The notes beneath the pieces are model-generated. The model had not been told where the DNA came from and ran no database searches. It saw only the letters and a list, made by a program, of their open reading frames with translations. Below, one piece after another: positions 1 through 40,686 of a stretch of 40,686 bases of DNA (positions are counted from its first letter, which is position 1; every line of letters starts with the position of its first letter). The translations under genes were made by a program, and so were the position numbers. Origin of the DNA: an uncultured Clostridia bacterium (GTDB lineage: Bacteria; Bacillota; Clostridia; Oscillospirales; Ruminococcaceae); the NCBI GenBank assembly GCA_947624575.1, contig CANQKY010000008.1, forward strand, positions 1-40,686. The letters are read 5' to 3'.

Positions 1-149
1 TCTTTGCTCCGCTTTATTTTGCGGTAATAAGCACTCCGCGACACCTGTAAAATTCTGCATACCGTGCCGGTGTCATATCCGGTCAGCTCTTTTTTGGCAA
101 AGGCTATTCTTCTGCCGGGTGTTTCGCAAAGTATGCCGCTGCTTTTTTT
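1..149 (-). CDS. IS3 transposase OrfB, N-terminal fragment (cut by window edge)
   Basis: This frame lies -1 relative to orfA. It encodes residues such as GRRIAFAKKELTGYD followed by VCRILQVSRSAYYR, which is the usual N-terminal region of IS3 OrfB upstream of its DDE integrase core. The catalytic core is outside the window. No independent start with a ribosome site is visible. In IS3 elements OrfB is normally made as an OrfAB fusion by -1 frameshifting, and an A7G run at 143-149 followed by the continuing frame supports that here. The coordinates run from the slippery run to the window edge. Confidence 0.6.
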
Positions 150-397
150 AATATCTCATTCTCCTGCCGCAACCGCTCGTTCTCACGCTTCAACTTTCGC
201 AGCTCCGCATCAGCAGGTGCCTGGTGCCCGCTTCCCATGAATGCCTGATCCCCGTTCTGTTGATACTCCGATATCCAGCGATAGAGCATAACCACATTCA
301 GACCCATTTTTTCTGCTACGATCTGCGGCTTCAGTCCCTCTTTGAGTACCAGCTCACATACACTGATTTTGAATCCCTTGCTGTACTTCCGTTTCAT
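104..397 (-). CDS. IS3-family transposase OrfA
   Basis: This small protein of about 97 aa has the IS3 OrfA architecture: an N-terminal helix-turn-helix (roughly residues 5-50, with KYSKGFKISVCELVLKEG and LYRWISEYQ) that binds the element's ends, and a C-terminal leucine-zipper-like coiled coil (LRKLKRENERLRQENEILKK). The start at 397 is preferred because GAGGAG precedes it at good spacing; an in-frame ATG at 433 would add 12 residues. The gene ends just beyond the A7G frameshift run, as usual for OrfA. It is convergent with nothing and points out of the window. Confidence 0.85.
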   Translation of the reverse strand: MKRKYSKGFKISVCELVLKEGLKPQIVAEKMGLNVVMLYRWISEYQQNGDQAFMGSGHQAPADAELRKLKRENERLRQENEILKKAAAYFAKHPAEE

Positions 398-545
398 CTT
401 TGACACACTCCTCAGCTCTATTATATCTTTCACTGTTTTGTGTGTCCACTTTTATTATACAACTTTCACTTCTTCACTATTCACTATTCACTTTTCATCA
501 GCCCACTCCCTTGTCGATTTTTGAAAGCAGGCATTTTTCTTTTCA

Positions 546-587
546 TACACGATTTATACACGAATTTTTATCATTTTGTCCTTGTAT
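546..587 (+). promoter_or_regulatory. Tandem 11-bp repeat and possible -10 upstream of vanR
   Basis: TACACGATTTA (546-556) is followed directly by TACACGAATTT (557-567), giving one-turn tandem half sites typical of OmpR/PhoB-family regulators. A weak -10 candidate TTGTAT lies at 582-587 and no good -35 is present, which would suit an activator-dependent, autoregulated promoter. That the regulator is the adjacent VanR-like protein is inference. Confidence 0.45.
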
Positions 588-628
588 GGCGGCGGAAAAC
601 CCGCTATGATGAAAAAGGAGGTGGAACG

Positions 629-1327
629 ATGGCAAACATACTGATCGTGGACGACGAAAAGGAGATTGCCGATCTGCTGGAATTATATCTCACCAACGAC
701 GGCTTTACCGTGTACAAATGCTTTTGCGGCGAAGACGCCCTGCACTGCCTGAAAACAAAACAGATCGACCTTGCCTTACTTGATGTGATGCTGCCGGATA
801 TCGACGGCTTTTCCCTCTGCCGGACGATCAGGGAGACAAGCTACTTCCCCATTATCATGCTGACCGCCAAGGTGGAGGACGAAAGCAAGATCACCGGACT
901 GACGATCGGAGCGGACGACTATATCACAAAGCCGTTCAACCCGCTGGAGGTGATCGCCCGGGTCAAAACCCAGCTGCGCCGGTACACCCGCTACAACAAA
1001 AACGGCGGCGCAGAAACGGAAAAGCCCACCGTTTATGATTTCAAAGGATTATACATCAATCAGGAGACACACAAATGCCTGTTGTTTGATCGGGAGCTGT
1101 CGCTGACGCCGATCGAATTTTCCATATTATGGTATCTCTGTGCCAACCGCGGCAGAGTGGTTCCGTCCGAGGAGCTGTTCGAGGCGGTCTGGGGCGAAAA
1201 ATTCTTAGACAGCAACAACACGGTGATGACCCATATCGGGCGGCTGCGGGAAAAGATGCACGAATCAGCGCGGCACCCGAAGTTCATCAAAACCGTTTGG
1301 GGAGTGGGGTATCAAATTGAGTCGTGA
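629..1327 (+). CDS. vanR: VanR-like OmpR-family response regulator
   Basis: This 232-aa regulator has a receiver domain (residues 1-118) with acidic residues DDE at 8-10, the phosphoacceptor D52 in LLDVMLPD and the KPF lysine motif, followed by an OmpR/PhoB winged helix (about 135-230; SLTPIEFSILWYL, ending in TVWGVGYQIES). It should activate transcription when phosphorylated by the sensor kinase encoded next. The start at 629 follows AAAAGGAGGTGG; the frame stays open upstream but that extension is not protein-like. The end overlaps the kinase gene by 11 bases, indicating translational coupling. Similarity is highest to VanR of glycopeptide-resistance clusters; no van ligase genes are in view, so the inducer could be another cell-wall signal. 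Confidence 0.9.
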   Translation: MANILIVDDEKEIADLLELYLTNDGFTVYKCFCGEDALHCLKTKQIDLALLDVMLPDIDGFSLCRTIRETSYFPIIMLTAKVEDESKITGLTIGADDYITKPFNPLEVIARVKTQLRRYTRYNKNGGAETEKPTVYDFKGLYINQETHKCLLFDRELSLTPIEFSILWYLCANRGRVVPSEELFEAVWGEKFLDSNNTVMTHIGRLREKMHESARHPKFIKTVWGVGYQIES

Positions 1328-2444
1328 TACGATTGATCGAACGATTAAGAATATCAGGCGGCAATTTCTCCGCCGTCTGCTGATTCGGATCCTGATTACG
1401 GTGATCTGTACCGTGATCGGCTCGGTTGTCGTCTATTTCCTTGCCGATTGGATCTGCAGCCAATACACCTGGTATACCTATCAGCGGTCCTATATGCTTC
1501 TGACCGGTCTGAGACTGGTCGCACCTTTGCTGGTGATCGTGCTCTGCCTGCTGGTCACTGCCGCTTTCTGCGTGCAGGGTTGGAACCGCACACTGGCGTA
1601 CCTCTCCGAAACGCTGCACGCCGCCGAGGAAATCACCGACGAACGTCCCGGACAGATTGCTCTTTCTCCCGCATTACAAGATGTGGAAATGCAGCTCAAC
1701 TACGCGAAGCTGAATCTCAGAGAAAGCCGCAGCGCCGCCAAAGAAGCGGAGCAGCGGAAAAACGATCTGATCGTCTATCTGGCGCACGACTTAAAAACAC
1801 CGCTCACCTCGGTGATCGGCTATCTGAGCCTTCTGCATGACGAGCAGAGCATGAGCGCCGATCTCAGAGAAAAGTACACCGATATTGCGCTGGACAAGGC
1901 GCTGCGGCTGGAGGACCTGATCAACGAGTTTTTCGAGATCACCCGTTTCAACCTCACTGCCGTCACGCTGGAGCCGAAAACGGTCAGCCTTTCCCGTATG
2001 CTGGAGCAGATTGTGTTTGAATTTCAACCGATGCTGGCGGAAAAAGAGCTGCAAATCGATCTGAGCTGTCCTGCCGGTCTTGCTTTGACCTGCGATCCGG
2101 ACAAGATGCAGCGGGTATTGGATAACATTCTGCGAAACGCGGTCAATTACAGCTTTTCTTCCGGCGTGATTACTCTGTCTGCCGAACGGAAGGGAAATAT
2201 TCTGGAGATCACCTGCCGCAACCGTGGACAGACGATCCCGCCCGAAAAGCTGGAACGGATTTTCGATCAGTTCTACCGTCTGGACGCGGCGCGGAGCAGC
2301 AAAACTGGCGGCGCCGGACTGGGGCTTGCGATCGCCAAACAGCTTGTGGGGCTGCATGGCGGCAGCATCACCGCCCAAAGCGCCGATCAGACCATCAGCA
2401 TTACGGTTCGGCTCCCCTGCCGTGAAACCTCCGCCACCTTCTAG
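1317..2444 (+). CDS. vanS: VanS-like sensor histidine kinase
   Basis: This 375-aa kinase has two membrane segments (about 20-43 and 62-88) with a very short extracytoplasmic loop, then a dimerisation/phosphoacceptor region with H157 in VYLAHDLKTPLTSVIGYL, an N box (DNILRNAVNYS), a VanS-style degenerate G1 box (NRGQTIPPEKLERIF) and a G2 box (GGAGLGLAIAKQLVGLHGG). It should autophosphorylate and pass phosphate to D52 of the upstream regulator. It starts with TTG at 1317, inside the vanR end, and no later start fits the transmembrane helix. The small external loop suggests membrane or direct ligand sensing. The substrate sensed cannot be told from sequence. Confidence 0.9.
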   Translation: MSRDTIDRTIKNIRRQFLRRLLIRILITVICTVIGSVVVYFLADWICSQYTWYTYQRSYMLLTGLRLVAPLLVIVLCLLVTAAFCVQGWNRTLAYLSETLHAAEEITDERPGQIALSPALQDVEMQLNYAKLNLRESRSAAKEAEQRKNDLIVYLAHDLKTPLTSVIGYLSLLHDEQSMSADLREKYTDIALDKALRLEDLINEFFEITRFNLTAVTLEPKTVSLSRMLEQIVFEFQPMLAEKELQIDLSCPAGLALTCDPDKMQRVLDNILRNAVNYSFSSGVITLSAERKGNILEITCRNRGQTIPPEKLERIFDQFYRLDAARSSKTGGAGLGLAIAKQLVGLHGGSITAQSADQTISITVRLPCRETSATF

Positions 2445-2481
2445 GGATACCCGCCGCAAGGCAGGTATTTTTGTGCGAAAA

Positions 2482-2537
2482 TTGTAAGAAATCGGTAAGT
2501 AAAAAGTGAAGCATTTCTCCCCTTTCCGCGCTAACAT
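2482..2537 (+). promoter_or_regulatory. Tandem GTAAG repeat and -10 upstream of vanY
   Basis: TTGTAAGAAAT (2482-2492) and CGGTAAGTAAA (2493-2503) place GTAAG cores exactly 11 bp apart. The first copy resembles the TCGTAnGAAAnTT consensus I recall for enterococcal VanR sites. A -10-like TAACAT is at 2532-2537 and there is no good -35, as at activator-dependent OmpR-family promoters. Binding by the adjacent VanR homologue is inferred. Confidence 0.5.
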
Positions 2538-2566
2538 AAAGAAAAAGCCGGAAAGGAGAAAATGAT

Positions 2567-3274
2567 ATGAAAGCTTCACCGAATCACAGAAAGGCGCTTT
2601 TGCTCTTATACGCCGTAATCCTCACACTGGTGGTGGGAGTATGCCTCTTTTTCTCCACAACGGCGATCGGCAGCTTTCTGGGCGAACATTTCCTTTTAAC
2701 AAGGGAAACCGCAACCATTACCGCGCAGAAGGATCCGCTTTTGATACTGGTCAACCGCAAGCACCCGCTGCCGGAGGACTATGCGCCGCCGCTGACAGAA
2801 GTGTACGGCGTACAGGTACATGAGGCGGTCCGTTCTCCCCTGACGGAATTATTTGCAGCGGCGAAACGGGACGGCGTGGCGCTCACAGTCCATTCCGCCT
2901 ACCGTTCCCGCGCGGAGCAACAAGCGGAATTGGACGAGAAGATCGGCGTCTATCGGGAGAAAGGTATGTTCCCATTTTTTGCGCGAAAAAAGGCAGAGCA
3001 GGAGGTGCAGCGACCCGGGGAAAGCGAGCATCAAACCGGACTGGCGCTTGATCTGGGCGGCGACGCGGATACCGATACGGAAAAAGCCCAGCAATGGCTT
3101 TTTGACCATGCGGCAGAGTACGGCTTTATCCTCCGCTATCCCGCAGGCAAGGACAAGATCACCGGTATCACTTATGAACCGTGGCACTACCGCTTTGTCG
3201 GGATCGGAGCGGCAAGAGCGATCACCAACGCCGGCATAACATTGGAAGAATTTACCGAGGAAACCGACCGATGA
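2567..3274 (+). CDS. vanY: VanY-like D-Ala-D-Ala carboxypeptidase
   Basis: This 235-aa membrane-anchored zinc DD-carboxypeptidase (peptidase M15B) would remove the terminal D-Ala from peptidoglycan stem pentapeptides outside the cell. An N-terminal signal anchor lies at about residues 8-36. The catalytic domain shows the zinc and active-site motifs SEHQTGLALD (H155, D162) and EPWHYRF (E204, H207), plus the upstream HSAYRS segment. It follows vanRS with its own presumed regulator sites, and its start at 2567 follows GGAAAGGAG. Its stop overlaps the start of a tiny downstream gene (ATGA). With no vanH/A/X partner, it more likely tunes wall cross-linking or gives modest protection than full glycopeptide resistance. 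Confidence 0.88.
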   Translation: MKASPNHRKALLLLYAVILTLVVGVCLFFSTTAIGSFLGEHFLLTRETATITAQKDPLLILVNRKHPLPEDYAPPLTEVYGVQVHEAVRSPLTELFAAAKRDGVALTVHSAYRSRAEQQAELDEKIGVYREKGMFPFFARKKAEQEVQRPGESEHQTGLALDLGGDADTDTEKAQQWLFDHAAEYGFILRYPAGKDKITGITYEPWHYRFVGIGAARAITNAGITLEEFTEETDR

Positions 3275-3354
3275 AACGGAGTGTAAAGGTACTGCTCGCG
3301 GTTTTGATTACGGCGAGTGTGATCCTCTTTCTTTTTCGTGTTTTGCCGTCCTGA
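3271..3354 (+). CDS. 27-aa single-pass membrane peptide, coupled to vanY
   Basis: An ATGA overlap with the vanY stop opens a 28-codon frame encoding a basic start (MKRSVKV) and one hydrophobic helix (LLAVLITASVILFLFRVL). It has the form of a small regulatory or accessory membrane peptide. No Shine-Dalgarno sequence is obvious immediately upstream, so translation would depend on coupling to vanY. I recognise no family. It could be chance, but the overlap geometry and the clean charge-then-helix pattern favour a real gene. Confidence 0.45.
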   Translation: MKRSVKVLLAVLITASVILFLFRVLPS

Positions 3355-3417
3355 AATCCGCCGTTTTGCCCGAGATCAAAAATGTTGCGGAAATCCCAAA
3401 AAAAAGAAAGAAAACCC

Positions 3418-3446
3418 TTGCAAAAGCAAAAGGAACATGATATTCT
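3418..3446 (+). promoter_or_regulatory. Predicted sigma-A promoter of the GH20 gene
   Basis: TTGCAA (3418-3423), a 17-bp spacer and TATTCT (3441-3446) lie about 53 bases before the GH20 start. A ribosome site ACGGAGGAA follows, before the ATG at 3499. Confidence 0.5.
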
Positions 3447-3498
3447 GTTACTTAAAGCAAAAAACACCTGTCCGGTAGTAACGGAGGAATTTTATCTC

Positions 3499-5403
3499 AT
3501 GAAAGTAACAGAATCCTCATTTCATCTTACAAAGGCTGTCGAAGAAATTCTGACCGAGCTTGGGGCTGAGGTTTCGGCAGACGGTCTTCTGCTGCACTGC
3601 CACAACGATCCCGACCATGAAGGGCTGACCGTCACCAAAACAGGTGATACGGTGGAGATCACCTATCAGCAGCAGGTGCTTCTTTTTCGGGGGCTTTCCA
3701 TTGTAAAGGAGCATGACGGAGAGGAAAGCTATTCGATCTCGCAAAAGTGCGTCTTTGAAAGCAACGGTACCATGATCGACTGCTCCCGCAACGCCGTGCT
3801 GAAGGTGAGGACGGTCAAGAAGCTGATCCGGCAGTTTGCGCTGATGGGCTGCAACATGATGATGCTGTACACCGAGGACACTTATGAGGTGAAAAATCAG
3901 CCCTATTACGGCTATATGCGCGGCAGGTATTCCACCGAGGAATTGAAGGAGCTGGACGCTTACGCCAAGCTCTTTGGGATCGAGCTTGTCCCCTGTATCC
4001 AGACGCTGGCGCATTTACAGTGCGTGGTGCGCTGGGCGGAATACCGACCGATCAACGATGTGGCGGATATCCTGCTGACCGATGACGAGCGCACCTACCG
4101 GCTGATCGAGGATATGATCTCCTCCTGTCGGGACGCTTTCTCCAGCTCACAGATTCACATCGGCATGGACGAGGCGTGGATGCTGGGACGAGGCAAATTC
4201 CAGGATATTCACGGATATGAGGATCGCTTTGAGATCATGTGCCGCCATTTGGAGCGTGTGATCGAGATCTGCAAGAAGTATAACTTTACCCCGATGATGT
4301 GGAGCGATATGTTCTTCCACCTGATCGGCACACAGGACGAGGATTCCGGCTACGGCAGCGAATCCATGGACAGCGAGGCTGCCTATGAGAAGTTAAAAAG
4401 AGTGCCGAAGGGCGTAACGCTGGTTTACTGGGACTATTATGCCAAGAGCAAAGAGCGGTACGACCACATTATGGATCAGCATTTAAAGTTCAACGACCAT
4501 ATTATTTTCGCCGGCGGTGCGTGGCGGTGGTCGGGCTATGCGCCCACCAATCACCACAGCATCAAGGTCTCCAGGCTGGCGCTCCAAAGCTGCCTTGAGC
4601 ATGGCGTGACCAAGGTGTTCTCCACCGCATGGGGCGACAACGGAGCGGACGCCAGTATCTTTTCCGCCCTTCCCTCTCTCCTGCTTTTTGCCGAGTGCGG
4701 ATTTAACCCCCACATCACCGATGAGGAGCTGGCAAGCCGTTTCAAAGCCTGCTTCGGTGCGGAGATCGACGATTTTCTGCTGATGGATCAGCTCAACGGT
4801 CCAGAGGGCAAGCTGCCCTTGCAGCAGGCGTCCAACCCCTGCAAATATCTGCTGTTCCAAGACCCGATGATGGGCATTTTTGACCGGCACGCCAAGATGG
4901 ATTTCGGCGCTTTCTACGGCAAAATCGCTAAGGCTCTGTTTGAAGCGGAAAAGAGAAATCCCGATTATGCGGTACAGTTCCGCACGCTGGCACAGCTTGC
5001 CTCGGTGCTGGAATATAAGAGCATCGTGGGACTTCAGCTCAAGGACGCCTATGACAAAAACGACCGTGCGGCGCTCAAAAAGCTGGCAAACGAAATTCTT
5101 CCGCGGATCGCAAGCCGTGCTTCCGCGCTCAAGGAAACGCTGGAGGAACAGTGGATTCAGGAAAACAAAGCCTTCGGCTTTGAGGTGCAGGATATCCGTA
5201 TTTCCGGCGTGATCTCCCGTGCGCACTCCGCTTCCCGCCGGATCAACGCCTATCTCAACGGTGAGGTGGATAAGCTGGAGGAGCTTGCCTGCGACCGCCT
5301 GTTCTTCGACGGGCGGAAGAAAGCGGAGGACTGTGATATGCTGGGTACTCAGTGCAATCTCTGGCACCAGATCTGTACCGGCACCGTCATGGCAGGCATA
5401 TAA
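3499..5403 (+). CDS. Cytosolic GH20 beta-N-acetylhexosaminidase
   Basis: This 634-aa glycoside hydrolase lacks a signal peptide, so it should act in the cytoplasm on imported GlcNAc- or GalNAc-containing oligosaccharides. An N-terminal GH20b-like domain (about 1-95) precedes a TIM barrel with the family's Asp-Glu pair in IHIGMDEAW (D224-E225), the acid and stabiliser of substrate-assisted catalysis. Aromatic sugar-binding stretches (VYWDYYAKS, GAWRWSGYAP) follow, then a helical C-terminal region (about 430-634). Size and lack of signal resemble streptococcal GcnA. The start at 3499 follows ACGGAGGAA; the upstream in-frame extension is low-complexity and lysine-rich, so it is rejected. No sugar transporter is adjacent, and the gene appears monocistronic between a promoter and a terminator. 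Confidence 0.85.
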   Translation: MKVTESSFHLTKAVEEILTELGAEVSADGLLLHCHNDPDHEGLTVTKTGDTVEITYQQQVLLFRGLSIVKEHDGEESYSISQKCVFESNGTMIDCSRNAVLKVRTVKKLIRQFALMGCNMMMLYTEDTYEVKNQPYYGYMRGRYSTEELKELDAYAKLFGIELVPCIQTLAHLQCVVRWAEYRPINDVADILLTDDERTYRLIEDMISSCRDAFSSSQIHIGMDEAWMLGRGKFQDIHGYEDRFEIMCRHLERVIEICKKYNFTPMMWSDMFFHLIGTQDEDSGYGSESMDSEAAYEKLKRVPKGVTLVYWDYYAKSKERYDHIMDQHLKFNDHIIFAGGAWRWSGYAPTNHHSIKVSRLALQSCLEHGVTKVFSTAWGDNGADASIFSALPSLLLFAECGFNPHITDEELASRFKACFGAEIDDFLLMDQLNGPEGKLPLQQASNPCKYLLFQDPMMGIFDRHAKMDFGAFYGKIAKALFEAEKRNPDYAVQFRTLAQLASVLEYKSIVGLQLKDAYDKNDRAALKKLANEILPRIASRASALKETLEEQWIQENKAFGFEVQDIRISGVISRAHSASRRINAYLNGEVDKLEELACDRLFFDGRKKAEDCDMLGTQCNLWHQICTGTVMAGI

Positions 5404-5415
5404 GAATAGGACGAC

Positions 5416-5446
5416 AAAAGCGGCAACCTGCTCGGTTGCCGCTTTT
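5416..5446. terminator. Bidirectional intrinsic terminator
   Basis: A 13-bp perfect stem, AAAAGCGGCAACC (5416-5428) and its complement (5434-5446), with a 5-base loop and A/T runs on both sides, sits between the convergent GH20 and tag genes. It can serve both. Confidence 0.85.
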
Positions 5447-6040
5447 CTATTTCTGTACCGCGATCGGGTAATGGGAGTTGATGTAGGCATACTGCGGGCA
5501 GGTTGCCGCATGATCGTTGATCAGCCCGACCGCCTGCAGATGCGAATAGAGGGTGATCGAGCCGAGATACCGCATGCCCCGCTTTTTCAGCTCTGCCGCC
5601 ACGCGGTCCGAAAGCTCGTTAGAAGCGGGACAGCCCTGCTGATGACTAGGGTAAACAAAGGTTTTATTTCCGGTAAAGGACCATAGCCAACTGTCAAACG
5701 ACCCGTATTCCCTTTCTATCTCCAAAAACACCTGCGCGTTTTGAATGATTGCCCTGATTTTCGGAACGGAGCGTATCATATTCGGGATCGAAAGAATCCG
5801 CGTCACATCGTCCTCGGTAAAGGTAGCGACCTGTTTGGGGTCAAAATCCGCAAACGCTTCCCGAATCGCCTCCCGCTTTTTGAGGATCAGAAGCCAGCTT
5901 AACCCGCACTGCATCGCTTCCAGCGTCAGATGCTCAAACTGCCTGCGATCGTCATGCACCGGAATGCCCCATTCCCGATCATGATAGCTGCAAAGCAGCG
6001 GATCGCCCTGCCGCCAGCCGCACCCTGCTTCTTCCGGCAT
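5447..6040 (-). CDS. tag: DNA-3-methyladenine glycosylase I
   Basis: This 197-aa base-excision enzyme removes 3-methyladenine from alkylated DNA. The Tag zinc snap is visible: C7 near the N-terminus, H20 in SYHDREWG, and the C-terminal pair in NDHAATC. The helix-hairpin-helix core includes EAMQCGLSWLLILKKREAIREAF and the DNA-facing segment ILSIPNMIRSVPKI. Length matches the family. It begins 2 bases after the uvrA stop and is the last gene of a uvrB-uvrA-tag unit whose promoter carries a LexA box, so it is probably SOS-induced, an arrangement that ties alkylation repair to nucleotide excision repair. Confidence 0.92.
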   Translation of the reverse strand: MPEEAGCGWRQGDPLLCSYHDREWGIPVHDDRRQFEHLTLEAMQCGLSWLLILKKREAIREAFADFDPKQVATFTEDDVTRILSIPNMIRSVPKIRAIIQNAQVFLEIEREYGSFDSWLWSFTGNKTFVYPSHQQGCPASNELSDRVAAELKKRGMRYLGSITLYSHLQAVGLINDHAATCPQYAYINSHYPIAVQK

Positions 6041-6042
6041 CG

Positions 6043-8883
6043 CTACTCCTCCTTTTTGCGTTCCAGCACCGTTTTGAGAAACTGACCGGTATAGGAGCGT
6101 TTACACGCCGCGACCTTCTCGGGCGTGCCGGTCGCCACGATTCTGCCGCCCTGATCGCCGCCCTCCGGTCCCAGATCGATCACATAGTCCGCTGTTTTGA
6201 TGACCTCCAGATTGTGTTCGATGACCAGTACCGTATTCCCTGCGTCTACCAGTCTTTGCAGCACCTTGATCAGACTGTGGACATCGGCGGTGTGTAGACC
6301 GGTCGTCGGCTCGTCCAGAATATAGAGGGTGCGTCCGGTACTTTTTCGTGACAGCTCCGCCGCCAGCTTGACCCGCTGTGCCTCGCCGCCCGAAAGGGTG
6401 GTGGCAGGCTGACCCACCTTTACATAGCCCAGTCCGACATCGCAGATGGTCCGAAAGCGATTGGCGATCTTCGGCACAGCCGAGAAAAACTCTGCCGCTT
6501 CCTCAATCGTCATTTCCAGCACATCGTAGATGCTCTTTCCCTTATACTGCACCTCCAGCGTTTCGCGGTTGTACCGATGCCCTTTGCAGACCTCGCAGGG
6601 GACGAAAATATCCGGCAGAAAGTGCATCTCAATTTTCAGAATACCGTCCCCCTCGCACGCCTCACAGCGACCGCCCTTGACATTGAAGGAGAACCGGCTG
6701 CTGTTGTAGCCGCGCTGCTTGGCGTCGGGCGTTTGGGCGAACACCTCACGGATATCGGTAAACACGCCGGTGTAGGTTGCGGGATTGGAACGGGGCGTTC
6801 TGCCGATTGGTGACTGGTCGATCGCGATCACCTTGTCGAGATGCTCCATTCCCTCGATCTTCTTATGCTTTCCGGCTCTGGTGCGGGCATTGTTGAGTGC
6901 AGAGGCAAGATACTTATAAATGATCTCATTGACCAGCGAGGACTTGCCCGAACCGGATACGCCGGTCACGCAGGTGAAGGTGCCAAGCGGAATAGAAACA
7001 TTGATGTTCTTTAGGTTATTCTGCGCGGCGCCCCGCACCGTCAGGAAATTCCCGTTTCCCTTCCTCCGCTTTTTCGGCACGGGGATCATGGCGCGCCCGC
7101 TTAAATACTGCCCTGTCACCGAAGCCTCGCAGGACTCGATCTCCTTCACCGTTCCGGCACAGACGATCTCGCCGCCGTGCACGCCGGCGCCCGGTCCGAT
7201 GTCCACCAGATAATCGGCGGCGCGCATGGTATCCTCGTCATGCTCCACCACGATCAGGGTGTTGCCGAGATCGCGCAGACGGCGAAGGGTGGCGATGAGT
7301 TTATTGTTGTCCCGCTGATGCAGCCCGATCGAAGGCTCATCTAAAATATACAGCACGCCGACCAGCGAGGAACCGATCTGGGTGGCAAGCCGGATTCGCT
7401 GGCTCTCACCGCCCGAAAGAGACGCGGCGCTTCGGCTGAGGGTGAGATAGGAAAGCCCCACGCTTTGCAGAAAGCCCAGCCGTTCCCGTATCTCCTTGAG
7501 AATGCTCGCCGCGATCATCTGCTCCCGATCGGTCAGCTCGAGCTCACCCATAAACGACAGCGCATCGGTCACCGACATGGCGCAGAAATCACTGATGTTC
7601 TTTCCGCCGACCGTGACGGCAAGCACCTCGTCATTCAGCCGCTTGCCGTGGCAGTCGGGGCATTCCACCGCAGACATGGTCTGGGTGATCTCGTCCCGAA
7701 TAAAGCTGCTTTTCGTCTCGCGGAAGCGACGCTCCAGATTGGGGATAATCCCCTCAAAAACGGTATGGTATACCCCTTCCCCATACTCGTTTTGACGCAC
7801 CATTTTGATCCGCTCACTGCCCGAGCCATAAAGCAGAATATCCACAACCTTTTCCGGCAGATCGCAGACCGGCGTATCAAGCGAAAAACCGTAATGCGCC
7901 GCCAGACCCTCATAATACATCTGGGCAATCGTACCGCTTTGACCAAAATACCAGCCGCTTGCCTTGATCGCGCCGCCCCGAATCGAAAGAGAGCGGTTCG
8001 GGATCACCAGCGCAGGGTCCACCCGCAAAAAGGTGCCGAGACCGGTACAGGTCTTGCAGGCGCCGGCGGGATTGTTGAAGGAAAACATACGCGGTGTGAG
8101 CTCTTCGATGCTCACGCCATGCTCCGGACAGGCATAGTTCTGGGAAAACAGCAACTCCTCCCCGTCCTGCACCGCCACCAGCATGATGCCGCCGGTCAAC
8201 GAAGCGGCGACCTCAAGCGAATCGGTCAGCCGTGAGGTCACATCTCCCCGTATCACCAGCCGATCCACCACGATCTCGACCGTATGGCGCTTATTCTTCT
8301 CGAGGGTGATCTCCTCCGAGAGATCGTAGATATTGCCGTCCGCCCGCACCCGCACGAAGCCGCTTTTCCGCGCCTTTTCCAGTTCCTTTTGCTGGGTGCC
8401 TTTTTTATCCTTGACGATTGGCGCCAAGATCTGGATCCGGCTCCCCTCGGGAAGCCGCAGCACCTGATCCACGATCTGGTCGATTGTCTGCTGTGTGATC
8501 TCCCGCCCGCAGTAGGGACAATGCGGTTTCCCGATCCGCGCATAGAGCAGGCGGAGATAATCGTAAATCTCGGTCACGGTGCCGACGGTCGAGCGCGGAT
8601 TGCGGGAGGTGGTTTTCTGGTCGATCGAAATGGCGGGCGACAACCCCTCAATCGAATCGACGTCCGGCTTTTCCATCTGCCCCAAAAACTGACGCGCATA
8701 GGAGGACAAGCTCTCCATATACCGCCGCTGTCCGTCCGCGTAAATCGTGTCAAATGCCAGAGAGGACTTTCCCGAGCCGGAAAGCCCTGTAAAGACGATC
8801 AGCTTGTCACGCGGTATCTCCAAGTCAATATTTTTCAGATTGTGTTCTCTTGCACCATGTATGATCAGTTTATCTGTTGCCAT
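6043..8883 (-). CDS. uvrA: Excinuclease ABC subunit A
   Basis: This 946-aa DNA damage-recognition ATPase has the full UvrA layout: ATPase I with Walker [10 protein letters not shown] (about residues 32-40), a first zinc module (CPYCGREI and following region), an insertion domain, signature [12 protein letters not shown], then ATPase II with GVSGSGKSS (about 640-650), the second zinc module (CEACEGDG ... CEVCKGHR) and signature [15 protein letters not shown]. Both Walker B motifs ([22 protein letters not shown]) are intact. It forms the UvrA2B complex that scans DNA and loads UvrB. Its ATG shares a base with the uvrB stop (TAATG), so translation is coupled. Length and motifs are normal. Confidence 0.98.
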
Positions 8884-10856
8884 TATTCTTCGCCTTTCAG
8901 CTTTTTGATTTTATCCCGCAGATATGCCGCCTGCTCAAACTCCAATAGCTTGGCGGCGTACCGCATCTCACGCTCCAGCTTTTTGATCAGCGCCTCCCGC
9001 TCGTTTTTGGTCAGGCGTTTGCCGTTCTTTCCCCGTGCGTCGGAGGACGGCGCAGAAATTTCCAGTATCTCCCGCACATCTTTTTGGATCGTTTTCGGTG
9101 TGATCCCATGCTCCTCATTGTACGCCTGCTGGATCGAACGGCGGCGCAATGTTTCGCTGATTGCGTTCTCCATCGCCGGTGTAACGGTATCGGCATAGAG
9201 GATCACCTTTCCCTCGGCGTTTCGCGCCGCACGGCCAATCGTCTGCACCAGTGAAGTCTCGCTTCGCAAAAAGCCGGTCTTATCCGCATCGAGAATGCAG
9301 ACAAGGGACACCTCGGGCAGGTCCAGCCCCTCCCGCAGCAGGTTGATCCCGACCAGCACATCAAACTCGCCCAGCCGCAGATCGCGAATGATCTCCATTC
9401 GCTCCATGGTGTCCACATCATGGTGCATATACCGCACCTTGACCCCCATTCCCTCCAAAAAGGAGGTGAGGTCCTCCGCCATCTTTTTTGTGAGCGTAGT
9501 GATCAGCACCCGCTCGTTTTTCGCCGTCCGCAGATGGATTTCGGAGAGGATATCCTCAATCTGACCCTCGGTCGGCTTGACGATCACCTCGGGATCAAGC
9601 AGTCCGGTCGGACGGATCACCTGTTCCACCAGGCGGGTGCTGTGCTCCCGCTCAAACGGACCGGGCGTGGCGCTGACATAGATCACCTGCCCCAGCTTGC
9701 TGTAAAACTCATCAAAATCAAGAGGGCGGTTGTCATAGGCGGACGGAAGCCGAAAGCCGTAATCGACCAGCGTTTCCTTTCGGGCGCGGTCCCCGAAATA
9801 CATACCCCGCACCTGCGGAATGGTGACATGGGATTCGTCCACAATCAAAAGAAAGTCCTTTGGGAAGTGATCCAGCAGTGTAAACGGCATACTGCCCGCC
9901 GGTCTGCCGGACAGCACACGGGAGTAGTTTTCGATCCCCTTGCAGAAACCGATCTCGGTGAGCATTTCAATATCGTAGAGCGTCCGCTGGGAGATACGTT
10001 GTGCTTCCAGGAGCATACCCTTGCTTTCAAAATAGCGAATCCGTTCCTGCAATTCGTCCTCAATGTCACGGATCGCCTTTTGGAGCTTATCGGGCGGCAC
10101 GATATAATGGGAAGCGGGATAGATCGCCGCATGGGAAAGCGTTGCCTTCACCTCGCCGGTCAGGGTGTTCACCTCGCTGATCCGGTCGATCTCGTCCCCG
10201 AAGAACTCTACCCGAATGGCGGTATCGCCCGAATAGGCGGGAAAAATTTCCACCACATCGCCCCGCACCCGAAATTTATTTCGAACAAAATTGATGTCGT
10301 TTCGCTCATACTGAATCTCCACCAGCTTTTTGATCAGTTCCTCCCGCGATTTTTCCATGCCGGTGCGGAGACTGATGACCATATTCCGGTAATCGAGCGG
10401 ACTGCCAAGCGAATAGATGCAGGACACGCTGCTGACGATGACGACATCTCGCCGCTCCGCCAATGCCGAGGTAGCGGAGTGACGGAGCTTGTCGATCTCG
10501 TCGTTGATGGCGGAATCCTTTTCAATATAAGTATCGGTATTGGGGATATACGCTTCCGGCTGATAGTAATCGTAGTAGGAGACGAAGTATTCCACCGCAT
10601 TATGCGGAAAAAACTCCTTCAGCTCACTGCAAAGCTGTGCGGCGAGCGTTTTATTATGCGCCAGCACCAGCGTGGGACGGTTGACCGCGGCGATCACATT
10701 CGCCATGGTAAAGGTCTTGCCGGAGCCGGTCACCCCCATCAGGGTCTGCTCCTTATCGCCCCGTTTGATCCCCTCGACCAGCTTTGCAATCGCCTGCGGC
10801 TGATCGCCGGTCGGCTGATAGGGCGCTTGGAGGTCAAAGCTGTTTTTCTCGCTCAA
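8883..10856 (-). CDS. uvrB: Excinuclease ABC subunit B
   Basis: This 657-aa helicase-like subunit verifies lesions and recruits UvrC. Walker A is GVTGSGKT (about residues 40-47); the DNA-wedge beta-hairpin is [12 protein letters not shown] (about 91-102); helicase motifs [12 protein letters not shown] and QTIGRAARN follow; and a C-terminal UVR domain ([28 protein letters not shown]) binds UvrA/UvrC. It starts with TTG at 10856 behind GGTGGTGAG. A promoter with a LexA operator lies just upstream. It leads the uvrB-uvrA-tag operon. Confidence 0.98.
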
Positions 10857-10875
10857 TCTTGCTCACCACCGAAAA

Positions 10876-10922
10876 GAACAAATGTTCATATTTATTTTAT
10901 CATGTTTCTTTCGTGTTGTCAA
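10876..10922 (-). promoter_or_regulatory. SOS promoter of uvrB-uvrA-tag with LexA box
   Basis: On the minus strand TTGACA (10917-10922), a 17-bp spacer and TAAAAT (10894-10899) form a good sigma-A promoter. A perfect Gram-positive LexA/DinR operator, GAAC-AAAT-GTTC, covers 10876-10887 at about +1 to +12. The -35 lies inside the 3' end of the upstream DUF2500-like gene. Confidence 0.9.
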
Positions 10923-11247
10923 CCTGAAAGGAGGTAACGGCGCCGTCCGATTCCTCCAGTATGCCGCTCTCCCCCTCCTGCCAGAGAGAAAACTGCTCGG
11001 CGGTGACCCGCAGCTCTCGCCGGTCGCCGTTTTCGAGCAAGAATGCCGCATAATAGGCGATCCGGCTATCCCCTTGAGAGGGCAGCACGGCTGCCGCCTC
11101 GGTGCGGCGAGCGACCAGTGTGGCGCGAACGGGCGGTCTTGGTGTGGCGGCTTTTTTCCGATAAGCGCGCTCCATGACAATCAGCACCAGAAAAATCAGT
11201 GCCAGCACCAGAAAAGTATATCCGGCAAAAACAAGGATATCCCGCAT
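10900..11247 (-). CDS. DUF2500-like single-pass membrane protein
   Basis: This 115-aa protein has one N-terminal membrane helix (about residues 4-28, rich in L, I, V and F) followed by a small cytoplasmic or external beta domain with VRATLVARRTEA, YYAAFLLENGDRRELRV and LWQEGESGILE, the pattern of DUF2500 (YhhM-like) proteins. Function is unknown. The start at 11247 is chosen because AGGAGG stands 8 bases upstream; a GTG three codons earlier would overlap the ribosome site. It is on the same strand as uvrB, but uvrB has its own promoter in the end of this gene, so it need not be part of the SOS response. Confidence 0.75.
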   Translation of the reverse strand: MRDILVFAGYTFLVLALIFLVLIVMERAYRKKAATPRPPVRATLVARRTEAAAVLPSQGDSRIAYYAAFLLENGDRRELRVTAEQFSLWQEGESGILEESDGAVTSFQVDNTKET

Positions 11248-11289
11248 GGCTCTCACCTCCTTATCAGTTTACCACATTTTTGCGCCACG

Positions 11290-11331
11290 GACAAGTGACT
11301 GCTTGTCAAGAAGCAAAAAGTCTGGTATGAT
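11290..11331 (+). promoter_or_regulatory. Predicted pyrB promoter with inverted repeat over the -35
   Basis: TTGTCA (11303-11308), a 17-bp spacer and TATGAT (11326-11331) form a promoter with a leader of about 30 bases. The inverted repeat GACAAG-N6-CTTGTC (11290-11307) overlaps the -35 and could be an operator. The leader is too short for a PyrR-type attenuator. Confidence 0.6.
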
Positions 11332-11366
11332 AGGAATAAGGGAAAAACGGAAGGAAGTGCAGCTTT

Positions 11367-12434
11367 ATGTCGATCCGACATCTTATTGCTTTTCACGATC
11401 TTTCGATGCCGGAGTGGGAGGAGATCATCGACCTCGCGCTTCAAATCGAGGAAAAACCGGAGGATTTTTACGGCTGCTGTGAAAACAAGATCCTCGCCAC
11501 CCTCTTTTACGAGCCTTCGACCCGCACCCAGATGTCCTTCCAAACCGCCATGCTGCGGCTGGGCGGCAGAATCATCGGTTTCGACAACCCCAGCAACAGC
11601 TCGGTTGCCAAGGGGGAAAACCTCAAGGACACCATTCAGGTGGTCAGCGGCTATGCGGACATCATGGCAATGCGAAATCCGGTAGAGGGCTCCGCAAAGG
11701 CTGCCACACTCTTTTCGGGCTGTCCCGTTATCAACGCGGGGGACGGCGGACATCTTCACCCCACCCAGACGCTAACCGATCTGGTCACCCTCAAAAAGGA
11801 GGTCGGCACGCTGGACGGACTGACCGTCGGGCTGTGCGGCGATCTCAAATATGGGCGAACGGTCCACTCCCTGATTCAGGCGATGACCCATTTCCACACA
11901 AAGTTTATCCTGATCTCCACGCGGGAGCTCGCACTCCCCTCCTACTTAAAGGACACGATCCGCTCGGCAGGTTGTCGGTATGAGGAAATTTTCTCGCTGG
12001 AGGAAGCGATCGACAAGCTCGATGTGCTTTATATGACCCGTATCCAGCGGGAACGGTTCCCCTCGGAGGCGGAATACGAACGGCAAAAAAGCACCTATGT
12101 GCTGGATCGTAAAAAGCTTGCTCGGGCAAAAAGCAGCCTGAAGATTCTCCACCCGCTTCCCCGCGTGGACGAGGTTTTGGTGGAGGTGGACAGCGATCCC
12201 CGCGCCCTCTATTTTAAGCAGGCGATCTACGGCGTGTATGCCAGAATGTCGCTGATTCTTTTCCTGCTTCGTCAAACGGGCAGATACCGTCCCTTTGACG
12301 GAAAGGAGATCCCGCATGAGCGGTGCGGCAATCCCAACTGCGTCACAAATACAGAGGGGTATCTTCCCCACTACTTTTGCAATCACGGCGATATGCTGAC
12401 CTGTGAATACTGTGATGAGCGAAAACTGATATAA
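11367..12434 (+). CDS. pyrB: Aspartate carbamoyltransferase with C-terminal PyrI-like zinc motif
   Basis: This 355-aa enzyme joins carbamoyl phosphate and aspartate, the first committed step of pyrimidine synthesis. The ATCase active-site set is complete: YEPSTRT (the usual following Arg is Gln: STRTQMSF), the 80s loop SSVAKGENLKDT, AMRNP, HPTQTLTD, YGRTVHS, TRIQRERF and LHPLPRVDEV. After the usual catalytic-chain end the protein adds about 45 residues with C-x4-C-x20-C-x2-C (CGNPNC ... CEYC), closely like the zinc subdomain of the regulatory chain PyrI (CPNSNC ... CKYC in E. coli). No pyrI or other pyr gene is adjacent. A fused zinc module that substitutes for PyrI contacts is inferred. Start at 11367 follows AAGGAAG. 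Confidence 0.9.
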   Translation: MSIRHLIAFHDLSMPEWEEIIDLALQIEEKPEDFYGCCENKILATLFYEPSTRTQMSFQTAMLRLGGRIIGFDNPSNSSVAKGENLKDTIQVVSGYADIMAMRNPVEGSAKAATLFSGCPVINAGDGGHLHPTQTLTDLVTLKKEVGTLDGLTVGLCGDLKYGRTVHSLIQAMTHFHTKFILISTRELALPSYLKDTIRSAGCRYEEIFSLEEAIDKLDVLYMTRIQRERFPSEAEYERQKSTYVLDRKKLARAKSSLKILHPLPRVDEVLVEVDSDPRALYFKQAIYGVYARMSLILFLLRQTGRYRPFDGKEIPHERCGNPNCVTNTEGYLPHYFCNHGDMLTCEYCDERKLI

Positions 12435-12437
12435 CTT

Positions 12438-12475
12438 AAACGGTCTGCGGCTGCAAGGGCGGCAGACCGTTTTTA
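12438..12475 (+). terminator. Intrinsic terminator after pyrB
   Basis: AAACGGTCTGC (12438-12448) pairs with GCAGACCGTTT (12462-12472) and is followed by a T run. The hairpin ends only about 8 bases before the pcrA ribosome site, so pcrA translation signals begin where this terminator ends. Confidence 0.8.
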
Positions 12476-12492
12476 TGGACAGGAGCATGACA

Positions 12493-14844
12493 ATGGAGAT
12501 ACAAAGCTTACGAAAGCAAATCTTAGAGCAAAAATTCGGACGGCTGAACGAGCAGCAGCGGCAGGCGGTGTTTACGGCAAACGGACCGGTTCTGATTTTA
12601 GCAGGCGCGGGAAGCGGTAAGACCACCGTGCTGGTACAACGGGTCGCCTATCTGATCCGATACGGGAACGCCTATTTTTCCGATCACATTCCCGATTATA
12701 CCGAAGATGAACTCTCACTGCTTACTAAGGCAGCAAAAGGACAGCCCTGCGATGAGGGCGAGGTAGATCGGCTGCTGGCAGACCGTCCGGTATTCCCGTG
12801 GCATATTCTGGCGATCACCTTTACCAACAAAGCCGCCAACGAGATGAAGGACCGGCTGGAGCAGATACTGGGACCGGACGCCGCAAATGAAGTGACGGCA
12901 GGCACCTTTCACTCCTGCTGTGTGCGGATATTGCGGTGTGAGATCGAACTGCTGGGCTACAAAAGCAATTTTACTATTTACGATACCGATGATTCGGTGC
13001 GGGTGATGAAGCAGTGTATGCGGGATCAGAATATTGACGACAAGCTGTTCCCGCCGAAATCGGTTTTAACTTCGATCAGCCATGCCAAAGACAGCATGAT
13101 CAGCCCGCAGGCATATAAAAATGAAACCGGCGACGACTATCGAAAAAGTGTGATTGCAATATTATATAATGCCTATCAAAAGCGGCTGATGCAGGCAAAC
13201 GCGGTGGATTTTGACGATTTGATCCGGCTGACGGTGGAGCTGTTCACCAAATTTCCGGATCGGCTCGCCTATTATCAAAACCGGTATCGCTATCTGCTGG
13301 TAGACGAATATCAGGACACCAACCACGCCCAATACCGGCTGGTCAGCCTGCTTGCCGCCGAGCGGAAAAATATTTGCGTGGTCGGTGACGATGACCAGAG
13401 CATCTATCGCTTTCGGGGCGCCACCATCGAGAATATTCTGAGCTTTGAGGAGCAGTTTGCCGGTGCAAAGGTGATCCGTTTAGAGCAGAACTACCGCTCC
13501 ACCCAACCGATTTTGGACGCCGCCAATCGGGTGATCGCCAACAACCTCGGACGGAAGGGCAAGGAGCTTTGGACGGATCGGAAAAAAGGTGACAAAATCT
13601 ACTGCTATCGCGGCAAAAGTGAGCGGGACGAGGCGGACTTTATCGCGGAAACGGTGCTGAAAGATGTGGCAGCGGGCGGGAAATTCGGCGATCATGCCGT
13701 TCTCTACCGCATGAACGCACAATCCCAGAGCATTGAACAGCGGTTTCTCCGCTCCGGTATTCCCTACCGCGTGTTCGGCGGCACGAAGTTCTTTGACCGG
13801 AAAGAGATTCGGGACATCATCTCCTATCTCACCGTTCTGCAAAATCCGAGCGATGCGGTGAGACTGACCCGTATCATCAATGAGCCGAAGCGGGGAATCG
13901 GAGACACCACGGTGCAAAAAGCCGTTTCCATCGCTTCGGGAACAGAGCAATCGGTATACGAGGTGCTGCAAAGTGCTGACGCTTACCCCACGCTGGAAAG
14001 ATCGGCAGGAAAGCTGAAAGCCTTTACAGATTTGATCGAGCGGCTGAGAGTGCAGGTGGGAAATCTGACCCTCGACAAGCTGCTGGACGAAGTGATGCGG
14101 GAAAGCGGCTATGAGAAAATGCTGCTGGCACAGGGCGAGGAAGGCGCGATGCGGCTGGAGAATATTGCCGAGCTGAAATCCGCCCTGCTCAAATACGGCG
14201 AAGAAAACGATCCTACCGATCTTGCCGGATATTTGGAGGAGGTCGCGCTCTACACCGATCTTGACACCATGAATCAGGCGGAGGACTGCGTGGTTTTGAT
14301 GACTCTCCACTCCGCCAAGGGACTGGAGTTCCCGATCGTCTTTATTGCGGGCATGGAGGAAAATATCTTCCCTTCCTCCCGCAACCTTAAAAACGCCGCG
14401 GAATTGGAAGAAGAACGGCGGCTTGCCTATGTCGGCATTACACGCGCCAAGCAGAAGCTGTATCTCCTTTCCGCCGCCGAGAGAATGCTCTACGGCTCGG
14501 TCAGCCGAAACCCCGTTTCGCGATTTGTGGAGGAAATACCGATCGAGCTGCGCGATATGGAGGACGCCGCCTTTTCCCTGCGGACGCACCAAAAACCGAT
14601 GCGCACCTTTCCGCCCCGCAGAGGAACTGCTTCCGGCAGGACGGTCGGCATGGCAGCGAAGTCGGCAGAACAGACCGAAAGCCTTTCTTATACCATCGGA
14701 GATCGGGTGGTACACCGCGCATTCGGCGTCGGAACGGTTTTAAGCATGACCAAAATGGGAAACGACACGCTGGTGGAAATCGACTTTGACGGGATCGGAA
14801 AAAAGAAGATCATGGCAAACTTCGCCCGTCTCCAAAAAGAATAG
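12493..14844 (+). CDS. pcrA: UvrD/PcrA-type 3'-5' DNA helicase
   Basis: This 783-aa superfamily 1A helicase acts in repair and in clearing replication and transcription conflicts. Visible motifs: Q motif LNEQQRQAV, Walker A LAGAGSGKT (motif I), Ia ITFTNKAANEMKDRL, II LLVDEYQDTN, III VGDDDQSIYRFRGA, IV LEQNYRS, V VVLMTLHSAKGLEFP and VI RRLAYVGITRAK. A C-terminal Tudor-like segment (GDRVVHRAFGVGTVLSM) is the PcrA RNA-polymerase-binding module. The start at 12493 is preferred: AGGAG at 12481-12485 gives 7-base spacing; ATGs at 12475 and 12487 are in frame but badly placed. No private promoter is seen; it may depend on readthrough from pyrB or a promoter inside it. Confidence 0.95.
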   Translation: MEIQSLRKQILEQKFGRLNEQQRQAVFTANGPVLILAGAGSGKTTVLVQRVAYLIRYGNAYFSDHIPDYTEDELSLLTKAAKGQPCDEGEVDRLLADRPVFPWHILAITFTNKAANEMKDRLEQILGPDAANEVTAGTFHSCCVRILRCEIELLGYKSNFTIYDTDDSVRVMKQCMRDQNIDDKLFPPKSVLTSISHAKDSMISPQAYKNETGDDYRKSVIAILYNAYQKRLMQANAVDFDDLIRLTVELFTKFPDRLAYYQNRYRYLLVDEYQDTNHAQYRLVSLLAAERKNICVVGDDDQSIYRFRGATIENILSFEEQFAGAKVIRLEQNYRSTQPILDAANRVIANNLGRKGKELWTDRKKGDKIYCYRGKSERDEADFIAETVLKDVAAGGKFGDHAVLYRMNAQSQSIEQRFLRSGIPYRVFGGTKFFDRKEIRDIISYLTVLQNPSDAVRLTRIINEPKRGIGDTTVQKAVSIASGTEQSVYEVLQSADAYPTLERSAGKLKAFTDLIERLRVQVGNLTLDKLLDEVMRESGYEKMLLAQGEEGAMRLENIAELKSALLKYGEENDPTDLAGYLEEVALYTDLDTMNQAEDCVVLMTLHSAKGLEFPIVFIAGMEENIFPSSRNLKNAAELEEERRLAYVGITRAKQKLYLLSAAERMLYGSVSRNPVSRFVEEIPIELRDMEDAAFSLRTHQKPMRTFPPRRGTASGRTVGMAAKSAEQTESLSYTIGDRVVHRAFGVGTVLSMTKMGNDTLVEIDFDGIGKKKIMANFARLQKE

Positions 14845-14852
14845 TTTTCCGG

Positions 14853-14880
14853 CACCTTTTTGTCATCGCCGCCATAGAAT
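14853..14880 (+). promoter_or_regulatory. Possible sporulation sigma (SigK/SigE-like) promoter
   Basis: CACC (14853-14856), a 16-bp spacer and CATAGAAT (14873-14880) resemble the mother-cell sigma pattern (AC-rich -35, CATAnnnT -10). No sigma-A promoter fits here. The match is short and could be chance. Confidence 0.35.
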
Positions 14881-14928
14881 GTAGGGAAAGCGATATGCTT
14901 TTACTACTCTTAATCAGGAGGACTTTCT

Positions 14929-15756
14929 ATGGCAGCAGATAACTCATTTGCCCCACTCGGCGGCGGAAGCGGCTCCAACTGCTTCAAAGAGGCTGTCTGC
15001 ATCGACACCGGGCGGATCTACGACTCATGCAGCGACAAGGACTGTTTGGAAGATCTGCGGGTAACCTTTACCGATGCGGGACAGCAGATCATTGATCAGG
15101 CGATCAGTGTAAAAAGCCGGCACATCACCGTATTGAATGTATTTATGGACGTAGAGCCGGTTCCGTTCAACACAGGCTTTTATTCGGTGGATATGACCTT
15201 CTTCTTCCGAGTAGAGCTGGAAGCGTACTTATCTCCGATGTGCAGCCCGACCCCTGTTTGCGGGCTTGCCACCTTCAGCAAAAAGGTGATCCTCTACGGC
15301 AGTGAGGGAAGCGTGAAAACCTTTTCCTCAGTCATGTGGGGTATGCCCGACGAGAGTGGCGGTAACTTCCCCGCCAATCTCCCGCTTGCGCGGGTGCAGG
15401 TGGTGGATCCGATCTGTCTCGCCTGCCGGCTGTGCGAATATTCGCCCTGCTGCGGGGAACCGATCGTCAATATCCCCGACCGGATCGCGGCAGCCTTTGA
15501 AGGCAATTTTGCGGCAAACAACGACAACCGAAGCAATGTGGTTTTGATCACCATCGGCTTGTTCTCGATTGTCCAGCTGGAGCGCGAGGTACAGATGATG
15601 GTGCCGATCTACGATTTCAGTATTCCGGATAAGGAATGCACCACCACGACCGACGATCCCTGCGAGCTGTTCAAGCAGATCAAGTTTCCGGTCAACGAGT
15701 TTTTCCCGCCCCGACTTGATCCCGACGCCTGCGACGAAACGCCGCCGACCGTATAA
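14929..15756 (+). CDS. Cysteine-rich protein of unknown function, possible spore-surface protein
   Basis: This 275-aa protein has no signal peptide or membrane helix and contains 14 cysteines in clusters: SNCFKEAVC and DSCSDKDC near the N-terminus, MCSPTPVC in the middle and CLACRLCEYSPCC at about residues 163-176, with three more in the tail. I do not recognise a named family. The spacing is irregular for a ferredoxin, and the protein otherwise looks like beta-rich structural sequence. Cysteine richness, single-gene layout and an upstream CATAGAAT element together suggest a coat or exosporium-type protein made in the mother cell, but this is inference. AGGAGG precedes the start; hairpins follow. 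Confidence 0.75.
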   Translation: MAADNSFAPLGGGSGSNCFKEAVCIDTGRIYDSCSDKDCLEDLRVTFTDAGQQIIDQAISVKSRHITVLNVFMDVEPVPFNTGFYSVDMTFFFRVELEAYLSPMCSPTPVCGLATFSKKVILYGSEGSVKTFSSVMWGMPDESGGNFPANLPLARVQVVDPICLACRLCEYSPCCGEPIVNIPDRIAAAFEGNFAANNDNRSNVVLITIGLFSIVQLEREVQMMVPIYDFSIPDKECTTTTDDPCELFKQIKFPVNEFFPPRLDPDACDETPPTV

Positions 15757-15765
15757 GAAGCAAAA

Positions 15766-15794
15766 AAATCCCGCCCCCAAAAGGGACGGGATTT
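15766..15794 (+). terminator. Hairpin after the cysteine-rich gene
   Basis: AAATCCCGCCCC (15766-15777) and GGGACGGGATTT (15783-15794) form a 12-bp stem with one mismatch and a 5-base loop. It lies 10 bases after the stop codon. The downstream T run is weak. The sequence is nearly identical to the hairpin at 16027-16068. Confidence 0.6.
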
Positions 15795-15795
15795 G

Positions 15796-15989
15796 AGCGT
15801 GGCGATACCATCGCCACGCTTCGAGGGACAAACACAATCGCTTCACTCGCTAAAGCTCGCCTTGCTCTTTGTTTTTCCCCCGATTCCCCCTTTTCGTCGA
15901 AAACCGGCTTGGCTTGCGCCAATTCTGACACCGCCTGCACCGGTTTTCTCTCAAGGTGTCACTGCGGCGGTACATGCCGCCTCCGTGAC
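15796..15989. repeat. Cluster of inverted repeats between two matching hairpins
   Basis: Between the two matching hairpins lie three further inverted repeats: AGCGTGGCGAT-ACC-ATCGCCACGCT (15796-15820, 11-bp perfect stem), GAAAACCGG (15899-15907) with CCGGTTTTC (15940-15948), and GTCAC...GTGAC (15958-15989) enclosing GGCGG-TACATG-CCGCC. No credible gene is present. It may be a small non-autonomous repeat element, a structured RNA or both. Confidence 0.5.
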
Positions 15990-16026
15990 GGATTATAAAT
16001 TTTTCCGTTTCTGATTGCTTTTTCGA

Positions 16027-16068
16027 CAGACTAAAATCCCGTCCCAAAAGGGACGGGATTTTAGTCTG
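16027..16068. terminator. 19-bp perfect palindromic terminator after hydA
   Basis: CAGACTAAAATCCCGTCCC (16027-16045), loop AAAA, then its exact complement (16050-16068). CTTTTT follows on the plus strand. It lies 4 bases beyond the hydA stop and can end transcription from both sides. Confidence 0.8.
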
Positions 16069-16072
16069 CTTT

Positions 16073-17815
16073 TTAGAATCTGCTTCTTGCCACATAGGTG
16101 GTATGCAGCACTTCATGCGCCTTGTGGCTGCCCGGCTTACCGAAGTACTCATCATACAGTACCTTCATCACCGGACTCTTGTGCGATTGCCGCAGCTCCA
16201 GTCCTGCGTCCGCATCGTAGAGTGCCTTGGCGCGAATACCTGCCAGATCGGTGAAGTTCCGCACCGACGCAGGCTGTGTGGGCTGACCGCCACCGTTGAC
16301 GCAGCCGCCCGGGCACGCCATCACTTCGATGAAGTGATATTCCGCCTCGCCCTTTTGCACCTTCTCCAGCAGAGCGCGTGCATTGGCAAGCCCCGAAACG
16401 ACCGCCACCTTGACATCGATGCCCGCCACATGATAGCTGGCTTCCTTGATGCCCTTGGTACCGCGTACATCGGTGAAATCGAGCTTTTCGAGCTTGTCAC
16501 CGGTCAGGGTCTCAACTGCGGTGCGGAGCGCCGCCTCCATCACGCCGCCGGTCGCGCCGAAGATATGACCGGCGCCGCTGGCGATACCGAGAGGTACATC
16601 GAACTCCTCGTCCGGCAGAGCGGCAAACTCGATACCGGCGCGGTTGATCATACGTGCAAGCTCACGGGTGGTCAGCGCAATATCCACGTCGGGCACGCCA
16701 GCCGCGTCCTCATCGTCTCTGCCCACCTCGAACTTCTTGGCGGTGCAGGGCATGATGCTGACGACCACGATGTCCTTCGGATCCAGACCGTTCTTCTCGG
16801 CATACCATGTCTTGACAACAGCGCCGAACATCTGCTGCGGCGATTTGCAGCTGGAAAGATTGTCAATGAAATCGGGGAAATTATGCTCACAGAACTTGAC
16901 CCAGCCGGGCGAGCAGGAGGTGATCATCGGCAGCTTACCGCCGTTTTGTACCCGCTCGACAAATTCGTTTGCTTCCTCCACGATGGTGAGGTCGGCGCCG
17001 ACATCGGTATCAAACACCTTGGCAAAGCCGAGCCTACGCAGCGCGGCGACCATCTTGCCGGTCACATTCGTGCCGATCGGCATACCGAATGCCTCGCCCA
17101 GCGTCACCCGAATAGAGGGTGCGGTGTTGACCACCACATGCTTGGTAGGATCGTTGAGCGCCGCCCACACCTTATCGGTGTCGTCCTTCTCGGAGAGCGC
17201 GCCGGTCGGACAAGCCACGATGCACTGACCGCAGGAAACGCAGGCGACGTCCGCCAGATCCTGATCGAACGCACAGCCGATATGGGTTTTGAAGCCACGC
17301 TGATTCGCGCCGATCACGCCGACCGACTGCAGCTTATCGCAGGCTGCCACACAGCGGCGGCAAAGAATGCACTTGCTGTTATCGCGGTACATATGCGGTG
17401 CGCTATCGTCAATCTCGGAGGGCGTTTTCTCGCCGGTGTACCGTTCCTCATTGTCTACGCCGTATTCATGGCAGAGACGCTGCAATTCGCAGTCGCCGCT
17501 GCGAACGCAGGAAAGGCAGGAGCGGTTATGGTTGGACAACAGCAGCTCCAGCGTTGCTTTTCTCGATTTCTGCAAAGCGGGAGAATTGGTCGTGACTTCC
17601 ATACCGTCGTTGACCGGATAGACACACGCCGCCGCCAGACTGCGGGCGCCCTTTACCTCGACCACGCACATACGGCAGGCGCCGATCTCGTTGATCTCCT
17701 TTAAGTAGCAGAGGGTCGGAACGCGGATTCCGTTCATCTGACAGGCTTCGAGAATGGTAATTCCGTTCGGCACACTGTAAGGCATGCCATTGATTTTGAT
17801 ATTTACATTTTCCAA
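16073..17815 (-). CDS. hydA: [FeFe]-hydrogenase catalytic subunit HydA (bifurcating type)
   Basis: This protein of about 580 aa is the H2-forming subunit of a group A3-like, NAD-linked hydrogenase. In order: an N-terminal 2Fe-2S domain (CYLKEINEIGACRMC ... C), a His-Cys 4Fe-4S site (HNRSCLSCVRSGDC), two 4Fe-4S clusters (CILCRRCVAAC; CVSCGQCIVACP), then the H-cluster domain with L1 TSCSPGW (about residue 300), L2 MPCTAKKFE and L3 MACPGGCVNGGGQ, and the small-subunit-like tail. The TTG start at 17815 gives proper spacing to AAAGGTGG; GTG at 17827 would overlap that site. It is last in the hydC-to-hydA operon and partners with HydB/HydC to couple H2 with NADH and ferredoxin. Confidence 0.95.
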   Translation of the reverse strand: MENVNIKINGMPYSVPNGITILEACQMNGIRVPTLCYLKEINEIGACRMCVVEVKGARSLAAACVYPVNDGMEVTTNSPALQKSRKATLELLLSNHNRSCLSCVRSGDCELQRLCHEYGVDNEERYTGEKTPSEIDDSAPHMYRDNSKCILCRRCVAACDKLQSVGVIGANQRGFKTHIGCAFDQDLADVACVSCGQCIVACPTGALSEKDDTDKVWAALNDPTKHVVVNTAPSIRVTLGEAFGMPIGTNVTGKMVAALRRLGFAKVFDTDVGADLTIVEEANEFVERVQNGGKLPMITSCSPGWVKFCEHNFPDFIDNLSSCKSPQQMFGAVVKTWYAEKNGLDPKDIVVVSIMPCTAKKFEVGRDDEDAAGVPDVDIALTTRELARMINRAGIEFAALPDEEFDVPLGIASGAGHIFGATGGVMEAALRTAVETLTGDKLEKLDFTDVRGTKGIKEASYHVAGIDVKVAVVSGLANARALLEKVQKGEAEYHFIEVMACPGGCVNGGGQPTQPASVRNFTDLAGIRAKALYDADAGLELRQSHKSPVMKVLYDEYFGKPGSHKAHEVLHTTYVARSRF

Positions 17816-17832
17816 AAGAGGCACCACCTTTC

Positions 17833-19620
17833 TTACTGTTTTGAAATTGCGCCGAATTTACATTTTTCCATGCAGGCGCCGCACTTAAGGCACTTGTCCG
17901 GATCGATCTTATGCGGATTCTTGACCGAGCCTTCGATCGCACCCGCCGGACAAACGCGCGCACAGAGCGTACAGCCGCGGCACTTATCCGGATCGATCAC
18001 ATATTGCAGCAGGCTCTTACATACGCCGGCAGGACACTTTTTATCCACGATATGAGCAACATACTCGTCGCGGAAATAGCGGAGGGTGGAAAGCACCGGA
18101 TTCGGCGCCGTCTGACCGAGACCGCAGAGAGAGTTTGCCTTGATGTAGTAGCAAAGCTCCTCTAACTTGTCAAGATCCTCCATGGTCGCTTTGCCGTCGC
18201 AGATCTTCTCGAGCATCTCATACATACGCTTGGTGCCGACGCGGCAGGGCGTACATTTACCGCAGGACTCATCGACCGTGAACTCGAGGAAGAACTTCGC
18301 CATATCCACCATGCAGGTGTCCTCGTCCATAACGATCAGTCCGCCCGAGCCCATCATGGAGCCGATCTCGATGAGGTTGTCGTAATCGACCGGTGTGTCA
18401 ATCAAAGAAGCCGGAATACAGCCGCCGGAAGGTCCGCCGGTCTGTGCCGCTTTGAACTTCTTCCCGTTCGGGATACCGCCGCCGATCTCCTCGATGATCT
18501 CGCGGAGGGTGGTGCCCATCGGGATCTCCACCAGACCGGTATGCTCGATCTTACCGCCCAGCGCGAACACCTTGGTGCCCTTCGAACGCTCGGCGCCCAT
18601 CGATGCAAACCAATCCGCACCATTCAAGATAATCTGCGGGATATTCGCATAAGTCTCTACATTGTTGAGAATGGTCGGCTTCTGGAACAGACCCTTTTGT
18701 GCCGGAAACGGCGGACGGGGACGCGGCTCACCGCGGCGACCCTCGATCGAGGTCATCAGCGCGGTTTCCTCACCGCAGACAAACGCGCCGGCGCCCAGAC
18801 GAATGTCCAGATCAAAGTTAAAGCCGGTGCCGAAGATGTCCTTACCCAGCAGGCCGTACTCTCTTGCCTGATCGATTGCGATCTGCAAACGCTTGACCGC
18901 AATCGGGTACTCGGCACGGATATACACATAGCCCTGCGAAGCACCGATCGCATAGCCCGCGATCGCCATCGCCTCGATCACCACATTGGGGTCGCCTTCG
19001 AGGATCGAACGATCCATGAACGCGCCGGGGTCACCCTCGTCGGCGTTACAGCAGACATACTTCTGATCCGCCTGATTCGCCGCCGCCAGCGACCACTTCA
19101 CGCCGGTCGGGAATCCGCCGCCGCCTCTGCCGCGCAGACCGGAATCCTTTATGATTTGAATGACCTGCTCCGGCGTATACTCGGTCAGGCACTTACCGAG
19201 CGCCTCATAGCCGCCCATGCCGTTATACTCGTCGATTTCCTCGGGGTTGATCACGCCGCAGTTGCGCAGCGCAACACGCTTTTGCTTTTTATAAAAGGGC
19301 GTCTCATTCAGAGAAGTGACATCGTCCTCCTTGACCGTCTCCTGATAGAGCAGACGGCGGACGATACGCCCTTTGAGCAGATGCTCACTGACGATCTCAG
19401 GAATGTCGTCTACCTTGACCATGCTGTAGAAGCAGCCCTCAGGATAGACGATCATAATAGGACCTAACGCGCAGAGTCCGAAGCAGCCGGTACGAACGAC
19501 CGAAACCTCCTCGGCAAGCCCCTGCTTTTCGATTTCTGCTTCCAGTGTCCGGACGATCTCCTCACTGCCGGAGGAGGTACAGCCGGTACCGCTGCAGACC
19601 AGTACATGTGAACGAACCAT
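17833..19620 (-). CDS. hydB: Hydrogenase flavoprotein subunit HydB (NuoF-like)
   Basis: This 595-aa subunit carries the NAD(H)/FMN site thought to perform electron bifurcation. It has an N-terminal thioredoxin-like 2Fe-2S domain (CSGTGC and GCFGLC), the NuoF core with FMN/NAD motif GRGGGGFPTGVKWS (about residues 164-177) and AFVCGEETALMTSIEG, an SLBB region, the 4Fe-4S site CGKCTPCRVG, and a C-terminal 2x[4Fe-4S] ferredoxin domain (CRGCTLCARVCP; CLKCGACMEKC). This composite layout is typical of HydB in trimeric or tetrameric bifurcating hydrogenases. It is placed directly before hydA. Start follows GGAGGAAATAAG. Confidence 0.95.
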   Translation of the reverse strand: MVRSHVLVCSGTGCTSSGSEEIVRTLEAEIEKQGLAEEVSVVRTGCFGLCALGPIMIVYPEGCFYSMVKVDDIPEIVSEHLLKGRIVRRLLYQETVKEDDVTSLNETPFYKKQKRVALRNCGVINPEEIDEYNGMGGYEALGKCLTEYTPEQVIQIIKDSGLRGRGGGGFPTGVKWSLAAANQADQKYVCCNADEGDPGAFMDRSILEGDPNVVIEAMAIAGYAIGASQGYVYIRAEYPIAVKRLQIAIDQAREYGLLGKDIFGTGFNFDLDIRLGAGAFVCGEETALMTSIEGRRGEPRPRPPFPAQKGLFQKPTILNNVETYANIPQIILNGADWFASMGAERSKGTKVFALGGKIEHTGLVEIPMGTTLREIIEEIGGGIPNGKKFKAAQTGGPSGGCIPASLIDTPVDYDNLIEIGSMMGSGGLIVMDEDTCMVDMAKFFLEFTVDESCGKCTPCRVGTKRMYEMLEKICDGKATMEDLDKLEELCYYIKANSLCGLGQTAPNPVLSTLRYFRDEYVAHIVDKKCPAGVCKSLLQYVIDPDKCRGCTLCARVCPAGAIEGSVKNPHKIDPDKCLKCGACMEKCKFGAISKQ

Positions 19621-19641
19621 CTTATTTCCTCCTTTTTACGG

Positions 19642-20010
19642 TCAGCTGTTTGCGCCTATGGTATAGGCGGTGATCGGATTGCCGTTCACGAGGTGATCGT
19701 TTACCACTTTCACGGCCTTTTCCGCAGTCATCTTCACATAGGTGACCTTTTCCTTGCCCGGCTCATACACCTCGACCACCGGCTCAAACTGGCAGATGCC
19801 GATACAGCCGGTCTGAGTTACCGTGACGTTGTGAAGCCCGCGCTTTGCCACCTCGTCCGTAAAGGCGGTCAGCACCGGACGCGCACCGGCGGCGATACCG
19901 CAGGTCGCCATACCGACCACGACCCGAATATTATCTTCCGCGTCCTCGCGCATACCAACGCTGTTCTGCATTTTTTCGCGAATGGCTTTGAGTTCTGCTA
20001 AGCTTTTCAT
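19642..20010 (-). CDS. Small 2Fe-2S (thioredoxin-like) protein, HydE-like subunit
   Basis: This 122-aa protein has a thioredoxin-like ferredoxin fold signature: MATCGIAAGARPVL followed by TQTGCIGICQFEPVVEV. Only three cysteines are seen in the expected cluster region, so full 2Fe-2S binding is not certain. Equivalent small proteins occur between the ATPase and HydB genes in many clostridial bifurcating hydrogenase operons (the hydCDEBA order described in Acetobacterium). Role in the complex, electron relay or assembly, is inferred from position. It begins 18 bases after the ATPase gene and ends 21 bases before hydB. Confidence 0.8.
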   Translation of the reverse strand: MKSLAELKAIREKMQNSVGMREDAEDNIRVVVGMATCGIAAGARPVLTAFTDEVAKRGLHNVTVTQTGCIGICQFEPVVEVYEPGKEKVTYVKMTAEKAVKVVNDHLVNGNPITAYTIGANS

Positions 20011-20028
20011 CTTGACAACACCTTTCTA

Positions 20029-20586
20029 TCAGTTTTGCGGAGCGTCGTGCTGAAGGTCGCGATCCCCTTCCCGCAGATAATCGCGCAGATAGGCGATCAC
20101 ATCGGGAGTATTCAGCGGGACATCGCCCAGAACGGCACGAAACTCACGGGTATCCATGACATACTTTTCTTTGCCGTATTGATGGGTGTAGAGAAAATCA
20201 ATATCGGGATTGCACTGCACCAGTGTGCAGACCGTATCGACCAGATTTCCGAGCGGCATTCTATCAATATGATGATAGCCGAAGGTCGCCTTCACGGTGG
20301 TGCCGACGCCGGGCGTGGAAGTCATATCAAGACTGCCGCCGGTCATCTCCGCCGCCATCTTCAAAAACGGAATGCCCAGCCCCACCTTTCGGGTGGTGCG
20401 TGAGGTGAAGAACGGATCGGTCACCTTTGTAAGCTGCTCCTCATTCATGCCGCAGCCGTTATCGCGGATCATCACGGTAAGGCGATCCACGGCGGGCTGC
20501 TCCGACACGGTAATCTCGACCAAGGACGCTTTCGCCTTGACCGAGTTTTCCGCCACATCAAGAATATTTAACGATATTTCCTGCAT
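20029..20586 (-). CDS. Kinase-less HATPase protein in the hydrogenase operon (HydD-like)
   Basis: This 185-aa protein is a lone GHKL ATP-binding domain: N box DVAENSVKAKAS (about residues 11-22), G1 box RDNGCGM, an FFTSRTTRKVGLGIPFLKMAAEMTGGS segment split by the G2 box GLGIP, and TPGVGTTVKATF. No histidine phosphoacceptor, sensor or membrane part is present. About 75 extra C-terminal residues have no motif I know. Its ATG shares a base with the hydC stop. Such orphan ATPases recur in clostridial hydC-to-hydA operons, but their function is not established; anti-sigma-like protein binding or phosphorylation are possibilities. Confidence 0.85.
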   Translation of the reverse strand: MQEISLNILDVAENSVKAKASLVEITVSEQPAVDRLTVMIRDNGCGMNEEQLTKVTDPFFTSRTTRKVGLGIPFLKMAAEMTGGSLDMTSTPGVGTTVKATFGYHHIDRMPLGNLVDTVCTLVQCNPDIDFLYTHQYGKEKYVMDTREFRAVLGDVPLNTPDVIAYLRDYLREGDRDLQHDAPQN

Positions 20587-21080
20587 CAGGCGTATTTCGC
20601 TAAGATCTTGTCTACATCGTCCGGCGTCAGCTTGCCGTAAACCTCATCGTTCACGGTCAGCACCGGCGCAAGACCGCAGGCGCCGATACAACGGCAGGCG
20701 TCAAGCGAAAACTTTTTGTCAGCCGTACATTCGCCGTTTTTGATCCCCAGCTTTTCGGACAGCCTGTCAAACACAGCGCCCGACCCCTTTACATAGCAGG
20801 CGGTGCCAAGACACACCGAGATACGGTACTCTCCCTTCGGGAAAAGCGAGAACTGTGAGTAGAAGGTAGACACGCCGTAGACCTCCTCAAGCGGAACGCC
20901 CAGACCTGCCGCAACCATCTCCTGCACCTCGATCGGCAGGTATCCGTAGATATCCTGCGCTTTCTGCAGAACCGGCATCAGCGCACCCTGCTGCTCCTTG
21001 TGTTCCGCAATGACTGCCATCAATTCCCGCTCCTGCTCCGGCGTGCCGGTGAACGGAATAGATGATTTGGTACTTGCCAT
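20586..21080 (-). CDS. hydC: Hydrogenase subunit HydC (NuoE-like 2Fe-2S)
   Basis: This 164-aa NuoE homologue relays electrons between HydB flavin and HydA. The thioredoxin-like 2Fe-2S domain has the ligands in CLGTACYVKGS (two Cys) and CRCIGACGLAPVLTVND (further Cys), after an N-terminal helical part with VLQKAQDIYGYLP and VYGVSTFYSQF. It is the first gene of the operon, with AGGAGG before the ATG at 21080 and a predicted extended -10 promoter about 80 bases upstream. Confidence 0.95.
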   Translation of the reverse strand: MASTKSSIPFTGTPEQERELMAVIAEHKEQQGALMPVLQKAQDIYGYLPIEVQEMVAAGLGVPLEEVYGVSTFYSQFSLFPKGEYRISVCLGTACYVKGSGAVFDRLSEKLGIKNGECTADKKFSLDACRCIGACGLAPVLTVNDEVYGKLTPDDVDKILAKYA

Positions 21081-21160
21081 ACCACTCAGACCTCCTTCAC
21101 TCTCTGTCAGGTTACCGGACCCCGCACCGCAAAAAAGGCACAGAGGTATCCGTTAAACAC

Positions 21161-21189
21161 ATTATAGCAAATCTCCACGAAAAATGGAA
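21161..21189 (-). promoter_or_regulatory. Predicted promoter of the hydC-hydA operon
   Basis: On the minus strand a perfect -10 TATAAT (21161-21166) has an extended TGC just before it. The -35 (TTCCAT, 21184-21189, 17-bp spacer) is weak, as is common with extended -10 promoters. Confidence 0.6.
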
Positions 21190-21332
21190 GTGGTAATCTT
21201 AACTTTTTCAGTGATTTTCCTGTAATTTTTTCGACTTTTTCCCTATTTCCCGTCTACTATTTCCATAATCTTCCATTTTTAAGGGAAATTTTCGACAAAC
21301 GGATAAAAATCCGCGGGCTTTCCCATAAATGC

Positions 21333-21361
21333 TTTACAGGTCGCAAAAAATTTAGTATAAT
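21333..21361 (+). promoter_or_regulatory. Predicted promoter of the DRTGG-hydS operon
   Basis: TTTACA (21333-21338), a 17-bp spacer and TATAAT (21356-21361) lie about 44 bases before the start of the first DRTGG gene. Confidence 0.7.
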
Positions 21362-21404
21362 ATACACAAACAGGCTTTGAACACAAAGCAGAAAGGATCG
21401 AGCT

Positions 21405-21755
21405 ATGACTGTACAGGATATCAAGGAGATTTTGGAATGTGAAGTGATCACCAAGGACACCGATCTGTCCCGTGAAGTACATACTGCCTGCGGATCGGAC
21501 ATGATGAGCGATGTGCTGGCGTTTGTGAAGGATCAGTCGGTACTGCTGACCGGACTGATCAACCCGCAGGTCGTTCGGACGGCGGACATGATGGATATGG
21601 TCTGCATCGTGTTTGTCAGGGGCAAGGAGCCGAACGAAGATGTGGTAGAGCTGGCGGAAGAACGGGGCATTGTGATGATGAAGACCCGCTACCGTATGTT
21701 TACTGCCTGTGGCCTTTTGTACGACAATGGGCTGCGCGGAGGTTGTGAGCGGTGA
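21405..21755 (+). CDS. DRTGG-domain protein 1
   Basis: This 116-aa protein consists of a single DRTGG-like domain: MTVQDIKEILECEVI at the start, VLLTGLINPQVVRTADMMDM in the middle and VELAEERGIVMMKTRYRMF toward the end. DRTGG domains accompany CBS domains, HPr kinase-like or phosphotransacetylase proteins and are presumed ligand- or protein-binding; the ligand is not known. It is first in an operon with an RsbW-like ATPase (GTGA overlap) and a HydS-like hydrogenase. A paralogue closes the same group at 23587. Confidence 0.8.
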   Translation: MTVQDIKEILECEVITKDTDLSREVHTACGSDMMSDVLAFVKDQSVLLTGLINPQVVRTADMMDMVCIVFVRGKEPNEDVVELAEERGIVMMKTRYRMFTACGLLYDNGLRGGCER

Positions 21756-22183
21756 GCGGAATCCATCTGCATTACGATGTGCCGGGAGATGATTTCACCC
21801 GTGCGGGTGAGGCGTCCGGCAGCGTAAAGAAAGCACTGCGGCAGCTCGGTATTCCCGCCGAGGTGATCCGCAAGGTCGCCATCGCCATGTACGAGGGCGA
21901 AATCAATATGGTCATTCACGCATACGGCGGTACGGTAGATGTGGAGGTCACCGGCGAGGATATCACAATGGTGCTCAAAGACACCGGTCCCGGTATCGAA
22001 GATATTGACCGTGCCATGACCGCCGGTTACTCCACCGCGCCGGACAATGTCCGCTCGCTCGGTTTTGGAGCTGGTATGGGTCTGCCGAACATGAAAAAGT
22101 ACACCGACGAAATGACGGTGGAAAGCGAAGTCGGCGTCGGCACCACCGTCACAATGAAGGTATATATCACGCCAAAAGCGTAA
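21752..22183 (+). CDS. RsbW/SpoIIAB-like anti-sigma-type ATPase
   Basis: This 143-aa protein is a complete small GHKL kinase of the anti-sigma-factor type: N box MYEGEINMVIHAYGG (about 50-64), G1 box DTGPGIEDID, G2 region GFGAGMGLPNMKKY and VGVGTTVTM. RsbW-type proteins bind a sigma factor or partner and phosphorylate an STAS antagonist; no sigma factor or STAS gene is in the window. It starts with GTG overlapping the DRTGG stop. Position beside hydS suggests it is the output of a redox sensor, which is inference. Confidence 0.85.
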   Translation: MSGIHLHYDVPGDDFTRAGEASGSVKKALRQLGIPAEVIRKVAIAMYEGEINMVIHAYGGTVDVEVTGEDITMVLKDTGPGIEDIDRAMTAGYSTAPDNVRSLGFGAGMGLPNMKKYTDEMTVESEVGVGTTVTMKVYITPKA

Positions 22184-22193
22184 TGTCATGTCG

Positions 22194-22224
22194 AAATTCC
22201 CGTTTGCCGCTGCGGGATTTTGTT
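22194..22224 (+). terminator. Weak hairpin with T-rich tail before hydS
   Basis: CCCG (22199-22202) pairs with CGGG (22213-22216) with partial AT extension, followed by a T-rich stretch. It could lower hydS expression relative to the first two genes. The stem is short. Confidence 0.35.
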
Positions 22225-22264
22225 TTCGTGGTTACCAAATGCGGCAGAATGGAGATAAATCAAT

Positions 22265-23590
22265 ATGCCAGATCGGTTTCATTCCGTTACGCTGGACGAA
22301 TCGCGCTGTAAGGGCTGTATCAACTGCATCAAGCGTTGCCCTACCGAGGCGATTCGGGTCAGAAACGGAAAAGCGCATATTCTGTCCGAGCGGTGTATCG
22401 ACTGTGGCGAGTGCATCAGGGTCTGTCCCCATCATGCCAAAATGCCGATCTACGATCCGCTGTCGAGCATGGACAATTTTTCCTATAAAATTGCCCTGCC
22501 CGCTCCGGCGCTTTACGGACAATTTCATAACCTTGACGATATTGATGTCATTCTGAACGGTCTTTTGAAAATGGGCTTTGACGAAGTATTTGAGGTTTCC
22601 CGCGCGGCGGAGGTCATCTCGGACGCGACCCGCAAGCTGGAGGCGGAGCACAAGCTCATAAAGCCGATCATCAGCTCTGCCTGTCCCGCTGTGGTACGGC
22701 TGATCCAAATTCGCTTTCCGATGCTGCTCGACCATTTGCTTCCGCTCAATCCACCGGTCGAGGTGGCAGCCGCCCTGGCACGGAAGGAAGCCGTGAAAAA
22801 GACCGACAGGAAGCCGGAGGAGATCGGCGTATTCTTCCTGTCCCCCTGTGCGGCAAAGAACTCGGCAGTCAAGCAGCCGCTGGGACTGGAACGCTCCAAT
22901 ATCGACCATGTGCTGGCGATCAAGGACGTTTATCCTCCCCTGCTGGCGGGCATGAAAAAAGCCGCCGGAGAGGACATGGAAGAGCTTGGCGAAAGCGGCA
23001 GGATCGGGATCAGTTGGGCAAGCAGCGGCGGCGAGGCGTCCGGCACGCTGATCGAGGATTGCCTGGCTGCCGACGGGATCGAAAATGTGATCCATGTGTT
23101 GGAGAATTTGGAGGACGAAAAATTTCAGGGACTGGAATTTGTGGAGCTCAACGCCTGCAACGGCGGCTGCGTCGGCGGCGTGCTGACGGTGGAAAACCCC
23201 TACATCGCCCTGGCAAGGCTCAAGCATCTGCGGAAATACCTCCCCGTCTCCGCCTGTCATCTTGACCGCATTCCGGACGAGGCTGTACGCGATCATGCGA
23301 TCAAGGAGGAAGAATCGGTATTAAGCCTTTCTACCGACTTTGCCGAGGCGATGCAGAAGATGGCGCAGATGGAGGAGATCGTCAAAAGGCTGCCGGGGCT
23401 GGACTGCGGCTCCTGCGGTGCGCCCTCCTGCCATGCGCTGGCAGAGGACATCGTGCGCGGTCACGCAAGCGAACGGGACTGCGTATTCCTGCTGCGGCAG
23501 CAGATGAGCGAGCTTGCCGAGAAGCTGTCGCAATTTGATGATTACATACCGCTGCCATTACGCAGCGATGATAAGGAGGAATCGGAATGA
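22265..23590 (+). CDS. hydS: HydS-like [FeFe]-hydrogenase homologue with C-terminal Fe-S domain
   Basis: This 441-aa protein has two 4Fe-4S clusters (CKGCINCIKRCP, CIDCGECIRVCP; residues 15-54), a divergent H-cluster domain (about 75-330) and a Fes-type domain with LDCGSCGAPSCHALAEDIV (C381, C384, C389, later C406). The H-cluster loops keep one cysteine in L1 (SSACPAV, C140), Cys and Lys in L2 (SPCAAKN, C195) and the C-x3-C of L3 (NACNGGC, C298/C302), but lose the catalytic-type surroundings (TSC, MPC-KKFE, GGGQ) seen in the HydA of this window. It lacks the PAS domain of some sensory types. This fits the group C, presumed sensory, hydrogenases. Regulatory role is family knowledge plus context; no activity can be read from sequence. 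Confidence 0.85.
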   Translation: MPDRFHSVTLDESRCKGCINCIKRCPTEAIRVRNGKAHILSERCIDCGECIRVCPHHAKMPIYDPLSSMDNFSYKIALPAPALYGQFHNLDDIDVILNGLLKMGFDEVFEVSRAAEVISDATRKLEAEHKLIKPIISSACPAVVRLIQIRFPMLLDHLLPLNPPVEVAAALARKEAVKKTDRKPEEIGVFFLSPCAAKNSAVKQPLGLERSNIDHVLAIKDVYPPLLAGMKKAAGEDMEELGESGRIGISWASSGGEASGTLIEDCLAADGIENVIHVLENLEDEKFQGLEFVELNACNGGCVGGVLTVENPYIALARLKHLRKYLPVSACHLDRIPDEAVRDHAIKEEESVLSLSTDFAEAMQKMAQMEEIVKRLPGLDCGSCGAPSCHALAEDIVRGHASERDCVFLLRQQMSELAEKLSQFDDYIPLPLRSDDKEESE

Positions 23591-23919
23591 CGGTTGCGGA
23601 AATGGCAAACGCCCTTTCAGTTACGGTGCGGTGCGGCGGTGACGCCATGTCGCGGGAGATTGGCGGCTGCTACTGCGGCGATCTTCTTTCGATGGTCATG
23701 GGACGCGCCAAAGCCGATGACATCTGGCTGACGGTGATGGGCAACATGAACTCGGTAGCGGTGGCAACCCTTGCCGACGCCGCCTGTATCCTGCTCTGCG
23801 AAGGGGTGGAGATGGACGCCGAAGGGGAAGCAAAGGCGCTCCAGCAAGATGTGCCGGTGCTCCAAACCGAGCTGCCTGTTTATGAAACGGCAGCCAAAAT
23901 CGCCGCGCTGTTAAAATGA
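23587..23919 (+). CDS. DRTGG-domain protein 2
   Basis: This 110-aa protein is a second single-domain DRTGG-like protein, with MTVAEMANALSVTVRCGG at the start, GGCYCGDLLSMVMGRAK and DIWLTVMGNMNSVAVATLADAACI in the middle and VLQTELPVYETAAKIA near the end. It overlaps both neighbours by ATGA, so it is translationally coupled to hydS and to the PHP gene. It differs clearly from the first DRTGG protein, so the two are old paralogues rather than a recent copy. Ligand unknown. Confidence 0.8.
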   Translation: MTVAEMANALSVTVRCGGDAMSREIGGCYCGDLLSMVMGRAKADDIWLTVMGNMNSVAVATLADAACILLCEGVEMDAEGEAKALQQDVPVLQTELPVYETAAKIAALLK

Positions 23920-24638
23920 AAGAGCTGTATTACGACTTTCACATACATTCCTGCCTGTCCCCCTGCGGCGACAATGACATGACCCCCAACAATATTGTGG
24001 GCATGGCGCTGCTCAAGGAGCTTGACGTGATCGCGCTGACCGATCACAACAGCTGCAAAAACTGTCCCGCCATTCTGGAAGCGGGCAAACGGCAGGGGCT
24101 GTCCGTGATCCCCGGCATGGAGCTTTGCACCGAGGAGGAAATCCATGTGGTCTGTCTCTTCCCCACGCTGGAGCGCGCGATGGCGTTTGACCGATATGTG
24201 GAGAAGCACAATCCCTTTTTCCAAAACGATGTGGACGCCTACGGGCACCAGTACCAGACCGACGGCGAGGATAACGTCATCTTGGAATATCCGCAGCTTT
24301 TGGTGACCGCTTCCTCGATCGGCATTTATGAGGTCAGCGGGCTGATGCAAAAATTCGGCGGCGTTGCCATTCCCGCCCATATTGACAAGGCAAGCTACAG
24401 TATGCTGGCAGTATTAGGCGAGATTCCGCCCGATACCGGCTTTTTCTGTTACGAGATCGCAAAGCCACAGCGGATTGACCCGCTTTGCGCCGAACAGCCG
24501 GTATTGCAGACGGCCCAGATCATCACCGACTCGGACGCGCATTATCTTTGGGACATCAGCGAACGGTACTATAAGCTGACCGCCGCATCTGAAAAGCCGG
24601 AAGATATTTTAGAAGCACTAAAAAGCTCCGTTTCATGA
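23916..24638 (+). CDS. PHP-domain phosphoesterase
   Basis: This 240-aa PHP protein has metal-binding motifs DFHIHSCLSPCGDND (HxH near residue 7), ALTDHNSCKNC, the PGMELCTEEEIHVVC segment, PAHIDKASY and SDAHYLWD. These metal-dependent enzymes hydrolyse phosphoesters, including nucleotide-derived substrates; the substrate here is unknown. It closes the DRTGG-hydS operon, and its stop codon sits inside the terminator stem shared with the convergent transporter operon. Linkage to a hydrogenase sensor suggests that it may make or destroy a signalling nucleotide, which is speculation. Confidence 0.85.
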   Translation: MKELYYDFHIHSCLSPCGDNDMTPNNIVGMALLKELDVIALTDHNSCKNCPAILEAGKRQGLSVIPGMELCTEEEIHVVCLFPTLERAMAFDRYVEKHNPFFQNDVDAYGHQYQTDGEDNVILEYPQLLVTASSIGIYEVSGLMQKFGGVAIPAHIDKASYSMLAVLGEIPPDTGFFCYEIAKPQRIDPLCAEQPVLQTAQIITDSDAHYLWDISERYYKLTAASEKPEDILEALKSSVS

Positions 24639-24659
24639 GTTTCATGAAACGGAGCTTTT
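24621..24659. terminator. Bidirectional terminator overlapping the PHP stop
   Basis: An 18-bp perfect stem, AAAAGCTCCGTTTCATGA (24621-24638) with its complement (24642-24659) and a 3-base loop. On the minus strand it ends in TTTTT and serves the transporter operon; on the plus strand the left arm is the end of the PHP coding sequence. Confidence 0.85.
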
Positions 24660-24661
24660 GC

Positions 24662-25405
24662 TCACAGTACCTTTGCCAAGAAGGATTGGAGACGGTCGCT
24701 TTTCGGGTGATCGAAGATGTCAGAGGGTGTTCCCTCCTCGATGATCTTACCGGCGTCCATAAAGATGACACGGGACGCGACCTCCCGCGCGAAGCCCATC
24801 TCATGGGTGACGACCACCATGGTCATGCCATGCTCTGCCAGTCCCTTCATGACGTCCAGCACCTCGCCGACCATTTCGGGGTCGAGAGCGGAGGTCGGCT
24901 CATCAAACAGCATGACCTCGGGGTGCATACAAAGCGCGCGAACGATCGCAACCCGCTGCTTCTGACCGCCCGAAAGCTGATCGGGATAGGCGGCGGCACG
25001 ATCCGCCAGGTTGACCGTTTGCAACAGCTCCATGGCGTACTGCTCCGCTTCCTCAACCGGCTGTTTGAGAAGCTGGGTCGGTCCCAGCGTCATATTCCGC
25101 AGCACCGTCATATTCGGAAAGAGGTTGAAATGCTGGAATACCATTCCCATTCTCCGGCGGTGAAGGTCGATGTTGGTATGGCGGTCGGTGATATCCACTC
25201 CGTCAAACCGGATCGAGCCGCCGGTCGGAATCTCCAGCAGGTTGAGCGAGCGCAGCAGAGTGGACTTGCCCGAACCGGACGGTCCGATCACGACCACGAC
25301 CTCGCCTTTCGAGATGTTGTTGGTGATGCCGTCCAGAGCCTTGATCTCCCCGCCCTTATAATACTTTTGCAGGTTGTCGATCTCAATCAGATGATTACCG
25401 CTCAT
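24662..25405 (-). CDS. Polar amino acid ABC transporter, ATP-binding protein
   Basis: This 247-aa GlnQ/HisP-type ATPase powers amino acid uptake. Walker [10 protein letters not shown] (about residues 38-46), signature [15 protein letters not shown], Walker [14 protein letters not shown] and switch His in VVVTHEMGF are intact, and the family-specific [17 protein letters not shown] is present. It overlaps the permease gene by 11 bases and ends next to a strong terminator. Closest in pattern to glutamine/histidine/cystine-type systems, but substrate cannot be assigned. Confidence 0.93.
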
Positions 25406-26129
25406 TGCTCCGCAGCCTCCTTTCCAGCCGGTGCACCAGCCGTGTTAAAATCAATACGATCACCAAATAGATCAGCGCCACGGCAATCAGCGGCATAAAC
25501 GGCGAAAAGGTTCTGCCGCGGATCAGGTCGCCCGCCTTGGTCAGATCCACGATACCGACATAACCGGCGATAGAGGTTTCTTTCAGGAGGGTGATAAACT
25601 CATTACAAAGGGAAGGCAGTACATTCTTGAACACCTGCGGAATCACGATAAACCGCATGGTTTGCAGATAGTTGAAGCCGAGCGAGCGCCCTGCTTCAAA
25701 CTGACCGTGGTCGATCGACATAATGCCGCCGCGCAAAATCTCCGCCACATAGGCGCCCGAATTGATTCCGAACGCGATGACGGCGACCATGATGCCGTTT
25801 CGGGAGGACGCGAAGATGATAAAATAGGCGATCAAAAGCTGTACCACCACCGGCGTACCGCGCACGATGGTAAGATAGATATTGCAGATGGCGTTGAACA
25901 CCCGCATGATCGGGTAGACAATCCCGCCCCGCAATTTATAGGTCTCCAGATTTTTATCATAAGTAGAACGAATGCTTGCGATCACCACGCCGATCACCAC
26001 GCCGAGGATCAGTGCGAAAAAGGTGATGACGATGGTGGACCCAAGACCGCGGACGATCCACTGCCAGCGGTCGTCATCAATGAAATTCAGCCGAAACTGA
26101 TTTTGCAAATCCTGCCAGTATTCTGCCAT
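25395..26129 (-). CDS. Polar amino acid ABC transporter, permease
   Basis: This 244-aa HisM/GlnP-family permease has about five membrane helices and the EAA-type loop [21 protein letters not shown] that docks the ATPase. The N-terminal segment includes [20 protein letters not shown]. It starts behind GGAGG at 26129, downstream of a hairpin that separates it from the binding-protein gene. A single permease gene implies a homodimer. Confidence 0.93.
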
Positions 26130-26151
26130 GTAGATTCCTCCTGCATAAAAA

Positions 26152-26175
26152 TCAGGGTCGGTTGCCCGACCCTGA
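26152..26175 (-). terminator. Intercistronic attenuator between binding protein and permease
   Basis: TCAGGGTCGG (26152-26161) and CCGACCCTGA (26166-26175) form a 10-bp perfect stem with a 4-base loop; on the minus strand TTTTT follows. It would let most transcripts end after the binding-protein gene, giving excess binding protein over membrane parts. Confidence 0.7.
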
Positions 26176-26186
26176 AATAGGTGACC

Positions 26187-26927
26187 TTATTCTGCCGGGA
26201 TATACTTGTCGATGATCTCCTGCAGCTTGCCCTCTGCCTTCAGCTCAGCCAGCGCATCGTTGACCTTTTTCAGCAGTTCGTCGTTATCCTTGGCGATCGC
26301 GATCGCATAGTCCTCCACCGCATACTCGGAGTCCAGAATCTTCAGACCCGCATTGTTCTGCACAAAGGACTTCGCCGGCTCGTTATCGATGATCACGCAG
26401 TCGATCTTATCCGAAACGAGAGCCTGCACGGCGTCGGCGCCCTTATTGTACCGCACGATATTCTCCTCGCCGAAATCATCGGTGGAGTAGATGTCGCCGG
26501 TGGTATCCTGCTGTACGCCGATCTTCTTCCCTTCCAGATCGTCCAGCGACTGAATCGCGGAGTCCTCCTTCACGATAACCACCTGCACACCGGTAGCATA
26601 AGACTCCGAGAAGTTGACGCTCTCCAAACGGTCGGGATCCACGGTCATACCGGCAACGCCGATGTCATACTTGCCGCTTGCCACACCGCCGACAATCGAA
26701 CCGAACTCCACGTCCTCGATCTCCAGCGTCATGTTGAGCTTCTCGGCAATCGCGGCAGCCATCTCGGCGTCGATACCGACGATCTTGCCGTCCTCGATAA
26801 ACTCATAGGGCGGGAAGGTGGCATTGGTCGCCATGACCAGTGTTCCTTTGCTTCCGCCGCAGGCGGTCATCGCCAGCAGCATGGTCAGCGCCATTCCGGC
26901 GGCCAGCAGTTTTTGAAACAGCTTCAT
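26187..26927 (-). CDS. Amino acid ABC transporter substrate-binding lipoprotein
   Basis: This 246-aa lipoprotein has a signal peptide and lipobox ending at C23 (LLAMTACGG), then a type 3 solute-binding fold with TNATFPPYEFIEDGKIVGIDAEMA split over the usual start, the GVAGMTVDPDRLESVNFS stretch and IGVQQDTTGD. It captures an amino acid outside the membrane for the permease and ATPase encoded next. The start at 26927 is fixed by GAGGAAAG and the signal peptide; the frame runs on upstream through the promoter, which is not coding. Confidence 0.93.
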   Translation of the reverse strand: MKLFQKLLAAGMALTMLLAMTACGGSKGTLVMATNATFPPYEFIEDGKIVGIDAEMAAAIAEKLNMTLEIEDVEFGSIVGGVASGKYDIGVAGMTVDPDRLESVNFSESYATGVQVVIVKEDSAIQSLDDLEGKKIGVQQDTTGDIYSTDDFGEENIVRYNKGADAVQALVSDKIDCVIIDNEPAKSFVQNNAGLKILDSEYAVEDYAIAIAKDNDELLKKVNDALAELKAEGKLQEIIDKYIPAE

Positions 26928-26988
26928 AAATCTTTCCTCATCTTTCTGATTATTTTGGTAAAAACATTGTTCATGCTTTTCACCACTT

Positions 26989-27017
26989 AATGTAACACAG
27001 AACGCGGCGCAAGTCAA
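26989..27017 (-). promoter_or_regulatory. Predicted sigma-A promoter of the amino acid transporter operon
   Basis: On the minus strand TTGACT (27012-27017), a 17-bp spacer and TACATT (26989-26994). The leader is about 55 bases. Confidence 0.75.
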
Positions 27018-27099
27018 TAACAAATTGAATAAAAATACAATCACACCGAAAAAAGATACAAATTTATCGGAAAATTTGGGCAAAACCATGAGATTACTA

Positions 27100-27128
27100 T
27101 TGAAATTTCCCTTTTGCTGTGTTATACT
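27100..27128 (+). promoter_or_regulatory. Predicted sigma-A promoter of the PRTase-like gene
   Basis: TTGAAA (27100-27105), a 17-bp spacer and TATACT (27123-27128). The expected start point falls inside the A7 run at 27131-27137. Confidence 0.8.
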
Positions 27129-27130
27129 GG

Positions 27131-27181
27131 AAAAAAAGGCGGCGATTTGATCGTATCGCCTTTTTTGTTCCGAACGAACAA
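27131..27181 (+). terminator. Leader terminator hairpin and second hairpin before the PRTase-like gene
   Basis: A7-GGC-GGCGAT (27131-27146) faces ATCGCC-T6 (27155-27166): a 6-bp GC-rich stem that can extend through A:U pairs with a 3-base bulge, followed by a T run, all within the 5' leader. Directly after it TTGTTC-N5-GAACAA (27165-27181) forms a small hairpin touching the AGGAGG ribosome site. The arrangement suggests transcription attenuation. Confidence 0.65.
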
Positions 27182-27195
27182 GGAGGACACGGCAA

Positions 27196-27837
27196 ATGGA
27201 AAGCAGAAGGCAGGAAATCGGAGCGAAAAAGGATCGTCGGGTCACCATCGGTGTGATTCCGGGGCATTTTGCCACAAACCACTCTCATGTGGACTATTAT
27301 GTGGACATGACGACCATCAAGACCAATCACCGTGCGGCAAAGGGCGCGGCGCAGATTTTGGCAGGCTCTTATGCCGGCAACACCATCATCGACACCATCA
27401 TCTGTCTGGAAGGCACGCAGATGCTCGGCGCGTTTTTGGCAGAGGAATTGGCGTCCAACGGAACGGCGAACATCAACCGCGGCAAGAGCATCAATGTCAT
27501 CACGCCGGAGCTTAATTCCAACAATCAGATGCTGTTTCGCGACAATCTCCACAGCATGGTGTACGGCAAGCAGATTCTGCTGCTGATCGCCTCGGCTTCC
27601 ACCGGTAAATCCATCAACCGTGCGGTGGAGTGTCTGCAATACTACAACGGGCATCTGGCTGGCATCGCCTCGATCTTCTCGGCAATTTCGGAAGGACAGG
27701 GCTTGCCGATCCACAGCATCTTCACCACCGACGACCTTCCCACCTATCATACCTATCTTTCGACCGAGTGTCCGATGTGCCAAAACAAGCAGAAGCTCGA
27801 CGCGATCGTCAACAGCTTCGGCTATTCTAAAATCTGA
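27196..27837 (+). CDS. Phosphoribosyltransferase-like protein with atypical PRPP loop
   Basis: This 213-aa protein looks like a type I PRTase fold. The hydrophobic strand and PRPP-loop position reads QILLLIASASTGKSINRAVE (about residues 127-144): the Thr-Gly of the loop is kept, but the two acidic residues that normally precede it are replaced by Ala-Ser. The N-terminal part (GVIPGHFATNHSHVDYYVDMT) and a C-terminal Cys pair (ECPMCQNKQKLD) are distinctive. Such proteins are often labelled orotate phosphoribosyltransferase; catalysis is doubtful here, and a PRPP- or nucleotide-sensing role is possible. The leader contains a terminator hairpin. It converges on glgA. Confidence 0.65.
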   Translation: MESRRQEIGAKKDRRVTIGVIPGHFATNHSHVDYYVDMTTIKTNHRAAKGAAQILAGSYAGNTIIDTIICLEGTQMLGAFLAEELASNGTANINRGKSINVITPELNSNNQMLFRDNLHSMVYGKQILLLIASASTGKSINRAVECLQYYNGHLAGIASIFSAISEGQGLPIHSIFTTDDLPTYHTYLSTECPMCQNKQKLDAIVNSFGYSKI

Positions 27838-27843
27838 CAGCAC

Positions 27844-27884
27844 AAAAACGGGCTGTATGGCAAAAGCCATACAGCCCGTTTTTT
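27844..27884. terminator. Bidirectional terminator between PRTase-like gene and glgA
   Basis: An 18-bp perfect stem, AAAAACGGGCTGTATGGC (27844-27861) with its complement (27866-27883), loop AAAA, and a T6 run on the plus strand. Confidence 0.9.
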
Positions 27885-27887
27885 ATT

Positions 27888-29312
27888 TTACATCGACATG
27901 ACTTCCTGATAAAGCCCCAAATAGGCATCGGCGGAGCGGGTCCAGCTGTAATCGCACTTCATGGCGTACCGCACCAAAGCTCTCCAATCCTTCTTATTCT
28001 CATACACGCCCTTGGCGCGATAAAGCGCATCGAGCATCTCATGCGCGTTGTAGTTGGCAAAGGTAAAGCCATTGCCCTCACCCAGCGAGCAATCGAACAC
28101 GCTGTCCTTTAATCCCCCAGTTTCCCGCACGACCGGAATGGTGCCGTACCGCAAGGCGATCATCTGTGCCAATCCGCAGGGCTCGCTTTGGGACGGCATC
28201 AGGAAGATATCCGCGCCCGCATAAATCTTCTTGGCAAGCGCGGGGATAAAGCCCAGTATCGTTGCCACCTGATCGGGGTGCGCGTCCCGCATCTGGGAGA
28301 AGAAATGCTCATACCCGCAGTCGCCCGAGCCGAGGATCACCACACGGAAGCCTGCGTTGATGATGTCCTCAAACACGCACTGAATGAGGTCGATCCCCTT
28401 ATGGGCGACCAGACGGCTGACAATGCCGATGACCGGTGCCTCCTGATCGGCGGGCAGACCCACCTCCTGAAGCAGGTCCAGCTTATCCTTTTTCTTACCG
28501 GACATGGCGCGGACGCTGTAATGCGCCGCAATGCCGGTATCGGTTTCGGGATTATGCACATCGGTGTCGATCCCGTTTAGGATACCGCAGAGCTTAAACT
28601 GATAGTCCCGCAGAATCCGATCCAGTCCGTGGGCATACCACGGGTCGAGAATCTCCTGTGCATAGGTCGGGCTGACGGTGGTCACCTTATAGGAAAGCTG
28701 GATCGCCGCCTTCATCAGGTTGACGCACTGATCGTATTCCATCACGCCGTTCATGCTTTCGGGAATGCCCCATACCTCACGGAGCAATTCCTTTCCATAC
28801 TTGCCCTGATAGGCGATATTATGGATCGTGAAGATGGTTTTCATGCCAGCATACTCCGGCTGATACTTATAGATCGAATCATAATAAACCGGCACCAGGG
28901 CAGACTGCCAGTCATTGGCATGGAGGATATCCGGCTTCCACGGCAGATACCGGAGCATTTCCAGCACACCGCGGGAGAAGAATGCAAACCGCTCGGCATC
29001 GTCATAATAGCCGTACAGCCCGGGACGGGAGAAATAATACTCATTATCCAGAAAATAATAGGTCACGCCGTCCACTTCCGCCTTGAACAGCCCGCAATAC
29101 TGCTTCCGCCAGCTGACATCGACCAGGAAATTGGTGATATAGGTGATCTTCTCCCGCATTTCCGGCTTGATGTCGCTGTAAAGCGGCAGGACCACATGGC
29201 ACTCCACATCAGGCAGCTTATTCAGCGCCTTGGGCAGAGAGCCTGCCACATCTGCCAGTCCACCCGAAGCGATAAAGGGCTGCGCCTCACTGGAAATATA
29301 CAGAATATTCAT
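27888..29312 (-). CDS. glgA: Glycogen synthase (ADP-glucose type)
   Basis: This 474-aa GT5 glucosyltransferase extends alpha-1,4-glucan chains using ADP-glucose. The N-terminal half begins MNILYISSEAQPFIASGGLADV (substrate-binding GGLADV), with FTIHNIAYQG and ILHANDWQSALVP; the C-terminal half has GIVSRLVAHKG, the MPSQSEPCGLAQMIALRYG sugar-binding segment and VRETGGL. Length is normal. AAAAGGAGG precedes the start. It is the last gene of glgB-glgC-glgD-glgA, all on the minus strand with 12-33 base gaps, and ends at a strong terminator. Confidence 0.96.
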   Translation of the reverse strand: MNILYISSEAQPFIASGGLADVAGSLPKALNKLPDVECHVVLPLYSDIKPEMREKITYITNFLVDVSWRKQYCGLFKAEVDGVTYYFLDNEYYFSRPGLYGYYDDAERFAFFSRGVLEMLRYLPWKPDILHANDWQSALVPVYYDSIYKYQPEYAGMKTIFTIHNIAYQGKYGKELLREVWGIPESMNGVMEYDQCVNLMKAAIQLSYKVTTVSPTYAQEILDPWYAHGLDRILRDYQFKLCGILNGIDTDVHNPETDTGIAAHYSVRAMSGKKKDKLDLLQEVGLPADQEAPVIGIVSRLVAHKGIDLIQCVFEDIINAGFRVVILGSGDCGYEHFFSQMRDAHPDQVATILGFIPALAKKIYAGADIFLMPSQSEPCGLAQMIALRYGTIPVVRETGGLKDSVFDCSLGEGNGFTFANYNAHEMLDALYRAKGVYENKKDWRALVRYAMKCDYSWTRSADAYLGLYQEVMSM

Positions 29313-29325
29313 ACTGTACCTCCTT

Positions 29326-30444
29326 TTATACCGTTGCGCCTTTGCTGATATAGATCGGATAGGTTTCCGCGCCGATCAGACTTTTGCCGTCCCGCACCAT
29401 CACATCTTTATCCGCAATGACGCAGTGTACCTCGCAGTTTTTCCCGACCGTTGTTCCCTGCAACAGGATCGAATCCTTGACGACCGCGCCCTTTTGGACA
29501 TGAACGCCGCGGAACAGGATCGAATTTTCCACCTGCCCCTCCACGATACAGCCGTCCGCCATCAGGCAGTTGCGAACGGTGGAATCCAGTCCGTATTTCA
29601 CCGGCACCTCATCGTGAATTTTAGTAAAAACGGGACGATCCTCTGGAAACAGCTTTTCCCGCACACTGCTGTCAAGCAGGCTGAGATTTGCATGATAGTA
29701 ATCTCTCATCGTGGTGATCCGATAAGCGGCGGAATCACAGGAATAGCCGAAAATCTTCAGCTCGTCCTTCCGCTTCTGAATGATATGCTGATCGAAGCTG
29801 TACTCGCCGCGGCTGACCGCCTCCTCCACCAGATTCAGCAGGAGCGACTTTTCGATAATCAGCAGATTCAGTCCGCTGTTGAACTCACCGCTGACATTGG
29901 CGTGCATCATCACATCGATCACCCGACCATTGGGGTCGAAGGCGAAAATGGTGCTGTGGGACGCGGCGTCCACGCTCAGCCATTTTCTTTGATAGGCAAC
30001 GGTGATATCCGCGCCGCTTTCGATATGCTGCTCCAGCATCGGGCGGTAGTCCATATTATAGATCACGCTGCTGTCCGATATGATCACATATCTGGCGCGG
30101 GAACGCCGCAGGAAATCCATGGCGTTCACCATCGACTCCAGATGACCGCGGCAAATCCTGTTCTGATCCAGTGGGGGCAGAATATGAAGCCCCTCCCGCT
30201 TGCGGGCAAGATCCCATTCCCGTCCCGCCGCCACATGGTCCATCAGCGCCTGATAATTGTTCTCGGTGACAAGACCTACCTCGGTCACACCGGAATTGAC
30301 CATATTGGAAAGCGCAAAATCCACAAAGCGATACCGTCCGCCAAACGGAATGGAGCCGAGCGCACGCACGGAAGCCATTTCGGGAACAGCGCCGTCATGG
30401 TTGCCTGTAAAGACAATGCCCATCATTTTTGTTGTATTGACCAT
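29326..30444 (-). CDS. glgD: ADP-glucose pyrophosphorylase regulatory subunit
   Basis: This 372-aa GlgC paralogue has the nucleotidyltransferase N-domain (GSIPFGGRYRFVDFALSNMVN) and a C-terminal left-handed beta-helix with hexapeptide-like repeats (VRNCLMADGCIVEGQVENS). It lacks the nucleotide-binding signature GGxGxRL at the N-terminus, reading VFTGNHDGAVPE instead, which marks the GlgD form found in Firmicutes. There GlgD pairs with GlgC and raises its activity rather than catalysing alone. Position directly after glgC fits. Confidence 0.93.
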   Translation of the reverse strand: MVNTTKMMGIVFTGNHDGAVPEMASVRALGSIPFGGRYRFVDFALSNMVNSGVTEVGLVTENNYQALMDHVAAGREWDLARKREGLHILPPLDQNRICRGHLESMVNAMDFLRRSRARYVIISDSSVIYNMDYRPMLEQHIESGADITVAYQRKWLSVDAASHSTIFAFDPNGRVIDVMMHANVSGEFNSGLNLLIIEKSLLLNLVEEAVSRGEYSFDQHIIQKRKDELKIFGYSCDSAAYRITTMRDYYHANLSLLDSSVREKLFPEDRPVFTKIHDEVPVKYGLDSTVRNCLMADGCIVEGQVENSILFRGVHVQKGAVVKDSILLQGTTVGKNCEVHCVIADKDVMVRDGKSLIGAETYPIYISKGATV

Positions 30445-30456
30445 AGCTCTCCCCTC

Positions 30457-31653
30457 CTATGCCTCCACCATTGCCTTGGGCGGAATGACCTCGCCCGACT
30501 TCACCTCAACATCGGGACCGACCACCGAAAGTCCCCAGGTGTCCTTGTCCTCGATCTGCTCCGGACGAGCGCCGACCTTCGCATTTTCACCGATCACCGC
30601 GTTCTCCCCGATGATGGAATACTCCACCACCGCGCCTGCCTTAATGGTCGTGCCCGGCATGACGATGCTGTCCCGCACCACCGCGCCTTCCTCTACCGTG
30701 ACGCCGGCAAACAGCACCGAGAAATCGATGGTGCCGTATACGCTGCAGCCCTCGGTGATCATCGAGTTTTGCACCATTGCCTCGGAGGAAATATAATGCG
30801 GCGGACGAACCGGATTGCGGGAATAAATCTTCCAGGAAGGATCGTACAGCTCCAGCGGCACTCTTGGATCGAGCAGGTCCATATTCGCCTCCCACAGCGA
30901 ATCGATCGTGCCGACATCTTTCCAGTACCCGACAAACGGATAGGCATACAGAGATTCCTGATTGTTCAGCATATGCGGAATGATGTCCTTTCCGAAATCA
31001 TTGTGGGAATTTGGATCGGCATTATCCGCGATCAGATATTCCCGCAGCTTCTTCCAGCTGAAAATATAAATTCCCATCGAAGCCAGATTGCTTTTCGGCT
31101 CGTCCGGCTTCTCCTGAAACTCGAAAATCTTGCCGTCGCCGTCCGCGTTCATGATGCCGAAACGGGAAGCTTCCTCCATTGGCACCTCCAGCACCGCAAT
31201 GGTGGCGTCCGCCTTTTTCTGCTTATGGAAGCGGAGCATTTTATCATAATTCATTTTGTAGATGTGGTCGCCCGAAAGGATCAGCACATACTCCGGCTGA
31301 TACCGGTCGATGAACGAGATGTTCTGATAGATCGCATTGGCAGTACCGAGATACCATTCCGCGCCGCTGGCGGTCTGATAGGGCGGCAGCACATGAACGC
31401 CGCCATGCACCCGATCCAAATCCCACGGTTGTCCGGTTCCGATGTACTCGTTGAGTACCAGCGGCTGATACTGGGTCAGCACACCTACCGTATCGATCCC
31501 CGAATTGACGCAGTTGGAAAGCGGAAAATCGATGATCCGATATTTACCGCCGTACGGCACGGCAGGCTTGGCTACCTGACGGGTCAGCGCGTAAAGACGG
31601 CTTCCCTGCCCTCCTGCCAACAGCATCGCCACACACTCTTTTTTATGAAACAT
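30457..31653 (-). CDS. glgC: Glucose-1-phosphate adenylyltransferase
   Basis: This 398-aa enzyme makes ADP-glucose from glucose-1-phosphate and ATP. Visible: [14 protein letters not shown] (nucleotide loop), [19 protein letters not shown], the glucose-1-phosphate region [24 protein letters not shown] with the metal Asp, and a C-terminal beta-helix ([14 protein letters not shown]). All key motifs are intact, unlike GlgD. GGGAGGAAATAC precedes the ATG at 31653. Confidence 0.96.
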
Positions 31654-31686
31654 ATGTATTTCCTCCCTGAAGCTGCCCGCAGGCTC

Positions 31687-33639
31687 TTATTTTTTCTTGG
31701 TTGCAGTTTTGGTATCCTTGCCCGCCGGCTTTTTTGCCGCTCTCGGCTTACCCTTGAGGTAAAGCACCGAAAGCCCCGGAAGGGTCAGCGCGATCGACTG
31801 GTCAAAGCCGTGCATCGGCGCTTTCCGATTGACGCGAACGGCACGGGGATTCCCTTCCCCGTTCCCGCCGAACGCAAGATCATCGGTATTGAAAATCTCC
31901 TTATAGGAGCTTGCGTCCGGCACGCCGATCGAATAATCGGTGCGGGTGACCGGCGTGAAATTGCAGACCACGATGATGTCCTCGCCCTTGTCGTTGATCC
32001 GCCGGAAGCTGATGACGCTTTGAGAGGTGTCGTCATTCGAAATCCAGTTGAAGCCCTCCCAGGAGTCGTCACGCTGCCAGAACTCGCTGTGCTCCAGATA
32101 GAACCGGTTGAGCACCTCGGTAAAGTGCCGCATCTTCTGGTGCGCCGGATATTGCAGCAGAAGCCAGTCCAATTCCTGCTTATAGTTCCACTCGATAAAC
32201 TGCCCAAATTCCTGCCCCATAAAGGTCAGCTTCTTGCCGGGGTGCGCCATCATATAGGCGAGCAGCGTACGCACACCGGCAAACTTCTGCTCATAATCTC
32301 CCGGCATCTTGTTGATGAGCGAGCATTTGCCGTGTACCACCTCATCATGGGAGAGCGGCAGAATGTAATTCTCCGAAAACGCATAGAAGAACGAAAAGGT
32401 GATCTTCCCGTGATTGCCGGAGCGATACAGCGGATCCATCGACATATAGTCCAGCGTATCGTTCATCCAGCCCATGTTCCACTTGAAGTTGAAGCCGAGC
32501 CCGCCGTCCGAAGCCGGACAGGTCACAAGCGGCCATGCGGTCGATTCCTCGGCGATCATCATAGCGCCCGGGTGAAGGGTCAGCACCGTCTCGTTGAGCT
32601 GACGCAAAAACGCGATCGCTTCGAGATTCTCCTTGCCGCCGTACTTGTTGGGCGACCATTGCCATTCCTCGCGGTTGTAATCGAGATAGAGCATGGAGGC
32701 AACGGCGTCCACCCGAAGCCCGTCCATATGGTATTTTTCCATCCAGAAATTGGCGCTCGAGATCAGGAAGCTGCGCACCTCGGTGCGACCGTAGTCGAAT
32801 ACCCGTGTCCCCCATTCGGCGTGCTCGCGCTTCTGCACATCTTCGTATTCGTAGCACATGCCGCCGTCGAACTCACACAGCCCGAATGCGTCCTTCGGGA
32901 AATGCGCCGGCACCCAGTCGAGGATCACGCCGATTCCGGCGCGGTGACAGGCGTCCACAAACGCCATAAATTCGTGCGGCGTACCGTAGCGGGAGGTCGG
33001 CGCGAAATATCCGGTCACCTGATAGCCCCAAGACCCGTCATAGGGATACTCGGTGATCGGCATCAGCTCGATATGAGTATAGTGCATCTCCTTGACATAG
33101 GGGATCAGGTCGCGGGCAAGCTGCTCATAGCTGAACACATTCCCGTCCTGATAAACCCGCCATGAGCCGATATTCATCTCGTAGATATTCATGGGAGTTC
33201 TTCTCGGGTCATGCTGATTCCGCTTGCTCAGCCATTCCCCGTCGCCCCACTCGTAGCCCGATATGTCGTAAATCTTCGACGCCGTACCCGGACGCAATTC
33301 GGCATGCGTGGCATAGGGGTCCGCCTTGTCGATGATGTCACCGTAGGCAGTTTCGATACTGTATTTATATAAGGCATACTCCTCCAGATCGGGGATAAAG
33401 CATTCCCATACTCCGCCGTCATGGATTTTAAGCATCTGATGCACGGTGCGATCCCAGTGATTGAAGTCACCCACGACCGATACCGACTTTGCGTGCGGCG
33501 CCCATACGCGGAAGGTGATCCCCCGATTGCCGCAGAGCACCTCCGGGTGCGCTCCGAAAAAGTCATATGCGTTGCTGCTTGTTCCCTGAAAATATGCGTC
33601 CATTGCATCTTGCATACTTTTTTGCCGTCCGCCAGACAT
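31687..33639 (-). CDS. glgB: 1,4-alpha-glucan branching enzyme
   Basis: This 650-aa GH13 enzyme creates alpha-1,6 branches in glycogen. An N-terminal CBM48 domain (about 20-115; GITFRVWAPHAKSVSVVGDFN) precedes the barrel with region I DWVPAHF, nucleophile D in GLRVDAVASM, acid E in IAEESTAW and LSHDEVVHGK. The C-terminal all-beta domain ends in a lysine- and alanine-rich tail of about 20 residues (RAAKKPAGKD, TATKKK) not needed for the fold. First gene of the glg operon; GGGAGG precedes the ATG at 33639 and a sigma-A promoter lies about 30 bases above that. Confidence 0.96.
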   Translation of the reverse strand: MSGGRQKSMQDAMDAYFQGTSSNAYDFFGAHPEVLCGNRGITFRVWAPHAKSVSVVGDFNHWDRTVHQMLKIHDGGVWECFIPDLEEYALYKYSIETAYGDIIDKADPYATHAELRPGTASKIYDISGYEWGDGEWLSKRNQHDPRRTPMNIYEMNIGSWRVYQDGNVFSYEQLARDLIPYVKEMHYTHIELMPITEYPYDGSWGYQVTGYFAPTSRYGTPHEFMAFVDACHRAGIGVILDWVPAHFPKDAFGLCEFDGGMCYEYEDVQKREHAEWGTRVFDYGRTEVRSFLISSANFWMEKYHMDGLRVDAVASMLYLDYNREEWQWSPNKYGGKENLEAIAFLRQLNETVLTLHPGAMMIAEESTAWPLVTCPASDGGLGFNFKWNMGWMNDTLDYMSMDPLYRSGNHGKITFSFFYAFSENYILPLSHDEVVHGKCSLINKMPGDYEQKFAGVRTLLAYMMAHPGKKLTFMGQEFGQFIEWNYKQELDWLLLQYPAHQKMRHFTEVLNRFYLEHSEFWQRDDSWEGFNWISNDDTSQSVISFRRINDKGEDIIVVCNFTPVTRTDYSIGVPDASSYKEIFNTDDLAFGGNGEGNPRAVRVNRKAPMHGFDQSIALTLPGLSVLYLKGKPRAAKKPAGKDTKTATKKK

Positions 33640-33668
33640 TCACGCATACCTCCCTAGTCTTTTTCTTC

Positions 33669-33697
33669 ATTGTACCAAATTTCCCATCTATAATCAA
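33669..33697 (-). promoter_or_regulatory. Predicted sigma-A promoter of the glg operon
   Basis: On the minus strand TTGATT (33692-33697), a 17-bp spacer and TACAAT (33669-33674). The leader is only about 25 bases, so no riboswitch fits. Confidence 0.7.
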
Positions 33698-33852
33698 GCA
33701 AAAACGGTATAGATTTACAAAGAAATTTGAAAAACGACCCATTCCTTGTACTATTTACACAAATTTCAATTTTCTTTTTCAACAAGATGACATCATACGG
33801 CCGGCAATTCTTCAGTATAGCAAATAAGGTGCGCAAAATTTGGCGAAACGGC

Positions 33853-34179
33853 TCAGAGCGGGAAAATACGGTCGGGCAGTTCTTCCTTGGTGCAGAAAAT
33901 CGTGCCGGGATACTCCTTGCACAGCAGATAGCAGATTTCTCTCGTCTCCTCGTCGATCCCGCAGTCGCAGAGGATAAATCTGGGGTGCTTCCCGTACAAG
34001 CCCCGCCGTGCCGAGCGCACGATCCCCTCTGCCTGCTCCATGTGACCCTTCAGGGGGAGTATGCAGATCTCCGATGTGTCGGTGCCGCGCGTGATCCAGC
34101 GCTCCTCCCAAAAGCGCAGGAGCTCCGCCAGCCCGATCAGGCTTGCGAAAAATAACATACCAAGCAATATGTATCCCAT
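33853..34179 (-). CDS. Small membrane-anchored protein of unknown function
   Basis: This 108-aa protein has an N-terminal membrane helix (GYILLGMLFFASLIGLAEL) and a cytoplasmic or external domain with EICILPLKGHMEQAEGIVRS, PRFILCDCGIDEETREICYLL and a C-terminal FCTKEELPDRIF. I recognise no family. The start at 34179 follows AGAGGTG with suitable spacing; GTG three codons upstream overlaps that site. It is divergent from dinB, sharing a short intergenic region with a LexA box, so SOS control on this side as well is possible but unproven. Confidence 0.65.
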   Translation of the reverse strand: MGYILLGMLFFASLIGLAELLRFWEERWITRGTDTSEICILPLKGHMEQAEGIVRSARRGLYGKHPRFILCDCGIDEETREICYLLCKEYPGTIFCTKEELPDRIFPL

Positions 34180-34231
34180 TAGAAACACCTCTTTACTCTA
34201 TCTATATGCAGAAAGCGGTGTTTTCGTTCGA

Positions 34232-34272
34232 GAACATTTGTTCTTGCAATTTGCGAAGGAGCGTGGTACACT
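34232..34272 (+). promoter_or_regulatory. SOS promoter of dinB with LexA box
   Basis: The LexA operator GAAC-ATTT-GTTC (34232-34243) abuts the -35 TTGCAA (34244-34249); after a 17-bp spacer comes TACACT (34267-34272). Bound LexA would block polymerase directly. Confidence 0.9.
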
Positions 34273-34293
34273 AAAGAAAAAGGGGGTGCCGCC

Positions 34294-35493
34294 GTGGAAC
34301 GCGCGATACTGCATTGTGACTGCAATAATTTTTATGCTTCGGTGGAGCTTTTGCGGCGTCCCGAATTACAGCGGGTGCCGATGGCGGTCTGCGGCGATCC
34401 CGAAAAACGGCATGGGATCATTCTGTCGAAAAACGAGCCTGCCAAGGCATACGGCATCAAGACGGCGGAAACGATATGGCAGGCACAGCAAAAGTGTCCG
34501 GAGCTTGTGCTGGTGCACGCGCATCATGAGGAATACGCCAGATACTCCCGCCGGATATTCGAGCTGTACGGACAGTATACCGATCAGGTGGAACCGTTCG
34601 GGCTGGACGAAGCATGGCTGGACGTGACCGGAAGCCACCGGCTGTTTGGGAACGGACGTGAGATTGCCGAGCGGATTCGGCGGGAGGTGCGGCAGGAGCT
34701 GGGACTGACGATATCGGTCGGAGTGTCGTTCAATAAGGTGTTCGCGAAGCTGGGGAGCGACTATAAAAAGCCGGACGCCACCACCGTGTTTTCCAAGGAG
34801 AATTATCGGGAGCTTGTCTATCCCCTGCCGGCGGACGCACTTTTGTATGTCGGGCATTCGGCGTCCAAAGCACTTGCCGCGCTGGGGATTCGGACGATCG
34901 GGGAGCTGGCGGCAGCCGATCCGAAGCTGCTGCAGCGGCATCTGGGGAAGCTGGGGGATCAGTTGATCCGGTACGCAAACGGACTGGACACCGCACCGGT
35001 GCATAAATTCACCGACCGAAGGGTTCGGCAGTCTGCCGGCTGCGGCGCGACCTTTCATCGGGACATCATCACAAGAGCGGACGCAGTGATCGCCCTGCAA
35101 ATGCTGGCGGGACATGTGGCGGTCCGGCTGCGGCGGTATCGGCAAAAGGGCTGTACGATCCGGCTGGGGATACGGGATCAGAATTTTCGGAATATCGGGC
35201 GGCAAAAGCCGCTGCCGATCCCCACACAGCTGGCACGGGAGCTTTTGGAAAACGCCGTGGAGCTGCTGGACGCATCGTGGAATAAAAAGCCGATCCGCGC
35301 ATTGACCCTCACCGCCTGTCACCTGATACCGGAGCAGGAGGGGGATCAGCTGAGCCTTTTGTTCTCCATCGAGGAACGGGAGAAGCAGGAGCGGCTGGAA
35401 CGGGAGATCGACGGATTGCGGGAAAAGTACGGGGAGCGGGCGGTCACCACCGCCGCGATCCGGTACTCCGATTTAGAGGTGCGCGAGGAATAG
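34294..35493 (+). CDS. dinB: DNA polymerase IV (Y family)
   Basis: This 399-aa translesion polymerase starts with ERAILHCDCNNFYASVELL (metal-binding Asp) and has the second acidic site in FGLDEAWLDVTG (D and E). The thumb/HhH region (AALGIRTIGELAAADPKLLQ) and the little-finger domain (about 240-350) follow. It begins with GTG at 34294 behind AGGGGGTG. The C-terminus ends in REKYGERAVTTAAI, as in several Gram-positive Y-family enzymes. A LexA box overlaps its promoter, so it should be induced by DNA damage together with uvrB-uvrA-tag. Confidence 0.93.
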   Translation: MERAILHCDCNNFYASVELLRRPELQRVPMAVCGDPEKRHGIILSKNEPAKAYGIKTAETIWQAQQKCPELVLVHAHHEEYARYSRRIFELYGQYTDQVEPFGLDEAWLDVTGSHRLFGNGREIAERIRREVRQELGLTISVGVSFNKVFAKLGSDYKKPDATTVFSKENYRELVYPLPADALLYVGHSASKALAALGIRTIGELAAADPKLLQRHLGKLGDQLIRYANGLDTAPVHKFTDRRVRQSAGCGATFHRDIITRADAVIALQMLAGHVAVRLRRYRQKGCTIRLGIRDQNFRNIGRQKPLPIPTQLARELLENAVELLDASWNKKPIRALTLTACHLIPEQEGDQLSLLFSIEEREKQERLEREIDGLREKYGERAVTTAAIRYSDLEVREE

Positions 35494-35500
35494 AGAAAGG

Positions 35501-35531
35501 AAAAAGGCGAAGCTGTGTGCTTCGCCTTTTT
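35501..35531. terminator. Bidirectional terminator between dinB and ABC exporter
   Basis: AAAAAGGCGAAGC (35501-35513), loop TGTGT, and its complement (35519-35531), with A and T runs at both ends between convergent genes. Confidence 0.9.
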
Positions 35532-35551
35532 AAAAGACAAAATCCGTATTC

Positions 35552-37213
35552 TTATTCCTCAATGATCTTGCCGTCACGAAAGACCAGCTTCCGGTCGCAG
35601 AGCGCCATGCCACCGGGACGGTGGGTCACCATCACACAGGTGAGGTTCGGTATCTGCCGCAGATTGCCCAGCACCTGCGCTTCGGTTTTTTCGTCCAGGG
35701 CGGAGGTCGCTTCGTCGAGCAGCAGGATCGGCGCACGGTGCAAAACGGCGCGGGCAAGCCCGATCCGCTGTGCCTGCCCCTCGGACAAACCCAGACCATG
35801 CTCACCGATCACGGTGTCGATCCCCTGCGGAAGCTGGGAGACAAACTCATCGGCACAGGCGATTTTCAAAGCGCGATCCAATTCGCTGTCGGTGGCATCG
35901 GGGCGCACCAGCAGTAGATTTTCCCGCAGTGTACCGGAAAACAGGAGGTTTCCCTGCGGAAGATAGGAAAAATATCTCCTGGTCGCGGAGCCGATTTGGT
36001 AAACGCCGCCGGAGGTGGCAAGACTGATCTCACCGGCGGAAACGGGGTGCGCGCCCAACAGCAGACGGCAGAAGGTGGACTTCCCGATCCCCGAGCGCCC
36101 TGCGAGGGCGACAAACTCGCCTGCATGAATGGCAAAGGAAGCATCGGAAAGGACTTCCTCACGGTCGTAGGAAAAGGAAACGCCGTTGCCGCAGAGGGAC
36201 GCAAAATCGCCCTCGGCGGGAGCGCCCTCCCCCTCTCGCGGCAGGGAGAGGATTTCCTCCAGCCGCTCGGCGGAGGAAGTGGCGGCGTAGTATTGGGTGA
36301 GCAGATTGGAAGCGCCGGAAAAGGGGCGCTGCACCTGACTGACAAGCTGTAATACGGCAGTGAGGGTGCCGACGGTGATCCCGCCGGATAACAGGCGGAC
36401 GCCGCACCAGAGGAACGCCAGCAGATAACCGCCCCGCATCAGCAGTCCGTAGCCGAAATTGGCGGCGGAGCTGAAAATCGCACGGCGACAACGGATAGAA
36501 AGGTGCGCTTTTTGGAGATCGTCCATTTTCTTTTTCATCTGACCGGTGGCGCCGAACACCTTTACGACCAGTAGATTGTTGAAGGTCTCCTGCTGAAAGT
36601 TCCGCTTGTTTTCCTCGGCTTCCTGCACCGCGCGGTGAAGGGATTTCAGCCGCCCACGTAAAGCGCGGGCGATGAAAAAGGAGACAAGCCCCGCAACGAG
36701 GAAGAACAGGGCGAACCGCCAGTCGAAAATCAAAAGGGCGGTAAAGGCGAAAAGGAGGTAACAGAGCATTGAAGCAATGGTGGGAAGCATATGGGTGACC
36801 GCGTCCCGCACCACATGGATATCACCGGTCAGGTGAGTTTGCAGTACGCCGCTGTGATAGCCCTTGACCGCATCATATTCGCTGTCGAGAAAGGCGGCGT
36901 AATAATCGGTTTGCAGTTGGCGTTCCAAAGCGGCGGAGCAGCGTTCGGTGGCATACCGCCGCACGGCGAGGAAGAAAAGCTGCCCCAGTAAAAGGAGAGT
37001 GTAGACAACAGCGGCGGAGCAAAAGGGGGTAAACTGCCGCCCTACCGCCGAATCGACCACCGAGCGGGAGAGTACGGCACTGCCGGTCGCCATGGCGGAG
37101 ACCAGAATGCTGCAAAGGATCGGGAGCAAAAGCGCGCGCCACTGGCGGCGCAGCAAGTGGAACAGCAGCGCCCTGCCGTTTGGCAAGGACTGCCTGCCGG
37201 TTTTGTTGTCCAT
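35552..37213 (-). CDS. ABC exporter half-transporter (membrane domain fused to ATPase)
   Basis: This 553-aa protein has a type 1 exporter membrane domain (about 1-320, with helices near 25-50, 65-85, 140-185 and 260-290) and a C-terminal ATPase: Walker A GRSGIGKST (about 372-380), Q loop YLPQGNLLFSG, a variant signature LSEGQAQRIGLARA (canonical LSGGQ), Walker B PILLLDEATSALD and switch His in VTHRPGG. It should work as a homodimer. No C39 peptidase domain is fused, so if it moves peptides it does not trim leaders itself. It has its own promoter and lies downstream of a short peptide gene, from which a terminator separates it. Substrate unknown. Confidence 0.88.
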   Translation of the reverse strand: MDNKTGRQSLPNGRALLFHLLRRQWRALLLPILCSILVSAMATGSAVLSRSVVDSAVGRQFTPFCSAAVVYTLLLLGQLFFLAVRRYATERCSAALERQLQTDYYAAFLDSEYDAVKGYHSGVLQTHLTGDIHVVRDAVTHMLPTIASMLCYLLFAFTALLIFDWRFALFFLVAGLVSFFIARALRGRLKSLHRAVQEAEENKRNFQQETFNNLLVVKVFGATGQMKKKMDDLQKAHLSIRCRRAIFSSAANFGYGLLMRGGYLLAFLWCGVRLLSGGITVGTLTAVLQLVSQVQRPFSGASNLLTQYYAATSSAERLEEILSLPREGEGAPAEGDFASLCGNGVSFSYDREEVLSDASFAIHAGEFVALAGRSGIGKSTFCRLLLGAHPVSAGEISLATSGGVYQIGSATRRYFSYLPQGNLLFSGTLRENLLLVRPDATDSELDRALKIACADEFVSQLPQGIDTVIGEHGLGLSEGQAQRIGLARAVLHRAPILLLDEATSALDEKTEAQVLGNLRQIPNLTCVMVTHRPGGMALCDRKLVFRDGKIIEE

Positions 37214-37254
37214 ACGATCCGCCCCCTTTCAGAATGGAAGAAATATCTGCTTCA

Positions 37255-37283
37255 ATTATAAAAGAAAATGAAAAGATATGCAA
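37255..37283 (-). promoter_or_regulatory. Predicted sigma-A promoter of the ABC exporter
   Basis: On the minus strand TTGCAT (37278-37283), a 17-bp spacer and TATAAT (37255-37260), about 40 bases before the start codon. Confidence 0.7.
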
Positions 37284-37323
37284 GTCAAGAAATCATGATG
37301 GGTAAAAGAGAATAAACACAAAG

Positions 37324-37353
37324 AAAAACGGCGGGCGAAAGCCCGCCGTTTTT
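37324..37353 (-). terminator. Terminator after the peptide gene
   Basis: AAAAACGGCGGGC (37324-37336), loop GAAA, and its complement (37341-37353) with a T run on the minus strand. It ends the secreted-protein/peptide transcript before the exporter promoter. Confidence 0.85.
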
Positions 37354-37439
37354 AGAGATTTGCGAGAGTACCATGCTGAAAACGCACGGTGAAGCGTGGG
37401 ATAGGAATTTGGAAACGGTTTGTATCCGTTTATCCGTTA

Positions 37440-37592
37440 TCACATGGAATCCCAACTAGCCTCGCCGCTGCCTTGCTCGAGACCGGATTGAATAAAATCC
37501 AGATCACTGCCGTTCGACACATCAGCCATTATGGGATCAGTCGATAGAAAGGTGACGATCTCAAATTTCGGTGTCTCATATTCCTTTTTCAT
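37440..37592 (-). CDS. 50-aa peptide with YxxP leader-like motif
   Basis: A 51-codon gene begins at an ATG preceded by AAAGGAGG at ideal spacing, 17 bases after the stop of the large secreted-protein gene. The product starts MKKEYETPKFEIVTF and ends in GSGEASWDSM; the middle is acidic and Ser/Gly/Asp rich. There is no signal peptide. The Y5-x-x-P8-x-F10 pattern recalls the leader motif that RiPP recognition elements bind in lasso-type precursors, and similar short KKxYxxP proteins are frequent in gut Clostridia. No maturation enzyme is in the window, so precursor status is only a hypothesis. A terminator follows about 90 bases on. Confidence 0.7.
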   Translation of the reverse strand: MKKEYETPKFEIVTFLSTDPIMADVSNGSDLDFIQSGLEQGSGEASWDSM

Positions 37593-37609
37593 CTTGATTC
37601 GTCCTCCTT

Positions 37610-40438
37610 TCAACCAAGACTCGTTGCGCTAGCTACTTTTGCTTCAGTAGAAGCCGTCTCTGCGTCCAACGTTTTCAAAGTGGCTTTCAAAGTAAAGTCA
37701 GCGGGAACCCCATTGCTGAAGTGTACGGTCATGGTGTAATACCCGTTGGAGAATGTGATATCATGTGTCTTAAGCTCTTTGTTCTGGGTCTCACCGGAAG
37801 AACCTGTGATCACAAGCTGAACATCGCCGACCTGCAAACCAACGGCATCGGCATCGCGCCACTCGAACACGACCACAAAGTCGTCGCCGTAAATGTTCGA
37901 ACTGTAAACATTCAGTGTCGGCTGTTTATGAACAGGAGCACTTTCATCGACATACACGGCAGTGTAAAGAGCTTCTGAGCCGCCTTCGGATAATGCGAAA
38001 ATCTCAAGCTTATTCTCATAGGAGACGATATAATGCGAATCGGCACCGCCCTTGAGCCAGTGGGAGAATTTCTTGCCCGCGATATCAGGCGCTTTCAGCG
38101 TTACCTGTGCGCCCGCATCAACTTCCAAATTACCGGTCATTGATTGATCACCACTAGAAATGGTGACCTGACCCTCAGCATCGAAAACAACACCCTTAAC
38201 ATTTACTTTCGAGACAGTAGCAGGGGTATTTGCCACATAGATCGGTGCAATCACCACTTCTTCAGACTTCAACAAGATAGAAGCAGCAGCAGCACCTTCA
38301 CCATTGATGTCGGCTTCACCAGTCACGGTCTTCCAGCCGGCAAAGGAGTAGCCCAGCTTTGCGGGAACTGCTGCGCGGGCTGTGGACAAATCTACCGTAT
38401 AATTGTTGTTGGTGATACCGGCTTTTTCGGACCAGAACGGCTCACCGTACGGCTCCGTATCATTCGGAACTGCCTTTACGGTACGCATATCCTCGGTATA
38501 GATTGGAGTAAAGGTGACTTCGCCGGTGATGGTGTAGGTGTTTTCGTGAACCTCGTACGCATAATCTAACGGATCGACGTGCCAATTGCTAAAGGTGAAA
38601 CCGGGGATTGTCTCTCTATAAGATGTCAGATCAATTTCTTTTCCATCGGTGATCGATTGAGTTTCAATATCATGTCTGGTCGCACCGGGGACATCTGTTT
38701 CTTCTTCGCCAACCAAATACTTCGGCGGTTTGATTGTAACTGTGTGCTTCGGGATCTCCTCAAAGGTGGCGGAAGGAGCAGCTCCTTCGGTCGCGGTAAA
38801 GGAGACTTGATCTTCCTTCACTTGACCTTCTTTGTCCGGAACATTTTCCCAGACAGTCTGCATACCCTCAGCCGGGTGAGCAGTCAAGGTGATTTGAGCA
38901 CCCTCTTTCACCTGCAAAGAAGGATTCGCAGTATGATCCAAGCCTTTCCAGTTAATTGCATTACCGCCATTGCTCTCTGCGTCTACCGCCACATCAAGCG
39001 TACCGCCCTCGGCAACCGTGGGCTTCACATTGACGATAGAAGTCTCAGGGTCAAAAGTGCCGGTATCGGTTTCTACTACATAAAGTCCATTGACTGTAAT
39101 AGTACCGCCGAGAGGGTGGTCTCCAGAGCCTTCACCAAAACCTATCTGCAACCATTTTACATCAGACAAACTACCAATAGTAGTATTGCTCGGATTGGAT
39201 AAATCAAAGTCAACTGTTGCGGTATTTTGATCCCACGAAATAAATTGATTATTGGAAGACGGGGTGGGACTTCCTACTTTAGGTGGCTCAACGATATAAC
39301 CGTTATCTGAGTAAAGCTTTACATTCCAATTTGAGCAATTTAATCCATTCCCTTTTGTAAATTTACAAATAACATGAGACTGCTCAGTAAGTTTTGACCC
39401 ATCAACGGCAACAAAAATATTTGATGCCCAGTCATGTGCGGAAGGATCATTGATGGTAAATGTGGCTGTTCCTTCTGCTACATTTACATCAAAACAGGAA
39501 GTATTACTACCAAGTTTTGCATCGCTTTCAGAAGTCAGCGGATTTTGATATGTGGTGTAGGAGCTGACAGCTTTAACATCGGGTGCTTGGCTGTAGAAAC
39601 CAATGTTATCAACTTGGAAAATATCGTTATCAGTGGTTTTGTATTTTCCTGAGAAATTTTGATAATTCCAGCTTAATTGGACATAAACATAAGAACCATT
39701 TGTTTGATTGTATGTATCAACATTGCTTATGCCAAAATCGCTCCACGGATAGAAAAACTTTAATGGTTCAGTTGGAGAGATGTCAGCAATATCACTGTCT
39801 TGAAATTGAAACGGAGAGTGTTTCTTCCATTCAGAATCAGTAATATTGGTGGCAACTGTTTTCGTTGTTTTGGCGATTTCAACATACCTGTTGGCATCAC
39901 CATAACCTGCATAAACAGGAACAGTAGAATATACTTCAAAATAAAGTCCTTCACCAGATAACTGAGTGGCATCAAGTTTTATATTGATACGAGTATAGAC
40001 ATTGACATTATTAGCGTCGGTTAAATCACCAATGATATCGCTACCTTTCAATTGAAGTGATTTAGAATTACCAATGCCATTATCAACAATATAGGTGGGA
40101 AAATATTGATTTGCCCAATTTGCCTTATCACCTTTAGTATCAGATGTTACATAAGTATAGTTTTCAAAATCCTGCTTGATATCGACGGTGTATTTTCCAC
40201 CGTTCCATTCGACAATATCCCCAGTTGCCGCAGTCGCTGCCGGGACATCTGCCGCAGGAGCGGCTTCCGCCACGGGAGCAGCTTCCTCCGCTGTCGGTGC
40301 TACTTCCTCCACCGCCGCAGTCGGCGCCGGTGCTGCGCCCGCCCCGCCGCAATCTGCCGCCACCGCCGTAAACGACGGCAGTACCGAAGACGCGAGCAGC
40401 GCGCAGGACAGCAGCATACTCAACCATTTTTTCTTCAT
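37610..40438 (-). CDS. Large secreted multi-domain surface protein
   Basis: This 942-aa protein has a signal peptide (MKKKWLSMLLSCALLASS to about residue 30), a low-complexity Ala/Pro/Glu linker (about 35-75), two carbohydrate-binding-like beta-sandwich stretches (about 80-290 and 295-450), and a series of InlB B-type or bacterial Ig-like repeats (about 460-850) with FSNWHVDP, YSFAGWKTVTG and FSHWLKGGADSHY, then a final beta domain. There is no LPXTG sorting motif, dockerin or C-terminal membrane anchor, so attachment to the cell is unclear. The start at 40438 follows GAAGGG and gives the signal peptide; an upstream in-frame start would add nine basic residues. Function likely adhesion or glycan binding, inferred from fold types. 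The interior (about 39230-40160) is distinctly AT-rich. Confidence 0.8.
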   Translation of the reverse strand: MKKKWLSMLLSCALLASSVLPSFTAVAADCGGAGAAPAPTAAVEEVAPTAEEAAPVAEAAPAADVPAATAATGDIVEWNGGKYTVDIKQDFENYTYVTSDTKGDKANWANQYFPTYIVDNGIGNSKSLQLKGSDIIGDLTDANNVNVYTRINIKLDATQLSGEGLYFEVYSTVPVYAGYGDANRYVEIAKTTKTVATNITDSEWKKHSPFQFQDSDIADISPTEPLKFFYPWSDFGISNVDTYNQTNGSYVYVQLSWNYQNFSGKYKTTDNDIFQVDNIGFYSQAPDVKAVSSYTTYQNPLTSESDAKLGSNTSCFDVNVAEGTATFTINDPSAHDWASNIFVAVDGSKLTEQSHVICKFTKGNGLNCSNWNVKLYSDNGYIVEPPKVGSPTPSSNNQFISWDQNTATVDFDLSNPSNTTIGSLSDVKWLQIGFGEGSGDHPLGGTITVNGLYVVETDTGTFDPETSIVNVKPTVAEGGTLDVAVDAESNGGNAINWKGLDHTANPSLQVKEGAQITLTAHPAEGMQTVWENVPDKEGQVKEDQVSFTATEGAAPSATFEEIPKHTVTIKPPKYLVGEEETDVPGATRHDIETQSITDGKEIDLTSYRETIPGFTFSNWHVDPLDYAYEVHENTYTITGEVTFTPIYTEDMRTVKAVPNDTEPYGEPFWSEKAGITNNNYTVDLSTARAAVPAKLGYSFAGWKTVTGEADINGEGAAAASILLKSEEVVIAPIYVANTPATVSKVNVKGVVFDAEGQVTISSGDQSMTGNLEVDAGAQVTLKAPDIAGKKFSHWLKGGADSHYIVSYENKLEIFALSEGGSEALYTAVYVDESAPVHKQPTLNVYSSNIYGDDFVVVFEWRDADAVGLQVGDVQLVITGSSGETQNKELKTHDITFSNGYYTMTVHFSNGVPADFTLKATLKTLDAETASTEAKVASATSLG

Positions 40439-40555
40439 TTTTCGCCCTTCTTTCGCCCTTGTCACAGTTTTTTGCGTACCCTTTTACCCCGTGCAGGCGG
40501 TTGCCCTCCCATGCCAACAGGCACAGTACCCCTACATCAGGATATCATTAAGGTT

Positions 40556-40584
40556 AGTATATACCAATATTTTGTGGTTGTCAA
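40556..40584 (-). promoter_or_regulatory. Predicted sigma-A promoter of the secreted-protein operon
   Basis: On the minus strand TTGACA (40579-40584), a 17-bp spacer and TATACT (40556-40561). The leader of about 110 bases is GC-rich with a few short hairpins (TGCC-TGTT-GGCA); I could not match it to a known riboswitch. Confidence 0.8.
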
Positions 40585-40666
40585 TAACTTTATTACAAAT
40601 TTATAACAACCGTTTTGTCAAGTAGTTATCGCGAAAAAAGTTGAAAAATTTTTTTGAACTCTTTAT

Positions 40667-40686
40667 GCGGCCGCCATTATGGCCTC
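40667..40686. other. NotI site at the right end, possible cloning junction
   Basis: GCGGCCGC at 40667-40674 followed by CATTATGGCCTC ends the window, directly after a long AT-rich stretch. The abrupt change and the total length of about 40.7 kb suggest that the end could be vector or adaptor sequence of a fosmid-type clone. It may equally be natural. Confidence 0.3.

Follow-up and report, generated by a model that had tools for sequence, protein, structure and literature searches.

A divergent YxxP peptide encoded behind a secreted repeat protein: a candidate precursor of an RRE-dependent RiPP-like system in Clostridia

Introduction

In the genome of an uncultured Clostridia bacterium, a gene for a 50-aa peptide, P0001, lies behind the gene for a large secreted protein and is followed by an ABC exporter gene. 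What is such a peptide for? The window, by which we mean the whole stretch of 40,686 nucleotides analysed (contig CANQKY010000008.1), had been read from its letters alone in an initial annotation, which proposed either an uncharacterised RiPP precursor or a small partner of the surface protein. Our analysis supports these two readings jointly, with translation and modification of the peptide as predictions. We put at roughly 60% the probability that P0001 is the leader-guided precursor of an RRE-dependent RiPP-like system that operates without lasso protease or cyclase, a reading in which modification, cleavage and partnership are inferred.

Results

The P0001 locus

The P0001 product, MKKEYETPKFEIVTF...GSGEASWDSM, ends in a tail with a net negative charge and a Trp close to the C-terminus. 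The 50-aa frame and its ribosome site AAAGGAGG are as initially described, as is the 942-aa protein encoded 17 nt upstream on the same strand, and a strong terminator-like hairpin separates P0001 from the exporter gene P0003 (Table 1). Also borne out were the large secreted repeat protein, P0002, whose InlB repeats exceed the PF18998 cut-off of 23.6 bits with a score of 25.9 and whose signal peptide is discernible by eye, and the LSEGQ signature of the exporter, accompanied by both ABC domains. P0001 is the sole match to ATGAARAARNNNTAYNNNNNNCCN in its genome.

Table 1. Features of the P0001 locus in the window
Feature	Position	Strand	Basis
P0003, ABC exporter, 553 aa	35552..37213	-	ABC_membrane and ABC_tran domains, LSEGQ motif
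Intrinsic terminator-like hairpin, 3' of P0001	37324..37353	-	13 pairs and T run
P0001, peptide gene, 50 aa	37440..37592	-	translation and family profile
Variable tail of P0001, residues 27-50	37443..37514	-	sequence, relatives' tails; 'core' role inferred
Leader-like part of P0001, residues 1-26	37515..37592	-	profile model positions 1-23 and alignment; extent inferred
Shine-Dalgarno-like AAAGGAGG, 5' of P0001	37603..37610	-	sequence
P0002, large secreted protein, 942 aa, directly upstream of P0001	37610..40438	-	translation; PF18998 over cut-off, PF09479 below
Listeria-Bacteroides repeat PF09479, P0002 residues 674-705	38324..38419	-	Pfam, below cut-off
Divergent InlB B-repeat PF18998, P0002 residues 508-562	38753..38917	-	Pfam search
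P0002 signal peptide, about residues 1-28	40355..40438	-	translation by eye; crude heuristic
Promoter-like site upstream of P0002	40556..40584	-	sigma-70-like, 11/12 positions; consensus match only

P0001 belongs to a widespread peptide family

As a lone query against 197 family genomes, P0001 returned its own genome as the only significant match (next best E 0.017), and a genome scan with the same query yielded one relative, in Ruminococcus. A loosely defined DNA pattern, applied to 396 genomes, matched predominantly by chance; among 20 regions selected from these matches by eye, five relatives were initially recognised. A profile built from these five, the Ruminococcus relative and P0001 opened up the family. 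Its members share the block K-x-Y-x-x-P-E-M-E-I-I-x-F-E-x-E-D-V-I-T-T-S, which is followed by a short acidic tail. Against a profile of 75 relatives from which P0001 was left out, P0001 scores 25.5 bits (E 2.7e-6), and the best of 5000 shuffled sequences reaches 10.9 bits; the one further match among 382 ORFs of the window is the P0001 frame with an earlier start. Judged by profile and alignment, P0001 is a divergent member of this YxxP/EDVITTS family: YETPKFEIVTF... aligns with the block, and the EDVITTS part is degenerate. Alternatively, the small ORF could have arisen behind the surface-protein gene by chance, as the lack of any Pfam or NCBIfam match to P0001 might suggest; the profile score, ribosome site, terminator and same location in relatives leave that idea scarcely credible.

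The leader motif is retained in most of the 75 relatives (Tyr in 72, Pro in 68), and with it the YxxPx(L/M) feature of lasso leaders. Column conservation drops beyond the ITTS block, the pattern of a conserved leader and a variable core. Tails differ strongly among relatives and some comprise just 6-7 residues; where the block is recognisable they are net negative in 75/75, as delimited by a regular expression that misplaced the block in at least one peptide (G245:C71). Of 77 unique peptides, 13 have a Trp close to the C-terminus, a trend only.

In the class, 278 genomes were sampled, and 32 of them, from 18 of its families, contain family peptides; the number of matches per genome reaches 14 within family genomes and 25 within the class. 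Thirty members searched against Pfam and NCBIfam gave no family above a marginal match; phage records held two weak matches and plasmid records none.

Pairing with secreted proteins

The family is thus widespread and apparently unnamed, and nearly every member appears to lie right behind its own secreted protein. Gene context was taken from 80 of the listed peptide places, chosen mostly by E-value; one of them gave only 6 aa and was dropped. For 68 of the 79 peptides, an upstream ORF on the same strand, 150 aa or longer, ends within 200 nt, with a median gap of 18 nt among those within 60 nt. Signal peptides were assigned to 55 of 61 classifiable upstream ORFs and to 200 of 673 control ORFs, by a crude hydrophobicity rule that is liberal on controls. 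At class level, 20 of 20 peptides have the upstream ORF, and all 17 untruncated ORFs have a signal peptide. The tight linkage of P0001 to P0002 has its counterpart in relatives, which as a rule are paired with a secreted protein, and the suggestion of a small partner for a surface protein gains support.

In their InlB repeats, LRR_5, Cthe_2159 or transglutaminase-like domains, the partners resemble the InlB/BspA-type surface proteins of gut Clostridia. They differ from LPxTG sortase substrates in that none of 68, P0002 included, carries LPxTG in its last 60 residues. Many end in a common, unnamed C-terminal domain, which a profile of partner C-termini did not detect in P0002. Between genomes, similarity of peptide tails tracks that of partner C-termini (r 0.25, 0 of 2000 permutations), a covariation that could stem from joint inheritance; duplicate loci probably inflate the within-genome value (r 0.71). 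In one case a complete YxxP peptide is found as a fusion with a lipoprotein.

These observations bear on a reading in which the peptides are free RiPPs, acting as signals or antimicrobials and sharing only a promoter with surface-protein genes. Strongly varying tails, like the cores of toxins or signals, would fit it, as would the RRE, kinase and exporter genes typical of RiPP clusters (see below). Nevertheless, almost all peptides of the family sample and of the 20 class regions have the secreted gene directly upstream, tails co-vary with the partner C-terminus, a lipoprotein is fused to the peptide, and several tails are only 6-7 residues long. We consider this reading unlikely.

Separately, peptides and neighbouring lipoproteins share tails (permutation p 0.0035). 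We treat this as a lead only, because three or four pairs drive the p value, and some lipoprotein calls are doubtful and rows repeated.

A kinase, an RRE and a signal-peptidase-like protease accompany the family

Among 396 family genomes, an HprK-like kinase was found in 46 of the 52 that bear the peptide, against a background of 67/396 (Fisher 5e-37). The association holds after removal of the six training genomes (40/46, p 1e-32) and at class level minus the genome of P0001 (30/31, p 1.6e-17). The peptide genomes lacking a kinase match are G176, G281, G309 and G366 in the family and G653 in the class; two further family matches (G301, G376) look false and were left out of context counts, being kept in the Fisher counts. 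Within 8 kb of 41 kinase matches we found PqqD in 36, the protease in 32, an ABC gene in 21, NTP_transf_5 in 17 and the peptide in 23; in 20 regions picked by kinase only, PqqD appeared in 16 and the peptide in 5. Kinase loci thus usually contain a PqqD-type RRE and a Ser-His signal-peptidase-like protease, and often an ABC exporter and NTP_transf_5. Homologues of P0001 lie beside these genes in many genomes, which contradicts the prospect that they would never neighbour maturation genes.

The kinase has the P-loop GxGKST in 40 of 41 cases, with Pfam and NCBIfam models below cut-off. All 32 proteases contain SM.P, with the Ser of GxSMxP, and 31 match HR(I/V/L); TIGR02228 is below cut-off. By these motifs the protease shows the GxSMxP...HR features of ER-type signal peptidase I (S26B).

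Kinase loci are few per genome and peptide genes many and dispersed. In the genome of P0001, kinase, RRE and protease lie together on contig C77, separate from the contig of the window, C8, in an assembly of 160 contigs with 4.82% contamination. Of the enzymes for which a genome search had been proposed, PF05402, the PqqD-type RRE, is over cut-off on C77, and a radical SAM gene is not part of the set. It is possible that C77 directly adjoins C8, in the divergent layout of four other loci (L072, L075, L103 and L104). In the same-genus genome G059, by contrast, macrodomain-like and SIR2-like genes, recognised by eye, lie before the kinase; this genome has kinase, RRE and protease, no peptide match and no close exporter.

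P0003 matches the cluster exporters of three other genomes (G131, G360 and G135) at 425, 399 and 327 bits, with the next ABC match at 195. On these scores it is an ortholog of exporters within complete clusters and therefore not incidental.

Could the peptide instead be an unmodified accessory of the secreted protein, such as a chaperone or anchor, while kinase, RRE and protease serve other substrates? Tight pairing with secreted genes is what one would expect, most peptides do not adjoin maturation genes, and some peptide genomes have no kinase match. Against this stand the strong co-occurrence of peptide and kinase, their overlap or adjacency in many loci, and a YxxPxL motif that is, in published accounts, a known target of PqqD-type RREs of lasso systems (PMC8498205, PMC10368454, PMC7533575, PMC7470986, PMC12710340). 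An accessory role is in our judgement improbable, more so than free RiPPs.

The family appears to lack the lasso protease and cyclase

A close known likeness is to clusters for phosphorylated or phosphoglycosylated lasso peptides. According to the reports on paeninodin, pseudomycoidin and Bsf (PMC8498205, PMC10368454, PMC7533575), these have a YxxPxL leader, a stand-alone PqqD-type RRE, an HprK-like kinase, a nucleotidyltransferase and an ABC exporter, all of them shared with the family, so that an ordinary paeninodin-type lasso precursor had to be weighed. However, the B2 transglutaminase-like protease (PF13471) is over cut-off in none of 32 kinase-bearing genomes, that of P0001 included (32 of the 67; three weak sub-threshold matches), and a single AsnB query detected no Asn-synthase-like cyclase in 40 kinase loci (best E 0.14). 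As to a lasso core with Gly1 or similar and Asp/Glu at 7-9, a Gly comes directly after the conserved Ser in just 24 of 75 relatives, and the shortness of many tails would preclude threading. In place of the lasso enzymes there is a signal-peptidase-like protease, and the family adds a conserved EDVITTS block and many dispersed precursors behind secreted proteins. Because lasso protease and cyclase were not found in these genomes and loci, we rejected lasso peptides, which now seem a very remote prospect; the lasso-like leader noted in YETPKF holds as a leader motif, and the resemblance ends there. An AsnB-like gene does lie near one peptide (G390), in a region with neither kinase nor RRE.

Discussion

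Our preferred reading, a leader-guided RiPP-like precursor, suggests a model in which the RRE would bind the YxxPxM/L motif of the leader and the kinase would phosphorylate a Ser or Thr of the ITTS block or tail, to which phosphate the nucleotidyltransferase may add a sugar. The protease would cut after the conserved Ser, with small residues at -3 and -1, and the exporter would release the acidic tail, which might then act with its cognate surface protein, both stemming from one transcript. One RRE-guided machine would thereby serve, in trans, a scattered set of precursors, each of them produced together with a surface protein of its own. It is tempting to speculate, as a tentative extension that we hold at less than even odds, that this is a new RRE-guided class whose products are, in place of free natural products, phosphorylated or phosphoglycosylated modules dedicated to partner surface proteins. 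Every adhesin-like protein would then come with a small acidic tag of its own, and one trans-acting machine would mature and export all tags of a cell.

If so, RiPP maturation and surface proteins, two fields that we do not know as joined, would meet. HprK-like kinases, PqqD proteins, S26-like proteases, NTP_transf_5 and many 'hypothetical' peptides would acquire a testable role, and genome miners would be cautioned against taking RRE loci of this kind for incomplete lasso clusters. In listings and passages from open-licence PMC full texts, we found no paper describing the set of peptide, kinase, RRE and protease.

In published surveys, discrete PF05402 RREs adjoin enzymes and an exporter and bind W/Y/LxxP/L/I recognition sequences (PMC7470986, PMC12710340). 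The family shares RRE, enzymes and exporter with RRE-dependent RiPPs; no known class-defining enzyme was recognised, and pairing with surface proteins is added. SynChlorMet offers a fainter parallel: ScmC is the first-listed NCBIfam match for all three kinases tested and ScmD, a PqqD relative, matches the RRE of the P0001 genome weakly, both far below cut-off, and the radical SAM gene has no counterpart in the present set. In prochlorosin-type systems, numerous scattered precursors share a leader and are matured in trans by one enzyme set. The set described here differs in that it contains no lanthionine synthetase as far as seen and its precursors come with surface-protein partners.

Identification of a YxxP peptide family

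The initial annotation described a 50-aa peptide frame (P0001) with a ribosome site and a secreted protein (P0002) located 17 nt upstream, and the sequence bears out both. A terminator-like hairpin of 13 pairs closes this two-gene unit. P0002 (942 aa) contains a signal peptide and InlB repeats; no LPxTG motif was found near its end, and the contig stops 248 nt upstream of the gene. P0003, a 553-aa ABC protein, is located beyond the terminator, and its Pfam hits include no peptidase domain. P0001 is single-copy in its own genome and had no hit in Pfam or NCBIfam.

The initial annotation proposed a search for homologous short peptides and their neighbors. A genome scan revealed the first relative in a Ruminococcus MAG: 54 aa long, it opens with MKKEYETP, as does P0001, and follows a 2330-aa secreted repeat protein at a distance of 26 nt. 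By eye, the product of the gene after this peptide is secreted and LRR-like and bears a dockerin-like repeat. A degenerate DNA pattern yielded five further relatives. Secreted proteins lie directly ahead of them, except that one relative sits behind a small lipoprotein that itself follows a secreted protein. A profile of these seven sequences (the five, the Ruminococcus relative, and P0001) found peptides in 52 of 396 genomes sampled from the host's taxonomic family; a second profile, built from 30 peptides, found them in 32 of 278 sampled genomes of the class. Kinase, protease, exporter, NTP_transf_5, and RRE genes surround some of the relatives recovered.

Across 75 unique peptides (P0001 excluded), the conserved stretch follows the pattern (K/E)-x-x-Y-x-x-P-E-(M/L)-E-(I/V)-(I/V)-x-F-(E/D)-x-E-D-(V/I)-I-T-T-S, with Y, D, I, and the final Ser each present in 72/75 and F in 71/75. 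Sequence beyond this Ser is variable; tails have a median length of 14 residues (range 6 to 27) and are net negative in all 75 peptides with a recognizable block. A profile of these 75 peptides scored P0001 at 25.5 bits (E 2.7e-6), compared with 10.9 bits for the top of 5000 shuffles; the sole other match among 382 window ORFs was the P0001 frame with an earlier start. P0001 retains the YxxP part and the Phe and lacks EDVITTS. EDVITTS is likewise irregular in the peptides of G131 and G360, the genomes with the exporters most similar to P0003. Thirty family members gave marginal matches at most in Pfam and NCBIfam, the weak best hits including lasso and thiopeptide precursors.

Peptides are paired with secreted proteins

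Sixty-eight of the 79 family peptides are preceded on their own strand by an ORF of 150 aa or more that ends within 200 nt; 63 of these ORFs end within 60 nt (median gap 18), and 7 of the 68 are interrupted by a contig end. By a crude rule, signal peptides occur in 55/61 intact upstream ORFs versus 200/673 other ORFs of the same regions. All 20 regions from the wider class contain an upstream ORF, with a signal peptide in 17/17 that are untruncated. These partners include BspA-type LRR, InlB-repeat, Cthe_2159, and transglutaminase-like proteins.

An unnamed domain of ~100 residues, absent from P0002 and the Ruminococcus protein, is found on 47 of the 68 partners. Of 55 unique proteins bearing it, 51 have no more than 20 residues between the end of the domain and the C-terminus. 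In regions selected for peptides or kinases, so that the figures represent no survey, a peptide lies within 650 nt downstream of 51/55 such proteins versus 22/598 other long ORFs. The domain ends in LKNLVKALYxYxxAAxxY in L071, L074, L091, L106, L112, L115, L127, and other regions.

Between genomes, tail similarity tracks similarity of the partner's C-terminus (r 0.25; 0/2000 permutations), which would be equally expected from joint inheritance. The G205 genome encodes a fusion: a small lipoprotein, which has a Ser/Thr-rich spacer, continues in frame into an entire YxxP/EDVITTS peptide, and translation from an internal start codon could also yield the peptide by itself. Because of the pairing, a role of the mature tail with the surface protein is more likely than a free signal, and this is the least certain part of our interpretation. 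Small Ser/Thr-rich lipoproteins with LPFVP- or WGPLVP-like ends lie beside peptide genes in L072, L074, L091, L112, L123, and L129; some of their tails resemble that of the neighboring peptide.

Putative maturation genes co-occur with the peptides

Inspection around the G135 and G360 relatives revealed an HprK-like kinase, a small protease, an ABC exporter, and an NTP_transf_5 protein, together with a PqqD-type RRE at G135; all five genes are present in G131 and G360. A profile built from four kinases found kinases in 67/396 family and 81/278 class genomes. Among the family genomes, 46 have both peptide and kinase, 6 peptide alone, 21 kinase alone, and 323 neither (p 5e-37); removal of six training genomes leaves 40, 6, 21, and 323 (p 1e-32). 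The corresponding class counts, own genome removed, are 30, 1, 50, and 196 (p 1.6e-17). In two of the six peptide-only family genomes, G301 and G376, the hits appear to be false, as their frames lack the conserved block.

Of 41 kinase hits, some picked because a peptide was present, 36 have PqqD no more than 8 kb away, 32 the protease, 21 ABC, 17 NTP, and 23 a peptide; among 20 regions picked by kinase alone, 16 contain PqqD and 5 contain a peptide. The kinase P-loop is kept in 40/41. SM.P is found in 32/32 proteases, 31 of which also gave an HR(I/V/L) match. The nearest NCBIfam models, all below cut-off, are lasso PqqD proteins for the RRE, ScmC for the kinases, and archaeal-type signal peptidase for the protease.

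This set resembles the tailoring portion of a cluster for phosphorylated lasso peptides. A lasso peptide system was rejected: PF13471 exceeded its cut-off in 0/32 kinase genomes tested of the 67 (own genome included), and one AsnB query found no Asn-synthase-like gene in 40 kinase loci. A full-text search of open-licence PMC literature found no paper describing this gene set, which we regard as a new form of RRE-dependent peptide system. We know of no other pairing of such peptides with surface proteins.

Proposed maturation

Two reports (PMC10368454, PMC8498205) describe lasso RREs that bind YxxPxL leaders, HprK-like kinases that phosphorylate a precursor Ser with RRE assistance, and nucleotidyltransferases that place hexoses on that phosphate. 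By analogy, we infer that the kinase should receive the peptide from the PqqD protein and that cleavage should fall to the protease; decoration of the phosphate could be the work of the NTP_transf_5 protein. The T-x-S that closes the conserved block at -3/-1 fits a signal-peptidase-like enzyme. The sequences themselves establish the gene set, its co-occurrence, and the pairing.

Peptide hits outnumber kinase hits in G304 (14 vs 3) and G336 (12 vs 2) of the family and in G610 (25 vs 2), G412 (16 vs 2), and G411 (15 vs 1) of the class. Numerous precursor genes are distant from maturation genes; therefore, maturation must act in trans.

The system in the window's own genome

An RRE, proposed in the initial annotation as a target for a genome search, is encoded on contig C77 between consecutive kinase and protease genes. 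Contig C24 carries two NTP_transf_5 genes. P0003 matches the cluster exporters of G131, G360, and G135 at 425, 399, and 327 bits, while no remaining ABC protein of these genomes, G059, or its own genome (self excluded) exceeds 195 bits. The system is therefore present but scattered over separate contigs, in an assembly of 160 contigs with 4.82% contamination. G059, of the same genus, contains kinase-RRE-protease; searches there found neither a peptide nor a close exporter.

Coordinates of features in the window and in related regions
Feature	Region	Coordinates
ABC exporter (P0003)	window	35552-37213 (-)
Peptide (P0001)	window	37440-37592 (-)
Secreted InlB-repeat protein (P0002)	window	37610-40438 (-)
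1311-aa open frame	window	29230..33165 (+)
LRR-like protein	L019	8162-9118
Lipoprotein-peptide fusion	L092 (G205:C18)	7954-8496
Repetitive contig start	L085 (G000:C77)	1-730
Peptide-type cluster	L086 (G000:C1:12000-31000)	6845-15892
AMP-binding protein cluster	L087 (G000:C1:74000-90000)	523-14605

By eye, the start of C77 is repetitive, with copies of a GGATTCCTCTTTCGGTTTTCGC... unit that likely caused the contig break. The 1311-aa frame, antisense to glycogen genes on the - strand, most likely arises as an artefact of composition. The own genome has one more peptide-type cluster, identified partly by eye, which encodes an M16-like peptidase together with ABC, NTP_transf_5, and radical SAM proteins, a distant HprK-like protein, and a PqqD region that scores below threshold. 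A further cluster, also seen by eye, combines an AMP-binding protein, carrier-like proteins, and a radical SAM-like protein with a PqqD-like protein over cut-off; of its two ABC exporters, one appears to include a peptidase domain.
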